A DNA stretch of 63,272 nt, taken from a virus. A model generated the notes under the pieces. The model was not told the origin of the DNA, ran no database searches, and saw nothing but the letters and a program-made list of their open reading frames with translations. This document shows, in pieces, positions 1 to 63,272 of the stretch. The position numbers and the translations under genes were made by a program. How positions within the stretch are numbered: position 1 is the first letter of the stretch; every line of letters starts with the position of its first letter. Location of the stretch: positions 1-63,272 of IMG/VR virus record IMGVR_UViG_3300042870_001093; one strand, given 5' to 3'.

Positions 1-41
1 AGGCTTACGCTGAGCCACTTAATGCGAGGTACACCCTATGA
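1..41 (+). CDS. Possible C-terminal end of an upstream gene (partial)
   Basis: The third forward frame is open from the window edge to a TGA at 39-41, which overlaps the ATG of the next gene as ATGA. The last residues read AYAEPLNARYTL. The same ATGA coupling occurs repeatedly elsewhere in this genome, so this is probably the tail of a real gene. Only 12 codons are visible and they give no clue to function. Confidence 0.35.
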   Translation, partial: AYAEPLNARYTL

Positions 42-514
42 CCGATTTACATGCTAAACCAATCATCGAAAACAAATTTTGGATTGTTGAAAAAGACGGT
101 GCAAAGTTTGCCACACTGAGAAAGAACGAAGACAATCGATTTGTTCTCAGCAACGAACTAGGCATCAAAATTTATAACACCAAGGAAAGTCTAACTAAAC
201 AATTTGGTAAAGATTTCTTTGTGGCAAAAATTCTTAAAGAAGCAGACAACGCACTGCCAAATGAAGTTCATGGCTACTCAACAAGTACTGAACCGCACAA
301 TGCCATGTTCGATATCAAACGCAAACTACCTTTGTTTACAAAAAGCGGAGACTCAAAGAGTCTGTATTGTGCTGGCTACTATGTAATTAAATTTGACAAG
401 GGATGGGTCAAGAGTTTTTGTCCAAAGTTGATCACCTTGCAAAGATACACCTATCAAGGTCCCTTTAGAACTGAACTAGAGATGCGGCAGGTGCTGACAA
501 ATGTCTCAAAATAA
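38..514 (+). CDS. Hypothetical phage protein, 158 aa
   Basis: No recognised family. The start at 38 is supported by a GAGGT ribosome-binding sequence about seven bases upstream. The product is a soluble, mixed-charge protein with no signal peptide, membrane segment or clear motif. It contains several aromatic-rich strands (around FWIVEKDG near residue 14 and YYVIKFDKGW near residue 115), suggesting a compact alpha/beta fold. It overlaps the next gene by 14 bases and heads a run of small same-strand genes, as is typical of accessory genes in marine T4-like phages. Function unknown. Confidence 0.75.
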   Translation: MTDLHAKPIIENKFWIVEKDGAKFATLRKNEDNRFVLSNELGIKIYNTKESLTKQFGKDFFVAKILKEADNALPNEVHGYSTSTEPHNAMFDIKRKLPLFTKSGDSKSLYCAGYYVIKFDKGWVKSFCPKLITLQRYTYQGPFRTELEMRQVLTNVSK

Positions 515-755
515 TTTACCTACAAATCTCCCAAGTGTAGAAAGATTGCTGGCCAGAGTAGCTGCCGCTGAACGTAGCCAACAAAAAGACATTAGAATAT
601 CAATACAAGAAGCCAAAGACTTAACCGCTGAATTAGCGGTATTAACGTCCAAGTTAGGTCGCACTGTTCAAGAAATACATGCTATGCTAGCGGAAATACG
701 AGAATCGACCACTAAAATTGACGTTAAGTTCGATGGAGGCGGGTTCGGTTCTTGA
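501..755 (+). CDS. Small coiled-coil-like phage protein, 84 aa
   Basis: Mostly helical and rich in A, E, L and Q. The central part (about residues 13-70) has heptad-like spacing of hydrophobic residues (LLARVAAAE, LTAELAVLTSKLG, IHAMLAEI), and the protein ends in a glycine-rich tail (DGGGFGS). It resembles small conserved hypotheticals I associate with marine T4-like phages, but I cannot name a function. It overlaps the previous gene by 14 bases, and its TGA stop lies inside a GATAAATA late-promoter-like octamer. A small structural or scaffold-like role is only a guess. Confidence 0.7.
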   Translation: MSQNNLPTNLPSVERLLARVAAAERSQQKDIRISIQEAKDLTAELAVLTSKLGRTVQEIHAMLAEIRESTTKIDVKFDGGGFGS

Positions 756-761
756 TAAATA
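754..761 (+). promoter_or_regulatory. Candidate T4-type late promoter GATAAATA
   Basis: The octamer differs from the T4 late consensus TATAAATA only at its first base. It sits about 30 bases upstream of the ATG at 792, a normal late-leader distance, and overlaps the TGA stop of the preceding gene. No -35 element is needed for gp55-dependent promoters. Function is inferred from the motif and position only. Confidence 0.5.
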
Positions 762-791
762 TATACGTGGTTAATTAGGAAACACGTATTA

Positions 792-1076
792 ATGAGCAGA
801 CCAAAACCCAAAGTTATATTAGAACATGCTAATAAGGACACTTTTAAGATTGAACAAATTCTTGAGAGCGATGCCATCTGGGCTGTGTTTTATAAAGGCG
901 AGCCATTCAATCTAAAGAGTGGTAGTCTAGTGGCTAGCTATCCCGGTCCTAAATACAAAAAAGTTTCATTTAGCAATCCTGGCCATGCACACAACCTTGC
1001 AAAAAAACTTAATCGACTTTTCAAGACTCAAGACTTTGCAGTTTATAAACTCAGTCAAGGTGAAAAGATAGAGTAA
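792..1076 (+). CDS. Hypothetical small basic protein, 94 aa
   Basis: A lysine-rich protein of 94 residues with no recognised family. Visible features are a basic N-terminus (SRPKPKVILEH), a central segment with WAVFYKGEPFNL and YPGPKYKKVSF, and a C-terminal helix. The composition suggests a small nucleic-acid- or protein-binding factor, but this is not shown. It follows a candidate late promoter and is separated by only three bases from the next gene, so the two are probably co-expressed. T4-like phages encode small transcription coactivators such as gp33, but I see no decisive match. Confidence 0.7.
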   Translation: MSRPKPKVILEHANKDTFKIEQILESDAIWAVFYKGEPFNLKSGSLVASYPGPKYKKVSFSNPGHAHNLAKKLNRLFKTQDFAVYKLSQGEKIE

Positions 1077-1079
1077 GAT

Positions 1080-1478
1080 ATGGACCGTAAGGATACCTAT
1101 ACTTCGGTATTCCTCAAAGCTGCGGGACAACCGCATGATGCTGAATACGTCAAAAAATTTCGTGCCGTTTGGTGGTTAAGTACTCGAGGCAAAGACGTAG
1201 GTGGATTACGAATGACCGATCAATGCCTAGAGTTTGTAGAAACCAAATCAGAAATTAAAACTTATAAAATAGAACTTCCAAAAGATCTAACAATAGGACC
1301 GCAAGTTTTAGTTTGGATGGATCAATATCTAGATTCGCCCTTCCATTTACAAAAACGATATATTAAAGTCTTATCAGAAAAAGCAGCCTTTGAACTGTAT
1401 CTATTTGCTGGCGATGTTAGAAAAATGGGTGCTGCTAAGGCGTTGAATAAAAGGCTAAGCCAAGAATCATCTCAATAA
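1080..1478 (+). CDS. Hypothetical protein, 132 aa
   Basis: No recognised family. The ATG at 1080 follows the previous stop by three bases. The protein has a short basic N-terminus, then WWLSTRGKDVGGL near residue 31, several beta-strand-like stretches and a C-terminal helix with MGAAKALNKRLS. No membrane segment or signal peptide is visible. It lies in a compact cluster of unknown phage genes. The ATG has no strong Shine-Dalgarno, so expression may depend on coupling to the upstream gene. Confidence 0.7.
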   Translation: MDRKDTYTSVFLKAAGQPHDAEYVKKFRAVWWLSTRGKDVGGLRMTDQCLEFVETKSEIKTYKIELPKDLTIGPQVLVWMDQYLDSPFHLQKRYIKVLSEKAAFELYLFAGDVRKMGAAKALNKRLSQESSQ

Positions 1479-1502
1479 ATTATCTTTGAATTAAATATCA
1501 CT

Positions 1503-1778
1503 ATGTTAAAACTAAACGCTCTTGACATCTTAAATCATAGACAGGTTGATTCAGTAGCTCCACATTTTGCTAAAATAAAACTGGCTGATGTAGACCTATT
1601 TGGGTCAGATGTTGAAACTTGGATCAGATCCAAATTGGTAGGAAGATTCTACATAAAAAGACAGCCTGGCATTTCACAAGATGGAAAACTTAAGACTGCC
1701 ACATATGTAGGATTTGAAGATCACAAAGAGCTGACTTATTTTATGCTAGCATGTCCACATATAAGGAGAAACACATGA
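1503..1778 (+). CDS. Hypothetical protein, 91 aa
   Basis: A short protein with no motif that I recognise. It has a hydrophobic, leucine-rich N-terminus (LKLNALDIL), a central DVETWIRSKLVGRFYIKR stretch and a C-terminal segment rich in aromatic and His residues. Its last codons overlap the ribosome-binding site and start of the next gene, so the pair is probably translationally coupled. A 24-base gap separates it from the previous gene. Function unknown. Confidence 0.65.
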   Translation: MLKLNALDILNHRQVDSVAPHFAKIKLADVDLFGSDVETWIRSKLVGRFYIKRQPGISQDGKLKTATYVGFEDHKELTYFMLACPHIRRNT

Positions 1779-1993
1779 CCGAAGAAGTTAAAGCACCAGA
1801 AGCAGCAGCCGCTGCCCCAGAGACACAACCAGCAGCACCCGATTTGAATATCAACGACTTGTCCGCACTGAGAAGCATATTAGATGTGGCTAGTCAACGA
1901 GGAGCGTTCAAAGCAGCCGAACTAGAAGCAGTTGGTAAGATTTATAACAAACTTAACTCATTCTTGGAAGCTGTTACTAAAAAGGAACAGTGA
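1775..1993 (+). CDS. Small conserved-looking phage protein with Ala/Pro-rich N-terminus, 72 aa
   Basis: I place the start at the ATG at 1775 (MTEEVKAPE) because AAGGAG lies at 1763-1768 at ideal spacing. The open frame extends further upstream to 1751 but has no such site there. The first ~25 residues are low-complexity (A, P, E, Q). The rest is a compact helical domain with SALRSILDVASQRGAF and LEAVGKIYNKL. This pattern, an acidic or proline tail plus a short helical module, is familiar from hypothetical proteins of marine T4-like phages. The stop overlaps the next start as TGATG. Function unknown. Confidence 0.7.
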   Translation: MTEEVKAPEAAAAAPETQPAAPDLNINDLSALRSILDVASQRGAFKAAELEAVGKIYNKLNSFLEAVTKKEQ

Positions 1994-2634
1994 TGAAATC
2001 ATTAAAACATGTAGGAAAAATGAAAAAAGCAGGCTCTAAGGTTCTAGTGGCTTTTAGAACATTACCCGGCGAATCCAATCAAGCATTAGTTATTCCAGTA
2101 TCCAGTCTGTCAGACAACTATCATGACGATATCATGAAGTTGGTTGAGACCACCGAAGCACAATCTGCTTTTGAATTTGGTGAAGTATTATTTACAAGAT
2201 CATTTTCCGACGGCCGTCCAATGTTACAAGCTCTGAGAGCTGATAACAGAATGGTTAAGGTTCCTACAGACGATGTGTTGATGATGCCATCGCCTGGCAG
2301 CGAAATTGCTCTGCACCAGCTTAATACACTTATTGCTGAACAAAAAAACTGTGCAGTGGATGACTTATGTACATTTGTTTCCGGTTCTAAGAAAGACACT
2401 CCGGAAGTTCAAGAACTTGTAACGGTTAAAGACCTTGCTCCTCCGTCAACACCTGCAGTGGCACCTCTCAAGGCAGCCGCTAATGAAGTTTTATCTGATA
2501 AAGATATTGCTAAAAGTTATCGCAGTCAAGCTGATTCGATGTACAAAGAAGCTGCCCGTCTACGTAAAGAAGCAGATGACTTAGATCCGCCGGTAAAGAA
2601 AGCGGCAAAGGCCAAAGAAGCCGAAAGTGCCTAA
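1993..2634 (+). CDS. Hypothetical phage protein, 213 aa, with Ala/Lys/Glu-rich C-terminal tail
   Basis: The ATG at 1993 overlaps the previous stop (TGATG) and follows AAGGAAC, so I prefer it to the GTG one codon upstream. The N-terminal ~120 residues form a folded domain (KVLVAFRTLPGE, ALVIPVSSL, FEFGEVLFTRSF). A Pro/Ala linker and a charged helical tail (residues ~165-213: SYRSQADSMYKEAARL, KKAAKAKEAES) follow. It resembles a conserved hypothetical protein of marine T4-like phages. The tail could be a coiled coil that docks to a partner. No enzymatic motif is visible. Confidence 0.75.
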   Translation: MKSLKHVGKMKKAGSKVLVAFRTLPGESNQALVIPVSSLSDNYHDDIMKLVETTEAQSAFEFGEVLFTRSFSDGRPMLQALRADNRMVKVPTDDVLMMPSPGSEIALHQLNTLIAEQKNCAVDDLCTFVSGSKKDTPEVQELVTVKDLAPPSTPAVAPLKAAANEVLSDKDIAKSYRSQADSMYKEAARLRKEADDLDPPVKKAAKAKEAESA

Positions 2635-2935
2635 ACCGTTATTTAAACCGCCAAAGCATCTTGTTCAGGAATGGCCAGAAGTCTTTGAAGATCTTTATAT
2701 GAATACCATGCCGGTTCACTACCTAGAATCAATTAGGTTGGAATTCGGTAATGGTAGGATATGGGAAATTAATATTGCTGAACAGCTGTCTAGCAGTCAC
2801 AGTGATATAATTGCCAATAGATTGGTAGAAACATTTGCTGAATACAAAGAAGATATTAAAAAAATTGATTTTAAAATTGATGTTGAAAAATTAAAAAAAG
2901 ATATACAAAATCAATCTAATGACTTTTTTAAATAA
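2627..2935 (+). CDS. Hypothetical phage protein, 102 aa, GTG start
   Basis: Starts with GTG at 2627, overlapping the previous gene by eight bases (MPKPLFKPPKHL after initiator correction). The N-terminus is proline- and lysine-rich, followed by a conserved-looking core (VFEDLYMNTMPVHYLESI and GRIWEINIAEQL) and a lysine-rich amphipathic C-terminal helix. The overlap suggests coupled translation with the upstream gene. I associate the core with hypotheticals of marine T4-like phages but cannot assign a role. It is the last gene before the radical SAM operon. Confidence 0.7.
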   Translation: MPKPLFKPPKHLVQEWPEVFEDLYMNTMPVHYLESIRLEFGNGRIWEINIAEQLSSSHSDIIANRLVETFAEYKEDIKKIDFKIDVEKLKKDIQNQSNDFFK

Positions 2936-2947
2936 AACGGTTGAAAC

Positions 2948-2988
2948 AAAAAGAATACTTTTTTAGGAATTTCGAATCACCTAAAAAA
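2948..2988. repeat. Two overlapping, mutually exclusive inverted repeats upstream of the radical SAM operon
   Basis: The 122-base gap 2936-3057 holds AAAAAG (2948-2953) paired with CTTTTT (2958-2963), and TTTTTTAGG (2959-2967) paired with CCTAAAAAA (2980-2988). The arms share the T-run, so only one hairpin can form at a time. Neither is a standard intrinsic terminator: the first has no GC stem, and the second has its T-run on the 5' side. A TATAAT hexamer occurs at 3032-3037 but without a matching -35 element. A role in controlling the operon that starts at 3058 is possible but unproven. Confidence 0.45.
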
Positions 2989-3057
2989 ATTAATTGATGA
3001 TATTAGTCTCACTCAATTTACGTGACCAAGTTATAATAAGATGAAAACAATTATCAT

Positions 3058-4392
3058 ATGAGTGAACACGAAAAATTTCAAAAAGTTATTCCAATCCTAA
3101 ATGCTGTTAGTCCTAGTTTTTGTTTAGCCAAATGGTATCAACTAACATTATATCTCCAAAACGGTTTTAACCATAGTTGCCACCATCCATCACCTCATAA
3201 GATTCCATTAGACGAGTTAGAGCAAAATCACAAGGCTCTACATAATACTAATTTTAAAAAAGAACAAATGCAAAAAATGCTCGATGGCGTTAGACCCGCC
3301 GAGTGTGACTATTGTTGGACCGCTGAAGATAACGGGCATGTAAGTGATAGAAGTTATAAAAGTGCAACATCTTGGGCCTATCCTCACATTGGCGAAGTTG
3401 TTAAAAATAAAACAGCTGATGTTGAACCTACATACGTTGAAATTAGTTTTAGCAATGTGTGTAATTTTAAATGCGCTTATTGTAGTCCAGATCTTAGTAG
3501 TCAATGGTATGAAGAAATAGACAAGCACGGTGGGTATCCTACTAGTCAAAACTTTAATGGGTTTGATTGGTTTAAACAAGTTGGAAAGATGCCTATCAAG
3601 CATAGCGATCACAATCCTTATGTCGATGCGTTTTGGAAATGGTGGCCGGAACTTTATCCTAAATTAAACACGCTAAGACTAACAGGCGGGGAACCACTGT
3701 TGAGCAAAGATGTCTGGCGTATGTTAGATGCTATAGAAGCTGATCCCAAACCAGAGTTTTGCTTTGCTATTAACACTAACTTAGGAATCCCAGACGAGTT
3801 AATTAATCGTATGATTATAAAGCTCAATAGTATTTCTAGTAAAATTAAAGAAGTACAAATCTTTACCAGCGGAGAAGCAGTTGGCGCTCCTGCTGAATAT
3901 ATTAGATATGGATTAGATTATTCAGCATGGACTAAAAACTTAGAAAAAGTTTTAAATAATACCAATAACATTGTTGCTGTAATGACTACTGTTAATTTAA
4001 CTAGCATTACAACCTATTGTAGTTTTATACGATACTTGTTAGACTTGCGTAAGCATTATAATAAGAATGCCACATTTAATAAAGTTCAGTTTATGACTAA
4101 CTTTTTACGGTATCCAGAATTTCTGTCATTACCTATTTTAGACTCTGCTAGCAAACAAAGATTTACAAAAGAAGTAGCAAAATTAATTTTAGAAAGACCT
4201 GACTTATCAGAAAGTGAAATAGATCAGTTGCGTCGTATGATTGACTATATGAACAGCACTGATATCAAGGAATTACAATTAAGAAAAGACTTTGCATCTT
4301 TTATCACTGAATATGATATTAGACGGGGAACCAACTTTAATAAAACATTCCCTGAACTTACAGAATTTTATCAACTATGTCAACAAATGTAA
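3058..4392 (+). CDS. Radical SAM protein 1 with N-terminal auxiliary-cluster (twitch/SPASM-like) region
   Basis: A 444-residue radical SAM enzyme. The CxxxCxxC motif that binds the catalytic 4Fe-4S cluster is CNFKCAYC (C135, C139, C142). The SAM-contacting GGEP motif is at 210-213. The N-terminal ~90 residues carry a second cysteine set (C22, C41, C83, C86, the last two in CDYCW) that probably holds an auxiliary cluster, so this region precedes the barrel instead of following it as in classic SPASM enzymes. Such enzymes cleave SAM to a 5'-deoxyadenosyl radical to modify peptides, sugars or other substrates. It is the first gene of a tightly overlapping operon and a close relative of the next gene. 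Substrate unknown. Confidence 0.88.
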   Translation: MSEHEKFQKVIPILNAVSPSFCLAKWYQLTLYLQNGFNHSCHHPSPHKIPLDELEQNHKALHNTNFKKEQMQKMLDGVRPAECDYCWTAEDNGHVSDRSYKSATSWAYPHIGEVVKNKTADVEPTYVEISFSNVCNFKCAYCSPDLSSQWYEEIDKHGGYPTSQNFNGFDWFKQVGKMPIKHSDHNPYVDAFWKWWPELYPKLNTLRLTGGEPLLSKDVWRMLDAIEADPKPEFCFAINTNLGIPDELINRMIIKLNSISSKIKEVQIFTSGEAVGAPAEYIRYGLDYSAWTKNLEKVLNNTNNIVAVMTTVNLTSITTYCSFIRYLLDLRKHYNKNATFNKVQFMTNFLRYPEFLSLPILDSASKQRFTKEVAKLILERPDLSESEIDQLRRMIDYMNSTDIKELQLRKDFASFITEYDIRRGTNFNKTFPELTEFYQLCQQM

Positions 4393-5705
4393 AACGCACA
4401 ATAGAAATTATTAACGAAATAAGTCCTAGCTTTTGTGCCGCAAAGTGGTACAATGCTACTATATGGTTAGGCAACGGACGAACAGCCAGCTGTCATTTGC
4501 CACCTGCTCATACTATACCCATAGCTGAAATCAAACGAAACCCGTCTGCTCTACACAATACCGTCTTTAAGAAGGACCGCCGATTAGAAATGCTAATAGG
4601 TGAGCGATGTGACGAGTGCGCTTATTGCTGGACTGTTGAGGATAATGCAGCACCTGATGTATATAGTGATCGAGTTTATAAGACTAGGATTTATGAAGAA
4701 GAAGAAATACTTCAGCTGGCTAAATTAGATCCTGGATCAGATGTTGACCCAAAAACTTTAGAGATCAGTTTTGATAATTTATGTAATTTAAGTTGTAGTT
4801 ATTGTAATGCAGAGTTCAGTACTACTTGGGCTAGTGATATTAAGGTTAATGGTCCGTACATTGAATTAAAAACATCAGGTGGTGGTGCGTTTCAAAATGC
4901 CGGGGAACATGCGTTACCTTACGGGATTAAAAATGAAAACAATCCCTACATCGAAGCGTTCTTTACATGGTTTCATGCTAGCCTTAAAAATAATTTACAA
5001 GAACTAAGAATCACCGGGGGTGAGCCTACTCGTAGTCCATCATTTTGGAAATTGTTAGACGAATGCGAAGGTACAAATTTTGATTTTGCTGTTAACAGTA
5101 ATCTTATAATGGATCAAGTAAAGTTAAATCAACTTATTAGTGCTAGTAAAAAGTTTAAGAAATTTGATCTATATACCAGCGGTGAAGGCTACGGGGCCCA
5201 CGGAGAGTTTATTCGTCATGGGTTAGACTATACATTATGGCGTAACAACTTAATACAATTTGCCAAAGAAGGTCAATATAATATGATACATGTTATGATG
5301 ACTATTAGTGCTCTAAGCATTTGGACCGTAACAGAGTTTATGACAGATATGTTAGAGCTACGTAAACAATTTGGTGGCCATCAGTTCCATATGAGTCTTA
5401 ATTTAGTACGCTTTCCTAGTTTTCAAAACTTAAACGTATTACCTGAACACTTAAAACAAACACAAGCGGCCAAGATTGAAACTTGGCTAAGTAGTGTTGT
5501 TGGGCTAAGTCCTGCCGAAGCTAATCAAATAGAGAGAATAGCTGTGTATCTTCGAAACGTTGATCGTAGTCAAGAAGATACCGACAGCCAAAACAATAAG
5601 GTGCATGATTTAAAAAGTTTTACACAACAATATGCTGATAGAAAAAATATCACATTAGCTAGGGTATTCCCAACAGAATTTATAGAATGGTTTAACACAA
5701 TATGA
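4377..5705 (+). CDS. Radical SAM protein 2 (paralogue of protein 1)
   Basis: 442 residues with the same architecture as the preceding protein. It has an N-terminal SPSFCAAKWY motif (C20), a CAYCW pair near residue 80, the radical SAM motif CNLSCSYC (C136, C140, C143), and TGGEP about 75 residues later. The two proteins share SPSFCxAKWY, the ALHNTxFKK segment and CWTxEDN, so they arose by tandem duplication. The start at 4377 overlaps the upstream gene by 16 bases and lacks an obvious Shine-Dalgarno sequence, suggesting translation by coupling. It is likely a cytoplasmic iron-sulphur enzyme that may act with protein 1. Substrate unknown. Confidence 0.87.
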   Translation: MSTNVKRTIEIINEISPSFCAAKWYNATIWLGNGRTASCHLPPAHTIPIAEIKRNPSALHNTVFKKDRRLEMLIGERCDECAYCWTVEDNAAPDVYSDRVYKTRIYEEEEILQLAKLDPGSDVDPKTLEISFDNLCNLSCSYCNAEFSTTWASDIKVNGPYIELKTSGGGAFQNAGEHALPYGIKNENNPYIEAFFTWFHASLKNNLQELRITGGEPTRSPSFWKLLDECEGTNFDFAVNSNLIMDQVKLNQLISASKKFKKFDLYTSGEGYGAHGEFIRHGLDYTLWRNNLIQFAKEGQYNMIHVMMTISALSIWTVTEFMTDMLELRKQFGGHQFHMSLNLVRFPSFQNLNVLPEHLKQTQAAKIETWLSSVVGLSPAEANQIERIAVYLRNVDRSQEDTDSQNNKVHDLKSFTQQYADRKNITLARVFPTEFIEWFNTI

Positions 5706-6916
5706 GCGAAGACAAATTTTGTATAGTGCCATGGATACATCTTAATACAGAACCTAACGGTCGTGTTAAGCCTTGTTGTGCGTATCTTGGACAAGATTTT
5801 GGAAACTTAAAAGATACTACACTAGAAGAAATATGGAATAACGAACATACTAAATCTATGCGTAGAAGCTTTTTAGAAAATAAAATTCCAGAAGGATGTC
5901 TAACCTGTACTAAAAAAGAAGACAGCGGTGGTGTAAGCTATAGAATGGCGGTTACTGAAAGATTCAGCCATCATATTGAAAAAGCTAAAAGTAACACATT
6001 GCCCGACGGTACTTATGAAACGTTTGAAATAATTTTTTGGGATTTTAGATTCAGCAATATCTGTAACTTTAAATGTCGTATGTGCGGACATGGTAGTAGT
6101 AGTTCTTGGTTTGACGACTTTACACCTGAAGAAAAGAAAACTAAGGTAAAGTTCCTTGACAGTGCGTATTATGGAACTAATTTAATGAAATATGTTGATC
6201 AGTTTATTGACGATGTTGAAGAAATCTATTTTGCTGGCGGTGAACCATTACTTATGGCCGAACACTATCAGATACTAGATAAGCTAATTGCCAAAGAACG
6301 ATATGATGTATTTTTGCGTTACAACACCAATATGAGTACTATCAAGTATAAAGATTACGACCTGGTTGATATCTGGAAACGATTCAAAGATGTTAGAATT
6401 TTTGCAAGTATTGACGGCATTGATGAAAATGCAGAGTACAGTAGATCTGGAACTGACTGGCCTAGAGTAGAAGAAAACTTAGTCCGTTTATCACAATCAA
6501 ATGTTGATTATGTAGTATCAACTACTATAAACATTCTCACAGTTTTTAATTTTACTAAACTAGTTGATCGACTAATAGAATTAAAAATGTCGACTAGGAA
6601 AGTACTAGTAAGTCACGTTAACTGGCCTAAGCACTATATGTCGTCAATTTTGCCCGAAGAGCTAAAAGATCAAATACGTTTACAACTGGATCAACATTTA
6701 GAAAAAATAACGCTGGCCGTAACCGAAGAAGAAAGTCGATGGTTAGCTAACCTATACAACGAAATTAAATTTTATTTAATCTCAACAACATCAACAGAAG
6801 AAACCACGACCTTACAACAGCGATTTAAAAGAGATACTATTAAGTTAGACCGTATTAGAAAAGAAGATATAAGAACGGCTGTACCAGAATTAGCCGAATG
6901 GTTTGATACATTATGA
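5702..6916 (+). CDS. Radical SAM protein 3 with N-terminal twitch domain
   Basis: 404 residues of a second subfamily. The N-terminus has the typical twitch-type pattern FCIVPWIHL (C7), PCC (C25, C26), GNLKD, EEIWN, and CLTC (C66, C69), then a GG-x-S-x-R element. The radical SAM motif CNFKCRMC is at C121, C125 and C128, and GGEP is at 179-182. This layout is known from twitch-domain radical SAM proteins of marine phages and bacteria whose substrates are mostly uncharacterised. The ATG overlaps the upstream stop by four bases (ATGA). It is more similar to protein 4 than to proteins 1 and 2. Confidence 0.9.
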   Translation: MSEDKFCIVPWIHLNTEPNGRVKPCCAYLGQDFGNLKDTTLEEIWNNEHTKSMRRSFLENKIPEGCLTCTKKEDSGGVSYRMAVTERFSHHIEKAKSNTLPDGTYETFEIIFWDFRFSNICNFKCRMCGHGSSSSWFDDFTPEEKKTKVKFLDSAYYGTNLMKYVDQFIDDVEEIYFAGGEPLLMAEHYQILDKLIAKERYDVFLRYNTNMSTIKYKDYDLVDIWKRFKDVRIFASIDGIDENAEYSRSGTDWPRVEENLVRLSQSNVDYVVSTTINILTVFNFTKLVDRLIELKMSTRKVLVSHVNWPKHYMSSILPEELKDQIRLQLDQHLEKITLAVTEEESRWLANLYNEIKFYLISTTSTEETTTLQQRFKRDTIKLDRIRKEDIRTAVPELAEWFDTL

Positions 6917-8121
6917 GTGATAAATTTATTTGTGATTTTCCCTGGATTCATTTAAGTGTGTTTCCACAGGGCAACTGTACTGTATGCTGTGTGGCTAAAC
7001 ATTCGGGTAAGGGCAACGGACATAGTTGGAACAGAGTCAGTGAGGATAAAACTAAAACTATAACAGTTATGAATAGTTCTATACCAGAGATTGTTAACTG
7101 CGATAATTATAAAACTATTAGACTAGATATGTTAGCAGGCAAGGTACCGACTGCATGTGAGGGGTGCCATCAAATTGAACAGGCTGGTGGAAAAAGTAAA
7201 CGACAGCAAGAAACTACTCGAAATTTAGATCATGCGGCATTGACCTCAGTTGACGGTTCTATCAAGACAGATCTTCGTCACATTGAATTACGATTAGGAA
7301 ATTTTTGTAATTTAAAATGTCGAAGCTGTAACGCAGACTCTAGTACAAGCTGGATTCAAGATTACTATAAATTAAAAGATACAGTCAAGTTAGCTAGTGG
7401 TTATCATTGGATTAAAAGTAATCCTGATTTTAGTTTTGATTGGGTAGACGATGAATCTTTTTACAACAGATTAACAGAATTTGCTCCTAATCTAGAACAA
7501 ATACATATAAGTGGTGGCGAACCATTCCTTGTACCTACTCACTTTAAACTATTAGAAAAATTAGTGCGAGATGGTAAAACAGATATCGCTATTCACTACC
7601 ATACAAATTTAAATTATAAATGGGATAAAATTACTCCAGCATTGGATCTATTGACTAAATTTAAAGAAGTACATATTAGTTTCAGCATTGATGATGTTGG
7701 AGAGCGCAACACTTATATTAGAAGTTTAAGCGATTGGGATTTAACCATTAGTAACTTAAAATTATTTTTAAATAATTACAAATTCATTTATCGTGTAACT
7801 CAAACTGTCAGCGTCTATAATTTTATGTATGTTGAAGAATTAGAAAGGTATTTAGCCAACAATAAAATACGTATTAGAGTAGGTTTAAATCATGTTCAGA
7901 GCCCAGACTACTTATCAGCTAATATATTATCTAAACAAATGCGACAAGATAAAATTAATTCACTATACGGTATTATTGATCGACGCAATTGGGAAGATCT
8001 TTATGGCCATTACTATACTCCAAAAGACAACGGACAGTGGGAATACTTTAAATATTTTACAGAAAAAATTGATACTGTGCGTAACGAAGATTTAAATAGT
8101 ATTTTTCCAAAACTAGCATGA
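6913..8121 (+). CDS. Radical SAM protein 4 with N-terminal twitch domain
   Basis: 402 residues. Its N-terminal region carries C5, a PWIHL motif, VCC near residue 25, and CEGC in the segment PTACEGCHQIEQAGG, followed by KSKRQQ. The catalytic cluster motif is CNLKCRSC (C132, C136, C139), with SGGEPF further on. Compared with protein 3 there is an insertion of about 35 residues between the CC pair and the second cysteine pair. The gene is joined to both neighbours by ATGA overlaps, so stoichiometric production is likely. Substrate unknown. The protein could modify a sugar nucleotide or a peptide, given the glycosyltransferase operon that lies tail-to-tail with this one. Confidence 0.89.
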   Translation: MSDKFICDFPWIHLSVFPQGNCTVCCVAKHSGKGNGHSWNRVSEDKTKTITVMNSSIPEIVNCDNYKTIRLDMLAGKVPTACEGCHQIEQAGGKSKRQQETTRNLDHAALTSVDGSIKTDLRHIELRLGNFCNLKCRSCNADSSTSWIQDYYKLKDTVKLASGYHWIKSNPDFSFDWVDDESFYNRLTEFAPNLEQIHISGGEPFLVPTHFKLLEKLVRDGKTDIAIHYHTNLNYKWDKITPALDLLTKFKEVHISFSIDDVGERNTYIRSLSDWDLTISNLKLFLNNYKFIYRVTQTVSVYNFMYVEELERYLANNKIRIRVGLNHVQSPDYLSANILSKQMRQDKINSLYGIIDRRNWEDLYGHYYTPKDNGQWEYFKYFTEKIDTVRNEDLNSIFPKLA

Positions 8122-8918
8122 AATTTATTTTTTTAAAATCGGGCGACTATTTAGAATTAGAACCCAACAACACTCCTATAGCATCTGTTTGGTTTGAAAG
8201 CATTTTTTCTAAAAAAATGAATATGAGTTATTTTGCTAGAGATACTTCGTTTATAACTCGTTCTAACGAGACTATTAATAATCTAAATACTGCAATTGAT
8301 ATAGTTAATAAGTTTGCTGTAGAAAAAAATCTACCTCAAATCATGTTTGATAAAATTGTTGGTATTGATCAACAATGGCTCAATGCGTCACATAAAAAAT
8401 GGGTATTGCACACTGACAGATTAAAGAATATAGTTAATGGCGACGATACAAAACAAAACTATCCCGGCTTTGTGAAATCTTGGCAAAATATCAATTTATA
8501 CATTCATTCTTTAGAATATTATTATTCTGTTTATTTTACTAATACAAAAGGAGCATATTTAGAAAATATTGATATTAAAATACAGCCGGAAGATTGCGAA
8601 TACTCACAACACGATCTAATTTTAAGATTTGACGATTTAGGAAAACATCAGTATGACCAATGGATTACTGGAAGCGCAGTTGATGAAGAAACTAGCAATT
8701 ACAAAACAATTTCGGCTAGATTTGAATATGCATTTAATCCGCAATTAAATAAAGGAATTCTTCCTAATCCAGCATATATAGAGTGGTGTAATCAAAATAA
8801 TTTACAAGTTATGCCACCGTGGATTATTTTAGGAAACTTTAAAAAGAATAAATGGGAAATTAAACAACTCATACATCAAAATTTATCTCGAGGATTAGAA
8901 GTAGGATTTGAATTATGA
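8118..8918 (+). CDS. Unknown protein in the radical SAM operon, 266 aa
   Basis: I do not recognise a family. The protein is rich in aromatic residues and Asn, starts MKFIFLKSGDYLELE, and contains FESIF, a WQNINLYIHSLEYYYSVYF stretch near residues 118-136 and a PPWIILGNF motif near residue 232. No cysteine cluster, signal peptide or membrane segment is visible. Strand-rich composition suggests a binding protein rather than a classical enzyme. It is coupled by ATGA overlaps to radical SAM protein 4 and to the SGNH-like gene, so it is very likely part of the same pathway, perhaps as a substrate-presenting partner. That role is inference from position. Confidence 0.75.
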   Translation: MKFIFLKSGDYLELEPNNTPIASVWFESIFSKKMNMSYFARDTSFITRSNETINNLNTAIDIVNKFAVEKNLPQIMFDKIVGIDQQWLNASHKKWVLHTDRLKNIVNGDDTKQNYPGFVKSWQNINLYIHSLEYYYSVYFTNTKGAYLENIDIKIQPEDCEYSQHDLILRFDDLGKHQYDQWITGSAVDEETSNYKTISARFEYAFNPQLNKGILPNPAYIEWCNQNNLQVMPPWIILGNFKKNKWEIKQLIHQNLSRGLEVGFEL

Positions 8919-9778
8919 AAATTTATGTAAATGGAGATAGTTTTACTGCTGGCGACGGATTGTCTGATCCAGAAGTTTTTCCAGATTTGTATCCAGGGCA
9001 TCATTCTTGCGACATAGAATTTGACGTAGCATGGTGTAATAAAAGGCATGCAATGCTAGATAAAAATCTTGATTTACACAATCACTGGCAAATTAATAAT
9101 AAGAAATATGTGTGGTCTACAATATTAGGAGAGCTAGTTAATACTATGTTAGTTAATGACAGCGTTACTGTAGTTAATGGTGCCATTGGCGGATCATGTA
9201 TGACAGGCATATCAACTAGAACTATTGCCTATCTTGAATCATTAAGAAGTCGAGCAGACTTGCCAGATCATGTTTTCATAGGCTTAACAAGCATTGGAAG
9301 ATTAGGTTGGTATCACGAAGATACACAAGATATTGGTAAAATTTTTAATTGGGTTAAATCGACTATTCCAGGATTTCATTATCGAGGACATGAAAGTAAA
9401 CATAAAAAATTGTTTGAAACTATTTGGACAACACTCAGTGATGAAGAACTGCTTATTAATTATCTAAAAGAATGTTTACAAATTAAAAATTATGTCAAGA
9501 GAAGAATTGGACGAGATCCTATTTTCTTAAACACTGTGGGTGAATTTTGGCAATACAAAGAAATAGTCAATAACTCTAAAAATCAATGGCTTCGAATGCT
9601 TTGGTTTGATTTATTAGAATTTGATAAGATTAACAATCGATGGTTCAATAAAGGAGCGTTTGAACAAATGACTGCGTGTGGACACGTACTTCCGCCTGGT
9701 CATGCTGAATATGCTAGAGATTTAGCAAGAGAACATTTTGGATGGGGTAAAAATCCGGATGATAGGGATGCCAATTAA
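8915..9778 (+). CDS. SGNH/GDSL-type hydrolase-like protein
   Basis: 287 residues. The N-terminus has the block I signature NGDSFTAG with the presumed nucleophile S9, followed by a glycine-rich GAIGGS element near residue 90. Near the C-terminus PPGHAEYARDL places a candidate catalytic His at about residue 263, as in block V, although the usual Asp three residues before it is not evident. SGNH hydrolases are esterases and acetyl-transfer enzymes, often acting on carbohydrate acetyl groups. The gene is last in the radical SAM operon, with an ATGA overlap upstream, and its end faces the glycosyltransferase operon 17 bases away. An esterase acting on a phage-made or host glycan is plausible. Confidence 0.72.
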   Translation: MKIYVNGDSFTAGDGLSDPEVFPDLYPGHHSCDIEFDVAWCNKRHAMLDKNLDLHNHWQINNKKYVWSTILGELVNTMLVNDSVTVVNGAIGGSCMTGISTRTIAYLESLRSRADLPDHVFIGLTSIGRLGWYHEDTQDIGKIFNWVKSTIPGFHYRGHESKHKKLFETIWTTLSDEELLINYLKECLQIKNYVKRRIGRDPIFLNTVGEFWQYKEIVNNSKNQWLRMLWFDLLEFDKINNRWFNKGAFEQMTACGHVLPPGHAEYARDLAREHFGWGKNPDDRDAN

Positions 9779-9795
9779 GTATCTAGTATAGATTA

Positions 9796-11781
9796 TTATT
9801 TTTTTACTAAGGATTGAAATGTATTAAATTGCTTTTGCAACCATTCAAAATCGTTAATTTTTCTTAACTGATCGGCATCAGCAATATTCAATAATCCGTA
9901 CTGTTTTCCAGCTCGAGCTCCTGCTATACTATATTCTCCATAAAGTTTATCAGATCCAATACTACACCAAGTAATTAATCGATCTTCAGTTTCTTCTTGA
10001 TATCCAGAATCAACAGGACGGCTGGCTAATTTTACACACTCTCTAAACGCAGATTTCCAAGTATTAAACGGATCGGTATTAAAAACTGTTAGATTACTAA
10101 CTTCTTTTATAACTTTAAATTTTTTGCTTATTGCCATAGTCATGTCAACACTAGACATGTCCATATTAATAGTTAAGTTTTTAGGCAATAATTTAACACC
10201 GCCATAGCCGTATGTTAATCCGTTGATAGGATTTTTGCTTAACCAAACATGAACAATATCTGTATCGTGTTTAGGTAGTAGTAGGTCAAATTGAAAATCA
10301 TCTTCTATTATTGCATCACCGTCTACTACCCAAAACATTGGAGTTGTTGCTAATTTTGCGGCTGCAATGTGTGCTTGGTGAATACCTTTTACGCCGTGTA
10401 CACGTTTGGCTCTCGGAAATTGATCAATTAATTTAGCAAAATTTTCATCTGCATTAGGTTCGTTATAAGATATAAACACAATATCGTATAATTTTAATTT
10501 ACTTGCCACAAGGTCATATTCTTTTTTTTCAATCAAATATCTATATTCAACTTCTCTTGCAGAAATAAGTCTTTTCTTCGATAATAACATTATACCGTTG
10601 TACTTAATTTCTTCAACATCAATATTTTTAAAGACGTGATTTATACTAAGCTCATACTTATTTTGGTATGGAAATTGAAGATCAAATTTAAAATCTGGCG
10701 CAGGTTCAACTTCCGGAGGAATCGCCCAAAACATATCTGTATCAGCTGTGTTAAGAGCATGTTCGTAATCACTAAACGTATCGATTACAAATTTGTCGTA
10801 CGGTTTATATTTGCTGGCCACTAGATCGTGTTCTTTTTTATCTATAAAAAATCTATGTTCAATCTCTTTCTTAGATACTGGCTTATTTGTAGAAAATAAC
10901 ACAACACCGTTAACGAACGATTCCTGATCGTTAGATATATTTTTAAACACGTGATTTTCGTTTCGATCATAGGAATTATGGTGACTAAAATAAGTTTCAA
11001 AAATTTGATCATTAATTATTTCAATATTTGGCCATACTCCCCAAAACATTGTTAAAGGTGAATTTTCTAATGCAGATCGATATTCTTCATAATTGTTAAT
11101 AATAAAAATAGGATATGTTTTAGGTTTACTAGCTACTATATCAATTTCTTTTTTGTTAACATAAAATCTATGATCAAATTCTTTTTTACTAATTTCTTTG
11201 TATTTTGAAAACAACGCTATTCCGTCAAAAAATTCTCCGTTTTTAAATACATGAGTTATGTTTCGATGAAATGCATCGTATGTTGGAACATAATAATCAA
11301 AAAGAAAATTTTCGGCTACAACAACATCATCCCATACTGCCCAGAACATCGCTGTTGAAGATTGCTCTTTTGCATTTAAATAATCGTTGTATGTTTTTAT
11401 ATTATGAATTTCAAATTTCTTAGGAGTTGATGCAATTACATCCATCTCCTTTTTGTTCATAAAAAATCTATGATCAAATTCTTTTTGTGTAGTATTGGCT
11501 GTTTTAGGAAATAGATTTATTCCGTCAAATGTTGTTCCGTTTAACCAAACGTGGGTATATTCTTCGTCCCACTTAGATACTCTGTATTCAAAATTAAAAT
11601 CGTCAGCTACAACAACATCATCCCATACGACCCAAAAGAATTTTGTAAATGCTTTCTTTTTAATGTCATCGAACGATTTTACATTATCAATTTTTTGAGA
11701 AGATGGAAATTTAGAACGAAATTGTTTCCAATTTTGTTCATCAATAATATTTTTACTTACATAAAAAATATCATAGACCAT
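9796..11781 (-). CDS. Glycosyltransferase-like protein with four decayed tandem repeats, 661 aa
   Basis: The C-terminal unit (residues ~428-661) matches the adjacent 303-residue glycosyltransferase: YDIVFISYNEPNADEN, RVHGVKG and a DGD metal-binding motif at 487-489. Four shorter units precede it (about 1-118, 119-218, 219-323, 324-427). Each has MFW or FFW, a WDDVVVA-like strand, HVxKN or HVWLN, a DHRF-like motif and KKExDxVAS. WDD is kept in units 1 and 2 but replaced in units 3 and 4, so most units have probably lost catalysis. The start overlaps the upstream gene by 11 bases. Roles could be sugar transfer by the last unit and acceptor or partner binding by the others. Confidence 0.72.
   Translation of the reverse strand: MVYDIFYVSKNIIDEQNWKQFRSKFPSSQKIDNVKSFDDIKKKAFTKFFWVVWDDVVVADDFNFEYRVSKWDEEYTHVWLNGTTFDGINLFPKTANTTQKEFDHRFFMNKKEMDVIASTPKKFEIHNIKTYNDYLNAKEQSSTAMFWAVWDDVVVAENFLFDYYVPTYDAFHRNITHVFKNGEFFDGIALFSKYKEISKKEFDHRFYVNKKEIDIVASKPKTYPIFIINNYEEYRSALENSPLTMFWGVWPNIEIINDQIFETYFSHHNSYDRNENHVFKNISNDQESFVNGVVLFSTNKPVSKKEIEHRFFIDKKEHDLVASKYKPYDKFVIDTFSDYEHALNTADTDMFWAIPPEVEPAPDFKFDLQFPYQNKYELSINHVFKNIDVEEIKYNGIMLLSKKRLISAREVEYRYLIEKKEYDLVASKLKLYDIVFISYNEPNADENFAKLIDQFPRAKRVHGVKGIHQAHIAAAKLATTPMFWVVDGDAIIEDDFQFDLLLPKHDTDIVHVWLSKNPINGLTYGYGGVKLLPKNLTINMDMSSVDMTMAISKKFKVIKEVSNLTVFNTDPFNTWKSAFRECVKLASRPVDSGYQEETEDRLITWCSIGSDKLYGEYSIAGARAGKQYGLLNIADADQLRKINDFEWLQKQFNTFQSLVKK
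10501..11781 (-). repeat. Four ~100-residue coding repeats in the glycosyltransferase-like gene
   Basis: Units of about 118, 100, 105 and 104 codons, each ending in VAS, occupy the 5' 427 codons of the gene. They are recognisable at protein level (EFDHRF, EIEHRF and EVEYRY in successive units) but diverged at DNA level, so the duplications are old rather than recent slippage. Confidence 0.75.
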
Positions 11782-12682
11782 CAGTGGTCCTCATATATGT
11801 ATTTGTTAATTTAATAGTTTCTTCGTACAAATCTAAAGTATATTTGCTCTGTTGACTATCTAGATAGGGATAATCAAAACCTAGTTCTAATTTAATTTTT
11901 TCACCTAATGATTTAATTTCATCATCTAGACCATCACCGCCTACTTCTTCAAATGGGCGGCCATATTGATTCCAAATACCTTTAAGGATTTCAAAGTCTC
12001 GAACCTCTACATAATTCCAGTCGGTACAGTTTGCTAACCAAGTGCCTAATCTAGCACCATATATAGCATAAAGTCCGTTTTCTTCATGAGCACCAACTGT
12101 TGACCACATACGTAATCTATGCAAATTGTGCCACCAAACACGTTCGCTAATCTCTTGTGGTGACACTTTAACTCCATCGAGTAAGGTCATTTTAACGCCT
12201 TCACGAAATCCTGCTCTCCATGCTTGAAAAGGACTTCCGGTAATATCAGTATCACTATAACATTCTTTAAATTGACGATACCCATCTTCCCAACAAAAGT
12301 CTACTTGAGCGCGATCGCTTTCACTAGCTTCATGGGTTTTCATATTGAGAATAAAATCTCGTTTCCATATTTTAAGCCCGCCATTACCGTAGAGTAAGCC
12401 ATTAAGTTTGTTTTTTCCTAGCCAACTATATACCTGTATCTTAGGATTACTTGTATCGATGTCTAGATTAAAAAATTTAGGATTAACTATATTATCAGCG
12501 TCAACCGTAATAACCCATTCAGTTTCACTTAACTCAGCTGCTGCCTTATGTGCAGCATCACTACCCTTCACCCCGTGAACTCGTTTAGCCCAAGGAAGTT
12601 TATTACATAAATCAGCATAATGCTTATCTGCATTGGGTTCGTCATAACTTAAAAATACAATGTCAAGTTCTATTGTTTTCAT
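11771..12682 (-). CDS. Glycosyltransferase-like protein (GT-A fold), 303 aa
   Basis: The N-terminal beta-alpha-beta start (IELDIVFLSYDEPNAD) and a DAD motif at 61-63 (WVITVDADN) indicate a GT-A nucleotide-sugar-binding fold. GVKGSDAAHKAAAEL lies between them. The middle part has VYSWLGKN, GLLYGNGGLK and a W-rich C-terminal half with GSPFQAWRAGFREGVK, which the 661-residue neighbour also shows. The protein is of normal single-domain size and probably transfers a sugar to a phage or host acceptor in the cytoplasm. It overlaps the next gene by 11 bases and the previous one by four (ATGA). The donor sugar cannot be predicted. Confidence 0.78.
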   Translation of the reverse strand: MKTIELDIVFLSYDEPNADKHYADLCNKLPWAKRVHGVKGSDAAHKAAAELSETEWVITVDADNIVNPKFFNLDIDTSNPKIQVYSWLGKNKLNGLLYGNGGLKIWKRDFILNMKTHEASESDRAQVDFCWEDGYRQFKECYSDTDITGSPFQAWRAGFREGVKMTLLDGVKVSPQEISERVWWHNLHRLRMWSTVGAHEENGLYAIYGARLGTWLANCTDWNYVEVRDFEILKGIWNQYGRPFEEVGGDGLDDEIKSLGEKIKLELGFDYPYLDSQQSKYTLDLYEETIKLTNTYMRTTDGL

Positions 12683-13272
12683 ATTGTTTCAAATATATAT
12701 TTGTCAAAAATTCGCCTTGTATAAACACTAAATCTATTTGGCAAATCTAATGTAAATAATTTTGTATTTTCTGTAATGTCGCCTGCCCTAATGCTTAACA
12801 TATGAAGGAGGACATTGGGGTCGTTGTAATCAGTTACTAAAAAAATCATTTCAGTTGCACCGTCCCAAATAATATTATTTGAGTATTTGTCGCTCATTGA
12901 AAATATTAATGTACTATTTTTTGTATCATGTGAAATTGTGATATCAGGATCTTGCATATTTGACCACTTTTTATCTATTATTCTATGCAAGATGTCATCG
13001 ATCTTTATTAGACTATGGGTGGAAAATTTGTTTAATTTAACTAATTTCTTAGTTGGTAAATCAACCCTATAAGAAAATAGATTTTCCTCTCCTGTAGAAA
13101 CTGCTGTGGCAATTTCTTCATCAATTTTTATATTATTTGTATTATCAAATACCGCATGAGAAGGATATATTCCAATTAAAGATCCGTCATCTTTAAATGT
13201 TGCATAGTATTCGACGGTTTGATTGACTGGTAATTTAATCCACTCGTCAAAGTCCATTAATTCTTGTTCCAT
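12679..13272 (-). CDS. Unknown protein in the glycosyltransferase operon, 197 aa
   Basis: No recognised family. The N-terminus is acidic (MEQELMDFDEWIKLP). The body is strand-rich with TVEYYATFKDDGSLIGIYPSH and a C-terminal stretch with IIWDGATEMIF. No DxD motif, membrane segment or signal peptide is visible. It is coupled by a four-base overlap to the glycosyltransferase downstream and by 16 bases to the upstream one. An accessory or carbohydrate-binding role is possible from context only. Confidence 0.68.
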   Translation of the reverse strand: MEQELMDFDEWIKLPVNQTVEYYATFKDDGSLIGIYPSHAVFDNTNNIKIDEEIATAVSTGEENLFSYRVDLPTKKLVKLNKFSTHSLIKIDDILHRIIDKKWSNMQDPDITISHDTKNSTLIFSMSDKYSNNIIWDGATEMIFLVTDYNDPNVLLHMLSIRAGDITENTKLFTLDLPNRFSVYTRRIFDKYIFETI

Positions 13273-14099
13273 GCAATCTCCTCTAACATACTAACTATTT
13301 CGTCATTAACTAGATCTTTTTCAACATAATGCACAATATTATATTGCTGATAATTTCCAATTTTTAAATTTCCCTGTGTATTAAAATAAAAACCTGCATG
13401 TTCAGTGACCCTTTCGGCAGTCCAGGGCCAATTTTGAATCATCGGTTTCATATGTACTATATTAGGAAACGCTAAATCATAACTTATAATATCACTTATA
13501 TCTAAAATCTTTGCGCTTAGAGCGAATGCTTCATCTGTTCCAACAACTTTTGGTTTATGTTTAGTAAGATATAAATTACTAAACTCTAAAGGGTTTTTTA
13601 TAATATATCTACCTAAATTGAAAAATTCTGTTGCAAGCTCGGATCCTTGTTTAAAAAAAGTAAACATGGAATATAAATTAGGAAGATTGTTTTTTGTAAA
13701 TGTTTTTCTATAAAAATCATTTATGATTGTTTCACCTCTATAGGTTAAGGCCTTTGGAGGAATGTATAATTCACAATTTTCAATAAAGTAATCAATCCAA
13801 TGGCTATGATCCCTAAGAAAAAGCATGTCTGCATCAAGGCATACTGTATTTTCAAAAGGAGATAGTTGATCCATCCAGCTACGGCCATCCCAATGTGTTT
13901 CTTTATCCCAGGTAATTACATGATCAAAAACCCAAGGACTTTTTAAATTATTAACTAGCTGAGGTTTATCGATTACTAAAGCAACTTTATTGTATCCTGG
14001 TTTCTGAGTATTTTTAATACTTAATGCAAGAGCATAGGCCAGTTTAAGATAGTCTATATTATCATTCGAAGCAACAAAAATTAAATAACCAAAGTTCAT
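13257..14099 (-). CDS. Glycosyltransferase-like protein (GT8-type DAD motif), 280 aa
   Basis: The start GYLIFVASNDNIDYLKLAYA resembles the nucleotide-binding strand and helix of retaining GT-A enzymes. A WMDQLSPFENTVCLDAD segment places the DxD metal-binding motif at D89-D91, preceded by a typical 'path to the donor' strand. LFLRD after the motif is typical of the GT8-like group. It probably works in the cytoplasm on a sugar nucleotide. It is linked to the genes on both sides by overlaps (four bases upstream, 16 downstream). The shared design with the 286-residue neighbour suggests divergence after duplication. Confidence 0.76.
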   Translation of the reverse strand: MNFGYLIFVASNDNIDYLKLAYALALSIKNTQKPGYNKVALVIDKPQLVNNLKSPWVFDHVITWDKETHWDGRSWMDQLSPFENTVCLDADMLFLRDHSHWIDYFIENCELYIPPKALTYRGETIINDFYRKTFTKNNLPNLYSMFTFFKQGSELATEFFNLGRYIIKNPLEFSNLYLTKHKPKVVGTDEAFALSAKILDISDIISYDLAFPNIVHMKPMIQNWPWTAERVTEHAGFYFNTQGNLKIGNYQQYNIVHYVEKDLVNDEIVSMLEEIAWNKN

Positions 14100-14956
14100 A
14101 TTAACTCCAGTAGTTTTTCTTTATTTCTAATAATACTTTGTTTGTTCATAACGTGAACATCAGAACCTTGTGTAGTTGCAGCCCAAAAATCTCCGCAATT
14201 AAGTGGTTTGTCAATTAGGAACGTTAGCCGATCTCCATTTACATCATGTAAAATATCTTTATCAAATACTGTTAGAATAGGAGGTAATGTATAAACAAAC
14301 TCAGTTTCAAACCCGTTCATGATATGTTTGGCAACGCTAAATGAAATGTCGTTTCGATATTGCCTTGGGTCAAATCTAAATAGGTCGGCATAATATCTAT
14401 AATTGTCTTTAATATAATCAACTAATTTAAAAAAGAATCTACTTTCTTCGTTTTTAGTAAACATTACAGTAGTGGCCCAAAACATATGAACTCCGGTTTC
14501 ACTTACACGTTGATCTAATATACCGCTGCGGTCACCTGTTATATCATTCATAGAATGTCCTAACATCACACTACTATCTGTGTTCCAGTACTCATTTAGT
14601 TTGTTAGAAAAGATTAAATAATCACTGTCAACTAACAGGGTTTGATCGTAAGGACTTAAATCCCAAACTGAAAATCTATTTGAATTTACAAAAGGAATTG
14701 TCTGGCTGTAAAAACCATCATGAAGTTTTCTTGTATTTTTTGTTCTAGGCTTTTCAATTTCAATAATCTTATCAAAAATAGATTCGGCTCTAGCATACAT
14801 CTCTGATTCTTTTAACCAAGCAATTGTCCATTTGTCTGTTATTAAACTAACTGGTAATCCCAAATGTTTTTTTGCTAGGCCGCCAGAAATTATACCCATT
14901 ACACCATAATCTACTTCTGGGCCATTATGAGCAAAAATTAATACGCCTTTAGTCAT
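14096..14956 (-). CDS. Glycosyltransferase-like protein (DSD motif), 286 aa
   Basis: MTKGVLIFAHNGPEVDYG forms the first strand and loop. A DLSPYDQTLLVDSD segment gives a DxD motif at 110-112, and further on there are motifs typical of the same GT-A group (FWATTVMFTKNEES, DPRQYRNDISFS). The spacing LSP(F/Y)-x5-6-(V/L)-D-x-D matches that of the 280-residue neighbour. No membrane anchor is visible. It follows the small late gene at 14953-15303 with a four-base overlap, so it should be made late in infection together with structural proteins. Acceptor unknown; virion fibres or a host glycan are candidates. Confidence 0.76.
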   Translation of the reverse strand: MTKGVLIFAHNGPEVDYGVMGIISGGLAKKHLGLPVSLITDKWTIAWLKESEMYARAESIFDKIIEIEKPRTKNTRKLHDGFYSQTIPFVNSNRFSVWDLSPYDQTLLVDSDYLIFSNKLNEYWNTDSSVMLGHSMNDITGDRSGILDQRVSETGVHMFWATTVMFTKNEESRFFFKLVDYIKDNYRYYADLFRFDPRQYRNDISFSVAKHIMNGFETEFVYTLPPILTVFDKDILHDVNGDRLTFLIDKPLNCGDFWAATTQGSDVHVMNKQSIIRNKEKLLELI

Positions 14957-15303
14957 ATATTCAATAATTTTTCTACGGTTCTGCTAGATTTAATTTTTTC
15001 GTATTCTTCGTGATATTCGTAGGTGGCAGTAAAATACCTATCTAGAATTTCATCTCGAAATATTTGTAGGTCTGGAATTAAAATTGGGTTTTCATTTTGA
15101 TCAATTAAGGGAACATTTTCTGTTCTGTCTTGATCAATTAGCATTTGAACAAAAACTAATAGTGTTCTATCAATCTTAAATATACCGCCGGAGTGGCCGT
15201 AAGTCAATTTACCCTCAATTTTTTCTTTAAGGGTTTTTCTTTGAATTGCTAGGGTTTGTCTATAATTAGAAAAATCTAAGGCAGCTTTTAGACGGTCGTC
15301 CAT
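14953..15303 (-). CDS. Small phage protein leading the glycosyltransferase operon, 116 aa
   Basis: The sequence MDDRLKAALDFSNYRQTLAIQ, followed by GHSGGIFKIDRTLLVF and a long C-terminal helix, resembles a hypothetical protein that I associate with the structural region of marine T4-like phages. It has an excellent ribosome-binding site (TAGGAG, six bases from the ATG) and a perfect TATAAATA late promoter 26 bases upstream. It ends by overlapping the first glycosyltransferase gene by four bases. A small structural or chaperone role for fibres is possible. No catalytic motif is seen. Confidence 0.75.
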   Translation of the reverse strand: MDDRLKAALDFSNYRQTLAIQRKTLKEKIEGKLTYGHSGGIFKIDRTLLVFVQMLIDQDRTENVPLIDQNENPILIPDLQIFRDEILDRYFTATYEYHEEYEKIKSSRTVEKLLNI

Positions 15304-15328
15304 GGTATCTCCTATAAAACACGCACAT

Positions 15329-15336
15329 TATTTATA
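15329..15336 (-). promoter_or_regulatory. T4-type late promoter TATAAATA
   Basis: An exact match to the T4 late promoter octamer on the minus strand, 26 bases upstream of the ATG at 15303. It should place the small protein and the downstream glycosyltransferase operon under gp55 control. Read-through from the fibre genes upstream is also possible, because no terminator is seen between 15361 and 15303. Confidence 0.7.
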
Positions 15337-15360
15337 TGGCGTCTTATAGAGGATTAAAAT

Positions 15361-16272
15361 TTATGAACCAGAAATTGCGCTCAAAGAAGACGACGAGGGG
15401 CCTACAGTGGTAAATGTCCCACTTGGTTGTAAAAATCCAGAAGGACGAACCTGATCAACTGTTAGAGTAAGCGTACCGTCAACTAAATCTCCAGGAGGAA
15501 TTGCCGGTGTTCCGCCTCCTGGCACTGGATCAGTGTATGCATCTAACCACGTTATTCTAAAATTAACAATGTTTGCTGTTCCTAACAAGTTATTAGAAAC
15601 ATTACAAGACGCTTCTAACCGCCATTTATTATTAGAATATGCCGAGCTACCTGAAATTTCAGCAAAAGTTTGAAAACTACTAGTTAAAGAAAAGAAATTA
15701 ATTCCAGAGGGGCCACCTACAAATGCTTGAGCTCCTGCAGAATTCAATAAATTACTCCACGATGTATTTTGTGCTTCACCGTTGCCGCCAGTTCTAGTAC
15801 TAGCGAATCGAATTTTTCCGCCGGCATTAAAGAAGAATCTTGCCTGTTCTGCTGTAGAAAATGTAACTGATGCTGTAGCACTAACTGATTGATACCACGA
15901 AGAAGTAAATGATGTGCTGTTGATTGCTTCTGTAACAAATTGTCCTGTACCTAGGTCAAATCTATTTGTAGTTGCTGTATCTGCAAAGGTATTGTATTGA
16001 AAATTAGGTTGGCTGGCACCAAATCTCACCACATCGCCTACAGCCACTGTGGTCAATGCGGCAGCTGATCCTGTTTGATGTAACAGCGCATTATAGATAT
16101 CATATCTCAAGGCATCCCATTGAGTCTTTGTTACTGAATTTCCTGCTGCTACTAAAGAACTGAATGTGTTTTGTCCGTAACCAGAATTACCAGCTCCCGT
16201 GGCCATTACATTGAATATTTTTGTTCTGATTGTGTTATAATCAGTTGCAGAAATAAAATCACCGATTGCCAT
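15361..16272 (-). CDS. Fibre or virion structural protein, 303 aa
   Basis: A low-charge, Ser/Thr/Gly/Asn-rich protein typical of phage fibres and adhesins. The N-terminal ~100 residues (MAIGDFISATDYNTIRTKIF, then TKTQWDALRYDIYNAL) look like an attachment module, and the rest is strand-rich with SFTSSWYQS and IRFASTRTGG. A PVPGGGTPAIPPG linker near residue 250 precedes a C-terminal tip. It lies downstream of the paralogous fibre genes with RBS AAGGAA. I see no enzymatic motif. Host binding or fibre attachment is likely from composition and position. Confidence 0.75.
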   Translation of the reverse strand: MAIGDFISATDYNTIRTKIFNVMATGAGNSGYGQNTFSSLVAAGNSVTKTQWDALRYDIYNALLHQTGSAAALTTVAVGDVVRFGASQPNFQYNTFADTATTNRFDLGTGQFVTEAINSTSFTSSWYQSVSATASVTFSTAEQARFFFNAGGKIRFASTRTGGNGEAQNTSWSNLLNSAGAQAFVGGPSGINFFSLTSSFQTFAEISGSSAYSNNKWRLEASCNVSNNLLGTANIVNFRITWLDAYTDPVPGGGTPAIPPGDLVDGTLTLTVDQVRPSGFLQPSGTFTTVGPSSSSLSAISGS

Positions 16273-16281
16273 AAATTTTCC

Positions 16282-18036
16282 TTATAATACCAATGCTTCA
16301 ACTAGTTTGCGATCTAGGTCTGTGTTTGATTCTAATGCAATAGCAAACACATCGTTGTCCTGCGGTTCGGCTGCCACGGCATTGCCATTATTTGCAGCTA
16401 CAAGACGTTGACCTTTTTTCACTGCTCCTGTAACATACACAGGCACACGCCCTTTGAGAGCAATATATGTTCCGCCTTCAAGATCTTTGTTCATCATAAA
16501 TCCAGGATTGGCCGATACCACTCCTACAGCTCGGTCGCCATACTGTGCAGCGGTGACTTCTTTGTCTCCGCCTACTGCTACCACTGTGCCTACTTCATAT
16601 TCTTTATCTGCTAGATATTTTTCAGCAAGATCTGCATATTGCGCTGCGGTTGCTGTGCCGTCGAAGGTATTGGCCAATAAATTTCCTGAACCATCTCTAG
16701 CTGCAATTGTGTTGGCTGTTTTTGTAGTCTTAGCAGACCTGTAATCGGGATCTGTGTCTACTGCTGCATCATTTATCCTAGTTCTATCTGATTTATCTAC
16801 AACCCCAATAAATCTAGTAGCAGTAATATTACCACTGCCATCTCTCAAAGCCACAGAAGTTGCCACTGCGCCAAGTTCTCCAACTAGACTGTTCAAAGTC
16901 AAAGCGTTGGTGGCTGTACCTGTGACTGAACCTATCACGTTGCCTGTGAGTGTTCCCGAGAAGCTGCCTGAGAATATTTTTGTAACCGCGGTATAGGCCA
17001 CAGAATTGTCGTCAGCAAGTATATTACCTTTGTGTACACCTGTGGTATTTCCGGTTACATTACCAGTTAACGCACCTGTAAATGTGGTTGAATGCACGTT
17101 GGCCCATTTGGAAACAGCAGAACCAAGAGTAAAGAAATTGTCTGTACCTGGAATCATGCCGGTTGCGGTTATAATGCCAACATTGCGAAGATCACTATCC
17201 GATACTCTTATTCTCAAGGTTATAGTGTTGCCTAATCTGTTTTCAATAATAGGTTCATCGCCGTTTTCAACACGGATTCTTAAATCATTTTGATCGCCTA
17301 CTGTAAGACCGGCATCGGCGAAAGCAATTGCATTGGTAAAGGATACCTCACCCAGTCTAACATATTCACTAGCAGGAAAGCCGCCTAATCTCAACGCATT
17401 ACTTGCTGATCCCCAGAAATAATGATCTGTGGTTGTTACTCCGGTAGTTCCGTTAGTGTTAACTAAGTTGACACCTTTTTTGATCACCGAAAATCCTGTT
17501 ATAGGATTTAAAACGCTGTTTAAGGTAAATGCATCTTTGCTGACGATTGATATTACATCACCGCCAGATTGAAATTTTACTATGGTATGATTGTTGTTGA
17601 GAGTGTCTTTGACTACCTGTGCTTGTACTGCTGATGCACCTAGATCTGGCAAGGTTTCAGGGCCAATTAATACAAATTCAGTGCCAGTATAGGCATACAG
17701 TTGTTCGGCTCCGGTATCAAACCAAAAATCTCCGGCCTGCAATCCGCTAGGAGGAGTAGGTCCTATCTCTGCGCCGCTGGCTGTTCTAAATTTTGTGCCG
17801 TCGTAAAATCGTAGTTTTTTTAGGCCACTGTCATACCAAATTTGACCAGTTACTCTTTTTGGAGGGGCTGATGTATTGGCAAAGTTTTCCAGCAAATGTA
17901 GGAAATTCTCGTTCTGTACTTCGCCGTAGCCAGCGTAATTTTTACCTACAAAACGCAAATCAGTGGTGGTATCAATGGTACCGTCGTCGACAGAGACTAA
18001 GAACGTTCCATTAAATTTGTCTACTTGATATGCCAT
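16282..18036 (-). CDS. Tail fibre-like protein A, 584 aa
   Basis: The N-terminal ~190 residues are shared with the next three genes: DGT-x-DT, VGKNYAGYGE, NENFLHLLENFAN, GQIWYD, then a DAFT motif. This should be the module that docks to the baseplate or a fibre hub. A repetitive strand-rich shaft follows (GALTGNVTGNTTG, LTGNVIGSVTG). The C-terminal ~130 residues start at AAQYADLAEKY and contain GVVSANPGFMMN, a domain also found in fibre B and resembling peptidase-G2-like or trimer-forming tips. It is the last of the four paralogues in transcription order and has its own late-promoter-like octamer. Confidence 0.85.
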   Translation of the reverse strand: MAYQVDKFNGTFLVSVDDGTIDTTTDLRFVGKNYAGYGEVQNENFLHLLENFANTSAPPKRVTGQIWYDSGLKKLRFYDGTKFRTASGAEIGPTPPSGLQAGDFWFDTGAEQLYAYTGTEFVLIGPETLPDLGASAVQAQVVKDTLNNNHTIVKFQSGGDVISIVSKDAFTLNSVLNPITGFSVIKKGVNLVNTNGTTGVTTTDHYFWGSASNALRLGGFPASEYVRLGEVSFTNAIAFADAGLTVGDQNDLRIRVENGDEPIIENRLGNTITLRIRVSDSDLRNVGIITATGMIPGTDNFFTLGSAVSKWANVHSTTFTGALTGNVTGNTTGVHKGNILADDNSVAYTAVTKIFSGSFSGTLTGNVIGSVTGTATNALTLNSLVGELGAVATSVALRDGSGNITATRFIGVVDKSDRTRINDAAVDTDPDYRSAKTTKTANTIAARDGSGNLLANTFDGTATAAQYADLAEKYLADKEYEVGTVVAVGGDKEVTAAQYGDRAVGVVSANPGFMMNKDLEGGTYIALKGRVPVYVTGAVKKGQRLVAANNGNAVAAEPQDNDVFAIALESNTDLDRKLVEALVL

Positions 18037-18058
18037 TGATCAACTCCGTTGTAACTAT

Positions 18059-18066
18059 TATTTATC
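18059..18066 (-). promoter_or_regulatory. Candidate late promoter GATAAATA
   Basis: The minus-strand octamer lies 22 bases upstream of the ATG at 18036, in the 44-base gap between two fibre genes. It differs from TATAAATA only in the first base. This would give fibre A and the 303-residue protein extra late transcription. Confidence 0.55.
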
Positions 18067-18080
18067 GTAAATACACCCAT

Positions 18081-19898
18081 TTAAACTCTGCCCACTGCTA
18101 CTTCTATAACACCACTTACACCATCAAAATCAACTAGAGCTTTACCTATAATTGTACCTATTTGAGGATTAATTGCTTTTCTAGCATATCCTTCGCCTGC
18201 ACTCATTAGCATATCACCTTTAGATATTTTACCGCGGACCTTACAAGGGGCTCTACCCTGTAATGCAATGGCAACTACATAGTTACCACTACATTCGCTG
18301 TTCATTAGGTATGCAGGATCTGTTGAGACAATACCCGCTAGTCTATTTGTGCCGTCTTCTGCTAGAGTTACTTCAAACTCACCACCAAATTCAAGTACTG
18401 TACCTGGCTCATAATCTTGATCTGCTACATATTTTTCAGCAAGATCTGCGTATTGTGCAGCAGTGGCTGTACCTACAAAAAAGTTGGCATGCACGTTGTT
18501 CCATTTTGCAGTGGATATTCCTAGATCGGTAGTAGCAGTATTTACTGGGATCATAGCTGGAGCATTGAGTCCCCCTAACGCCAATGCGGTAGCTGCATTT
18601 ACCATAGAGATTGCAGCCGTACTTGACGGTTGCGTTGGATCAAGAATTGTGAAATGTATTCCAGAATTACGTGAATGTAATGTTGGTATTGTGGATGCGT
18701 CTAAATATATTCTCAAAGGCGCCACACTGGTGCTAGGTCCTCCGAGTGTAATGCCGGTTGCGCCAGCGACATCTAGAGAAGATAGAGTTCCTACATTAGT
18801 AAGGTCGGAATCTACTATGTTGGTTGCCAATTGAGTGCCAGTCAATGTGTTGCCGTCTGCAGGTACTGTGATATTTGCACTACCGTCAAACAGTACTGTG
18901 TTGATTGTTCTTGCTGTTTGTAATTTTGTAGCTGTGAATGCATTACCGGATAAAGTGGCCCCTATAAATTCGTTGGCTGATACTATGTTAAAAGTACTAG
19001 TTCCACTGGCAGTGGTCACGTTACCTGAGACATTGCCAAGTAGATTAGCAGTGATTGTTCCTGCTGAAAAATCTCCGGCACTATCTCTAGCCACAATTTT
19101 ACCTATGACATTACTGGGGCTAGCATCCACACTCCAAGTAGTGGCTGTTGATCCATTAAAATTTGCACCTGTAAGATACGTGCCTCTTGATAATGTGTTT
19201 GTGGTGTTGGATGTTATGGTTATGTCTGTTTGGCCATCGAAATACACCCCGTTAATGAGTCTACCAGGATTCAATTTACTGGCAGATTCTGCATTTCCCA
19301 CCAGTGAGCCTATTACTGGCCTAGCTGTTGAGATATTGGTTCCTGCCTGCAGGATTGAAAATCCAGGTATAGCGTTGGCATCATCAATGGTAAAGGCATC
19401 ATCGACACATACCGCCAACACTGTGCCATCTACTACCACCTTGATAGCTGCATGTTCAGTGCCATTGCTATCCATAATTTTTTCAGCTAGAACTTTGGTT
19501 GTATCAAAACCTTCAATAGCTTCAGGTCCTATCAATTTCCAAAATCCAGAATCATATACAAAAAGTTGATCTGTGATATCTTTGTACCAAATGCCGCCGT
19601 CGAATCCTTCTGGTTCAGTGTCACTAATAACAGCAGATCCCACAGGAGTCCAGGCTGTACCATTATAAACATTCAGTGCGCCAACATCGGTGTTATACCA
19701 TGTTTGTCCTGTGATTGGTCTAGACGGTGGATTTTCATTGGCAAAATTTTCAAGCAAAAACAAAAAATTTTCATTTTGTGTTTCACCATAGCCAGTGTAG
19801 TTTCTGCCAAGCAATCCTAGACTGGTTGAGGTATCTAGTGTGCCATCTTCTAGCACTACTAATTGCTGACCGCTAAATCTGTTTATGATATATGCCAT
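18081..19898 (-). CDS. Tail fibre-like protein B, 605 aa
   Basis: Same N-terminal module as its neighbours (DGTLDTSTSLGLLGRNYTGY, NENFLFLLENFAN, GQTWYN, LIGPEA, DDAFT). The middle is a Thr/Ser/Asn-rich shaft with repeats of the type LLGNVSGNVTTAS and RTINTVLFDGSANIT. The C-terminal ~130 residues repeat the fibre A tip (TATAAQYADLAEKYVADQDYE, GIVSTDPAYLMN). Fibres A and B are therefore duplicates at both ends with diverged middles. The protein probably forms part of the receptor-binding apparatus. Confidence 0.85.
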   Translation of the reverse strand: MAYIINRFSGQQLVVLEDGTLDTSTSLGLLGRNYTGYGETQNENFLFLLENFANENPPSRPITGQTWYNTDVGALNVYNGTAWTPVGSAVISDTEPEGFDGGIWYKDITDQLFVYDSGFWKLIGPEAIEGFDTTKVLAEKIMDSNGTEHAAIKVVVDGTVLAVCVDDAFTIDDANAIPGFSILQAGTNISTARPVIGSLVGNAESASKLNPGRLINGVYFDGQTDITITSNTTNTLSRGTYLTGANFNGSTATTWSVDASPSNVIGKIVARDSAGDFSAGTITANLLGNVSGNVTTASGTSTFNIVSANEFIGATLSGNAFTATKLQTARTINTVLFDGSANITVPADGNTLTGTQLATNIVDSDLTNVGTLSSLDVAGATGITLGGPSTSVAPLRIYLDASTIPTLHSRNSGIHFTILDPTQPSSTAAISMVNAATALALGGLNAPAMIPVNTATTDLGISTAKWNNVHANFFVGTATAAQYADLAEKYVADQDYEPGTVLEFGGEFEVTLAEDGTNRLAGIVSTDPAYLMNSECSGNYVVAIALQGRAPCKVRGKISKGDMLMSAGEGYARKAINPQIGTIIGKALVDFDGVSGVIEVAVGRV

Positions 19899-19924
19899 TT
19901 ATCGCTCCGTTACATATTTAACCA

Positions 19925-21763
19925 TTAAGATACAAATACCCATGCTCCAGAAATAATCTGGAATGTTTTAACTATCCTTGAAACCACCAAGCCAGGCGCT
20001 GCCACTGTAGCAGTGGTAAAACTAACGTTGTTTATACCAAACGCTGTGCCTGTTGGAGTCACAAATTCAGTTGAAGAAGTTGATAACAATGGATTAATAT
20101 CAAGATTGGTAGTACTGTTGATCAACAGTGAACACAGCACTCTAGCAATGGTGCCATTGTTGTATTCTGCTACCGGTGATATTTGTTCTAATAGTGTGGC
20201 AATACCTGCATTAGAAATACCGTCGGATATGTCTAGGCTGAGCACAATACTTCTAGCTTTGATGGTATTATCAACATAATTTTTTGTGGCAGCATCTTGT
20301 GCAGAAGTTGGGTCTGCTACTGATTTGATCTTTTTGCTGCCTAGGTTAAGGCCACCTGTGCCGTCAATAAGCAATGACAGATCAGTGTTTGATGTTGTTA
20401 CTTGTATAGCTGCATCATTGAGATATAGACTATCCACAGATAATTGTGTTTGTACACCGAAGCTGGTTACACCTGGAATGCTGGTAATTCCAGGACCCAG
20501 TGATGTACCCGACAACACAGTCACTCCGTCAATTTTAAATTCTTTGCCTGTGGCTAAATTTATGTGTTCTGAACTAGTCCATGCAGCACTGGCCAATGCA
20601 GGTAGAGCATCATTGTAGCCTTCGGCAGTTGCAGTACCGCTGGTAGCCTGTGCTGCTTGACCTACATCATGCCATAAAAATACATGGCTAGCAGCTCCTT
20701 GTAGTACCACTCCGCCGCTAGCCGCATTTGCATCTGTGGGCACAATACCGGTTTGTTTGGCCAACACTATGTTTTTGTCTTCAATAGTCACAGTACTGGT
20801 ATTCACTGTGACTACATCTCCATTCACAGTTAGGTCTCCCTGCACTGTGAGACTTCCACCTATTTGTACTTCACTAGTAGGAAAGCCATCATATAAACTA
20901 ATTCGACGAGCATCAGCTTCTATGGTGACTGCTGATTCTGCGATAACATCTCGTCTAACGTTGAAAGTCATCTGCTTGTTTGAAGCAATGTTGGCAATGA
21001 TTAAATTACCGTCTTGAACTTGAAATTGTCCTTGGTTGGCATCTCCAATAATCAAACCTAAATTTGATGAAATAATAATCTGTCCGTTAACAATATTACT
21101 TGTATCGTTTCTAACATATAGGCTTGCAGGTTGTCCTCCAAGTTTTTCACTGTTTGTCACAGTGACGTTGAATTTAAGATTAGTCAATGTTCCTGCGCTG
21201 AATCCAGGTATGATGCTGCCACTGAATCCATCAATGGGAAGTTTGGGAGTGAATGCGTCTTTGGAAAAAATACCCAGCAATATACCGTTGGCATAGAGAT
21301 ATACCACCACTCGATTTTGATTTAGTGAGTCTAGAATATTCACTACCTTTAAACCACTAATACCTTGAGTTACAGAATAATCTGGCCCTAATAATATTGT
21401 GTTTGTGCCGTCAAAGAAATACAACTGCTTAGCCACATCATTGAACCATAGATCTCCCACACCCAGATTCAAGGGTTGTTGACTGGATATTGTAGCAGAG
21501 CTTACTGGTACAAAGCCGGTTCCGCTGTAGACTTTTAATTTTAATTCACTTACATCGAACCAAATCTGTCCTCTAATAGGACTTGTAGGTTGGCTAGAGC
21601 TGGAAAAATTTTCCAACAGTTTGACAAAATTTTCATTAATTGATTCACCAAAGCCACTGTAGTTTTTTCCTACCAGTGTAAGATCTGTTGATAACTCATC
21701 TATCTGACCATCTGCCACTGTGGCTAAAATTGTTCCGTCAGTTTTGTTAATTGTATATGCCAT
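19925..21763 (-). CDS. Tail fibre-like protein C, 612 aa
   Basis: It carries the common N-terminal module (DGQIDELSTDLTLVGKNYSG, NENFVKLLENFSS, GQIWFD, LLGPD, KDAFTPK). The shaft includes VQGDLTVNGDVVTVNTST and EDKNIVLAKQTG, a pattern frequent in phage fibre shafts. Unlike A and B it lacks the AAQYADLAEKY tip and ends in a different strand-rich domain (SFTTATVAAPGLVV to FVS). This variation at the C-terminus is expected for proteins that contact different receptors. Confidence 0.83.
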   Translation of the reverse strand: MAYTINKTDGTILATVADGQIDELSTDLTLVGKNYSGFGESINENFVKLLENFSSSSQPTSPIRGQIWFDVSELKLKVYSGTGFVPVSSATISSQQPLNLGVGDLWFNDVAKQLYFFDGTNTILLGPDYSVTQGISGLKVVNILDSLNQNRVVVYLYANGILLGIFSKDAFTPKLPIDGFSGSIIPGFSAGTLTNLKFNVTVTNSEKLGGQPASLYVRNDTSNIVNGQIIISSNLGLIIGDANQGQFQVQDGNLIIANIASNKQMTFNVRRDVIAESAVTIEADARRISLYDGFPTSEVQIGGSLTVQGDLTVNGDVVTVNTSTVTIEDKNIVLAKQTGIVPTDANAASGGVVLQGAASHVFLWHDVGQAAQATSGTATAEGYNDALPALASAAWTSSEHINLATGKEFKIDGVTVLSGTSLGPGITSIPGVTSFGVQTQLSVDSLYLNDAAIQVTTSNTDLSLLIDGTGGLNLGSKKIKSVADPTSAQDAATKNYVDNTIKARSIVLSLDISDGISNAGIATLLEQISPVAEYNNGTIARVLCSLLINSTTNLDINPLLSTSSTEFVTPTGTAFGINNVSFTTATVAAPGLVVSRIVKTFQIISGAWVFVS

Positions 21764-21774
21764 TTGTTTTTACC

Positions 21775-23847
21775 TTAGAATGCTGGCGGACCAGAATGAA
21801 TAATATAATTCAATGTCAAAAACGGATTTATAACTGAAAATTCTTGCCCCAGTGTTCCGGATGTTTTAATGCCTCCCGAACTGGGGATATATTGACTTTG
21901 TCCCACAGTGGTTGGACCTTTTTCTGAGAAAGATCCCACATCACTAGGTATGGCACTATCTACTCTAGTTGCAAAGTATTGTTGTCCAGTTGATCCTTTC
22001 ATGTTGTGTTCATGATCTGGTAAATTCAATACAGTAAGCGTGTTGGCACTTTGTCCACCGCTGTCACCGAGATTGTCGGGAGCGGTGCCGGATACTCTAT
22101 CTACATTTCCGCCACCTGCATCAATAAAGCCACCTGTGCTATTAGGCACAGTAAAAGCATTATCCATATTGTCTTTGCCAAGAGGAAATCTACCTCTGAG
22201 ATCCGGTACCTTAAACGTATTGATACCGTTAAGAGCTGCCGCTCCATTGTAGGTTGTGCCAATAACATCATATAAATCAGAATATTTTGTCTGTTCAAGT
22301 TCGCTGCCGTCGCATAAGATATAACCATATGGAGCTTCTGCCCCGGCATACGGCAATATAGCTCCAATCGGCACAGCTAAATCAGCAACAAAGGTGTTTC
22401 GTGTTTCTTTGATCAGACCAATACTAGGTCGAAAAACCAATACAGTATCTTGCGGGGTCGATATTAAAGGAAAAGGTTCGTCTTTGCTACTGATTAATGC
22501 AGAGGTCAAGGTAGTAGTAAATGTTTTAGTATTTCCGCCCACCTGTCCATCGAATATAAAAGATGGAGCTGTTACGTCTCCTTCCATTTTAAATGTTGAT
22601 GTAAATTTTAAGTTTGTTGCCGTAGATGCATTGCCGACAATGTTTCCGGTCAAAACTCCTTCAATAGTTTCAGCTATTAAATTTTTAGTTCTAACATTTT
22701 TCCAACGTTTCAACACCGTACCACTGTCATAAAAATCTGTAGCAGACGGCTGTATATTATCAAATTCGCTGACTCCGGTAACTTTGAGCCCATCTCCAAT
22801 AATTAGATTCTTTGTAATAGCTGCGCCGCCGGCAGTTCTAAATGTACCGTTATTGAAATTAGAACTTGCTGTGGTGCCTGTTAGAATTAGTGAACCATTG
22901 GTTTTAATATTGCCATCAACATGTAGGGCCTCATCTGGCGATAACACATTGATACCCACGGTGTTGCCAATTACTCGTAGTACTGTGGATGGAATACCAT
23001 CATTATTAATTTGCAAATCGATACTGCCGCCGGGAGTTGAATCATAAATCCTAGAAGCTACATCTGAAGTGGTAAGACTAAATGTACCATTGACTCCGAT
23101 AGTAACACCTTGATTATTTCTAACATTGATGCCAAATTCGGTGGTATTGACAATATCAGAGCGCAAGAATTTGGCTGCAGGAATTTCAACATCTGAAACA
23201 ATCAGTGACTCGGCAGATGTTGCAGCTCCATATATTTTGGTATCAAATCCGCCAAGACCAATATTGTTTTCTGTAATGTTTAGTCCAGACTTGATGGTAA
23301 TAAATCCTGAAAGAGATAATTTTGGAGTAAAACTATCCTTGCTGAATATAATTACTGGAATATCTTCAATGTAAAATATCAATATCACTCTAGATACGTT
23401 ATCTGAATCTGTAATAGATTCCACTATAGGACCGCTTCGTAGTCCTGTTGAAAAGTTAGGTCCTACTAGAATCCAGCGTGTGCCACTGTAGACATATAGC
23501 TGTTGATTGGTGGTGTCTACCCATAGTTCTCCAACTTTTGACTGTTCAGTAGAAGGTTCAACTCCACCTTTCTGGATGTTGCTGGCTGCCTTCCAGGCTG
23601 TACTGTCCCACAACTGAAGTACACCGTCAGTTGTGTTATACCACAGTTGACCTTCAACAGGATTTACTGGTTGTGTTTCTTTGGCAAAATTTTCTAACAG
23701 TGCTAAAAAATTTTCAGCTATTGTCTGACCGTATCCTGTTACGTTTCTACCAGGGAATGTTAAACTGGTGTCTGTGCTGGAAGTATTGTCGTATACCGTG
23801 ATTGGTAACTTGTTGTCTTTGTCTGTAAAATTAACAATATATGGCAT
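21775..23847 (-). CDS. Tail fibre protein D with phage tail collar domain, 690 aa
   Basis: The N-terminus matches the other fibres (LTFPGRNVTGYGQ, ENFLALLENFAKE, GQLWYN, LVGPN, KDSFTPK). At about residues 485-560 it has a phage tail collar domain: PIGAILPYAG, PYGYILCDG, YSDLYDVIGTTY, and VPDLRGRFPLG. This domain is known from short tail fibre gp12 and related adhesins. The C-terminal tip is GG- and H-rich (LPDHEHNMKGS), reminiscent of the metal-binding tips of T4 gp12, but this is not proven. It is the first of the four paralogues in transcription order. Confidence 0.87.
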   Translation of the reverse strand: MPYIVNFTDKDNKLPITVYDNTSSTDTSLTFPGRNVTGYGQTIAENFLALLENFAKETQPVNPVEGQLWYNTTDGVLQLWDSTAWKAASNIQKGGVEPSTEQSKVGELWVDTTNQQLYVYSGTRWILVGPNFSTGLRSGPIVESITDSDNVSRVILIFYIEDIPVIIFSKDSFTPKLSLSGFITIKSGLNITENNIGLGGFDTKIYGAATSAESLIVSDVEIPAAKFLRSDIVNTTEFGINVRNNQGVTIGVNGTFSLTTSDVASRIYDSTPGGSIDLQINNDGIPSTVLRVIGNTVGINVLSPDEALHVDGNIKTNGSLILTGTTASSNFNNGTFRTAGGAAITKNLIIGDGLKVTGVSEFDNIQPSATDFYDSGTVLKRWKNVRTKNLIAETIEGVLTGNIVGNASTATNLKFTSTFKMEGDVTAPSFIFDGQVGGNTKTFTTTLTSALISSKDEPFPLISTPQDTVLVFRPSIGLIKETRNTFVADLAVPIGAILPYAGAEAPYGYILCDGSELEQTKYSDLYDVIGTTYNGAAALNGINTFKVPDLRGRFPLGKDNMDNAFTVPNSTGGFIDAGGGNVDRVSGTAPDNLGDSGGQSANTLTVLNLPDHEHNMKGSTGQQYFATRVDSAIPSDVGSFSEKGPTTVGQSQYIPSSGGIKTSGTLGQEFSVINPFLTLNYIIHSGPPAF

Positions 23848-23849
23848 TT

Positions 23850-24509
23850 TTAGACCTCAGTGAAACTGGTTAAACTTTGAATACGTATCGTGTAGTCAAT
23901 TTGTAACAGTCTATTTAATGACTTTTGCACAGGATGGAATATCACATGCGTTAACAGCTTTCCGGTTCCCAATGGGTCAAAGGATACTAATCCTAATTCA
24001 TCAAACACAAAATTGCCACTCATATCCACACTGTTGTCAAATGCTTCCTGACCGTCTGGCTCACCGTAGTCTAATATGCAACTGATGATGATATCACTAT
24101 AGGTAGCTCCGCTGACATGGCGAATCTGCATTTTATTTCTTATAGGATCTACGTTTTCTATAGCAGTTTGATCTATGACTTTTTGGAATGTTTGATTATA
24201 TAGGCTGGTGTTTATGCCCACTGTATTGGGTGTTAGATACGTGATAAGACCTGTGGGATCAACGTTTGTGCCACCATTGCCAAACACCATTTGATATAGC
24301 GTGCCTTGGCCTTGATTGCTAAGACTGTTTACCATGGCCACACTCATATTTTCATAATGAATTGCGTTTCTTTTGTCGATTAAAACTTCACCGCTGGTTG
24401 GATCAAATATCTTTATATGACCTTCAAAATGAAATCCACCGGTTTCATTAGGCAGTTTTTCAGGTTTTTCGCTATTGTTTGGCATGATGTTTTCTTGTTG
24501 GTTATTCAT
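23850..24509 (-). CDS. Virion structural protein, 219 aa (start uncertain)
   Basis: No enzymatic motif. The protein has a short acidic N-terminus, GGFHFEGHIKIFDPTSGE, then a strand-rich body with LYQMVFGNGGTNVDPTG and a C-terminal domain (HVIFHPVQKSLNRLLQIDYTIRI). It sits between the giant structural gene and fibre D, so a baseplate-fibre connector role is plausible. Two starts are possible, 24509 and 24485 (MPNNSEK). A late-promoter-like octamer at 24515-24522 lies too close to the first ATG, which slightly favours 24485. Neither has a strong Shine-Dalgarno sequence. Confidence 0.75.
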   Translation of the reverse strand: MNNQQENIMPNNSEKPEKLPNETGGFHFEGHIKIFDPTSGEVLIDKRNAIHYENMSVAMVNSLSNQGQGTLYQMVFGNGGTNVDPTGLITYLTPNTVGINTSLYNQTFQKVIDQTAIENVDPIRNKMQIRHVSGATYSDIIISCILDYGEPDGQEAFDNSVDMSGNFVFDELGLVSFDPLGTGKLLTHVIFHPVQKSLNRLLQIDYTIRIQSLTSFTEV

Positions 24510-24514
24510 AGTAG

Positions 24515-24522
24515 TATTTATT
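24515..24522 (-). promoter_or_regulatory. Candidate late promoter AATAAATA
   Basis: The minus-strand octamer overlaps the stop codon of the giant gene. If active it would start transcripts very near the ATG at 24509, so it would fit best with translation from 24485. It would boost expression of the connector-like protein and the four fibre genes relative to the giant gene. Confidence 0.4.
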
Positions 24523-27500
24523 CGGGCAATTCAGAGGTCTTGGCAGCAATGAATTCTGCAATAGGAGTGCGATTAGACAACAGTGTTACACCCTTGCTAG
24601 CAGAAAACTCACTTCTTTCATACCATATTCTTCCCAATTTCCTTATAATTGTAATTTTAGCTCCCACTGCTACAGGTTCGGTCAATCTAATGTATGGAGT
24701 AGTTCCATTCACTGAAAATTCAGCTTCTACAATCTCGTCGGCCGATGGACTGCTGGCTCCATTAGATTCCATGTATATATCTAAAGGATTTTTACGTAAT
24801 CGTCTGCCTGAAACAAACACCTCCACTTGATCGCAGGCACCATAGCTAGAAGGAATAGAATGTCTGTACCAACTGGTTCGAACTGCCTGAGTTGGTGTAA
24901 AATCTAAAGGGCCAATTAACAATGTACTACCGTCACTGATAAAATTAGATTTTTCTTGATTCTCTGTATAGGGCAGAGTATCATCGGCACCTGCATTAAT
25001 AACATAACTGCCTGCGGCATGAATTTCTGCAATACCTGTGCCAAAACAACCACGACGTATCTGTGACAAAATATTGCCATTCTTTTCAAAATAGTCAATA
25101 CGCTCATTATTGATGATAACCACTCCGGGAATTCTTCTACTCGGTATAGGATCAGATAATTCACTGCTGTCAGTGACTTCAATTTCTGTGTCATAGTAAG
25201 TCAGTGCTTTGGCCAGGCTAATAGAGTTAGATATTGAATGCCGTTTGTAATGATAGTTGTTAAGCATATCTTTGAAAATTTCAAATGCACGATTTGGTTT
25301 GTATATAATGTTGCCAAACTGCACTATTTTTATAAGATCATCAACTGTTGAATCTTCTGTGAGATATATCACTGATCTTGGAGCATCTAATCTGTAGTCT
25401 GCATCTTTGGTCAGTCGTTGACCATTTTTATACACCCAAACAAAATTCTCATCTATGGGTTGTCTTGGCAATTGAAACTGTACCCGACCTCCGGTATATT
25501 CATCTGTAATCATATTCAGTGTGGGATACTCACTAAAACAGATTATCTGTATATCATCATTGAGAGACAGATTTACTGTGGCAGGAATTACTAGATTATT
25601 TCCAACTATAGAATATTCGGCTCTCACATTAGTTTCTATTCTTATAATATCTCCTAGTGTGAGATTTTCTGTGGGAATGTTGATTAAATTTGCGTTTCCG
25701 TTATAGGTAAAATCAATCACAAACTGCTGTAGTACTTCGTTGATATAGACCTTTATACCACCTGACGTAATAGTTCCAATAGACTCTGCAGGATCTACTC
25801 CCAAGGTGATATTATTGTTTGTGCCATCGTATACGAGATAGGTGGTATCGATTCCCTGCAAGAAAGTTCCATTGACATTGACTAGCACCGAAGATATTTC
25901 AGATGACCTTTGTAAATTAACAAATTGATCTACAGGAATACTACGAGTGCTGCCGTCAAATGGCACAGTCTGTTGATTTATTCTAACAAAACTGAGATTA
26001 TTAGAATTGGCATATTCGCTGGATTCAAAGCATATTATTTTTATCACTTGCCTGAATCCCGGAGCTATTCCAAATTGAACCATGGTTTTATTTTCAACGC
26101 TGATAAAATCAGAGCTGTTTACAAATCCGGTATCTATTTCTTCGCCATCTAATGTGACCAGTACTGCTGAAGTCTGCGCATACTGAGCATTGGTTAAAAA
26201 TAAGTTTGTTGTGCCATCTGCTACAAATTCTTGATAGTCAATTATTCCAATACCGCCTATGCCTATAGATACAATTTCTATTATATCGCTGATTGCAGGA
26301 GCAAGATTGAATTCAATTTCATTAGCCACAAAATCAATACTGAAATTAATGGTGCTGTCTCCAATATATTCCTGTTTGATTTTATTCACATACACTGTGA
26401 CTGCTTTAGATTCTACTATAGTAAGTCCAATTTTAAATCTACGAGTGGACCCATCACCTATGTATCCACGATGTTGCAAAGGAGCGGCTCCTGGATCAGT
26501 TTTGTTAAAAACTTTTATACTCACACTGTCTAGAATTTGACCTGGAACATTTTCCTCAGGTGCTGGTACCTGGTCCGGACTGACAAATTTTTCACCATCT
26601 ATGACTATTTCTTCTGGAGTCATTCCAGATGCTGAAACATAAGCACCGCCTATATTGGACAGTGTACCTCCACTAATCCTAGTGTCTAGAAGATTTACAT
26701 CACTGATTGTTACAGATCCGTCACTGTCTAATTTCCTAAAGATCAAGGTGTCGCCAGGCTGAGTACTCAGGTATCTGTGTATTTCTATAATTTTTGTAGA
26801 ACCATCGCCGATAAATGTTGGCATTTCTGCGTTGGCATTTGTGCGCACACTAGAATCTAAACTAGGATCGTATAATGGATCGTCAATTCTAATAGGTCGA
26901 CTAGTTCCTAACCGTTGGATATAGATTGATATTAGCTGATTGTTTTCTGGAGTATAGGGCAAAGATACGAATGTGGTGCTGCCGTCTGCAACATAATAAA
27001 AATCGTTGCTGGATTCTACACTGTCCCAACTGTCAGTGAACCATGGAAGAGCATCCCAACCTCCAGTAACTTCAAAGGTTGTACCCTGAACTTGTACACC
27101 TCCAAAATCTATACCGGTCATTAGCTGGACTAATTCTTGTCCTTTCATGCCACTTGTAGGAGCATAGTATTTGTTGATTCTATCAATGCTGTCTAATAAT
27201 AGATCATTCTTTTCATAGGTAATAACAATTATATCTCCAGCCAATGGCGGTATATAGAATTTTATTTTTCCTTTTAATAAACCATAGGTGTCCGTGCTGG
27301 ATGTGTAAAGATTTATTTCATAGTCTGTGTTCAACACTGTTTGATTGTTTTTTGTTACTGAAATCTTGGTTTTATCTCTAGTAGGTGCATAGATTAAATC
27401 GAAGATTGCACTCGAACCAGTGGCTGTAAACGATTGAGTATTTGACAGTTGACTATATGTTCCTGTTTTGTTAGTTCTGTCAAATCTCATAGTAATGTCA

Positions 27501-30500
27501 AAAGATCTTACCTTGCTGTTACCCAGCACTGCTGCTGCTTTTGCAATGTTGACTGATGCTCCATTACCGCCAACAAGACTAACTACAGGAATATCTGTGT
27601 ACCCAGATCCTTGAGTGATGACCTGTATGCCTGATACTTTGCCGCTGGAAACGTATGCCTGTGCTGTGGCTCCTGATCCGTTGCCTTGAATTAATACCGT
27701 AGGAGGGGATGTGTAGTCACCACCACCATAGGACACAGAGATAGCAGTGATAGAATATCCGTTGTTTTCTTGCCAAGACTTCCAAGGATATTCATCAAAT
27801 CTATTGTAGTATTGATTTACGGGCAGTATCTTTCCATCTCTAACCGAATATGCTGGTGGCAGATCAAAGTCAGAAGTTGCAGCTCCGTTAACATCAAGAT
27901 TAGTGTATCTGCTAGTATATTCTCTAATGCTAGTTCTATACGGTTTTACTTCTTCTATGTATTGTTGAAAACTTTGTAGATTATCATTTTTATAATTTTT
28001 AGGTTGCTCTAATGCGCCAACGTTATGTATAGCATTTAAGAAGCTGGTCTTGAATGCCCAATCAATGTAGGTCTGTTCTGAGAAAGCATACTTGATGGAT
28101 GAGAAAAACAATTTGTTCCATTCCACCGTGAGATCATCAACAAAAATATTTTCTTTGGCGGCCTTGAGAATAAATCTTAGTTCTTTGGTTGGTTGAAGAT
28201 CGTACAGAGCAGCGTCATAGGATCCCACATTGTCGTAACCCAAGCTATTGACCATTCTATTGTACAATATATCTTTGATTTTTATTGTGCCACGCTGTTT
28301 ACCCACAAGATTGTAGTTGTCCAACAGGGTTCCTTGACCCTCTTCTGTTTTCGCCAATACGGCCCACCCGCCGTTAGAATATTCTTTTATTCTAATTAGA
28401 TCTCCCACTTGGGTTTCTATAGAAGGTTCTTGATAGATATTGCCAATTTCTTTGATTATTCGTGAGCTTGGAGAATATCCTTGATCCCACCAATCTATAA
28501 ATTCCCAATAGACCGTGGTATCGTAACCCTGAGATTTGCTACGGTAAAAAATTCTGCGTTGTTGGTCCCAACCATAAATGCTCCAAAATCCATTGGCTGT
28601 GCTGTCACTGACCAGCAGCACTGAAAATGGTCTAATTTTCACTATGGCTGTGGAGTATTTTCTTCCTTTTGATGTTACTGTTATAGAGTTAACCTTGCCC
28701 TGAGTGTTAAGTGTTATCACTGCTGTGGCGCCAAATCCATCTCCTTGGATTTCTACATATGGCACAGTTCTATATCCAAATCCTGGATCTACAATATCAA
28801 TGGTATCAATTTCGCCGTTGATGATATTTGCAGAAAACTCTGCTTGGCGCACTTTTACAGTGCCCACTTGTTCGAGATCAATATTAGAATCAACAATAAC
28901 ATCGTACTGATTTAATAACTCTCCAGGAATAGGATCTAATTTATTAAGATTTTCAAAGTTGATAGTATCTGCAAACGGTCTAGTCAATAAAATATCATTG
29001 ATATTGTCTATGGCAATTTTCAATGCTTTGTCTCTGTTCACAAACATGCTTTGACGGGGTCTTACGCTAAGTCCATATTTTTTCTTTGCAGGAAGTTTTG
29101 GATCTGGGACTGTATTGCCGGCGCGATCCTCACCCACAAGACTATCTAACCATTTTTCTTCAAGCGTAGCCGTAGGCAGGCTGTCAGCAACACCGTTGGT
29201 CAACAATTGGTATTCTCTGTGAACTGCATTCAATTGCTTACGATTTTTAATGTATTCAAAATTAATTAAAGCGGTATCAGTGCTTATCACCGTAGGCAAA
29301 TTATAGGCCAGGAATTTGTCCTCACCAATCACTGCCATAAATGCAGCACCCGAACCTATGGGATTTTCAATGGCCAACTGTATATCTCTGGCGGAAATTT
29401 TTCGCTGAGCTAATGACGGCACGATAGTTTTAGATTTTACCCAATAATAGTGTAGTGTGCCTGTAGCAAGACCAGTATTGGGGTTGAAAAATACTTTAGT
29501 GTTGTACACCGTATCATCTATGAATTTTGGCTGACCAGATATACCCTCTGCAAGACCTTCTACGGTATCTGCTAAGATGCTCCATTCTGATGGCAGTAAC
29601 GGACTTGCCACCCATTCATAGATATCTATAGAAGACCCCACTACCTGTGAATTCCAATTGCCAATTCTGTAGGCAAAATCATCTTGTTCATAATTCAAAT
29701 ATTTTACCGTGCTAAGGTCCCACCATATCTGTCCCACAGGTTTTTCAAACCATGCCTGAGTTTCATCTATAACTTGTTCTTCTGTGGCAGTGATATAGAT
29801 CGCAGGATCATACACAGTTTTAAAGCTGATTTCCTGTTCGGCCTGACCCAATATTTTTAGTTTATATCCATCTACAATGTCCAGATCGGTGATTTTTATG
29901 TTGTTAACATTGTCAAATAATTCAATGTTTTGCAGTAGATCAATATCTGTAAGTTTGCTTTGTTGACCAATAGTTTTGAAACTATCTGTATCGGCGGATG
30001 TTTTAAACAGTCTTACTCGTCCCGCTGGAGCACCGTCAACTTGATAAGTGGGTGATCCCACCACAATGATTGAGCTGGTAGTGTCGATAGAGTACCCAAA
30101 CGATTCTCCTGACTGAAACTCTGCTTCTAGTTTTTCTACCAAGAAATAACCTGTGTCTTTTCTTTGGTAGACATAGACCTGTCCAGGAAAACCTCTTGGA
30201 TCGGAAAATGTAGTTCTACGTTTGTCAAAGGTTGTAAAATTAAATTGCGTGGTAATGGAGTATCCTGCATTCTTGGCAGCCACTACAATTTTTTCTGTGG
30301 ATGGACTTATAGATATGCTAGAACCAAAATATTCATTGGTAAAATATTCAAAACTTTGTAATTTTTGTTTCAATCTAAATTGACGCACAGAAGAATCGCT
30401 GTCAAATTTAAACACATAGGCAGCGCCTTGATTCTGCTTGGTAATATCTGCCAACGGGCTGCTGGCCACAATGGTAGTAGCAGCAGCGTCTATGTCTATG

Positions 30501-33500
30501 GCAAATCCAAATTGATCTCCAGATGCTATGATTCCACCATTGCTAGTGTCGTTGATATCTGACAGTGAATCTGCAGTTATGGTCTGTAACAGGGAATATC
30601 GGTTACCGGCATCTCTTTCATATATAAAAATCTTGCCGGTGGAGGGTGACGCACTATCTCCTACATTTGACCAAGGCAATCCCGCATCTGGATACTGTGC
30701 TAGACTAGTTATAGATGATGTAGTTGCGTCTATCAACCTGTGATATCCGCCCTGCCATTTGACTACATCGCCTTCTGTGTATTCCTGGTACAGATTCCAA
30801 TTACCCTTGTAATTAGAAAAATACTGTCCGTCTGAATTAGGTGCTCCTACAACTAGAACCGCACCATCTCGACTCATGGTCAAACTTATACCAAATTGAT
30901 CTCCGTCCTTGACTAGTTCTGCCAACTGACTTGAACTCAACAGGCCTTCTGCAAGTGTTGATCCGTCATCATCCATAGCCACATTTGTTGGCAATGAACA
31001 TTGTGTGGACACAGGATCTAATTTTCTCCAATTAGTTGGCACGGTAGGCAATATTATGCCGCCTTGATTGTCAACTACAGATTCATACAAATCTCCCTGA
31101 TACCATACTATCGATTCAGCTGGATAAAATACTAGAGACGATGATTGATATAATCCTAGATACTTGGTATTTTCTAAATGCTGCCATTCTGTACCGTTGT
31201 AGAAATATAGATATACTCGACCTCGACCTGTATTAGCGCCTAGTGCTGGATCGCACAACGACCCCACTGCTGACACTGCCATATAATAGGTATTGCCGGA
31301 CACACCAATTGAAATAGCACTACCAAATTGTTCAAACGCTGCTTGGCGGGGACTTACAAAACTATGAGCAATTTCCCACTGTCCTTGAGAATATCTATAC
31401 AAAGAGATCATGCCCTGATCTGTAAAGCCATTTCCTCTGGCTGCTGGATTGGCATTCACTATAGTAGCTGGTTTCCAATCTTCACTGTTGAAATTTATAG
31501 AACTGCCATCTCCTGCACTGATATTATTCACGGCTTCCCAAAGTTTGCCCTGATACAATACAGTTTCGCCTACAAGATAACTGACAAACTGATTTAACTC
31601 TCCTAGATAGCCACTTTTTACACCGCTGGCATTTGGTGAGCCAACTGCTAACCATCTATGATCAGGACTTACTGCCAATACCTTACCAAATGATCCTAGT
31701 ACTGCTGTATCAAAACCGTCAGGTGGGGGTACTATCTGTTTCAATATCAATTGTGATCCAGCAGTCTGTGCTGTATAAATCATCACGTATCCAGAGTCCG
31801 GTATGCTGGTGGCAATTTGTTTGAGGCTGTCTAGATACAACACCGCGGTACCTGTGCCGAGAGGGGCGGTAATTCCGTATTCAGCAAATTCAAAAGTTGA
31901 ATATTGTTTGGTTTTTTCTATGACTTCCCACTTGTTGTCGCCATTGTTGTCCACCCATAGTTTTGATCCAAGACCAAGCAGTGCAGTTTTTTGGTCATCT
32001 AATTGTGCGTATGTTGCGAATCTCACTGTGGTGAAAATTCCTACCACTGCCGAGGTGCTGTCTTCTATTTCTGGATCATCTGTAGACGACGGTGCTATAA
32101 TAATGGTGTTGCGTGTTACCGCAGTAATCTTAAAGAATCCATTGAGATTTAGCACATAGGTGATGCCTACAATATCGTTAACTGAAAAATTATGCAGTCT
32201 TTCAAAAGTTAGTTCTATTTCAGTTTCGGATAATTTTTCAACTCTGCTGATTCTCAACGCTAATTCTTCATTGTAACGTAGCACAGTCCATGACGATTTA
32301 TCAAACGTGATCCAAAAATGAGTGTTGTTGAACACTGTTCTAATATCTAAATCAAGAATGTCATCCTTGTTTTTAAGAATAAAATCCACATGTTTTTTGT
32401 TAACATACCCTGCAGACCTAGAGACCCCATCATAGTCAATTAACGGGTTAAGATTGGTAGTAAAGGGAGTGTCAGCTATAGAAAAATTAGATGATTTTAT
32501 TCTTAGATATTGATCTAAAACAACACCCGCATCTTCACTATAGGTTATTAATATAGGTTGTGGATTAATAGCAAAGGCATCTTTTTTGATTTCAAATTCG
32601 AATTCTTTGGTTTGATCTGTGCCGCCATATTGGGCTATTTTAAATGCCCACTCTTCTTTCAATACCACACTGTCATCATCTGTTCGACTGATTTTATCAA
32701 ACACTTTGACAATAGCGTTGGCTGTGCCTTTTTCTCTAATGAATCCTTGATAAATTCTAAACTGTGTAATTTCGTCTTCGGCTAAATTTTCAAGATATTC
32801 TCTAGGTTGATATCCCACGGCATGTCTTGCAAGGTTTCGCTGGCTAGACCCAACACCGTCAGTGTTTACTTCATAATAGTCTTCAAATTGATTTATTCTA
32901 TAATCAAAATTTGGAACCAATGATTTAGTTGGGGTAGAGTCAAGTTTAGTCCACCCGGCATCTTGAAATTCTGCTGTGCCTAGTTGACTATACTTGCTAG
33001 TCCAATTGTACGATTTGTAAGCGACAATATCACCTAATTTGTAGTCTACAAAAGGTTGCCAGGCCTGTATGTTAACATTGTCAAACAAAAATCCAGGGCT
33101 GGTATAATCGCCATCCCAATCAACTGTACGGAATCCTCGACTCTTAATACGTTCTTGACGATAGCCTGTTGGCTTATCATAGATAACATCATTGAAAACT
33201 GTACGATCATCAAACACAACTACGTGTTCTTTGAGCACAAAATGCAATTTTAAAAAATATACGCCTTCATTGGTATCTGTGGTTGATATAGTAATAGTTT
33301 GAAAATCTCTATTGACATTGATATTTCGTGGTGACAACGTGGCTCCGTCATTCTTTAAAACCTGATAATCATAAAAACCATCTAGTATATTGTCTGCTAC
33401 TCCCACGGCGAAATTAATTTTCAACAATGATGCTGCCGGACTTAGTGTCAGCAAAGATCCTTCGGCCCAATTATGCTGACTCCAAAACATGAATTCTTTA

Positions 33501-36500
33501 GCAGATGTAAACCAATCTCTGGCTGCTTGATACTGCGGATCATAAAAATCAAAAACAAACCCCACGCTTTTGAGATATTCTTGATAGCCTAGAAGAAAAT
33601 CTATCACCTGTTGAATATCAGTCACCACTGCGCCGTAGAATAATTTTCTTATTTTTAGTTTGTTGAAATTTCTTCTTCTAAAAGCAGTAATTCCGCCAGT
33701 GATCGGAGCTCCTGCTAATTTTCGCCATGTTGCGGTGCCGTTGGGAGTTTCTTCAAACTCAATACCGCTAGTATGGCTGCGTATGCTGCGATAAAATTGA
33801 TTTTGATATCGTATGACTATTCCATTGCCATAGAATTTTTCACTTTCCCAATCAAAGAAATTCTCACTGACTCCACCTACTTGGATAACAGGATCGCGCT
33901 GAGATTGCACGGCGGCATAATAATTAAAAAAAGCATTGGAATTATCATAACCGCTGATTTTGTATCCTTGGTTCGTTTTTTCTATAATTACTCCGCTATA
34001 CACAAGGTTTGTGATCGGTGCGCTAACATTAAAAATTATGTCATAATTCTCTGGCGGGATAAAAATACTGCTAGAAGTTGATTTTGGATTCTTACTGTCT
34101 AGTACATATTTTTGTTGTGCCTGGTCGACAAAACCTGCCAATCGATTAGATAATTTAACATTAATATTTGACAATTTGTCTTCTAGATTGGCAGAGTCGG
34201 TAGCTGTGCTTTTTAAATAATTTACAATATAAATTACCAATCCTGACACCGGCTGATCTACAGTAGATTCATAAATTAAATCATCTATAGTCAAAAACAT
34301 CTGCGTATTTGTATTAACTGTTTGTCCAAGAATATTTGTGGTTACTGCGCTTCGGTTAAAACCGTCTGCAATAAATTCCATGGGTTTTAACAATGATAAT
34401 ACTGACATGATAGCAAATGGCCATTCACTGCTGGATCTCCATGCAAATTCTACAGGGGCTAGATCTCCAAGTTGAAAAGCTCCTTGATTATTCACCAATG
34501 AAAAATTTCCAGCAAGCCCAGAATCTAAAGGACTCAACAATTGACCATCTCCGTCTACAGGAATGTGCTGCATGATTGAAGGGCGCTTGTACCTGTCTCG
34601 TATACCAGCACGATCACCTTGACGAATTATGCCATCTCTTAGATCTTCCCACAGAATTAAATTATTTGAAGTATAAGGTGCTGGACCGTATTCACTTTCC
34701 CACCATGTGGGTTTTTCTGAAAATCCCAGCATTTCCCACGGGCATTGGTGTGGCCTTGTTGTGTCATAGAACCATTGATAGACTCCTCTCCAATAGCCTG
34801 GTAGATTCACTGCGCCCGTAGGGTCAGTCATGTTGCTGTAGGTATAAGTGAAAGAATTTTGAGAATCATAATAACTGTTTTTTACGTAGTCAATGCTGGT
34901 GCCTTGAATCCATTTTAAAAATTCAGCATTTACAATATTGTCAACTTGAAGTTTGTTATACTGTGAGTTTCCGTAATACCCGCCAAGTATAAGATCAATG
35001 TCAAATACATTTTCTTTATATTCTTGTTTGATATTGTTGTAGATTCTGTATTCAAGTTCAAGTAGAACATCATCTCTAAAATCACCATAGGCCACAGTGA
35101 TGCTACCGTCGTGTCCTTGTATGACTTCTTGTGGCTCAGCATAGGTATCGTCTAAGAATCTTCTAGGTAGATATTTTTTATATAATCCCATCTTGGTAGG
35201 AGTTGGTGGAATAAAATTCACAGCCGTAGACACATACTCTCTAATTTGAATTTTATCGTTTTCAGAAAGCTGTATTTTTAAATTTACAAAACCAAAAGTT
35301 GAATTAAACTCATAGTCTTTGTTATGTAAAAGTTGTTGATTGTTGTAATACACGTAGACTGCTCGAGAACTAAGTGTAGCAAGATCAAATTTTTCAGACA
35401 GTGCGAATGTTTTAATCCCCGTGTCTTCTACTGTGTAATCTATTGTAGAATATGCTCCACTACCAATCATGTCTGATCCAGCAAAGGGTCTGGTTGAATT
35501 TTGTGATCTACTGATTTCTTCTAGTATAGAATCCACAAAATCTTTTGGGGTTTGATCATAGTACAGTTCATTAGCTAGCGTGATGAAACTGTTTTTAAAA
35601 TCTGTATAGGTTTTCTTGGCATACTGTATAGACTTGATGATATTGATTTCTTTATCGCATAACAATGCTATCGACAGCGGGGCAGGGCTAGAATGTTTTA
35701 GAAATCGTCTAGTGAGATTTTGAAATCCACTGATATCACGTAGATTATTACTGCCAGGATATCGTCCAACAAAATTATCTAGCATTTCTAATCCGCTAGA
35801 AATATGATCAGATGCTTGTCCCAGTGTGAATGTTTTTATTCTTTCATTTAGGGGATTTTTTTCCAGACCCATTGGTATTTCATAATATCCTAGATCAGGC
35901 ACAGTATCTGCAAATATTTTAATTGTGATAACATCACCAACAGCAAAATTATTTGTGAAAGTAAATGTGTCGATGTTTCTTGTATAGGTGTCACGTAGTT
36001 GTACACCGTTGAGATAAAATAAAATCTTTGCTATTTTGTCATCTGTAAGTGTGGTCCAATCGACCACTGCCGTGACAATTTCATTGGTAATAGAATTTAC
36101 AGTAATTGTGTCTATTATAGGTTGTACAACATTAGGATCTAATTTTAACCAACCATTGTCATACTGTTCATCTATATTAAATTTGTAAAATCCTGTGGCT
36201 AGATTTTGATAATAAAGTTTTTTATCAAGTGTGTAGTTAAAAACATCACTGTCTAGATTCCAGGTAAACTGTATATCTCCAACATTATCTATATTAAGAT
36301 AACTGATAGCAAAGCCTAGCTCTTTGTCAAGACCGCCTATGCCTTGTTTGTAGCTGATAATCGGACTGCCAACAAACGAGCTCACTGGGTAAGAGTCAGC
36401 ATCACTAAAACTTACAGCATTAGCATCGAACATGTCAAATAATGGGGTTTGATTGACCCCTGTTTTTGACTGACTCTTGATCCAGCCAACGCCGTTGAAG

Positions 36501-38248
36501 TGATACATGAATCCACGATTTACAAGTCCCCGTCTGATTAACACACATTCTCCCACTGCGGGATCTAGTTCTGAACTTCTTATTAAACTGATTTGTCTTG
36601 AATTGACATGTCTAATAAATTTCACTGTGTATATTTGATTATTTGCCAACTTGTCAGTGTCGTTGGTTATCAAAATTCTGGCACCATCAAAAAGACTTTC
36701 GCCATCGATAATATATCCGCTACTGCCTTCTATAACTGAAAACACATCTGTGGTGAAATCGTCTATGTAATCTACTGCGGGCATTGCCAGTGATCCGTGA
36801 TTGTACAATTTTAAATTTGATTTAAATTCTATTATAGGACGTTTTGCTCTAGTAGTTTCATCTGCTTCAAAGCTGGATTGATTTAAGTTGTGAGCATAAT
36901 CCAACACTGCTCTATGATACCATCTATTGTATCTTGACCATGGATTGGAATCTACACTGGCTCTGTTAATTGTAATGTAATCTTTGTCGCCTGGGAATGC
37001 CGCAGCGTCGTCAAAAGGTTGGGTATCAAATCCACCATTATCGAATAAAATTTCAGGCGAAGAATTTGCAAATGTAGCAGATACTACAAGATCAGCAACA
37101 TTGATTAAGGAAATCTTTTCTCCTACCCCTTCTACTATCCATTTGTTGTTCATGGATTGATTACCGTATTTCGCCGGAGATACTGTGCCAGTGAAATAAA
37201 TTATCATACCATTGCTGAAAGTTATACCATTGCTGCTTGTGTATGTGGTCTTGCCGAGAATCTCTTTTTCAATGTCAATTTTAGTGTTGCTTTCAATATT
37301 GGCAATGATAAATCGACCAAATCTATTTGGGTCAGTGAAACTTTGATAGAACAAAACGTCAGGAGCATCTAGAGGCACGGTGAAAGTTATTGTGCCATTT
37401 TCAGTTCCGTTATTGGTCAGTCCTTTATTATAGTCAAACGAGGTAGTCTCGTTGGCTACATCGACAAACTCCCAATCGTCGCTGTTTTCATCTATGGTAC
37501 TGCCGTCTACAGGATTGATATTTTTTTTGGCCTTCCATATTTTACCGTCAAACACCGTGAGCTGCCCTTGAACATAGGGAAACACAGGATTGTACTGCAA
37601 CGTACCTGTGTCAACGTTGGTTCTAATGATAAATGGATTACCTGGGGTTGCAACTTGGAATTTATAGGTCTGTCCTCGGTACAATGTGATTGCAGGATTA
37701 TTGGTCAATCCATCTGGGGTGAATATAAAAACACTGCCCACCCCAGGTCTCACGCGATAGGTGCTGGTAATATTCTGTGCTTGGCCGAGAATTTTAATTG
37801 GAGGCGGTCCTGCAGGCACCCAATAGTATTCACGATAATTGACCAACTTGTCCCATTCTATAGGGGGATTCCAAGTATAGTGATCCTGTGATACTATTAG
37901 ATCATCTCGTTCTTCGTTGTTGTTGAAAAATTTTATTTGATTTTTGAAATCTAAATAGTCCCAAAAGGCAGTGGCTTTTTGATCTTTTTCAACCACAACT
38001 GCTGGTTCCAACTGGTATCTGCTTCTTAGTGTTTCGTCACTGTCGAGATATACGTCCTTGGTGTTGAATGTTTTGCCGTATCTTCTGCCTATATATCCAA
38101 CTTTCTTTTCAAGCACACCGGGCTGAGTCAGAGGATCCAGAGTTGCTGCTAGAAATTTTTGATTAGCTTCAGTTTGAAAAATCTGTGGGAGCAGTTCAGA
38201 AGTTTTTCTAATAGGTAGACCACTTTCGGGAAATATTTTATCTGCCAT
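24518..38248 (-). CDS. Giant virion structural protein with propeller-like and carbohydrate-binding-like repeats, 4576 aa
   Basis: A single uninterrupted 13.7-kb frame directly after gp6. The N-terminus (VGYIGRRYGKTFNTKDVYL, TWNPPIEWDKLVNYREYYW) is of the type found at the start of very large structural proteins of marine T4-like phages. Residues ~2180-2740 contain FG-GAP-like repeats (FGKVLAVSPD, FGISLTMSRDG, FGFAIDIDA, FGSSISISP, FGYSID), suggesting a beta-propeller. Several GDxV-x-Y/W-x-G-x-x-Y/W motifs (for example YTEGDVVKWQGGYHRL, YKLGDIVAYKSYNW) resemble CBM5/12-type carbohydrate-binding modules. The C-terminal third repeats a GDGST- or ADGTT-containing strand unit. Probably a peripheral baseplate or fibre component contacting the cell surface. 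Confidence 0.85.
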   Translation of the reverse strand: MADKIFPESGLPIRKTSELLPQIFQTEANQKFLAATLDPLTQPGVLEKKVGYIGRRYGKTFNTKDVYLDSDETLRSRYQLEPAVVVEKDQKATAFWDYLDFKNQIKFFNNNEERDDLIVSQDHYTWNPPIEWDKLVNYREYYWVPAGPPPIKILGQAQNITSTYRVRPGVGSVFIFTPDGLTNNPAITLYRGQTYKFQVATPGNPFIIRTNVDTGTLQYNPVFPYVQGQLTVFDGKIWKAKKNINPVDGSTIDENSDDWEFVDVANETTSFDYNKGLTNNGTENGTITFTVPLDAPDVLFYQSFTDPNRFGRFIIANIESNTKIDIEKEILGKTTYTSSNGITFSNGMIIYFTGTVSPAKYGNQSMNNKWIVEGVGEKISLINVADLVVSATFANSSPEILFDNGGFDTQPFDDAAAFPGDKDYITINRASVDSNPWSRYNRWYHRAVLDYAHNLNQSSFEADETTRAKRPIIEFKSNLKLYNHGSLAMPAVDYIDDFTTDVFSVIEGSSGYIIDGESLFDGARILITNDTDKLANNQIYTVKFIRHVNSRQISLIRSSELDPAVGECVLIRRGLVNRGFMYHFNGVGWIKSQSKTGVNQTPLFDMFDANAVSFSDADSYPVSSFVGSPIISYKQGIGGLDKELGFAISYLNIDNVGDIQFTWNLDSDVFNYTLDKKLYYQNLATGFYKFNIDEQYDNGWLKLDPNVVQPIIDTITVNSITNEIVTAVVDWTTLTDDKIAKILFYLNGVQLRDTYTRNIDTFTFTNNFAVGDVITIKIFADTVPDLGYYEIPMGLEKNPLNERIKTFTLGQASDHISSGLEMLDNFVGRYPGSNNLRDISGFQNLTRRFLKHSSPAPLSIALLCDKEINIIKSIQYAKKTYTDFKNSFITLANELYYDQTPKDFVDSILEEISRSQNSTRPFAGSDMIGSGAYSTIDYTVEDTGIKTFALSEKFDLATLSSRAVYVYYNNQQLLHNKDYEFNSTFGFVNLKIQLSENDKIQIREYVSTAVNFIPPTPTKMGLYKKYLPRRFLDDTYAEPQEVIQGHDGSITVAYGDFRDDVLLELEYRIYNNIKQEYKENVFDIDLILGGYYGNSQYNKLQVDNIVNAEFLKWIQGTSIDYVKNSYYDSQNSFTYTYSNMTDPTGAVNLPGYWRGVYQWFYDTTRPHQCPWEMLGFSEKPTWWESEYGPAPYTSNNLILWEDLRDGIIRQGDRAGIRDRYKRPSIMQHIPVDGDGQLLSPLDSGLAGNFSLVNNQGAFQLGDLAPVEFAWRSSSEWPFAIMSVLSLLKPMEFIADGFNRSAVTTNILGQTVNTNTQMFLTIDDLIYESTVDQPVSGLVIYIVNYLKSTATDSANLEDKLSNINVKLSNRLAGFVDQAQQKYVLDSKNPKSTSSSIFIPPENYDIIFNVSAPITNLVYSGVIIEKTNQGYKISGYDNSNAFFNYYAAVQSQRDPVIQVGGVSENFFDWESEKFYGNGIVIRYQNQFYRSIRSHTSGIEFEETPNGTATWRKLAGAPITGGITAFRRRNFNKLKIRKLFYGAVVTDIQQVIDFLLGYQEYLKSVGFVFDFYDPQYQAARDWFTSAKEFMFWSQHNWAEGSLLTLSPAASLLKINFAVGVADNILDGFYDYQVLKNDGATLSPRNINVNRDFQTITISTTDTNEGVYFLKLHFVLKEHVVVFDDRTVFNDVIYDKPTGYRQERIKSRGFRTVDWDGDYTSPGFLFDNVNIQAWQPFVDYKLGDIVAYKSYNWTSKYSQLGTAEFQDAGWTKLDSTPTKSLVPNFDYRINQFEDYYEVNTDGVGSSQRNLARHAVGYQPREYLENLAEDEITQFRIYQGFIREKGTANAIVKVFDKISRTDDDSVVLKEEWAFKIAQYGGTDQTKEFEFEIKKDAFAINPQPILITYSEDAGVVLDQYLRIKSSNFSIADTPFTTNLNPLIDYDGVSRSAGYVNKKHVDFILKNKDDILDLDIRTVFNNTHFWITFDKSSWTVLRYNEELALRISRVEKLSETEIELTFERLHNFSVNDIVGITYVLNLNGFFKITAVTRNTIIIAPSSTDDPEIEDSTSAVVGIFTTVRFATYAQLDDQKTALLGLGSKLWVDNNGDNKWEVIEKTKQYSTFEFAEYGITAPLGTGTAVLYLDSLKQIATSIPDSGYVMIYTAQTAGSQLILKQIVPPPDGFDTAVLGSFGKVLAVSPDHRWLAVGSPNASGVKSGYLGELNQFVSYLVGETVLYQGKLWEAVNNISAGDGSSINFNSEDWKPATIVNANPAARGNGFTDQGMISLYRYSQGQWEIAHSFVSPRQAAFEQFGSAISIGVSGNTYYMAVSAVGSLCDPALGANTGRGRVYLYFYNGTEWQHLENTKYLGLYQSSSLVFYPAESIVWYQGDLYESVVDNQGGIILPTVPTNWRKLDPVSTQCSLPTNVAMDDDGSTLAEGLLSSSQLAELVKDGDQFGISLTMSRDGAVLVVGAPNSDGQYFSNYKGNWNLYQEYTEGDVVKWQGGYHRLIDATTSSITSLAQYPDAGLPWSNVGDSASPSTGKIFIYERDAGNRYSLLQTITADSLSDINDTSNGGIIASGDQFGFAIDIDAAATTIVASSPLADITKQNQGAAYVFKFDSDSSVRQFRLKQKLQSFEYFTNEYFGSSISISPSTEKIVVAAKNAGYSITTQFNFTTFDKRRTTFSDPRGFPGQVYVYQRKDTGYFLVEKLEAEFQSGESFGYSIDTTSSIIVVGSPTYQVDGAPAGRVRLFKTSADTDSFKTIGQQSKLTDIDLLQNIELFDNVNNIKITDLDIVDGYKLKILGQAEQEISFKTVYDPAIYITATEEQVIDETQAWFEKPVGQIWWDLSTVKYLNYEQDDFAYRIGNWNSQVVGSSIDIYEWVASPLLPSEWSILADTVEGLAEGISGQPKFIDDTVYNTKVFFNPNTGLATGTLHYYWVKSKTIVPSLAQRKISARDIQLAIENPIGSGAAFMAVIGEDKFLAYNLPTVISTDTALINFEYIKNRKQLNAVHREYQLLTNGVADSLPTATLEEKWLDSLVGEDRAGNTVPDPKLPAKKKYGLSVRPRQSMFVNRDKALKIAIDNINDILLTRPFADTINFENLNKLDPIPGELLNQYDVIVDSNIDLEQVGTVKVRQAEFSANIINGEIDTIDIVDPGFGYRTVPYVEIQGDGFGATAVITLNTQGKVNSITVTSKGRKYSTAIVKIRPFSVLLVSDSTANGFWSIYGWDQQRRIFYRSKSQGYDTTVYWEFIDWWDQGYSPSSRIIKEIGNIYQEPSIETQVGDLIRIKEYSNGGWAVLAKTEEGQGTLLDNYNLVGKQRGTIKIKDILYNRMVNSLGYDNVGSYDAALYDLQPTKELRFILKAAKENIFVDDLTVEWNKLFFSSIKYAFSEQTYIDWAFKTSFLNAIHNVGALEQPKNYKNDNLQSFQQYIEEVKPYRTSIREYTSRYTNLDVNGAATSDFDLPPAYSVRDGKILPVNQYYNRFDEYPWKSWQENNGYSITAISVSYGGGDYTSPPTVLIQGNGSGATAQAYVSSGKVSGIQVITQGSGYTDIPVVSLVGGNGASVNIAKAAAVLGNSKVRSFDITMRFDRTNKTGTYSQLSNTQSFTATGSSAIFDLIYAPTRDKTKISVTKNNQTVLNTDYEINLYTSSTDTYGLLKGKIKFYIPPLAGDIIVITYEKNDLLLDSIDRINKYYAPTSGMKGQELVQLMTGIDFGGVQVQGTTFEVTGGWDALPWFTDSWDSVESSNDFYYVADGSTTFVSLPYTPENNQLISIYIQRLGTSRPIRIDDPLYDPSLDSSVRTNANAEMPTFIGDGSTKIIEIHRYLSTQPGDTLIFRKLDSDGSVTISDVNLLDTRISGGTLSNIGGAYVSASGMTPEEIVIDGEKFVSPDQVPAPEENVPGQILDSVSIKVFNKTDPGAAPLQHRGYIGDGSTRRFKIGLTIVESKAVTVYVNKIKQEYIGDSTINFSIDFVANEIEFNLAPAISDIIEIVSIGIGGIGIIDYQEFVADGTTNLFLTNAQYAQTSAVLVTLDGEEIDTGFVNSSDFISVENKTMVQFGIAPGFRQVIKIICFESSEYANSNNLSFVRINQQTVPFDGSTRSIPVDQFVNLQRSSEISSVLVNVNGTFLQGIDTTYLVYDGTNNNITLGVDPAESIGTITSGGIKVYINEVLQQFVIDFTYNGNANLINIPTENLTLGDIIRIETNVRAEYSIVGNNLVIPATVNLSLNDDIQIICFSEYPTLNMITDEYTGGRVQFQLPRQPIDENFVWVYKNGQRLTKDADYRLDAPRSVIYLTEDSTVDDLIKIVQFGNIIYKPNRAFEIFKDMLNNYHYKRHSISNSISLAKALTYYDTEIEVTDSSELSDPIPSRRIPGVVIINNERIDYFEKNGNILSQIRRGCFGTGIAEIHAAGSYVINAGADDTLPYTENQEKSNFISDGSTLLIGPLDFTPTQAVRTSWYRHSIPSSYGACDQVEVFVSGRRLRKNPLDIYMESNGASSPSADEIVEAEFSVNGTTPYIRLTEPVAVGAKITIIRKLGRIWYERSEFSASKGVTLLSNRTPIAEFIAAKTSELPE

Positions 38249-38276
38249 TTTTTATGCTCTTGTTTTAATAACTATA

Positions 38277-41200
38277 TCAGCTGCCAGATGAAGTACTGGT
38301 TGACACGCTGGTAGTAAAAGTTGTAGAATTATTAATGACACTATCTACAGGGATTCTGAGTTCCGACGCAGAAATTGCAGTTACAATTTCTATGTCATCT
38401 ACTGTAGCGCCACTGACAAAAATTTCATCAACTCTGCTTTGTATTTCAAATAGACTACCAAATGACTGTGTAATCTGTCTTGGCAGAATTACCATGTTGC
38501 TAATATCAGGTGCCGCGGTATTAATCACATATGTGATCAATTCACTGACGTAAAATCTATCACCAAAATCCCAATTATTAATATCAAAGAATTCATTTAT
38601 GGCATTGATGATTTTAACTTTTAAATCGTTGTCATTGATCAATTTGTTTACGTTTTTTACTATTTTAAATTTTGCTTGAAATTGCACGTCGGCAGTTGAT
38701 CCAAATAATACCTTGTAGACCACAGGATGATATATTATTTCATCCGATATAGATTTAATCAAATCTAAATTTGATCCGAATGCAATTCGTAGACTATCGC
38801 TGTTTGGTTCTTCTGGTTTTTTAGTTGCGCCTGCAAGAAAATTTCTAAATGCAGTGTTATAACTTCGTGTTAAAAGATACACATCAACAATGTTACTGGA
38901 ACTGGGATCAATTCTACGATCAACATTGGCATTGTGAATGTACTGGAATTTAAGTCCTGCTCTGCCGTAATTTGCAGTATATGAACTTTCTAATACCAAA
39001 GTATTTGTGGTTCGATCAACTCGTTTGACCACATTTTCATTGCTGTCGTAGAAGTAGATTAGTTGGCCGTCGGTATAGTCATTGACATTAACTAGACTTT
39101 CTTTCTGCACAACGACAATGATGTTATCAGTATTATCCACATATTGTTTGATTTTATTGCCTGCTACATCTACAGATTCTTGGAAGAATAAAAATTTCAA
39201 ATCAAAGTCTAGTCCTGCTACCTGCTCAAATGCTTCAGGATTGTCAATGACTCCGTCACTGTCAGAATCATAAAATTCAATTTTTATTTCTTCTGTGCTT
39301 TGATATCCGTCGTCAAAGGTAATAGCATCGCTGATAGCAAAACTAATATCTTGCTTCAAGGGATTCAAAAGATTACTGTCCGGGTTAATTCCTAAAATCT
39401 TAATTTGATCTTTGACCACATCACCAGTTTTACCGTTATAGGTTTTTTGTGAGCTATCATAATAAAATCTATTTTCTTCTATGCTACCAAACACATACTC
39501 TAAACCACGTATTCTAACAAAATATTCATCTGCCTGTTTAACAAATGCAATGATCCATGACGAATCTAAATTTTGACTAGTTGTGTCGCCACTTTTACCA
39601 AGGCTAAAATCATTTAACAAGTCAAGATTAGCAGTAGCTACTAATTTCCAAGATGCATCGATTACTGAAAAACGCAGACCAAAATTAAGATTAGCCAGCA
39701 TGAGATTGATCATCTCGTTTTCTATTCCGTTAGGAAGATTGTTAACAAACTTAGCCACTATCCTAGTAGCAATAGCTTCTGATGGGATAATGTCACTGAA
39801 CTGCACTGCTCCTAGTCCAGACGCTAGAATTCCCACACCTGCATTGGTACCGTCGCCTGTGATTTTTATAACTTTGGTCCATAGTCGATCTTTCTGTTCA
39901 GGATCATTGGCATCAGTAGTAACCAATTTGCCACGTCTAAAAGACTGGCCGGCTGGTGCTGTGAATTTAACCAATGTGCCCGGAGTGATGTATTGCAATG
40001 TGCTGGTAGTATATGACCCAACTTTTAAAATTGTACCATCAATAAAATTGTAAAAATATCCGGTAGAATTATTCACATCTGTGGTTATCTGTTTCCAGCG
40101 ATAGTTTGTGTCACTAAACAAGATCTTGTCAAATTTAGTGAGATAAAAATTGTAGGTATCTGCAGAAGCAAAGATGGGTTCAATGCTGTTGCGTATAAAA
40201 TTTATAATATCAATTCTATTTGTAAATTTAAATGCCAATGATTTTTCAATGTTCTGTTTATAAATAAGTCCATCGGCGGCAAATACATTTATACTAGAAT
40301 ACTTCCCGCTGGCATCAATCAAATCATAGTTTCTACTGATTCCGCTTGATATTCTATTAATTGCTTTTACTTTGAGAATGTTCTGTGAAGTAGATAATGG
40401 GGCAAGATTGTAGTCTTCTCCGGTAATCATTCTATTCTGGGTATAGTATTGAGCAGGAGCATTTGTTCTGATTGAAGCCACAGACTCACTTGGAGAAGAT
40501 GAACTTACAGTAGACTTGAGACCCATGGTCAATGTAAGAGTGTGCCTGACACCAGTCTTGCTGGTATAGGGAATGGATATTGTGATTCCCCTCATTTCAT
40601 TTGGTGATATTTGATAGCTTAAACCATTGCTGGTTCTATAATAGACTCGGAACGATCCTTGAGGTAAATTACCATATACTCCGTCTGCGAATGCTAGATC
40701 AATTCTATCATTTTCTTTTGTGAGCACTGAATAGATATTTCTAATATTGCTATTGATACTGTTATATGAAATGTTGTTGCCTATTAAACTCGATACCTTG
40801 GTCCATTCATTTAACTGTACTCCTGCCGAATTAAGTGCAAATAACCAAACATCATCATTGTTGATATTATTTGTATCTACAGCGATTAATTCATTAGTAG
40901 CAGGGACATCGATAGAAAAATCTGCTAGTTCAAGACTGCCTTGTTTGAACATGAGATAAAATCCAGTGTTAGCACTGGTCCCTCCTTTGCCGTCATTCCT
41001 ATATATAAAACCTAATTGATTGCCGGGAAATGGAGTTTCTTCATAAATTTCTTCTTTGCCTTTGAAACTAGTGCTGACTAATTCAAATGCCATTTGGCGG
41101 CCAGAAACCACTTTGCTGTAGGCAAAAATTGGCACATCATTTGATGAGGTTCTAAATCGATATTGCTCTGTAGCAATGCCATCGATTGTTGCGGAACCTT

Positions 41201-41720
41201 GGCTGCGGCCAAATGCAGTGTTGTCTGTCATTGCAGCGTTTAGCACCGTGACGAATTGTTCTACCCAGTTTTGATTGGTTGGATCATTCCACACAATTGT
41301 CTGTTGAGCCAGATTTTTACCGTTGTTATCTAAAACACTTTCTGTGGTGCTGACAGTGTCAAATTTTAACAAACCCTTGGCTGATATGTTACGTTTAGCA
41401 TTATAACTCAACATTTTAGCAAGACGAAGTACACTTTCTTTTCGTTCCGCTAGTTCAATAAAATTTTCACGGCTGGCTAGATCTATTCTAAAAGCAAGAC
41501 TCTGTCCAAGAAATGCAATAGCATCAATCAGAGCAAGATATTCACTGCTTTCAATATAATCGTTAAAATCTTCTGGATAGTTTTCTCTGAAATAGGCAAT
41601 AATAACTCTGCGAAGATTTTCAAAATCATAGCTTTTAAAATCAGCACTCTGAAAAGTCTGATAGATCCTAGTCCAATCTTCGTTGAGTATTAAATTATTT
41701 TGTCTAGACGTTGTGGTCAT
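38277..41720 (-). CDS. 6: Baseplate wedge subunit gp6
   Basis: 1147 residues, longer than T4 gp6 (660). The N-terminus is diagnostic: LNEDWTRIYQTFQ, FENLRRVIIAYFRENYPEDF, SSEYLALIDAIAFLGQSLAF, RENFIELAERKESVLRLAKML and AKRNISAKG. In T4, gp6 dimers form the inner ring that joins the baseplate wedges around the hub. The extra length lies in the strand-rich middle and C-terminal half. The gene lies between gp25 and the giant protein, the usual order in marine T4-like phages. A GTTAAATA octamer lies 17 bases upstream of the start. Confidence 0.9.
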   Translation of the reverse strand: MTTTSRQNNLILNEDWTRIYQTFQSADFKSYDFENLRRVIIAYFRENYPEDFNDYIESSEYLALIDAIAFLGQSLAFRIDLASRENFIELAERKESVLRLAKMLSYNAKRNISAKGLLKFDTVSTTESVLDNNGKNLAQQTIVWNDPTNQNWVEQFVTVLNAAMTDNTAFGRSQGSATIDGIATEQYRFRTSSNDVPIFAYSKVVSGRQMAFELVSTSFKGKEEIYEETPFPGNQLGFIYRNDGKGGTSANTGFYLMFKQGSLELADFSIDVPATNELIAVDTNNINNDDVWLFALNSAGVQLNEWTKVSSLIGNNISYNSINSNIRNIYSVLTKENDRIDLAFADGVYGNLPQGSFRVYYRTSNGLSYQISPNEMRGITISIPYTSKTGVRHTLTLTMGLKSTVSSSSPSESVASIRTNAPAQYYTQNRMITGEDYNLAPLSTSQNILKVKAINRISSGISRNYDLIDASGKYSSINVFAADGLIYKQNIEKSLAFKFTNRIDIINFIRNSIEPIFASADTYNFYLTKFDKILFSDTNYRWKQITTDVNNSTGYFYNFIDGTILKVGSYTTSTLQYITPGTLVKFTAPAGQSFRRGKLVTTDANDPEQKDRLWTKVIKITGDGTNAGVGILASGLGAVQFSDIIPSEAIATRIVAKFVNNLPNGIENEMINLMLANLNFGLRFSVIDASWKLVATANLDLLNDFSLGKSGDTTSQNLDSSWIIAFVKQADEYFVRIRGLEYVFGSIEENRFYYDSSQKTYNGKTGDVVKDQIKILGINPDSNLLNPLKQDISFAISDAITFDDGYQSTEEIKIEFYDSDSDGVIDNPEAFEQVAGLDFDLKFLFFQESVDVAGNKIKQYVDNTDNIIVVVQKESLVNVNDYTDGQLIYFYDSNENVVKRVDRTTNTLVLESSYTANYGRAGLKFQYIHNANVDRRIDPSSSNIVDVYLLTRSYNTAFRNFLAGATKKPEEPNSDSLRIAFGSNLDLIKSISDEIIYHPVVYKVLFGSTADVQFQAKFKIVKNVNKLINDNDLKVKIINAINEFFDINNWDFGDRFYVSELITYVINTAAPDISNMVILPRQITQSFGSLFEIQSRVDEIFVSGATVDDIEIVTAISASELRIPVDSVINNSTTFTTSVSTSTSSGS

Positions 41721-41737
41721 TTTACTATCCTATCATG

Positions 41738-41745
41738 TATTTAAC
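41738..41745 (-). promoter_or_regulatory. Weak candidate late promoter GTTAAATA
   Basis: The minus-strand octamer in the short gap before gp6 differs from TATAAATA at the first two bases. The same variant occurs upstream of the gp67-like gene (62573-62580). It could provide internal late transcription for gp6 and the giant protein. Evidence is position and partial match only. Confidence 0.3.
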
Positions 41746-41761
41746 TATAAAAATAAACTGC

Positions 41762-42199
41762 TTAGTAAATGATTTTGTTTTCTCTATCAAAATCAAAAGT
41801 CATTCGTTCATTGATATTAAAAGGCAGATAGGTTATATCAGCTTCTATTCTTATTCCCATATCGGTGGAATCAATGCTTACTCCGTTGATTTCTATCCTA
41901 GGATCATAATTGATAATCTGTTCAACATCGTCTGTAATTAATTTTTTAACTTCTTCAGTAAATTGTTCAAATAACAAATCCCATAACGCTGTGCCAAAAT
42001 CAGGATTTTCTAATTTTTCACCTTTGCGAATATAAAAATGATTGATGATATCCTGTTTTACCAAATCGATGTCGTATAATTTAAATCCATTTTTGGATTC
42101 TTGAGAACTGAAACCTTTGTAGGTAAATGCGGTGTTGCCGCTGGTACCGGTACTGGCAGTTAACGCAGCCACTGATTTTTTGTTATATATTTTTGCCAT
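41762..42199 (-). CDS. 25: Baseplate wedge subunit gp25
   Basis: 145 residues, close to T4 gp25 (132). The central motif set is typical of the GPW/gp25 family: VKQDIINHFYIRKGE, NPDFGTALWDLLFE, ITDDVEQIINYDPRIE and a C-terminal strand with ADITYLPFNI. In T4, gp25 forms with gp53 and gp6 the core bundle of the wedge that triggers sheath contraction. The N-terminal ~35 residues are Ser/Thr-rich and not part of the fold. It follows gp5 with one base between stop and start. It has no lysozyme activity despite older naming. Confidence 0.92.
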   Translation of the reverse strand: MAKIYNKKSVAALTASTGTSGNTAFTYKGFSSQESKNGFKLYDIDLVKQDIINHFYIRKGEKLENPDFGTALWDLLFEQFTEEVKKLITDDVEQIINYDPRIEINGVSIDSTDMGIRIEADITYLPFNINERMTFDFDRENKIIY

Positions 42200-42200
42200 T

Positions 42201-43700
42201 TTATGTATCCCTATCAGTGTTTTTTGGTGTTAGCAGTGTTGGGGCTTGATTCTCATGTAACGCCCAAGGTTCGTGCATGGGAATTCTTTTCATGATACTG
42301 TCTAATGTTCCTGCGGAGTATCGTTTTTTATTGCCCCAGGTTGAACTAGAACTAGTTTTAATATTAGCATGAGTTTTTAATGTAGAGGCCGGTGTGGCAG
42401 CTACTGCCAATCCAGAATTTAAATTAATGTTGCCTCCGTCAATATTAGTGTCTGATGATTTAATATTGGTTGCTCCGCCTGATGACAGTTTAGTTCCTGA
42501 TCCGGAAACTAGATCGAATCCTGCACCGACAGTGATTTTCCCATTTTGAGCTGCAATTAAATTCAAATTGCCCACTGCTTCTATTTGGATGTTGCCTCCT
42601 GCGGCTTTTGTGTTGACATTTCTACCAGCTTCAAAATTTATATCTCTATCGGCTCTAATATTAACATCGTTTTCTGAATGTATGGATATGCTATCTTGTG
42701 CATATACATCAATTTTTCCATTGCTGGTCAGTTCAACCCATGCGGTGCCACGTGAATTGCCTATATAGATTAAGTCTTCACTGTTGTGTAACAATATCTG
42801 ATGGCCAGTTCGTGTACGCAGTCTTACATATTCATTGTAAGGAATATTTGTATCACCTTTTTCTTTCTTAAGTGTATCTGCATAGTCTAAAGGTCCTTGG
42901 CCGGCTGGTTTTTTTCTTATGAATTGATCATCCCCGTCGTCAAAAACCAATTGGGTGCCACCTAATCTACTAACAGGAACCGTTGATGGACTTTGTGCCT
43001 GCCGTTTACCAATAAACTGTTTTTTTGCATTGGGGCCTCTATCAAATGGCCCGGGGGTTGATATTCCAAATACTGTGTTAGGAATGTTCCTTCTTGAAGT
43101 ACTTGTGGTAGTTCCACGTACATCGTCTTCTAACAATCCCTGTTCTAAAAATACATCAGCAATAGGATGCACCGGTTTTTTTATTTTATCAGTTTCTAAA
43201 GATTTATCTAGCGCATTGGTTTTTCTATTGATTTCTGCCACAGGAAGAGGCCGCGTGGTATCGTATTTTTTCTTTTGTTCTGGTGTCAGTTCAACCGCGG
43301 CGGAGCCTCCAATTGCGGGAATCATGTGATTCATAAATCTGCTGGGCACACAAGCAAACCAAAATCCTTCTGCAGTATTACCATCAACAAAAGCACACAG
43401 TACAGTGGTGCCAATTTCAGGAGTTGGAAACCACATGCCATAACTTTTTTGTGTGTCATTGTAATCAGTTTTATTCAAGCCTAAATTTTCATACGCAGTG
43501 ACTCCATAAAAAGGACTGGCATATCTTACTGTATATGTCTGACCTAGGTCGCCAATAGTATTTCCATTATCTCTTGATATTGACACTTCTAGTCCGCTCA
43601 TAAATCCGGGATCCAAATATCCTACAACCTTGGCCATCATTATACCGGAGCCGATTTTTCCAGAGCTTTCACTAACTGGGGTTCGTTTTTCAATAGACAT
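42201..43700 (-). CDS. 5: Baseplate central spike gp5-like protein without lysozyme domain
   Basis: 499 residues. The N-terminal ~130 residues form the gp5-type OB domain: GIMMAKVVGYLDPGFMSGLEV, RYASPFYGVTAYENL, SYGMWFPTPEIGTTVLCAF and GFWFACVP. The C-terminal part shows the repeating strand pattern of a triple-stranded spike helix (SIHSENDVNIRADRDINFEAG, NIQIEAVGNLNLIA). In T4 a lysozyme domain sits between these parts. Here that space holds a low-complexity linker and strands without a recognisable catalytic E-D-T set. The protein should form the membrane-puncturing spike. A HEPWALHENQ motif near the C-terminus remains unexplained. Confidence 0.88.
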   Translation of the reverse strand: MSIEKRTPVSESSGKIGSGIMMAKVVGYLDPGFMSGLEVSISRDNGNTIGDLGQTYTVRYASPFYGVTAYENLGLNKTDYNDTQKSYGMWFPTPEIGTTVLCAFVDGNTAEGFWFACVPSRFMNHMIPAIGGSAAVELTPEQKKKYDTTRPLPVAEINRKTNALDKSLETDKIKKPVHPIADVFLEQGLLEDDVRGTTTSTSRRNIPNTVFGISTPGPFDRGPNAKKQFIGKRQAQSPSTVPVSRLGGTQLVFDDGDDQFIRKKPAGQGPLDYADTLKKEKGDTNIPYNEYVRLRTRTGHQILLHNSEDLIYIGNSRGTAWVELTSNGKIDVYAQDSISIHSENDVNIRADRDINFEAGRNVNTKAAGGNIQIEAVGNLNLIAAQNGKITVGAGFDLVSGSGTKLSSGGATNIKSSDTNIDGGNINLNSGLAVAATPASTLKTHANIKTSSSSTWGNKKRYSAGTLDSIMKRIPMHEPWALHENQAPTLLTPKNTDRDT

Positions 43701-46111
43701 TAGAAATTTAATCCTTGATCTTCATCATATTTTATACTATCATCTTCAGTATCAACTACAGTAGTTTTGGGAGGTTCTGGTTTGGTGGTATCATACAACA
43801 TCTGTGACTGCTTGCTGATTGCTTCAGATCCATCAATGAAATCTTGTGGTTGTCCTAGCAGTCTACCCATATTTAAAGTCTGTTGAAATGTGCCTCCGGA
43901 AAATTTACTAGTCACCCAATTGATTTTGTAAATTCCGCTGAAGGGACTGACCCATTCTCCTTTAGGGAAATTGTAGAGACCACCTTTACCATTAGTTCCA
44001 AGATTGGGTTCTACGGGACTTCTCCAAGATAGATACACATATATTTCACTGCTTTCCCAACTCATGGTAGCATCTGCAGTGACCTGTCTGTTTGGACCAG
44101 GCTCGGCAAAATAATTGCTGTTAATCCCGCTGTCAGATATGAAAAAAGGATCTCCTAGAATATCAATATCAACAAGGGTAAGATCCTTGCTGCCATTCAA
44201 AAAAGCATTATTAAATGCATCTGCCACCATTTGTTCTGCAGTTTTATCGCCAGATGCCGAACTGGTTTTTATGCTATAATCCGGTTTCACTGACGCACCG
44301 CCTGTGACTGCTGATACTCCGCTTACTGCCTCGCCTGTTTGCACCACGGCTTGATTTTTTTGTTCATCTGCTCCTGTCTGTATGTCTTTGTTGGCTATGG
44401 CAGCATTTTTGTTCGGCGGTTTAGGCATTTGACCTTGATACCATAATGCATTAAGTGTGATGTCGAATTTTAACAAATCGTTATTTGTACCGGTGTAGAT
44501 GTAATCGTAACGTTTGGCAATAATTTTGCTTAACTGGCCCTGGCCGGCCGGAGCAGCTGAAGGATTTTTTATTATGCCTGCATTCACTTTATAAGGCACA
44601 ACTCTATAGATGTATTTCTTTGCACGAACATTTCTTTTGGTATCATATCCCAGTAGTTGTATCTGACAATCTAGTCTATACCACTCAACTTGACCGTTTT
44701 CATCAATTGCTTCTGGTTTGATAGCATCTTCAGCAAATTTAGAACTTAGAATAATTCGATTAATTACTTCACTAACTTTTGTCGTTTTTTGAGGGAAGGT
44801 GAACAATCTTAAATTAGTATCGATTGACATTTTCTCTTTAATTACTTTCTTTCCATCTTCATCAAGTACATCACTTTCATATTTGTAAACATAGTTTCCG
44901 CCAGATGTAGCATCAAACCCCATGGTGTTGGTATCACTGCCGATTCGCCCTGATCCAAAATCTAATTGAACTTCATCTTTAGTATCACTGATCTTTGTTT
45001 CTGCGGGTTTGTTGGGATCGGCAGTGGCTTTTAACACTTCGGTGGCATTTGTAGATTTAATTACACCTATATCATCTGAAGAATCTTTTGGAAATACAAT
45101 TTGATATATATCTGCTAGATCCTGCTGGTCAGATTTGACCAAATCTTGTTGTATTCTATTTAGAGCATTGGTTAGGCTTCTTGAACCAGATGCCAATACA
45201 CTCTTAACTGTTTCTCCTGTTATAGAAATGTCGCTGGGTAATATATTGACTAGATCACTGAAACCGCTGAAGTGCAGGGGCATAGCGACCACTGAATATT
45301 TGCTGCCACCTTCGTCAACTTTAAAGTTAATTTCATTTATTCTAATGGTAAAAAATCTAGTTAATTTAGCTGTTGATGCCAGCATGGCTCCGTTGTCCTT
45401 CATCCCTTTAAATTCTAACACTAGAAGGTAAGGAGTTTCTACTAGATAACTAGGATATCCCGCATTTACTGCTGCAACTTTCATGCTTTGTAAAAACATC
45501 CCCATTGAATACGGTTCGTACACATCGAATGTAATGTTACAATTATTGGTATTTCCTTCTTTAGCCCCTGGTGCCAAATTGTGTTTCATAGAGAAGTTGT
45601 CAATGAAATATTCTGGAGCACCATTCACTGTATTGGTTCTTCGTGCATCATAACGGCCTGCTGATGATAGAATTACATTTGATAATCTTGTGGGATTATT
45701 TCTGTATAAATCCGGATTGTTAAATTCGTTGGGAGTAAGGCAAGACAGCGTCCAGAGAGGAGAATATGAAGCAAACTGTTCCAGTATATTTTGATAAGGC
45801 GGTCCTCCTGCTATAGGTTTCAAAAATGATACAGCAAGCGGTGGAAGTTTTGTAGGATCAGGTTCCCATGATTTTATTTTATCTATGGCAATAGTGGCAC
45901 CTTGAGAAAATGCATTGGTAACTTGTCTGGCTGTTCCGGTTACTGTGCTTATGGCATTAGTTACCTGTGAAATAGGATTACCATCTGGCTTGACAAAAGA
46001 TTCTATTTTATTACCAATGTCTCTAAAACTAGGTGGGCTTGTTTGAGTATAGGCCGACCCTAGTCTAGCATATTTTTCTGTTGGAGTTTCACCTGAACCA
46101 AAAATTGACAT
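43700..46111 (-). CDS. Virion structural protein, probable baseplate hub component, 803 aa
   Basis: The N-terminal ~100 residues are helical and low-complexity. A folded region follows with NILEQFASYSPLWTLSCL, NPTRLSNVILSSAGR, NITFDVYEPYSMGMFLQSMK, LVLEFKGMK, and FFTIRINEINFKVDEGGSKYS, and then YKYESDV and KYIYRVVPYKVN. The order gp48-like, gp53, this gene, gp5, gp25, gp6 makes a hub-ring protein equivalent to T4 gp27 a reasonable guess, but T4 gp27 is only about half this size and I see no decisive motif match. It overlaps gp5 by one base. Confidence 0.72.
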   Translation of the reverse strand: MSIFGSGETPTEKYARLGSAYTQTSPPSFRDIGNKIESFVKPDGNPISQVTNAISTVTGTARQVTNAFSQGATIAIDKIKSWEPDPTKLPPLAVSFLKPIAGGPPYQNILEQFASYSPLWTLSCLTPNEFNNPDLYRNNPTRLSNVILSSAGRYDARRTNTVNGAPEYFIDNFSMKHNLAPGAKEGNTNNCNITFDVYEPYSMGMFLQSMKVAAVNAGYPSYLVETPYLLVLEFKGMKDNGAMLASTAKLTRFFTIRINEINFKVDEGGSKYSVVAMPLHFSGFSDLVNILPSDISITGETVKSVLASGSRSLTNALNRIQQDLVKSDQQDLADIYQIVFPKDSSDDIGVIKSTNATEVLKATADPNKPAETKISDTKDEVQLDFGSGRIGSDTNTMGFDATSGGNYVYKYESDVLDEDGKKVIKEKMSIDTNLRLFTFPQKTTKVSEVINRIILSSKFAEDAIKPEAIDENGQVEWYRLDCQIQLLGYDTKRNVRAKKYIYRVVPYKVNAGIIKNPSAAPAGQGQLSKIIAKRYDYIYTGTNNDLLKFDITLNALWYQGQMPKPPNKNAAIANKDIQTGADEQKNQAVVQTGEAVSGVSAVTGGASVKPDYSIKTSSASGDKTAEQMVADAFNNAFLNGSKDLTLVDIDILGDPFFISDSGINSNYFAEPGPNRQVTADATMSWESSEIYVYLSWRSPVEPNLGTNGKGGLYNFPKGEWVSPFSGIYKINWVTSKFSGGTFQQTLNMGRLLGQPQDFIDGSEAISKQSQMLYDTTKPEPPKTTVVDTEDDSIKYDEDQGLNF

Positions 46112-46112
46112 T

Positions 46113-46412
46113 TTAAATTCCGATATATTTTTCTATATTTGATTTTTTTGGGCAGAATATAACGGTTCCCGGAACAAAATCAAAAATTGGATCTTTTATA
46201 GTTTCCATATTTCTTTGCGTAAACACCCACCATAGTTTGGCATTACCATAAAGATCAAATGCCAATAAGTCAGGACGATGTCGGTATTGTGTTTCTATAA
46301 TATAACGATAATCATCTGCCTCTGAAGGCACAGGTCGAATAGTTAATAATTCTAAATAAAAATTATTTTCTTTTGTTGTATAATAGGGTGATGCTCGATT
46401 ATATGAAGCCAT
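46113..46412 (-). CDS. 53: Baseplate wedge subunit gp53
   Basis: 99 residues, about half of T4 gp53 (196). The family signature is clear: RASPYYTT, YIIETQYRHRPDLLAFDLYGNAKLWWVFTQRN and VPGTVIFCP. In T4, gp53 joins adjacent wedges through a LysM-like domain and forms part of the iris around gp25. The marine form lacks the extra T4 region. The start overlaps the stop of the gp48-like gene by one base, and one base separates it from the next gene. Confidence 0.88.
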   Translation of the reverse strand: MASYNRASPYYTTKENNFYLELLTIRPVPSEADDYRYIIETQYRHRPDLLAFDLYGNAKLWWVFTQRNMETIKDPIFDFVPGTVIFCPKKSNIEKYIGI

Positions 46413-47782
46413 TAGATGTATCCTTGGCCGCCAACAATTTGACCGTTGGCGTAACTTTTGAGATTGAATTGTCTTAATCTTGTTCTATTATAAATTGGCG
46501 CTACTGTTACCGATATAGTGCTCATTATAGGCACCCACGTTGGTGCTCCACCTTTAGGAGTATACTTGATATAACTTGTATCATCTTTGAAATCAACTGA
46601 AAAACTTTTTACAATTACAGGAACATTATTAAAAACTCTTGCACCGTATCCAGTGAGGTTACAGATAATAGGCGGATTGCCTACGTTTTCGCCCGAACCA
46701 AAAAACATCTTGGTGGCTGTTTTTAAAAACGTAGTTCCCTCAATCCAATATTGTGCATCAAGTTCATTTTCTACTGAGAACTCTCCAGAAATTTGTATAT
46801 CATCAACCTGACTGTTCTTATAGGCATAGAATGGTTGTATATTATGGATTGGCTCTATCTGAGTATAGTTGGCCTTGGAAGATACTGTGATGTTTGGAAG
46901 ATAAGGAAAAACAAAACCATTGGTGTCCACAAGTCTATTGAATGCTGTGCCAAACAATCCAAAATTGCAATTTATTCTCACACGCCAATCATTTACTGCG
47001 CCCGGCTTTAACTCGACAAACGATCCTTGTTGGGTAAATAATTCAGCACCGCTAGGAAGATTCTTACCTCTGGCCATACTTAAAAGATTGTTTACCATTC
47101 CTGCTGCACCTGATACTTTACCGGCAAGTGCAGCAATACCACCACCTAACCCGCCACTGGCCAATCCTAATTTGTCTAAACTTGCCCCTATCGCAGCACC
47201 AACATTACTGATACCACCAGCAATACCACCTACTTGGCCAGCAACACCGCCAAGTGCTCCGGCGACTCCCGAAATTGCACTAGTAGCATTTGAGGCTAGT
47301 CCTTGTAGAGCACCTCCAATGCCTGTGGCATTTGACGCAAGGCTCTGTACTGTGCTGTTGATACCGCCTAGAGCACCGGTGACTCCAGCCAGTGCTCCTT
47401 TGGCATCATTAGCAAGATTTCCTGCTGCGGCTGTGAACCCGTTTAGACCTGTACCTATTTCTCCGCTCAAACGGCCAACGGTGGCATCTAAATTTGATTT
47501 TAATGAAGCAAAATTTTCGGGAGCTTTTTTAATCGCTGCTGCGGCATCATTGGCCGCAGCTTCAACTTGTGTTGACACATTTGCAACCAATCTTGCTAAA
47601 GGATTACTGTTAGGTCCCGAAGAAGCTGTTAATGCACCCCCACCAAATGCTGCCGTTAATTTTTCATTAATGCCTCTGTTGTTAGCAACCTGTTCAGCCG
47701 TGATACCTTCAGGATCGCCGCTGGCTCGGTTGATTCGTGCAGCTTCTTGTGCTGGAGTTTCAGGATAAGAGTTACGTGCCAT
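46412..47782 (-). CDS. 48: Baseplate-tail tube junction protein, gp48-like
   Basis: I choose the ATG at 47782 (MARNSYPETP) over the TTG at 47791, because the nearest AAGGA is better spaced for the ATG. The first ~230 residues are Ala/Gly-rich helices (VEAAANDAAAAIKKA, GAIGGA-type stretches). The C-terminal half is a folded domain with VFPYLPNITVSSKANY, FYAYKNSQVDDIQISGEF, NPPIICNLTGYGARVF and IMSTISVTVAPIYNR, in the style of the tube-initiator fold of T4 gp48 and gp54. Position immediately upstream of gp53 supports gp48. It is the first gene of the leftward baseplate block. Confidence 0.75.
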   Translation of the reverse strand: MARNSYPETPAQEAARINRASGDPEGITAEQVANNRGINEKLTAAFGGGALTASSGPNSNPLARLVANVSTQVEAAANDAAAAIKKAPENFASLKSNLDATVGRLSGEIGTGLNGFTAAAGNLANDAKGALAGVTGALGGINSTVQSLASNATGIGGALQGLASNATSAISGVAGALGGVAGQVGGIAGGISNVGAAIGASLDKLGLASGGLGGGIAALAGKVSGAAGMVNNLLSMARGKNLPSGAELFTQQGSFVELKPGAVNDWRVRINCNFGLFGTAFNRLVDTNGFVFPYLPNITVSSKANYTQIEPIHNIQPFYAYKNSQVDDIQISGEFSVENELDAQYWIEGTTFLKTATKMFFGSGENVGNPPIICNLTGYGARVFNNVPVIVKSFSVDFKDDTSYIKYTPKGGAPTWVPIMSTISVTVAPIYNRTRLRQFNLKSYANGQIVGGQGYI

Positions 47783-47810
47783 TTTGAGCAAATTTCCTTG
47801 TCATATAGAC

Positions 47811-47818
47811 TATTTATT
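47811..47818 (-). promoter_or_regulatory. Candidate late promoter AATAAATA for the baseplate block
   Basis: The minus-strand octamer is 28 bases upstream of the ATG at 47782, in the divergent gap between the gp48-like gene and gp55. It would drive the whole leftward structural block. On the other strand a TTGACA hexamer begins at 47820, but its -10 partner is unclear. Confidence 0.5.
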
Positions 47819-47865
47819 ATTGACAAAATGTGCTATTATATTAATAACCGGAGAATTCTAAAACA

Positions 47866-48732
47866 ATGACAATAATTACGCAGCCTCCTAAGATCAAGTA
47901 TCTTACCAACAAGGATCTACTAAAAGAAATACATCTCAGCAAGAATACCTATTGCACCTACAGCGATCCTGCATACAGTGACTATGATTTAATCATCCCA
48001 AATTTGTCTAAAATCAATATTAGAACAATTGCCGATGCCAAGAGAAATCGTGCCATCAAGATGGGTAAAAAAGCCCACGAACTTGCACAGTCAGGTGGTA
48101 AAAAGTTTCCTGCCAAAGATTACGAAGTTGACTACAAAAAAATCCTTAAAACTGATGTGGTGTTTAGAGTCATGACCTTTGAACATGTGCCGCTTGCACC
48201 AGGAAGAAAAAAGACCTTGAAGAATACCGCAGATAGTCATGAGAAGGTGAATTTTCCTCCTTTCCAACACTGGAAGTTTGATGAAAATGACAATCTTATA
48301 TTGGTGGGTAAAAGTCATTGGAAAGGTGATTTTGTTACTGGCTCCTTTAACAAAGAGCATGGACAAATGACTAACAATCTAGCCCGCATGTTCTTAAAAT
48401 TATGTGAGCGGTATGCAACTAGAGGCAACGTGCGTGGCTACACTTATAATGACGAAATGCGTGGACAGGCTATTCTACAGCTAACTCAGATTGGTCTACA
48501 GTTTGACGAATCAAAATCTGACAATCCGTTTGCCTACTACACGGCTGCTGTTACAAATTCATTCGTTAGAATTATCAACATTGAAAAACGTAATCAAAAT
48601 ATTCGTGATGATATTTTAGAAATCAATGGCATGAATCCATCATGGACAAGACAGAATGCTTCGGGTAAGCCAGGTGGCGGATACGGACCAGTTAGTACTG
48701 CACCAGTAGACGGGGGTGGAGATTGGGATTGA
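47866..48732 (+). CDS. 55: Late transcription sigma factor gp55
   Basis: 288 residues, longer than T4 gp55 (185). The C-terminal half has the sigma region 2-like features of this family: NLARMFLKLCERYA, GYTYNDEMRGQAILQL, FDESKSDNPFAYYTAAVTN and INIEKRNQNIRDDILE. The N-terminal ~140 residues (PYCTYSDP-like segment YCTYSDPAYSDYDL, VFRVMTFEHVPLAPGRKK, NFPPFQHWKFDEND) are a marine-type extension absent from T4. gp55 binds host RNA polymerase core and recognises the TATAAATA octamer, so it should act on the late promoters listed here. RBS GGAG lies upstream of the ATG. Divergent from the baseplate block. Confidence 0.88.
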   Translation: MTIITQPPKIKYLTNKDLLKEIHLSKNTYCTYSDPAYSDYDLIIPNLSKINIRTIADAKRNRAIKMGKKAHELAQSGGKKFPAKDYEVDYKKILKTDVVFRVMTFEHVPLAPGRKKTLKNTADSHEKVNFPPFQHWKFDENDNLILVGKSHWKGDFVTGSFNKEHGQMTNNLARMFLKLCERYATRGNVRGYTYNDEMRGQAILQLTQIGLQFDESKSDNPFAYYTAAVTNSFVRIINIEKRNQNIRDDILEINGMNPSWTRQNASGKPGGGYGPVSTAPVDGGGDWD

Positions 48733-48758
48733 CCTAGTGATTGTAAATGTGTTACAAT
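48729..48758 (+). promoter_or_regulatory. Sigma70-type promoter TTGACC-N18-TACAAT
   Basis: TTGACC (48729-48734) and TACAAT (48753-48758) each match the bacterial sigma70 consensus at five of six bases, with an 18-base spacer. The -35 box overlaps the TGA stop of gp55. The site is just upstream of the AAGGAG and ATG of gp47, so it would allow early expression of the recombination genes by host polymerase. Confidence 0.55.
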
Positions 48759-48773
48759 AACTAAGGAGATTCT

Positions 48774-49784
48774 ATGTCATTATTCAAAAAAGTAGCCTGC
48801 TTCACTGATATTCATTTCGGATTAAAATCAGGAAGTCGTACGCATAACCAAGACTGCGAAGATTTCGTCTCGTGGTTTTGTGATGTTGCCAAACAGGAAA
48901 ACTGCGAAACTGCAATTTTCCTCGGCGATTGGCATCACAATAGAAACACCACTGATGTTTCGACTATGAACTATACAGTTTCTAATCTAGAGAAGCTGAG
49001 CCAATCATTTGAAAAAGTCTATTTCATTCTAGGCAATCACGACTTGTTCTATAAAGACAAGCGTGAAATTAATTCTATTGAATTCATGCGTCTGTTTCCT
49101 AATATTATTCCTGTTAGAGAACGACTTACTCAAGGCGATGTAACTATTATGCCTTGGCTAGTAGGCGACGAGTGGAAAACTATTCCGGACATCAAAAGCC
49201 GGTATCTGTTTGGTCACTTGGAACTGCCCAGCTTCTACATGAACGCCATGGTACAGATGCCGGATCACGGAACTATTCAATCGGGTCACTTTGCCAATCA
49301 AGAATATGTGTTCACTGGGCACTTTCATAAGCGACAAAACAATAGAAATATACATTATATCGGTAATGCATTTCCTCACAACTATGCCGATGCTGGAGAT
49401 GACGACCGCGGCATGATGATGTTAGAGTGGGGTGGCAAGCCTGAGTTTCGTACTTGGACTGCTCAACCTGTTTATCGCACTTTCAAACTGAGTCAAATTA
49501 TTGATAAACCGGACGAGCTCCTAAGAGAAAAGATGCATTGCCGTGTTACCATTGACCTCCCTATCAGTTTTGAAGAAGCAAACTTTATCAAAGAAACATT
49601 CATGCCGCAATACAAATTGCGTGAGCTTATGTTGATTCCAGAAAAAGTTGAAGTAGATGCACAATCTACTCCTATTGATATCAACTTCGAATCAGTTGAT
49701 ACCATTGTGATGAATCAAATTAATGCCATTGACAGTGATACCTTTGACAAGGCCATGCTGTTGGAGATCTACAATAACCTATGA
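48774..49784 (+). CDS. 47: Recombination endonuclease subunit gp47 (Mre11-like)
   Basis: 336 residues, T4 gp47 size. The metallophosphoesterase motifs are in order: TDIHFG (D12, H14), GDWHH (51-55), GNHD (87-90), and TGHFH (GHFH at 182-185). With gp46 it forms the Mre11-Rad50-type complex that resects DNA ends for recombination-dependent replication. The start has a strong AAGGAG site and its own sigma70-type promoter. The stop overlaps the gp46 start by four bases (ATGA), matching the T4 gene order 47-46. Confidence 0.95.
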   Translation: MSLFKKVACFTDIHFGLKSGSRTHNQDCEDFVSWFCDVAKQENCETAIFLGDWHHNRNTTDVSTMNYTVSNLEKLSQSFEKVYFILGNHDLFYKDKREINSIEFMRLFPNIIPVRERLTQGDVTIMPWLVGDEWKTIPDIKSRYLFGHLELPSFYMNAMVQMPDHGTIQSGHFANQEYVFTGHFHKRQNNRNIHYIGNAFPHNYADAGDDDRGMMMLEWGGKPEFRTWTAQPVYRTFKLSQIIDKPDELLREKMHCRVTIDLPISFEEANFIKETFMPQYKLRELMLIPEKVEVDAQSTPIDINFESVDTIVMNQINAIDSDTFDKAMLLEIYNNL

Positions 49785-51559
49785 TTAAAATCAAAGACCT
49801 AACAGTTAGAAACTTTATGAGCGTGGGCGCACAGACCCAAGCAATTAACTTTGACAAAGGACAACTGACGCTAGTGCTAGGTGAAAACTTAGATCTAGGC
49901 GGTGATGACAGCGGAGCCCGTAATGGTACAGGTAAAACCACTATTATCAATGGCCTTAGCTATGCCATATTTGGTACTGCGTTAACTAACATCAAGAAAG
50001 ATAATCTTGTTAACAAGATCAACAACAAAGGTATGCTGTGTACTGTTAGTTTTGAAAAGGACGGCATTGACTATCGTATCGAGCGTGGCCGGAAACCTAA
50101 CATTTTAAAATTTACTGTTAACGGTCAAGAACAAGAAAGCCTAGATCAAGATGAGAGTCAAGGCGATTCAAGAGAAACACAAAAAGATATTGAAGATGTA
50201 TTCGGTATGTCCCATGACATGTTCAAACATCTTGTGGCTCTTAACACTTACACTGAACCGTTTCTTTCTATGAAGGCTGCGGATCAACGTGCTATCATTG
50301 AACAACTGTTGGGTATTACACAATTAAGTGAAAAGGCAGAAGCTCTTAAAGAACAGATCAAACAGAGCAAAGATAATATTTCCACAGAAAATATAAAACT
50401 TGAAACTATCAAAGCCAGCAATGAACGTATTCAACAGAGTATCGAATCTCTTGAACGCAAACAACGCCTGTGGGAAGAACAACACGAAACTGCTCTTACT
50501 AATTTAACCAAAGCCATTGAAAAATTGTTGGATGTTGAGATTGATGATGAAATTGCCAATCAACGTGCTTTGGTAGAGTGGAACAAAAGTAAAAAAGAAC
50601 GTGATAGCCTAACAGTTCTTGTTGCCAAACAGACTAGTACACTAGAAAGAGAACAGCGAACACTGGAAAAACTAGAAAGAGAATTAATAACTCTTGCAGA
50701 TCACAAGTGTCATAGTTGTGGTCAAGATCTACATGATACCAAACATGATGAAATGATGTCTGCTAAAAGCAAGCAGGTTGAAGAAAGCCAAGGACATTTA
50801 AAAACTCACAGTGAAGAACTCAGTGAACTTAACGAAGCACTTAGTCTAGTTGGTGAATTAGGTCAATGTCCCACAGTGATCTATGACAATCTAGAACAAG
50901 CACTCAATCATAAAAATACTCTAGGCAGTTTAGAGCGTGATTTAGAAATCAAAGTTGCGGAAGATAATCCTTACATTGAACAAATTGAAGAATTACGCAA
51001 TACTGCGGTACAGGAAGTAGACTATGAAGGCTTAAACAAACTAGTGCGTGTTAAAGACCATCAAGAGTTCTTACACAAACTGTTAACTAACAAAGACAGC
51101 TTTATCCGTAAGCGTATTATTGATCAAAATCTAGCCTATCTAAATCAGCGACTGACGTATTATCTCGATAAAATTGGTTTACCGCATCTGGTAGAATTCC
51201 AAAACGATCTAACTGTTATTATTACACAATTAGGACAAGATCTAGACTTTGATAATCTATCACGTGGTGAACGCAATAGGCTTATTTTGTCTATGTCGTG
51301 GGCATTCCGTGATGTATGGGAAAACTTATATCAAGCAATTAATCTGTTATTCATTGACGAACTTGTTGATAGCGGGATGGATGCCAGCGGAGTTGAAAGT
51401 AGTATTGCGGTACTCAAGAAGATGACCCGTGAACGTAATAAGAATGTATTCTTGATCAGTCATAGAGATGATCTAACCAGCCGTGTTAATCATGTGCTCA
51501 AGGTTATTAAAGAAAACGGATTTACCAGCTATTCAAATGATGTGGAGATTGTTGCTTGA
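49781..51559 (+). CDS. 46: Recombination endonuclease subunit gp46 (Rad50-like ATPase)
   Basis: 592 residues. Walker A is GARNGTGKTT at 45-54. A long coiled coil is broken by a zinc hook CHSCG (C310, C313). The ABC signature LSRGERNR and Walker B LLFIDELVD (D526-E527) lie in the C-terminal lobe. This ATPase partners gp47 in processing DNA ends. The gene overlaps gp47 by four bases and the next small gene by four bases (TTGA), so the three are a translational unit. All key residues are present. Confidence 0.95.
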   Translation: MIKIKDLTVRNFMSVGAQTQAINFDKGQLTLVLGENLDLGGDDSGARNGTGKTTIINGLSYAIFGTALTNIKKDNLVNKINNKGMLCTVSFEKDGIDYRIERGRKPNILKFTVNGQEQESLDQDESQGDSRETQKDIEDVFGMSHDMFKHLVALNTYTEPFLSMKAADQRAIIEQLLGITQLSEKAEALKEQIKQSKDNISTENIKLETIKASNERIQQSIESLERKQRLWEEQHETALTNLTKAIEKLLDVEIDDEIANQRALVEWNKSKKERDSLTVLVAKQTSTLEREQRTLEKLERELITLADHKCHSCGQDLHDTKHDEMMSAKSKQVEESQGHLKTHSEELSELNEALSLVGELGQCPTVIYDNLEQALNHKNTLGSLERDLEIKVAEDNPYIEQIEELRNTAVQEVDYEGLNKLVRVKDHQEFLHKLLTNKDSFIRKRIIDQNLAYLNQRLTYYLDKIGLPHLVEFQNDLTVIITQLGQDLDFDNLSRGERNRLILSMSWAFRDVWENLYQAINLLFIDELVDSGMDASGVESSIAVLKKMTRERNKNVFLISHRDDLTSRVNHVLKVIKENGFTSYSNDVEIVA

Positions 51560-51786
51560 GTTCAGAAAGCCATGACAAGATGATTGCTGCTTTTCAGGAA
51601 TATTTTAAGTGGCAAGAACGATTTGAATACAAAGGCTCTGACGAAGCAGGCATTAAGGCACGATATTGGCTATCAGAAATACGTAATGAAGCAAGCGTAA
51701 GGCGCATAGAAATACAGGCAAAAAGAGAAGAACGCAAACAAGCCAGAAAAGGCATGATAGGAAGGCCCAAGAAAATAAGTACCTGA
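51556..51786 (+). CDS. Small basic helical protein downstream of gp46, 76 aa
   Basis: Starts with TTG inside the stop of gp46 (TTGA overlap). It has a helical N-terminal half with DKMIAAFQEYFKWQERFEYKGSDEAGIKARYWLSEIR read in two segments, and a strongly basic C-terminus (KREERKQARKGMIGRPKK). The composition and position suggest a DNA-associated helper of the gp46/gp47 complex, but no family is recognised beyond similarity to hypotheticals I associate with cyanophage genomes at this place. The stop overlaps the next ATG by one base. Confidence 0.75.
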   Translation: MSSESHDKMIAAFQEYFKWQERFEYKGSDEAGIKARYWLSEIRNEASVRRIEIQAKREERKQARKGMIGRPKKIST

Positions 51787-52220
51787 TGACATGGTACTAT
51801 AAGAAGAAAGAAGTTGTTGAAATCTCCGAAGATTACATCGGTTTCGTATATCTTATTACTAATGTCGTCTCTGGGCGCAAGTATATAGGCAAAAAACTAG
51901 CCAAGTTTGCAAAGACCACTTATAAAACAGTAACTTTGAAGAACGGCAAAAAGAAGAAAAAGAAAATTAGAGGCAAAATTGAAAGCGATTGGAAGGACTA
52001 TTATGGTTCTAGCGATGCGCTAACAGCAGACGTACAGGCCTTAGGCAAAGAAAACTTCACCAGAGAAATATTATTCTACTGCAAAAACAAATCAGAATGC
52101 AGCTACATCGAGGCAAGAGAACAATTCAAACACAAAGTTCTAGAATCAACTGACTGGTACAACGGTCACATACAGGTTCGAGTTCACGGCTCACATATCC
52201 TCAAAAAACCCAAAATTTAA
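51786..52220 (+). CDS. GIY-YIG nuclease-like protein, 144 aa
   Basis: The N-terminal GFVYLITN (from G19) and RKYIGKK (YIG at 33-35) correspond to the GIY and YIG strands. A lysine-rich insertion (NGKKKKKKIRGK) follows, then DWKDYYGSS, and a C-terminal helix with candidate catalytic Glu (SYIEAREQFKH) and Asn (DWYNGH). GIY-YIG domains cut DNA in homing endonucleases and repair enzymes. The gene joins the gp46 unit by a one-base overlap. A long structured non-coding stretch lies directly downstream. It could be a homing-type or a repair-type nuclease. Confidence 0.78.
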   Translation: MTWYYKKKEVVEISEDYIGFVYLITNVVSGRKYIGKKLAKFAKTTYKTVTLKNGKKKKKKIRGKIESDWKDYYGSSDALTADVQALGKENFTREILFYCKNKSECSYIEAREQFKHKVLESTDWYNGHIQVRVHGSHILKKPKI

Positions 52221-52239
52221 CAAACACACACCGCCACTA

Positions 52240-52610
52240 GGCTCAATAAATCTAGGCAACAAACTGCCAAATAAGCCCGCACCGGCGTTGTTAGTGTGCC
52301 CTTAAAGCTGGATCTCGGATCGCAGTCAATGGAATTCCCTACTTGGCAGAGGGGTTGTACAGTAGTATCCTTAACAGGACCACGATCGGATATGCCTACA
52401 GAACCGGTTTACTGTACAAGAAAGTATTATATCAAGGCTAAAGATGGGAGAAAAACCCACGGTTGTTGCGCAAGACTGCGTTTGTGTAGCAATCCGCCGT
52501 CATTAATAAGACTTGGCTCGAGGTACCGGATGACCGCCTCTGTAAACGCCATAACGCCGTATGTACTGTGCAACTCGCATAATGCTTCTTAGCCCGCAAG
52601 GGCTAAGTAT
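52240..52610 (+). ncRNA. Candidate structured non-coding RNA
   Basis: This gene-free stretch is more GC-rich than its surroundings and full of perfect inverted repeats. TTGTACAGTA (52355-52364) pairs with TACTGTACAA (52410-52419), enclosing GTATCC/GGATAT (52365-52370 with 52388-52393). TGGG/CCCA is at 52445-52459. A nine-pair helix with one bulge joins 52461-52469 to 52486-52495 and encloses a GCA/TGC hairpin. An eight-pair stem with GCAA tetraloop is at 52588-52607. A 98-codon frame crosses the region, but it has no ribosome-binding site and its codons follow the hairpins. Strand and ends are uncertain. The type is not one I recognise. Confidence 0.5.
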
Positions 52611-52635
52611 GACTGAACAATCTGCATAATACTTA

Positions 52636-52725
52636 AATTGCTTCGCAATTACAATAATCAACACAGTTTAGGAGAAAGAAAATTCGTTGAGCGAAAGCGA
52701 AAACGAATGTGAGCTTCAGCTCACA
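52636..52725 (+). repeat. Cluster of three hairpins in the leader before 52761
   Basis: Three consecutive hairpins: AATTGC/GCAATT (52636-52650), ATTCGTT/AACGAAT (52682-52708) with an inner GCGAAAGC mini-hairpin, and TGTGAGC/GCTCACA with TTCA loop (52708-52725). The first and third are each followed by the same AATTACAATAA string, so hairpin plus tail is a repeated unit. They might stabilise the mRNA, separate transcripts or act as protein-binding sites. None has a terminator-type T-run. Confidence 0.6.
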
Positions 52726-52730
52726 ATTAC

Positions 52731-52738
52731 AATAAATA
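52731..52738 (+). promoter_or_regulatory. Candidate late promoter AATAAATA
   Basis: The octamer lies 22 bases upstream of the ATG at 52761 and immediately downstream of the last hairpin, which would leave the hairpins outside the late transcript. It fits late expression of the two probable head-interior genes. Confidence 0.45.
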
Positions 52739-52760
52739 ACATATCAACCTTCGAGTAAAC

Positions 52761-54233
52761 ATGAGAGTAAGCAATATAATATTTGAACAACATATGATTA
52801 ATTCTAATAAAATCCTATTAGAATCATGTCATGACCTTGATATCGAACAACAGGCAGTTGTTGAAGGTATTTACAACGAGTTACGACCTTTAATCGAAGC
52901 TAGTCTTAGTGCTGATCAAATTAAAACTATATTTGGTAGTATAGAGAAGTCTGCAACTGATGCTGGCGGTAATAGAACCATGCTGGGCAAAGGTGTTGAC
53001 GTAGCTAAAAAAGCTGATGAAGTGGTCAACAACATTGGTAAATGGCTACAGGATACTACTCCAGTTAAGGCATTTGATCAAAAGTTCGATAACTTAAAGA
53101 ATAAAATCAATACCAAGTTTCCAGATAGTAAAATTTTAGATATGATTTCAAATATGGGAATCTATGCTACAAACAATCCTGGAAAGACTGCTGCAATTAT
53201 TGGTGTTCTAACTGCTATTGCTGCCCTAGCAGGCGGGCCAGTAGGCGGTGCTATTGCTGGTCAAGTACTGCGTGGTGCTGTAGAATTACTTAAAGGCGAA
53301 AAATTATCCACTGCCTTAGGCAAAGGTATTAAAACTGCTGCCTATGGTTTCATTGCAGGAAAGACTTTCGAATTGCTAGGCGACGCAATCAAAGGCGGAG
53401 CACAGGTAGTTAAAGATAATCTGTTTCCAAACGCACTTCGTTTAAACATGACTCAGGTCTTTGATGAAGTTGGCGGTGAACTAGGTACTCGCTGGGCTAA
53501 TTTTGAAATTAAAGGACTAGTTGGTAGACCTGAAGACATTAACACAGCTAAAAAATTGTTTGGCGAAGCTGGGCAATATTGGAAAGCCGGAGACTATGAG
53601 CAGAGTGCAGCCACTTGGAAATCACTGGAAGGCTTGATTGCTGACACATTCAACGATAAAGAATACATAGCGCAGATTGCGTCTGATCAAGCTAGTAGAA
53701 CTATGATCAGTCAGGCAGCACAAGCTGCTCAAGAAGCTACTAAATATCTTGGAGCGGCTGCACAGGGTGCAGTAGCTGCCGCAGGAGTTAAAGGTGCTCC
53801 TGCTAAAAAAGAATCTATACAACATCATCAACGTCCCTTAAGTGAAGGACAAGTGTATCTGGTGTTTAAACGAATCACCGAATCGCAACTCAACGAAGGG
53901 CCAGCGGATGCTATCAAGGGTCTGGCTGGCAAGGTCATGAACAAGGCTCGCACAGTTGGCACCAATCTAACAACTAAGATTACTGCTGACAAATTAAATT
54001 CTGCTTGGCAAAAGGCAGGCGCACCCGTTGACAGTGAAGAACTTAAAAAGTTTTTAACCACTCAAGGTGTTGATGCTGCAATAGTAGACGGCGTATATAA
54101 ATCTTTAAAAATCAAGAGTGGTGTTGCAGCCACATCTTTGTATGCACAAGTTAAAACAGATTTAGCAAAACTAGACATGAAAGGCAAACAGCGTCTTTCG
54201 GCTTATCTACAAAAACAATTAGGAACTGCTTAA
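52761..54233 (+). CDS. Probable head-interior or virion protein, 490 aa
   Basis: No named family. It starts MRVSNIIFEQH, is helical, and has a hydrophobic stretch near residues 142-170 (AAIIGVLTAIAALAGGPVGG). The C-terminal third contains ITESQLNEGP and ends in YAQVKTDLAKLD-x-KGKQR, both also present in the next gene. IFE and ITE followed by Q or S fit the T4 prohead protease (gp21) consensus I/L-x-E, so the protein may be processed in the head. The candidate late promoter supports a virion role. Alternatives include a membrane-active ejection protein. It is separated by one base from the next gene. Confidence 0.72.
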   Translation: MRVSNIIFEQHMINSNKILLESCHDLDIEQQAVVEGIYNELRPLIEASLSADQIKTIFGSIEKSATDAGGNRTMLGKGVDVAKKADEVVNNIGKWLQDTTPVKAFDQKFDNLKNKINTKFPDSKILDMISNMGIYATNNPGKTAAIIGVLTAIAALAGGPVGGAIAGQVLRGAVELLKGEKLSTALGKGIKTAAYGFIAGKTFELLGDAIKGGAQVVKDNLFPNALRLNMTQVFDEVGGELGTRWANFEIKGLVGRPEDINTAKKLFGEAGQYWKAGDYEQSAATWKSLEGLIADTFNDKEYIAQIASDQASRTMISQAAQAAQEATKYLGAAAQGAVAAAGVKGAPAKKESIQHHQRPLSEGQVYLVFKRITESQLNEGPADAIKGLAGKVMNKARTVGTNLTTKITADKLNSAWQKAGAPVDSEELKKFLTTQGVDAAIVDGVYKSLKIKSGVAATSLYAQVKTDLAKLDMKGKQRLSAYLQKQLGTA

Positions 54234-54234
54234 A

Positions 54235-55143
54235 ATGAAAATCTCTGAACTCCTCGTGGAAAGTCAACAGTTAGATGAAGGTCCAATTTTAAATAAAATT
54301 GGCTCTGCTGTGGGCAAAGGTGTTGGCGCAGTAGCCAAAGGTGTTGGCGCAGTAGCGGGTGGAGTAGCTGGCCTTGGGTCTGCTGTAAAAAAAGGATTTC
54401 AAGCAGGTAAAGCCACTGTAGGCGGCGCTGGCGATAATGCAGATCCAGCAGCAGATAATAGAAATATATTACAAAAAGTAAGAGACACAATGCCTGGTTC
54501 AAAGGCTACAGCAGCCACAGGTGGTAGCACTGCTCAAACGGCACAAGATTCTCCTGCACCTGCAACAGGTGGCAGCACTGCTCAAACAACACAGCCTCCA
54601 CAATCTACAAATAACAAAGCACCCGCTCAGAATAAATCGACATCAGCATTTGGAAAATTATCTGGGGCCGCCGCAGGACAACCAACCGACAATGCAGCAG
54701 TTAGCGGTGGTACACAGTATGCTCAAGTTAAAGCAAATATTGATAAACTTGACAAGAAAGGTAAACAACGTATTCTACAGTTGTTGCAGAAAGAAGTTGG
54801 CACAGTGCCTGCAACTCCTAAGCCTACACCTGCTAAATCTACCGCAGGTGTTGCGCCAGCAAAACCCGCAGCAGCACCAACAGCAACAACTACTAAACCA
54901 GCATCGGTCCCGGCAGCGCCAGGAAAAGTTTTAAGAAAACCAAGAGCATTACAACAACCAGCTGCTGGAGAAGTGTCAGCTGCTGAACCAGCAGCTACTA
55001 CAAAAAAATCAAGAACAAAAGCAGCTCCAACTCAAGCAGAAATTGATGCTGACCGTGAAAGAATTATGGGAGTAACTAGTGACAGCATTATTAGAACTAG
55101 GCCAATGATGGCAGAAGGTTTTAATTTGGTTAGAAAGCGTTAA
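54235..55143 (+). CDS. Probable head-interior protein, Ala/Pro/Gln-rich, 302 aa
   Basis: It starts MKISELLVESQQLDEGP, a pattern parallel to ITESQLNEGP in the previous gene, with LVE/S as a possible gp21 cleavage site. A Gly/Ala-rich helix-forming region (VGKGVGAVAKGVGAVAGG), a disordered Ala/Thr/Gln/Pro middle and the motif YAQVKANIDKLDKKGKQR (near residue 162) follow. The last part is a basic Pro/Ala/Lys tail. Two copies of a GGSTAQT motif occur near residue 97 and residue 112. This low-complexity, basic composition suits a DNA-associated internal head protein. It ends just before a terminator. Confidence 0.7.
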   Translation: MKISELLVESQQLDEGPILNKIGSAVGKGVGAVAKGVGAVAGGVAGLGSAVKKGFQAGKATVGGAGDNADPAADNRNILQKVRDTMPGSKATAATGGSTAQTAQDSPAPATGGSTAQTTQPPQSTNNKAPAQNKSTSAFGKLSGAAAGQPTDNAAVSGGTQYAQVKANIDKLDKKGKQRILQLLQKEVGTVPATPKPTPAKSTAGVAPAKPAAAPTATTTKPASVPAAPGKVLRKPRALQQPAAGEVSAAEPAATTKKSRTKAAPTQAEIDADRERIMGVTSDSIIRTRPMMAEGFNLVRKR

Positions 55144-55148
55144 TAAAC

Positions 55149-55175
55149 AAAAAGGACTCCTAGGAGTCCTTTTTT
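55149..55175. terminator. Bidirectional intrinsic terminator between convergent genes
   Basis: The palindrome GGACTCCTAGGAGTCC, flanked by an A-run on the left and a T-run on the right, forms a hairpin with a CTAG loop. It can terminate transcription of the + gene ending at 55143 and of the - gene ending at 55177. Confidence 0.9.
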
Positions 55176-55176
55176 A

Positions 55177-55455
55177 TTAGAAGAACGGTAATCCGCTTTT
55201 CTTTGTAGTTTCTAAATTGTCTTTGATAATTTCACTAATGATCGAACGTTCTTCCCAACTCAAAGCCATGGCTTCGTCATAACTCATGCCTCGCATGTAC
55301 CAACATATTTTTAATATGTCTTTTTTTAATTCTCTAGCCTCTTTTTCCAGCTCCGCAATATACAGTAGAATCTCCGGCTGAGGAAGTGTTAAGATCCTAC
55401 CACGAAAAAATTTGTTTGATCCATAGCAATTTCTAATGTGAATTTGTGCTGGCAT
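55177..55455 (-). CDS. Small phage protein overlapping gp26, 92 aa
   Basis: The frame begins inside gp26 and overlaps its last 67 bases, which is unusually long. No better ATG or GTG start exists before the helical core. The core reads LPQPEILLYIAELEKEARELK, then MRGMSYDEAMALSWEERSIISE and ends KKSGLPFF. T4 has the hub assembly gene 51 next to gp26, so an equivalent role is possible, but T4 gp51 is much longer (249 residues) and I see no clear match. The true start may be a non-standard codon in the overlap. Confidence 0.68.
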   Translation of the reverse strand: MPAQIHIRNCYGSNKFFRGRILTLPQPEILLYIAELEKEARELKKDILKICWYMRGMSYDEAMALSWEERSIISEIIKDNLETTKKSGLPFF

Positions 55456-56261
55456 TCTTCACACTCTACTCCTTCTGCTTTCAGCGCCATAATATCTTTC
55501 ATTTCTTTGATTTGATCATTTACTAGATTGAAAATTTCACTTGAAGTGTTTTCCATAAATTCTTTCAACATGGCTTTATCAGTAACTGTACCATCTGGAG
55601 TTTCAATGCTGTCAATACAGTTAACCACTACATCTACAGTCATGCCTGTGAGATTTACAAAACTTTCTCCAAATTTTGCTACTTTTTCTTCGTCTGATAA
55701 CTCGTTGTCATTGACAATGGCAATTAATTTCTGCTGTTCGAATGTTTTAATAGCAATTTTTGTAAGTTCTTTGTAGGTATAGGGTCGAATATTTAATTTC
55801 AATTCACTCACAGCAAGTGTGTCATTGTATACAAAATCGCCTACTTTGTCTAGGAATGACAATAAATTTATATCGTACTCATTACGGTGATCACAAGCAG
55901 GACAAGAACTCTTTACTTCCATTCTTTCACCATAGGTGGCAATACGAATGGCAATCAGCACCGGATCCATATCTATACTAGGCATCAGCCAAGGATTTTT
56001 TATAGCTGGTACGCAGCTTTTTATTACTTCTACAGTGGCAGCACCATTCATTAATGCGTCAGGAGTTTTGAACATTAATTCGTCTTTGGCTGTCATGGCA
56101 AACACAGGATATTCTTCAGTTTCGCTGATATCCAACGAGCCTTCTGGATAAAACTTTCCCTTACTGGGTAATTTCAAATACAATTTTGGTTGTCTAAAAT
56201 AGTTGGCCAGAGGGTTGTGAACTGTTTTCCTCATTGGTTGCGGAATGGTTTGATCAGGCAT
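55389..56261 (-). CDS. 26: Baseplate hub protein gp26
   Basis: 290 residues, longer than T4 gp26 (208). The N-terminal segment LYLKLPSKGKFYPEGSLDI and FAMTAKDELMFKTPDALMNG are typical of T4 baseplate hub gp26-like proteins. Two cysteine pairs (CPAC near residue 128 and CEEC near residue 265) suggest a zinc-binding site. Middle helices include LSFLDKVGDF and PYTYKELTKI. In T4, gp26 takes part in hub assembly. The gene starts a short leftward unit and has a late promoter upstream that faces the promoter of the tape-measure-like gene. Confidence 0.85.
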   Translation of the reverse strand: MPDQTIPQPMRKTVHNPLANYFRQPKLYLKLPSKGKFYPEGSLDISETEEYPVFAMTAKDELMFKTPDALMNGAATVEVIKSCVPAIKNPWLMPSIDMDPVLIAIRIATYGERMEVKSSCPACDHRNEYDINLLSFLDKVGDFVYNDTLAVSELKLNIRPYTYKELTKIAIKTFEQQKLIAIVNDNELSDEEKVAKFGESFVNLTGMTVDVVVNCIDSIETPDGTVTDKAMLKEFMENTSSEIFNLVNDQIKEMKDIMALKAEGVECEECQHKFTLEIAMDQTNFFVVGS

Positions 56262-56272
56262 TTTTTTTCTCC

Positions 56273-56280
56273 GATAAATA
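56273..56280 (+). promoter_or_regulatory. Candidate late promoter GATAAATA for the tape-measure-like gene
   Basis: The plus-strand octamer lies 48 bases upstream of the ATG at 56329. Its predicted start site lies within a few bases of that from the opposing minus-strand promoter at 56295-56302, so the two transcripts would overlap at their 5' ends. Confidence 0.5.
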
Positions 56281-56294
56281 CTTTATCTACATTG

Positions 56295-56302
56295 TATTTA
56301 TA
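56295..56302 (-). promoter_or_regulatory. T4-type late promoter TATAAATA for gp26
   Basis: An exact match to the late octamer on the minus strand, 33 bases upstream of the gp26 ATG at 56261. It faces the plus-strand octamer 14 bases away. Confidence 0.65.
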
Positions 56303-56328
56303 TACGTAGTTTTTGGGGTTTACAATAA

Positions 56329-59300
56329 ATGGCAGAAGTCTTCGGCGATCTTGGCGGGCAACCAATTCAACTTAATAATGCAGCTACAGAAGCTACGTTA
56401 AAACAACTTCTTGCGGCCATGCTGGCGCAGGTGGCCATGCAGAACAAAGGTACCAAAAAAGACAATGCCACACAAAAAGAACTAGAAAAAGAACTGACCA
56501 GACTGGCAGGATCAGCTAAAGCTGTAACTAAAGCCAATGACGAACTGAGTAAATCTGCAAAGAAAAAACTAGCAGATGCTGATGCCGAAGCCAAGGCCCG
56601 TAAAAAAGCTGCGGATCTAGAACAGCAACAAATAAAAAGTCTGCAAATGGCTATTTCTGCTACAGATGCATTTGCCAACGGACTTGAACGAGGAATAACA
56701 TCACTATCTAGAACCATAAGCACATTTTCAAATTTAAATTCAAGTTTTACTTCAGCTGCCAGTGCCATGTCAGGTATTCCGTTAGTAGGAGGAGCATTAG
56801 CCTCAGTGTTTGGTACGGTGGCACAAGCAGGTGAACGTACTTATAAAGCATTTCAACAGGCATCTAGTGTTGGTGCAAATTTTGGAGGCAGTATCAATGA
56901 CATGATAGATTCTGCCACTAGTGCCGGCTTGACCTTTGATCAATTTTCTTCAGTGATTGCAAAAAATGGTGAAAACATTGCCATGTTAGGACAAGGAGCA
57001 GGAGATGGTGCTAAACGCTTAGCCGAACTTGGAGCCAAGATTCGAAAAAGTCCCTTATCCGCTGATCTAGCTAGACTGGGCTATACCACTGAAGACATAA
57101 ACGGTGGTATGGCTAGATATGCAGGTATCTTGGCCAAGACTGGCCAGCTTGAAGGAAAAACAAATGCAGAATTAGTACAAGGCAGTGCCGATTACCTTAA
57201 AAATATGGATGCTTTATCTAAATTGACCGGTAAAAGTAAGGACGCACTGAAAGCAGAACAAGATGCATTGATGGCGGATGCAGCCTATAGAATTAAACTG
57301 AATAGCTTGGATGCTAAAGGACAAGAACAACTTAATGCATTAATGCTGTCGACACCAAAACATCTGCAGGCCGGATTAAAAGAAATAATCGCCTTTGGTG
57401 GTGCCACTTCTGCCGCAGGTACAAATTATATAATGATGGCTCAGCAAAGTGCAGGAGCAGCAAATCAGGCATATGCAGAAATGGAGCGTACGGGAACGCT
57501 GACCGCAAAAACAGCTCAAAACGTATACGATGTACAGAGAGCAGAAGCACAAGCAATAATAAAATCACCCTCAGGAAAATTATTTGCCAATGTGGGTGAT
57601 TCAATACAGCAAGGTATAATACTAAGTATGTCTGACCTAGCTGCACAAAGTGGCTCCTTCACTGAAATTACAAAAAAACGCCAAGAAGCAGAAGCTGCTG
57701 CTGCTGCAAAGAGGGAAGCAGGGATAAAGGACGGATTAGATCCATCTCAACTGCAACAATTTCAAACACTGATAGCCGAAATCAATAATCGACTCACAAA
57801 GATGGCGGCACAGTTTATGCCTGAACTAGAGTCAGCATTTAGAAAACTTGCAGATTTCACTGAAGCATACATCGTGCCTGTGTTTAAGTTTATGTTGGAA
57901 TACATTGAAGAAGTGATAATTGGCCTGGCAGTTTTAAAAGGGGCTGCACTGGCCTTTAAAGCCTATTTGGCTGTGAAAGAGTTCAAGGCTTCACTACGCG
58001 GTACCCCCGGTAATCCGATGTATGTGAAAGAAGAAGGTGGTGGAAGAGGAAGGGGAAGAGGAAGGGGAAGAGGAAGGGGAAGAGGTAGAGGTGGCAGAGT
58101 ACCAACTCCATCAGGTGGTGGCAGAGTACCAACTCCATCAGGTGGTGGCAGAGTACCAACTCCAACTGCAGGAGGTGCAACCAATCTGCTGAAGGGTGTT
58201 GCATTACCTGCGATTGTAGCAGGTGCCGTGGGCTACGGTGTGGACGCTGCGGCAGGTGCGCTAGGTGTTGGTGGAAAAGAAATTGATGAAGCGCAAGATG
58301 ACAAAAATTGGCAACAATTTAACCTGATCGAGAAAGCGGAATCTAGTCTGGCTAGAACAATAGAAAATGTAGGAAGTTTTATTGGCCTTAGTAATATGGC
58401 TAATCAAGCGAGAAGCGAGAGAATAGCCTTAGAAACAGCGCATCTAGCAGCCAAGACTGGTTCCACTGCCCAAGATCCAGAAGCTCTGCGCAAGATTGCC
58501 GAAGACCAGCAGGCGTCGCTAGACGATTCAAAAAAACTGCAGGACCAGCTCAAAGAAGAATTACGTGTTAAAAAAGAAGCGTTGGCGCTTGCTATCAAAG
58601 CGAATCAGCAGGCAAGATTTTCTGCAGCCACACAACAGGCACAACGAGCACTGGATAAGGAAAAACGTGAGATTGAAGCAAGATTGGCAGCAAATGGTAA
58701 AAAAGTACAAGAAGGCCTAACAGCTACTACCAAAGCATTAGATGCTGCAAAGAAAGCCGAACTCGATGCTGTAAAAAAAGCAGAAGAAGCAGCTAAAACA
58801 ACAACCGAAAAACAACCAGAGTTGAATTTCAATAGTCCTCAACAATTGTATGACTCATTCCGAAATCAACGTAATGGAGGTGCCGGAGCTCCGCAAATAG
58901 CACCGCCGAGCGGTCAACCAGGTGGCAGCTCATCTTCATCTGCAATTGGTACTGGTCTAGGTGCAGTAGCAGAAAAATATGAGTCAGCTGGAAGAGGCAG
59001 CGGCACAGTTGGTTGGGACAAAAGCGGTGGTACTAGCTACGGTAAAAAACAAATTTCATCCAGAGCCGGTGCTATGACCGACTATCTTAAGTTCCTTGAA
59101 AAGACAGGAAAAGGAGATGTTGCTAAAAAATTACGTGATGCAGGAATAGAAAAGGACACTGGTAGTACCAGTGGTAAAGCAGTTGATGTGTGGAAAGAAG
59201 TTGCAGCTAGCGGTGCGTTAGGCAACAGCGAAAATGAGTTTTTAGGACAAGGCTATCAAACGGCTCTAAGAGGCCTAAAAGATCAAAGTCTACAATCAAG

Positions 59301-59904
59301 AATTAGCGGTAGTCGTGCTCTTCAAGAAATGTTGTTTAGTACCGCTGTACAACACGGCGCCGGCGGCGCAATGGGAATCTTTAACAGCGTGTTTAAGCCG
59401 GGCATGACAGACGAACAATTGGTAAAAGCTGTTTATGCGGAAAGGGGAGCGGATGGTGGAAAGAAACACTTTACCAAAAGTAGTGCCAATGAAAGAGCCG
59501 GAGTTGTAAACAGATTCGGAAGAGAACAACAAGATATATTAGGATTATTAGGAACGCCTGGCACAGCGCCGGGTAGCCCCACTACAGCGCAATCAGCTGC
59601 AACCACTCCTACTACAGCGCAATCAGCCGCAATAATTCCTACCGCTACGCAGGTGGTTGCGGCAACCGCCCCCACTGCTGTTGCAGCAGTGCCTCCAGGA
59701 GCCATTGCTCCAACTAATCCAGGAACAGGAGCTGCAGGAGCTGGTGGTGGATCAAATCAGAATGTGGTGTTGGCCAGCTTGGATTTGTTAAATAAACAGA
59801 TGGGGCAATTGATTGCAATCAGTACTGCTATTAGAGATGTCAATGACAGTCAATTACGCGGTATTCGTGCTATGAGTAATGATGGCTTTATGAGTGCTGG
59901 TTAA
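56329..59904 (+). CDS. Tape-measure-like tail protein fused to a lysozyme-like domain, 1191 aa
   Basis: The N-terminal ~110 residues are helical and charged. A long helical region follows, with two hydrophobic stretches (residues ~515-555, IVPVFKFMLEYI and VIIGLAVLKGAALAFKAYL; and ~620-650, LLKGVALPAIVAGAVGYG) separated by a GR-repeat and PTPSGGG linker. A second coiled-coil part leads to a lysozyme-like or glycoside-hydrolase-like domain from E885 (KYESAG), GGTSYGKKQ (900-908) and SRALQEMLFSTAVQHG (ending G1010), which resembles tail-associated muralytic domains. Tape measures set tail length and are ejected, so the enzyme would reach the periplasm. It could correspond to T4 gp29 by position near gp26. 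Confidence 0.75.
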   Translation: MAEVFGDLGGQPIQLNNAATEATLKQLLAAMLAQVAMQNKGTKKDNATQKELEKELTRLAGSAKAVTKANDELSKSAKKKLADADAEAKARKKAADLEQQQIKSLQMAISATDAFANGLERGITSLSRTISTFSNLNSSFTSAASAMSGIPLVGGALASVFGTVAQAGERTYKAFQQASSVGANFGGSINDMIDSATSAGLTFDQFSSVIAKNGENIAMLGQGAGDGAKRLAELGAKIRKSPLSADLARLGYTTEDINGGMARYAGILAKTGQLEGKTNAELVQGSADYLKNMDALSKLTGKSKDALKAEQDALMADAAYRIKLNSLDAKGQEQLNALMLSTPKHLQAGLKEIIAFGGATSAAGTNYIMMAQQSAGAANQAYAEMERTGTLTAKTAQNVYDVQRAEAQAIIKSPSGKLFANVGDSIQQGIILSMSDLAAQSGSFTEITKKRQEAEAAAAAKREAGIKDGLDPSQLQQFQTLIAEINNRLTKMAAQFMPELESAFRKLADFTEAYIVPVFKFMLEYIEEVIIGLAVLKGAALAFKAYLAVKEFKASLRGTPGNPMYVKEEGGGRGRGRGRGRGRGRGRGGRVPTPSGGGRVPTPSGGGRVPTPTAGGATNLLKGVALPAIVAGAVGYGVDAAAGALGVGGKEIDEAQDDKNWQQFNLIEKAESSLARTIENVGSFIGLSNMANQARSERIALETAHLAAKTGSTAQDPEALRKIAEDQQASLDDSKKLQDQLKEELRVKKEALALAIKANQQARFSAATQQAQRALDKEKREIEARLAANGKKVQEGLTATTKALDAAKKAELDAVKKAEEAAKTTTEKQPELNFNSPQQLYDSFRNQRNGGAGAPQIAPPSGQPGGSSSSSAIGTGLGAVAEKYESAGRGSGTVGWDKSGGTSYGKKQISSRAGAMTDYLKFLEKTGKGDVAKKLRDAGIEKDTGSTSGKAVDVWKEVAASGALGNSENEFLGQGYQTALRGLKDQSLQSRISGSRALQEMLFSTAVQHGAGGAMGIFNSVFKPGMTDEQLVKAVYAERGADGGKKHFTKSSANERAGVVNRFGREQQDILGLLGTPGTAPGSPTTAQSAATTPTTAQSAAIIPTATQVVAATAPTAVAAVPPGAIAPTNPGTGAAGAGGGSNQNVVLASLDLLNKQMGQLIAISTAIRDVNDSQLRGIRAMSNDGFMSAG
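58042..58170 (+). repeat. In-frame tandem repeats: 12-base purine unit and 27-base unit
   Basis: A purine-rich run of GGAAGAGGAAGG units (58042 to about 58088) encodes a GR repeat. It is followed by three copies of a 27-base unit (encoding RVPTPSGGG; copies spaced 27 bases apart at 58095, 58122 and 58149). Near-perfect DNA copies point to recent slippage or recombination and possible length variation between phages. Confidence 0.85.
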
Positions 59905-59976
59905 TTGCGTATTGAAACATGGCAACAGAACTGCGTTTGATTGTGCCTTAACAATTACATTTTGGAAATTTGATCC

Positions 59977-61674
59977 ATGTCATGGAAAAAGTATTTTACA
60001 CCAGTTAAGTTAGACAATCAAATGGGTTCGTCTAGTCCAATCTCTGGTGGTGGCCGTCCAGGTCCTGCTCGTGCTAATTATTCTAGCTATCTTCCTGATG
60101 TCTATGCAGGCACCCCTAATCGTATTGAACGTTATATGCAGTATGACACCATGGATATGGATTCAGAAGTCAACGCCGCCCTAGATATTCTAGCAGAGTT
60201 CTGCACACAGAAAGACAAAGAAAATGCCACTCCTTTTCAAACTTTCTATAGAGGCAATCCCACTAGTACTGAAGTTAAACTCATAAAAGAAAGTCTTCAG
60301 AAATGGACCAAACAACAACAATTTGAAACTAGAATTTTTCGCATAGTTAGAAACGCTTTCAAGTATGGCGACGTATTTTTTATCCGTGATCCTGAAACCA
60401 AAAAATGGTTGTTTGTGGATGCAGCCAAGGTCACTAAAATTATTGTTAACGAATCAGAAGGCAAAATTCCAGAACAATATGTAGTCAAAGACATTAATTT
60501 TAATTTTAAAAATTTAATTGCAGTTACTCCACACGGCACAACAAATACCAGTCCAAGTGGAACATCAACAAGCTATTCAGGCGGTAGTCAAGGTAGAGGC
60601 ATGGTAGGCAATGTTAGTCAACCTCCAGGAACTAGATTTCACAATCAAACCAACGAAGTCACAGTTGATGCCAAAAACGTAATTCATATCAGTTTATCAG
60701 AAGGACTAGATGCAAACTATCCTTTTGGTAATTCATTATTAGAATCAGTATTCAAAGTCTACAAGCAGAAAGAATTGCTTGAAGATGCTATTATTATCTA
60801 TCGTGTACAACGTGCTCCTGAAAGACGTATATTCTATATTGACGTTGGAAATATGCCTGCACACATGGCCATGAGCTTTGTAGAACGTGTTAAAAACGAA
60901 ATTCAACAAAGACGTATTCCGTCATCAACAGGTGGCGGCAATAATGTTATTGATGCCAGCTACAATCCTCTAAGTGCTTCAGAAGACTACTTCTTTCCAC
61001 AGACCGCTGAAGGACGTGGATCAAAAGTTGACACACTAGCAGGCGGTACAAATCTTGGTGAGATCACAGATCTACGCTTTTTTACCAACAAGTTATTCCG
61101 TGCTTTGAGAATACCGGCAGCCTACTTGCCCACAGGAATTGAAGAAGCTTCAAACACGGTTGCTGACGGAAAGGTAGGCACAGCTTATATTCAAGAATTA
61201 CGTTTTAACAAATATTGCGAACGTTTACAAAACAGTATTGTGGAAACATTTGATTTGGAATTCAAGTTATGGATGGAAAGCAATGGTGTAAACATTGACC
61301 CAAGTCTATTTGAATTAAAGTTTAACCCTCCACAAAACTTTGCGGCCTATCGTCAAAGTGAACTAGATACTGCCCGTGCAGCTACATTTGCACAGCTACA
61401 AGAAATTCCACATCTCAGCAAACGGTTTGCTATGAAACGATTCTTGGGCATGACTCAAGAAGAGATCACAGAAAACGAACGCATGTGGAGAGAAGAACAA
61501 GGCGGCAATCTAAAACCAGTGCTAGATGCCGGCGGCCAAATGAGATCTGTGGGAATTACTCCTGCAGGAACACAGGCAGATCTAGCAAGTCAGGCAGAAG
61601 AAGCGCCAGAAGAAGCACCAGTAGACACAGGCGCAGAAGGCGAAGCTGCGCCAGCAGAAGCACCGGCCCAGTGA
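59977..61674 (+). CDS. 20: Portal vertex protein gp20
   Basis: 565 residues, near T4 gp20 (524). Diagnostic features: RIERYMQYDTMDMDSEVNAALDILAEFCTQKD read in parts, NAFKYGDVFFIRD, HISLSEGLDANYPFGNSLLE, RVQRAPERRIFYIDVGNMP, NPLSASEDYFFPQTAEGRGS and LRIPAAYLPTG. The portal is the 12-mer channel at the capsid vertex through which DNA is packaged and ejected. The C-terminal ~45 residues are an acidic Glu/Ala/Pro-rich tail. A 72-base gap precedes it. The TGA stop lies in a GATAAATA octamer. Confidence 0.95.
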   Translation: MSWKKYFTPVKLDNQMGSSSPISGGGRPGPARANYSSYLPDVYAGTPNRIERYMQYDTMDMDSEVNAALDILAEFCTQKDKENATPFQTFYRGNPTSTEVKLIKESLQKWTKQQQFETRIFRIVRNAFKYGDVFFIRDPETKKWLFVDAAKVTKIIVNESEGKIPEQYVVKDINFNFKNLIAVTPHGTTNTSPSGTSTSYSGGSQGRGMVGNVSQPPGTRFHNQTNEVTVDAKNVIHISLSEGLDANYPFGNSLLESVFKVYKQKELLEDAIIIYRVQRAPERRIFYIDVGNMPAHMAMSFVERVKNEIQQRRIPSSTGGGNNVIDASYNPLSASEDYFFPQTAEGRGSKVDTLAGGTNLGEITDLRFFTNKLFRALRIPAAYLPTGIEEASNTVADGKVGTAYIQELRFNKYCERLQNSIVETFDLEFKLWMESNGVNIDPSLFELKFNPPQNFAAYRQSELDTARAATFAQLQEIPHLSKRFAMKRFLGMTQEEITENERMWREEQGGNLKPVLDAGGQMRSVGITPAGTQADLASQAEEAPEEAPVDTGAEGEAAPAEAPAQ

Positions 61675-61680
61675 TAAATA
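61673..61680 (+). promoter_or_regulatory. Candidate late promoter GATAAATA overlapping the gp20 stop
   Basis: The octamer coincides with the TGA-TAA end of gp20 and lies only four bases before the next ATG (61685). It could serve genes further downstream, or it may simply be a double stop that resembles the motif. Confidence 0.3.
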
Positions 61681-61684
61681 TCAT

Positions 61685-61936
61685 ATGCTCCTACTAGAAT
61701 TCCTTTATTTCAATGACAACAACAACGACTTTGCAGTTGATCGTCGTTATGAAAATAACAAAGACAGCTCTGTGCTCAAAAGAAGTGACACTAGAAAAAC
61801 TCGTCTAACACTAAGACAAATCAATAGACTGCGCATGCAGGCAGAAGCACACGACTATGAGCGTGATTCTGAATTAGAATTTGTAAGACAGATGTATGGA
61901 GCACCAGCAGGTGAAGCAGAGCAACCAGCAGAATAA
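61685..61936 (+). CDS. Small charged protein between portal and core protein, 83 aa
   Basis: Starts MLLLEFLYFNDNN. A basic central motif (KRSDTRKTRLTLRQINRLRMQAE) and an acidic helix (YERDSELEFVRQMYGAP) follow. The order gp20, small proteins, gp67-like matches the T4 head cluster, where small prohead core proteins lie here. The motif set resembles small hypothetical proteins that I associate with marine T4-like phages. A core or scaffold helper role is plausible. It overlaps the next gene by 26 bases. Confidence 0.8.
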   Translation: MLLLEFLYFNDNNNDFAVDRRYENNKDSSVLKRSDTRKTRLTLRQINRLRMQAEAHDYERDSELEFVRQMYGAPAGEAEQPAE

Positions 61937-62552
61937 CGTTGCATTTGTACTAGGCAACGGCACCAGCAGGCGCAGTTTAAACCATAACAGCTTACTAGAT
62001 AAGGGCATAGTCTACGCCTGTAATGCCATGTACAGAGAATTTGAACCGCACTATCTCATAGCTGTAGATGTTAAAATGGTCAATGAAATAGTAGCATCTG
62101 GTTATAACAAAACACATGCTGTATGGACCAATCCCAACAAAGGCATTAGTACCAAGCATCATCTCAATCTATTCAATCCACACAAGGGGTGGAGCAGTGG
62201 TCCTACAGCTCTTTGGTTTGCCAGCGAGCAGGGACATAGAGACATTTATATTTTTGGATTCGATTTTCAAGGTCTGCAGGGTAGATTCAACAATATGTAC
62301 GCAGATACCTACAACTATAAAAAAACCAGCGACACAGCCACCTTCCATGGCAATTGGCTAAGTCAGACCGAAAGAACTATCAAAGATTTTAGACATACTC
62401 AATATTATCGTGTAATCAATCCAGGAGACTTTGTACCCGATCAACTGGGCATACAGATCAAAAACATCAAGCACATCACCTATGACGACTTCAACAGTCG
62501 TTTTCCTGGCTGTACTTATACAGCAGAAACTGTTCAAAAAACTACCATTTAA
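61911..62552 (+). CDS. Rossmann-like protein in the head cluster (MptE/DUF115-like), 214 aa
   Basis: I favour the GTG at 61911 as start because GGAG lies nine bases upstream. The frame opens earlier at an ATG at 61896. The body begins NNVAFVLGNGTSRR, a nucleotide-binding-like loop, followed by VYACNAMYREFEPHYLIAVD, GPTALWFASEQGHRDIYIFGFDF, and FHGNWLSQTERTIKDF. These features fit the Rossmann-like MptE/DUF115 group, whose members include motility and glycan-linked proteins of uncertain activity. It is unusual in a head-gene cluster and has no T4 counterpart there that I know. Confidence 0.72.
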   Translation: MKQSNQQNNVAFVLGNGTSRRSLNHNSLLDKGIVYACNAMYREFEPHYLIAVDVKMVNEIVASGYNKTHAVWTNPNKGISTKHHLNLFNPHKGWSSGPTALWFASEQGHRDIYIFGFDFQGLQGRFNNMYADTYNYKKTSDTATFHGNWLSQTERTIKDFRHTQYYRVINPGDFVPDQLGIQIKNIKHITYDDFNSRFPGCTYTAETVQKTTI

Positions 62553-62572
62553 CCCCAGATTGTAATCATAGT

Positions 62573-62580
62573 GTTAAATA
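62573..62580 (+). promoter_or_regulatory. Weak candidate late promoter GTTAAATA
   Basis: The octamer lies 36 bases upstream of the gp67-like ATG in the 64-base gap after the Rossmann-like gene, and is the same two-mismatch variant as before gp6. No terminator is seen in the gap. Confidence 0.3.
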
Positions 62581-62616
62581 AAAGCACAGCCTAACCATCT
62601 TGAAGGAGAATATAAC

Positions 62617-63272
62617 ATGGCAGAAAAATCACTACTTGAGCAGATGCTCGAGCGTTTGGTCAATGACGATCAAGCTAAAGCAGAAGAATTATTCCACGAG
62701 TACGTAGTTGGAAAATCTCGTGAGATCTACGAAAATCTAATCGAAGCTGAAATGGCTGACGATGAAGAGGAAGAAGAAGTTGATGAAGCAGCAGAAGACG
62801 AAGATGCTGAAGAAGAAAAAGTTGACGAAGAATTTGAAGAAGTTGCCTACGAAGGTGACGATGAAATGCCCCCAATGGGCGGCGATCCAACAGATGACCT
62901 AGAAGGCGAAATGGGTCCTGAAGAAGACGGCGACCTAGCTGATGAATCTGAAGAAGAATTATTTCAAGACCTAGACAGCATTGTAGACGAACTACAATCA
63001 CGTTTTGATGCATTAGGCGGCGGCGACGAAGCTGGTGCAGACATGGGCGACGAAATGGGCGACGACGAAATGAAAGACAATTTCGATCTAGCTACAGTAC
63101 GTGAGTATGTTGAAAAAGTTCCAGGCGGTCACGGTGTAGAGAAGAAGGGCGAAGGTGAAGGCAAGTACAGCGGTACAGGCACACAAAGCGACTCTGTTAA
63201 TGTAAACGCAAAATCTATCGTTGCAGGCAAGAACGACATGGGTGGCACAACTGCCAATATTCTAAGCAGCCG
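62617..63272 (+). CDS. 67: Prohead core protein, gp67-like (3' end beyond window)
   Basis: The ATG at 62617 has a strong AAGGAG. The frame is open to the window end (218 codons visible). The N-terminus LLEQMLERLVNDDQAKAEELFH and VGKSREIYENLIEAEM parallels T4 gp67, which has a short helical head and an acidic tail. Here a long Glu/Asp-rich stretch (about residues 46-115) is followed by a helix LFQDLDSIVDELQSRFDAL and a further Gly-rich part, so it is much longer than T4 gp67 (80 residues). Such core proteins form the scaffold on which the capsid assembles and are degraded by the prohead protease. Position after gp20 supports this. Confidence 0.78.
   Translation, partial: MAEKSLLEQMLERLVNDDQAKAEELFHEYVVGKSREIYENLIEAEMADDEEEEEVDEAAEDEDAEEEKVDEEFEEVAYEGDDEMPPMGGDPTDDLEGEMGPEEDGDLADESEEELFQDLDSIVDELQSRFDALGGGDEAGADMGDEMGDDEMKDNFDLATVREYVEKVPGGHGVEKKGEGEGKYSGTGTQSDSVNVNAKSIVAGKNDMGGTTANILSS

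Follow-up and report, generated by a model that had tools for sequence, protein, structure and literature searches.

Six overlapping genes lie on the + strand at positions 3058-9778 of a 63,272-base IMG/VR virus record (IMGVR_UViG_3300042870_001093), hereafter the window, which comes from an uncultured T4-like phage of bacteria. The window's structural genes look T4-like by eye, and one has a tail-collar domain (PF07484); gp23 is present on three longer contigs whose r1 and r3 are identical to those of the window. All six genes start with ATG and are free of inner stops in an ORF check, and successive genes overlap by 16, 4, 4, 4 and 4 bases (Table 1). The first-pass annotation had described this block as four complete radical SAM (rSAM) genes, an unknown gene and an SGNH-like gene joined by five overlaps, and the ORFs and overlaps bear this out.

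Table 1. Features of the rSAM block and of the opposite-strand flank (window coordinates)
Feature	Position	Strand	Description
r1	3058..4392	+	444 aa N-terminal-twitch rSAM; commonest member across arrays found
r2	4377..5705	+	442 aa N-terminal-twitch rSAM; r1/r2 superclade; 16-base overlap with r1
r3	5702..6916	+	404 aa N-terminal-twitch rSAM; SPASM match; CC
r4	6913..8121	+	402 aa N-terminal-twitch rSAM; r3/r4 superclade; invariant CC
u5	8118..8918	+	266 aa; function unassigned; divergent member of family U
SGNH-like protein	8915..9778	+	287 aa; GDS near N-terminus, GH..P..H near C-terminus
Cluster-1 protein, 661 aa	9796..11781	-	glycosyltransferase-like by eye; repeats by eye
Cluster-1 protein	11771..12682	-	D-x-D-N invariant in alignment of 11; glycosyltransferase-like by motif only
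Cluster-3 protein	12679..13272	-	function unassigned; 4- and 16-base overlaps with its neighbours
GT8-like glycosyltransferase, cluster 2	13257..14099	-	family profile vs glycogenin-1
GT8-like glycosyltransferase, cluster 2, second copy	14096..14956	-	member of same profile

All four rSAM proteins belong to NF033640 (twitch domain-containing radical SAM protein), a family whose name tells nothing about function, with scores of 344.5 (r1), 272.9 (r2), 382.7 (r3) and 326.3 bits (r4) over nearly the whole model, against a curated cut-off of 170 bits. Each carries one CX3CX2C and one GGEP motif, as well as an N-terminal C-X12/13-G-X4-C followed by C-X2-C, confirming the motifs noted at first sight. 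We take this N-terminal arrangement to be the SPASM/twitch pattern, and auxiliary-cluster cysteines of the form C-X9-15-G-X4-C plus CX2C at the N terminus to be the NF033640 twitch motif. The first-pass annotation had staked its reading on two properties, conservation of the cluster cysteines and co-occurrence of the four genes. The seven cysteines (C22, C41, C83, C86, C135, C139 and C142 in r1) are invariant among the non-redundant orthologues aligned, in 126/126 for r1, 31/31 for r2, 27/27 for r3 and 11/11 for r4. The CC motif of r3 is kept in 25/26 sequences, and PF13186 (SPASM) matches both r3 (4.7e-12, together with PF04055 at 6.6e-14) and r4. As proposed from the motifs, the proteins fall into two pairs: r1 and r2 are 35.6% identical and r3 and r4 27.2%, compared with 22.6-25.5% across pairs, and the split has a tree support of 100. 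The proteins r1-r4 fall into four old orthologous groups, and a recent tandem duplication is incompatible with the trees, which are unrooted and from which the direction of phage-bacterium exchange is not readable.

The AF2 model of r1 has a pLDDT of 92.5. No solved chain corresponds to r1 over its full length, the highest TM to query being 0.37 among the 50 matches listed. In a separate fold comparison the closest neighbours listed include SkfB (Z 13.5), BlsE (12.9), DesII (12.7) and anSME (12.3). The rSAM barrel is the feature shared with SkfB, anSME, MoaA, BlsE and DesII (Z 11.9-13.5 over 217-237 residues, in alignments that mostly span little beyond the barrel), whereas the auxiliary-cluster cysteines are N-terminal in the window proteins. 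An identity as the haem synthase AhbD was rejected, with r3 scoring 24.8 bits (residues 19-81) against a TIGR04545 cut-off of 500 and r1, r2 and r4 unlisted.

Profile comparison (hhalign P 96.3, E 2e-9, 222 columns, 16% identity) makes u5 a divergent member of a family, U, whose genes lie repeatedly near rSAM arrays, at phage as well as cellular loci, a link that is new here. We found no PDB match for u5, whose AF2 model is weak (pLDDT 75). The idea that u5 is an obligate rSAM partner was discarded: of 12 viral loci retrieved with the U alignment, 7 lack an rSAM gene of this kind within the stretch covered, although the only one tested on a longer contig (L220) has two over-cut-off family genes elsewhere on that contig, and Atu_ph07 has a fold-level match to u5 and zero rSAM proteins over the NF033640 cut-off. 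The SGNH-like label holds in part, since 5/5 aligned sequences keep the GDS of the Ser block and a C-terminal His, but the block-III Asn was not seen and searches of Pfam, NCBIfam and PHROG returned no match.

The second property, co-occurrence, was also found. The order 1-2-3-4 is kept in 19 of 20 contigs (the window counted; r1 at least 69% identical and long enough; several near-identical), including L040, where r2 is interrupted; in L060 the r3 orthologue is missing between r2 and r4. Distant phage contigs show the same order. The largest array holds 10 genes within 21 kb, and a 518-kb gp23-bearing contig carries 16 family members over the NF033640 cut-off. In the distinct viral array loci, 121 pairs of family genes are directly adjacent on one strand; 114 of these pairs overlap and no pair is more than 60 bases apart, with overlaps persisting at about 50% identity. 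Because all four window proteins exceed the family cut-off and adjacent family genes so regularly overlap, the array is beyond chance; its recurring order in distant contigs, the arrays of up to 10 genes and the 16-member contig are new here. When 50,697 isolate-phage records were searched by tblastn, r3 matched 40 Vibrio phage records, and r1, a cluster-1 protein, the SGNH-like protein and two U proteins from relatives had no match.

Next to the block, on the other strand, lies a run of glycosyltransferase-like genes (Table 1); tail-fibre proteins are encoded within 15361-23847. The cluster-2 profile matches glycogenin-1 (E 1.6e-7 over 116/288 positions), and across 19 sequences D89 is invariant and D91 nearly so; profile similarity and a conserved DxD thus place both copies with GT8, Pfam returning no match for either. 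For cluster 1, neither PDB nor Pfam gave credible support as a glycosyltransferase, and cluster 3 occurs in 41 loci. In relatives, a cluster-1 gene on the same strand as the array overlaps r1, by 11 bases in L017 and 20 in L026, where the glycosyltransferase-like block precedes a different rSAM set. In L017 the GT8-like genes, cluster 3, cluster 1, r1-r4, u5 and the SGNH-like gene overlap at every junction, forming a run downstream of tail-fibre-region genes that is identical in layout in L045. Sixty-four distinct array loci have 4 kb or more of sequence on one side; among them, a same-strand cluster-1 gene immediately precedes the first rSAM gene in 33, tail-fibre clusters occur in 37, and tail-fibre and glycosyltransferase clusters occur together in 35, the other 29 (some of them contig ends) being without this context in the stretch covered. 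Neighbours tested singly against Pfam include GT7 (PF02709) and a methyltransferase (PF13578) at viral loci, GT1 (PF00534) at cellular ones, and a carbamoyltransferase (PF02543) at both.

Comparison of the window, L038 and L044 with L045, L017 and L018 shows that the rSAM block is flipped relative to its flanks while its six genes stay together; this inversion, and the overlap of arrays with glycosyltransferase-like genes in relatives, are new here. Inverted repeats acting as an invertible switch were considered and rejected, none of the 25 longest of 245 pairs having arms at both block ends. The T4 late-promoter motif TATAAATA is not enriched in the window (3 seen, 6.9 expected; 44 and 42 with one mismatch), so that late expression would be deduced from gene position only.

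The family also occurs in bacterial chromosomes, near sugar-polymer genes. It was found in 41/144 genomes of Bdellovibrionota, which stand out among the three phyla sampled (2/199 and 0/147 in the other two, centres excluded) and have chromosomal arrays, a distribution that is new here. In Bacteriovoracales, r1-type genes lie near PqqD (PF05402, 4.1e-16), a peptide chaperone in known systems, and in L186, L188 and L211 an r1-type gene is followed by PqqD and an S74-domain protein. Labels given to other bacterial neighbours (ABC exporter, S26-like, DegT, housekeeping) are by eye; one S26 test gave E 0.024, under the cut-off.

Based on these data, we propose, with a probability of about 0.5, that the locus is an exchangeable cassette for tailoring a glycan, of a surface or of the virion, through C-H chemistry. 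The six genes would form its tailoring half, in the tail-fibre (host-recognition) region. The other half would be the glycosyltransferase-like genes at 9796-14956, a block that in relatives shares the strand of r1 and overlaps it. The glycosyltransferase-like proteins, two of them GT8-like, would build a glycan, and r1-r4, each predicted to bind two clusters, a [4Fe-4S] cluster for SAM cleavage and an auxiliary one near the N terminus, would alter it at unactivated C-H positions by oxidation, epimerisation, deoxygenation or coupling, possibly with one paralogue per step. An acyl group would be added or removed by the SGNH-like protein, and u5 may have an accessory role or recognise the acceptor. 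That acceptor would be the tail fibres of the phage itself or the surface polymer of the infected cell, with expression presumably late in infection. The overlapping runs in L017, L045 and L026, the cluster-1 and tail-fibre contexts, the glycogenin-1 match and the neighbours identified with Pfam all point this way, as do the inversion of the six genes as one block and the presence of BlsE and DesII among the fold neighbours. Pointing away from it are PqqD near bacterial r1-type genes, fold neighbours tied with peptide enzymes, the lack of PDB or Pfam support for cluster 1, the absence of late-promoter enrichment and the 29 loci without the context. The first-pass suggestion of a full pathway is a plausible one, because the unit extends beyond what its reader saw, with the glycosyltransferase-like block overlapping the array in relatives. 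Among the products it listed, a sugar fits best and a peptide second, and no observation made here favours a lipid head group.

The main rival, which we regard as a possible but less probable explanation, is that the substrate is a protein or peptide, whether a tail-fibre or virion protein encoded in the neighbourhood or a peptide of the host, as with SPASM/twitch maturases. The N-terminal cysteines of SPASM/twitch type, the PF13186 matches of r3 and r4, SkfB as best fold match, the PqqD and S74-domain proteins after r1-type genes, and the frequency of tail-fibre clusters are in keeping with it. However, the overlapping array genes leave no room for a precursor gene, none was found inside the gapless window array, glycan enzymes often adjoin, and a PqqD profile built from bacterial loci detected no PqqD-like protein at E 0.01 among ORFs of at least 60-70 aa in the viral loci and the window's first 25 kb. 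A product of another kind, be it a modified nucleotide, as in DNA hypermodification, or some small molecule, is improbable: modified bases are a known trait of T4-like phages and a carbamoyltransferase lies near some arrays (L216), but by eye no nucleotide-modification gene adjoins the array, which sits in the tail-fibre region, and bacterial family members lie near sugar-polymer genes. That the block is horizontally moving cargo whose role in this phage is not fixed would agree with its inversion, with array content varying at one site and with the integrase adjoining the L205 array, yet the invariance of all seven cysteines and the overlaps kept at about 50% identity make this quite unlikely. 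Least probable is viperin-like antiviral or counter-defence nucleotide chemistry: viperins are among the fold neighbours and PDLC02903 (pVip) is matched, but only weakly (E 1.8e-5 to 8.9e-8) and over the shared rSAM core, while r1-r4 score 16.9-26.1 bits against the prokaryotic-viperin cut-off of 180 (NF038283); both the viperin identity and a defence-system label were rejected, and we know of no viperin with a twitch domain.

A wider reading, which we offer as speculative and rather doubtful, is that a dedicated, multi-step rSAM system serves T4-like phages as well as predatory Bdellovibrionota by tailoring the surface used for bacterial attachment, that paralogue number (1 to at least 16 per genome) sets the chemical diversity of this surface, and that whole pathways pass between phages and predators in the form of arrays. 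Its components would be at least four orthologous N-terminal-twitch enzymes and the partner family U, and the surface either tail fibres or a cell-surface glycopolymer. Surveys of viruses list genes of this kind as auxiliary metabolic genes dispersed here and there. In the present data they stand in ordered arrays with overlapping members, drawn from four old subfamilies; the arrays are associated with glycosyltransferase-like genes and, on the cellular side of our sample, mostly with predatory bacteria. If glycan or tail-fibre tailoring is true, the arrays would hold unexplored C-H-modifying enzymes and a new route to contact-surface diversity in phages, and their conserved gene order makes the pathway testable.

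In searches of one open-access library, judged mostly from listings, we recognised no description of NF033640 arrays, of their order or of the link to Bdellovibrionota. A Baltic study counts 261 viral 'ahbD' and regards conclusions about what they do as speculative (PMC9301287). The first-pass statement that such genes turn up in phages occasionally, and singly, is incorrect, as multi-rSAM phages were in print in 2010, 2017 and 2020. According to these reports, the Campylobacter phages CP220 and CPt10, T4-related like the window, have 11 and 12 rSAM proteins and likewise an exchangeable block, of five rSAM genes (PMC2853527); CP220 has zero proteins over the NF033640 cut-off (best score 30.9 bits), so its module is a different rSAM family. 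The Vibrio phages KVP40 and K566 have several rSAM genes close together that are only 22-26% identical to r3, two proteins of K566 being over the cut-off and all KVP40 members under it. Two further cases are compared by descriptions in which rSAM family, gene order, orthologous groups and partner proteins do not figure: the T4-like TARA_ERS488813_N000010 is another multi-rSAM phage, with 12 such genes (PMC5332604), and the T4-like pelagimyophages differ from one another by rSAM cassettes in a host-recognition cluster, that is, in the same tail-fibre/glycosyltransferase region (PMC7029224).

The window, an IMG/VR virus record of 63,272 bases, carries a radical SAM (rSAM) block whose six genes overlap in succession. 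The four rSAM proteins, named r1 to r4 in gene order, are complete; CX3CX2C and GGEP occur once in each, as does an N-terminal C-X12/13-G-X4-C ... C-X2-C set, and every one scores over the cut-off of the NCBIfam entry "twitch domain-containing radical SAM protein" (NF033640), hereafter the family; r3 and r4 lie above the cut-offs of Pfam PF13186 and PF04055, and r1 and r2 below. The fifth protein, u5, has a sole PHROG match, to one of unknown function (E 0.002), and no convincing family, while the sixth has no family match and looks SGNH-like by motif alone.

Coordinates of the features discussed
Feature	Location	Strand
Six-gene block	window 3058-9778	+
u5 gene	window 8118-8918	+
SGNH-like gene	window 8915-9778	+
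Glycosyltransferase-like block	window 9796-14956	-
Gene of protein with apparent repeats	window 9796-11781	
Split r2	L040:4027-5330	
rSAM-rSAM fusion ORF	L026:10001-12454	
Short rSAM gene and free-standing gene	L056:7712-9106	
Short rSAM gene	L056:8016-8798; start 7712 in L057	
Array (consecutive family genes) near integrase	L205:7734-16110	

Sequence comparisons indicate that r1-r4 are four old subfamilies and that recent duplication is not their origin. A quick-method tree of 93 selected sequences, with SH-aLRT support only and therefore less reliable than one built with care, parts r1/r2 from r3/r4 at support 100 on a branch of 2.42. Starred clades place each of r1, r2 and r4 with phage proteins whose identity goes down to about 47-55%, and r3 groups with further phage r3 proteins (support 91). 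A FastTree of 214 rows gave starred viral clades for all four, that of r3 with 11 others. The cysteines that the first-pass annotation had read as cluster ligands proved conserved: all seven are invariant in non-redundant orthologues (score of at least 250 bits, at least 40 ahead of the next group, length 370-560 aa) of r1 (126/126, 78 of them from the genome collection), r2 (31/31), r3 (27/27) and r4 (11/11), and r3 and r4 share an extra invariant Cys (CC).

The same annotation had taken the four genes as a set, and this was borne out, the order 1-2-3-4 being kept in 19 of the 20 long-enough contigs whose r1 is 69% or more identical; the exception, L060, is without r3. At about 45-55% r1 identity order persists as 1-1-2-3-4 (L064), 1-2-3-3-4 (L057, L081), 1-2-x-4-3 (L065) and 1-2-3 (L052, L056, L063, L076, L077); r1 alone is also common among viral loci. 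Scans with r1, r3, r4 and u5, taking one locus per contig, gave 90 viral loci including the window, with one family gene in 25, two in 15, three in 12, four in 22, five to ten in 15 (one, counted as five, has an interrupted r2) and none in one; these are locus counts, not frequencies, because the r1 scan took the best 80 of 273 matches and the contigs include many fragments and several near-duplicates. Directly adjacent same-strand family pairs in distinct array loci overlap in 114 of 121 cases, and 16 members over cut-off lie on one contig of 518 kb that also encodes gp23. In L040, r2 is split into two ORFs, which could be a sequencing error; the contig's remaining five genes share 90-97% identity with the window's. 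An 817-aa ORF in L026 joins two N-terminal-twitch rSAM proteins head to tail, as in five further contigs (L027-L031). In L056, a 260-aa short rSAM protein is followed by a free-standing 103-aa protein matching SPASM (PF13186, E 2e-4), so that here a gene of its own seems to encode the auxiliary-cluster domain.

The family also occurs in bacteria, in those sampled mostly in predatory ones. Scanning genome contigs with r1-type proteins gave 77 loci from the best 80 of 101 matches, 59 of them with Bdellovibrio-like organisms in their record titles; three of the other 18 (L157, L159, L202) look like phage contigs because they carry T4-like tail genes. In whole genomes sampled from three phyla, named from the titles of the loci leading to their centre genomes, the family was over cut-off in 41/144 of the phylum of G001 (Halobacteriovorax record), 3/200 of that of G161 (betaproteobacterial title; 2/199 minus the centre) and 1/148 of that of G163 (Flavobacteriales title; 0/147 minus the centre), and in 0/14 control genomes. 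A Bacteriovoracaceae array (L155) with the order r2, r3-like, r4, r3, r4-like, short ORF, r1, r2 sits between genes of housekeeping appearance, and the r2-r4-r3-r2 array of L205, from the genome collection, lies downstream of genes for a helix-turn-helix protein and an integrase (PF00589), a setting suggesting that integrative elements can carry arrays. Viral and cellular rows interleave in the unrooted 93-sequence tree, where starred branches force at least nine label changes, making repeated exchange of family members between viruses and bacteria likely. Bacteriovoracales neighbours include GT1 (PF00534), a carbamoyltransferase, PqqD (PF05402), an S74-domain protein and, by eye, ABC exporter genes. 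In three Halobacteriovorax contigs (L186, L188, L211) an r1-type rSAM gene is followed by same-strand genes for a PqqD protein and for a short protein with an S74 chaperone domain.

By profile-profile comparison u5 belongs with a family, U (P 96.3, E 2e-9, 222 columns), whose alignment shows no variation at H92, N126, H130 and G175 and almost none at N89. U lies near arrays in viral L054, L057, L076, L081 and L082 and, from the cellular scan, L146, L160 (about 7 kb away), L171, L185 and L198. Among the 144 genomes of the G001 phylum, an over-cut-off family gene occurs in 13/15 U-positive and 28/129 U-negative genomes (Fisher p 1.1e-6, kinship uncorrected), an association that is biased: the U profile took its cellular rows from the surroundings of r1-type genes, and the sample includes at least one of the source genomes (L160, seen again as L226). 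Seven of the 12 U-scan loci speak against an obligate link, having no array within the stretch examined; L220, the only array-less U contig searched entire, has two over-cut-off family genes elsewhere. Among ten stretches around U from the G001 phylum, each about 4 kb long, a strong family gene stands beside U in one and a weak one in another. U was found in 0/200 genomes of the G161 phylum, in a search without positive control. L217-L223 carry a U-family protein with no rSAM array in the stretch examined; in L218, L219, L222 and L223 it lies beside proteins that by eye resemble an SGNH-like protein, a peptide deformylase and, in some, a carbamoyltransferase.

The unit extends beyond six genes. 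In L017 one run, overlapping at every junction, comprises two GT8-like genes, a cluster 3 gene (a neighbour cluster of unassigned function), two cluster 1 genes, r1-r4, u5 and the SGNH-like gene, downstream of tail-fibre-region genes; L045 is similar, and L026 has the same glycosyltransferase-like block ahead of another rSAM set. The overlapping junctions lead us to infer translational coupling. Of 64 distinct arrays flanked by 4 kb or more on one side, 33 have a same-strand cluster 1 gene directly before the first rSAM gene. Cluster 1, glycosyltransferase-like by motif, has an invariant DxDN and no credible structural match; a profile comparison makes cluster 2 GT8-like (glycogenin-1, E 1.6e-7), with no Pfam support. 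The window, L038 and L044 carry the six-gene block in inverted orientation with respect to its flanks, so that in the window the glycosyltransferase-like block faces it; the inversion left all six genes together, and none of the inverted repeats listed for the window flanks them. The window also encodes a 661-aa protein that, by eye, appears to be made up of several repeat units, each about 105 aa long and akin to the cluster 1 protein next to it.

Because of the glycosyltransferase overlap and the tail-fibre position, we take a surface or virion glycan to be the likeliest substrate, with a probability of roughly 0.5. That it is instead a protein or peptide is a tentative alternative, to which PqqD in the bacterial loci and the twitch domain point; the arrays hold no precursor gene, which speaks against a classical RiPP cluster but is no argument against tail-fibre modification. 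Fold matches to the predicted r1 model (mean pLDDT 92.5) do not separate peptide from sugar chemistry: the top Z scores were SkfB 13.5 (230 residues, 3.9 A), BlsE 12.9, DesII 12.7 and anSME 12.3, and none of the solved chains listed matched full-length.

In our literature search we recognised no account of ordered arrays of four orthologous groups, of their overlap with a GT8-like block, of the U family or of NF033640 enrichment in Bdellovibrionota. Phages with multiple rSAM genes are already on record (PMC2853527, PMC5332604, PMC7029224), and one survey reports a joint enrichment of rSAM and glycosyltransferase genes in phage samples from the Tasman Sea (PMC7150976); the CP220 proteins, unlike r1-r4, are outside the family. 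A Baltic study counts 261 viral "ahbD" genes and reports just three contigs that carry PF13186 together with PF04055 and are not assigned to Archaea or Desulfovibrio (PMC9301287). Since the window's own proteins fall on both sides of these two Pfam cut-offs, published viral "ahbD" labels may include the family that forms the arrays.
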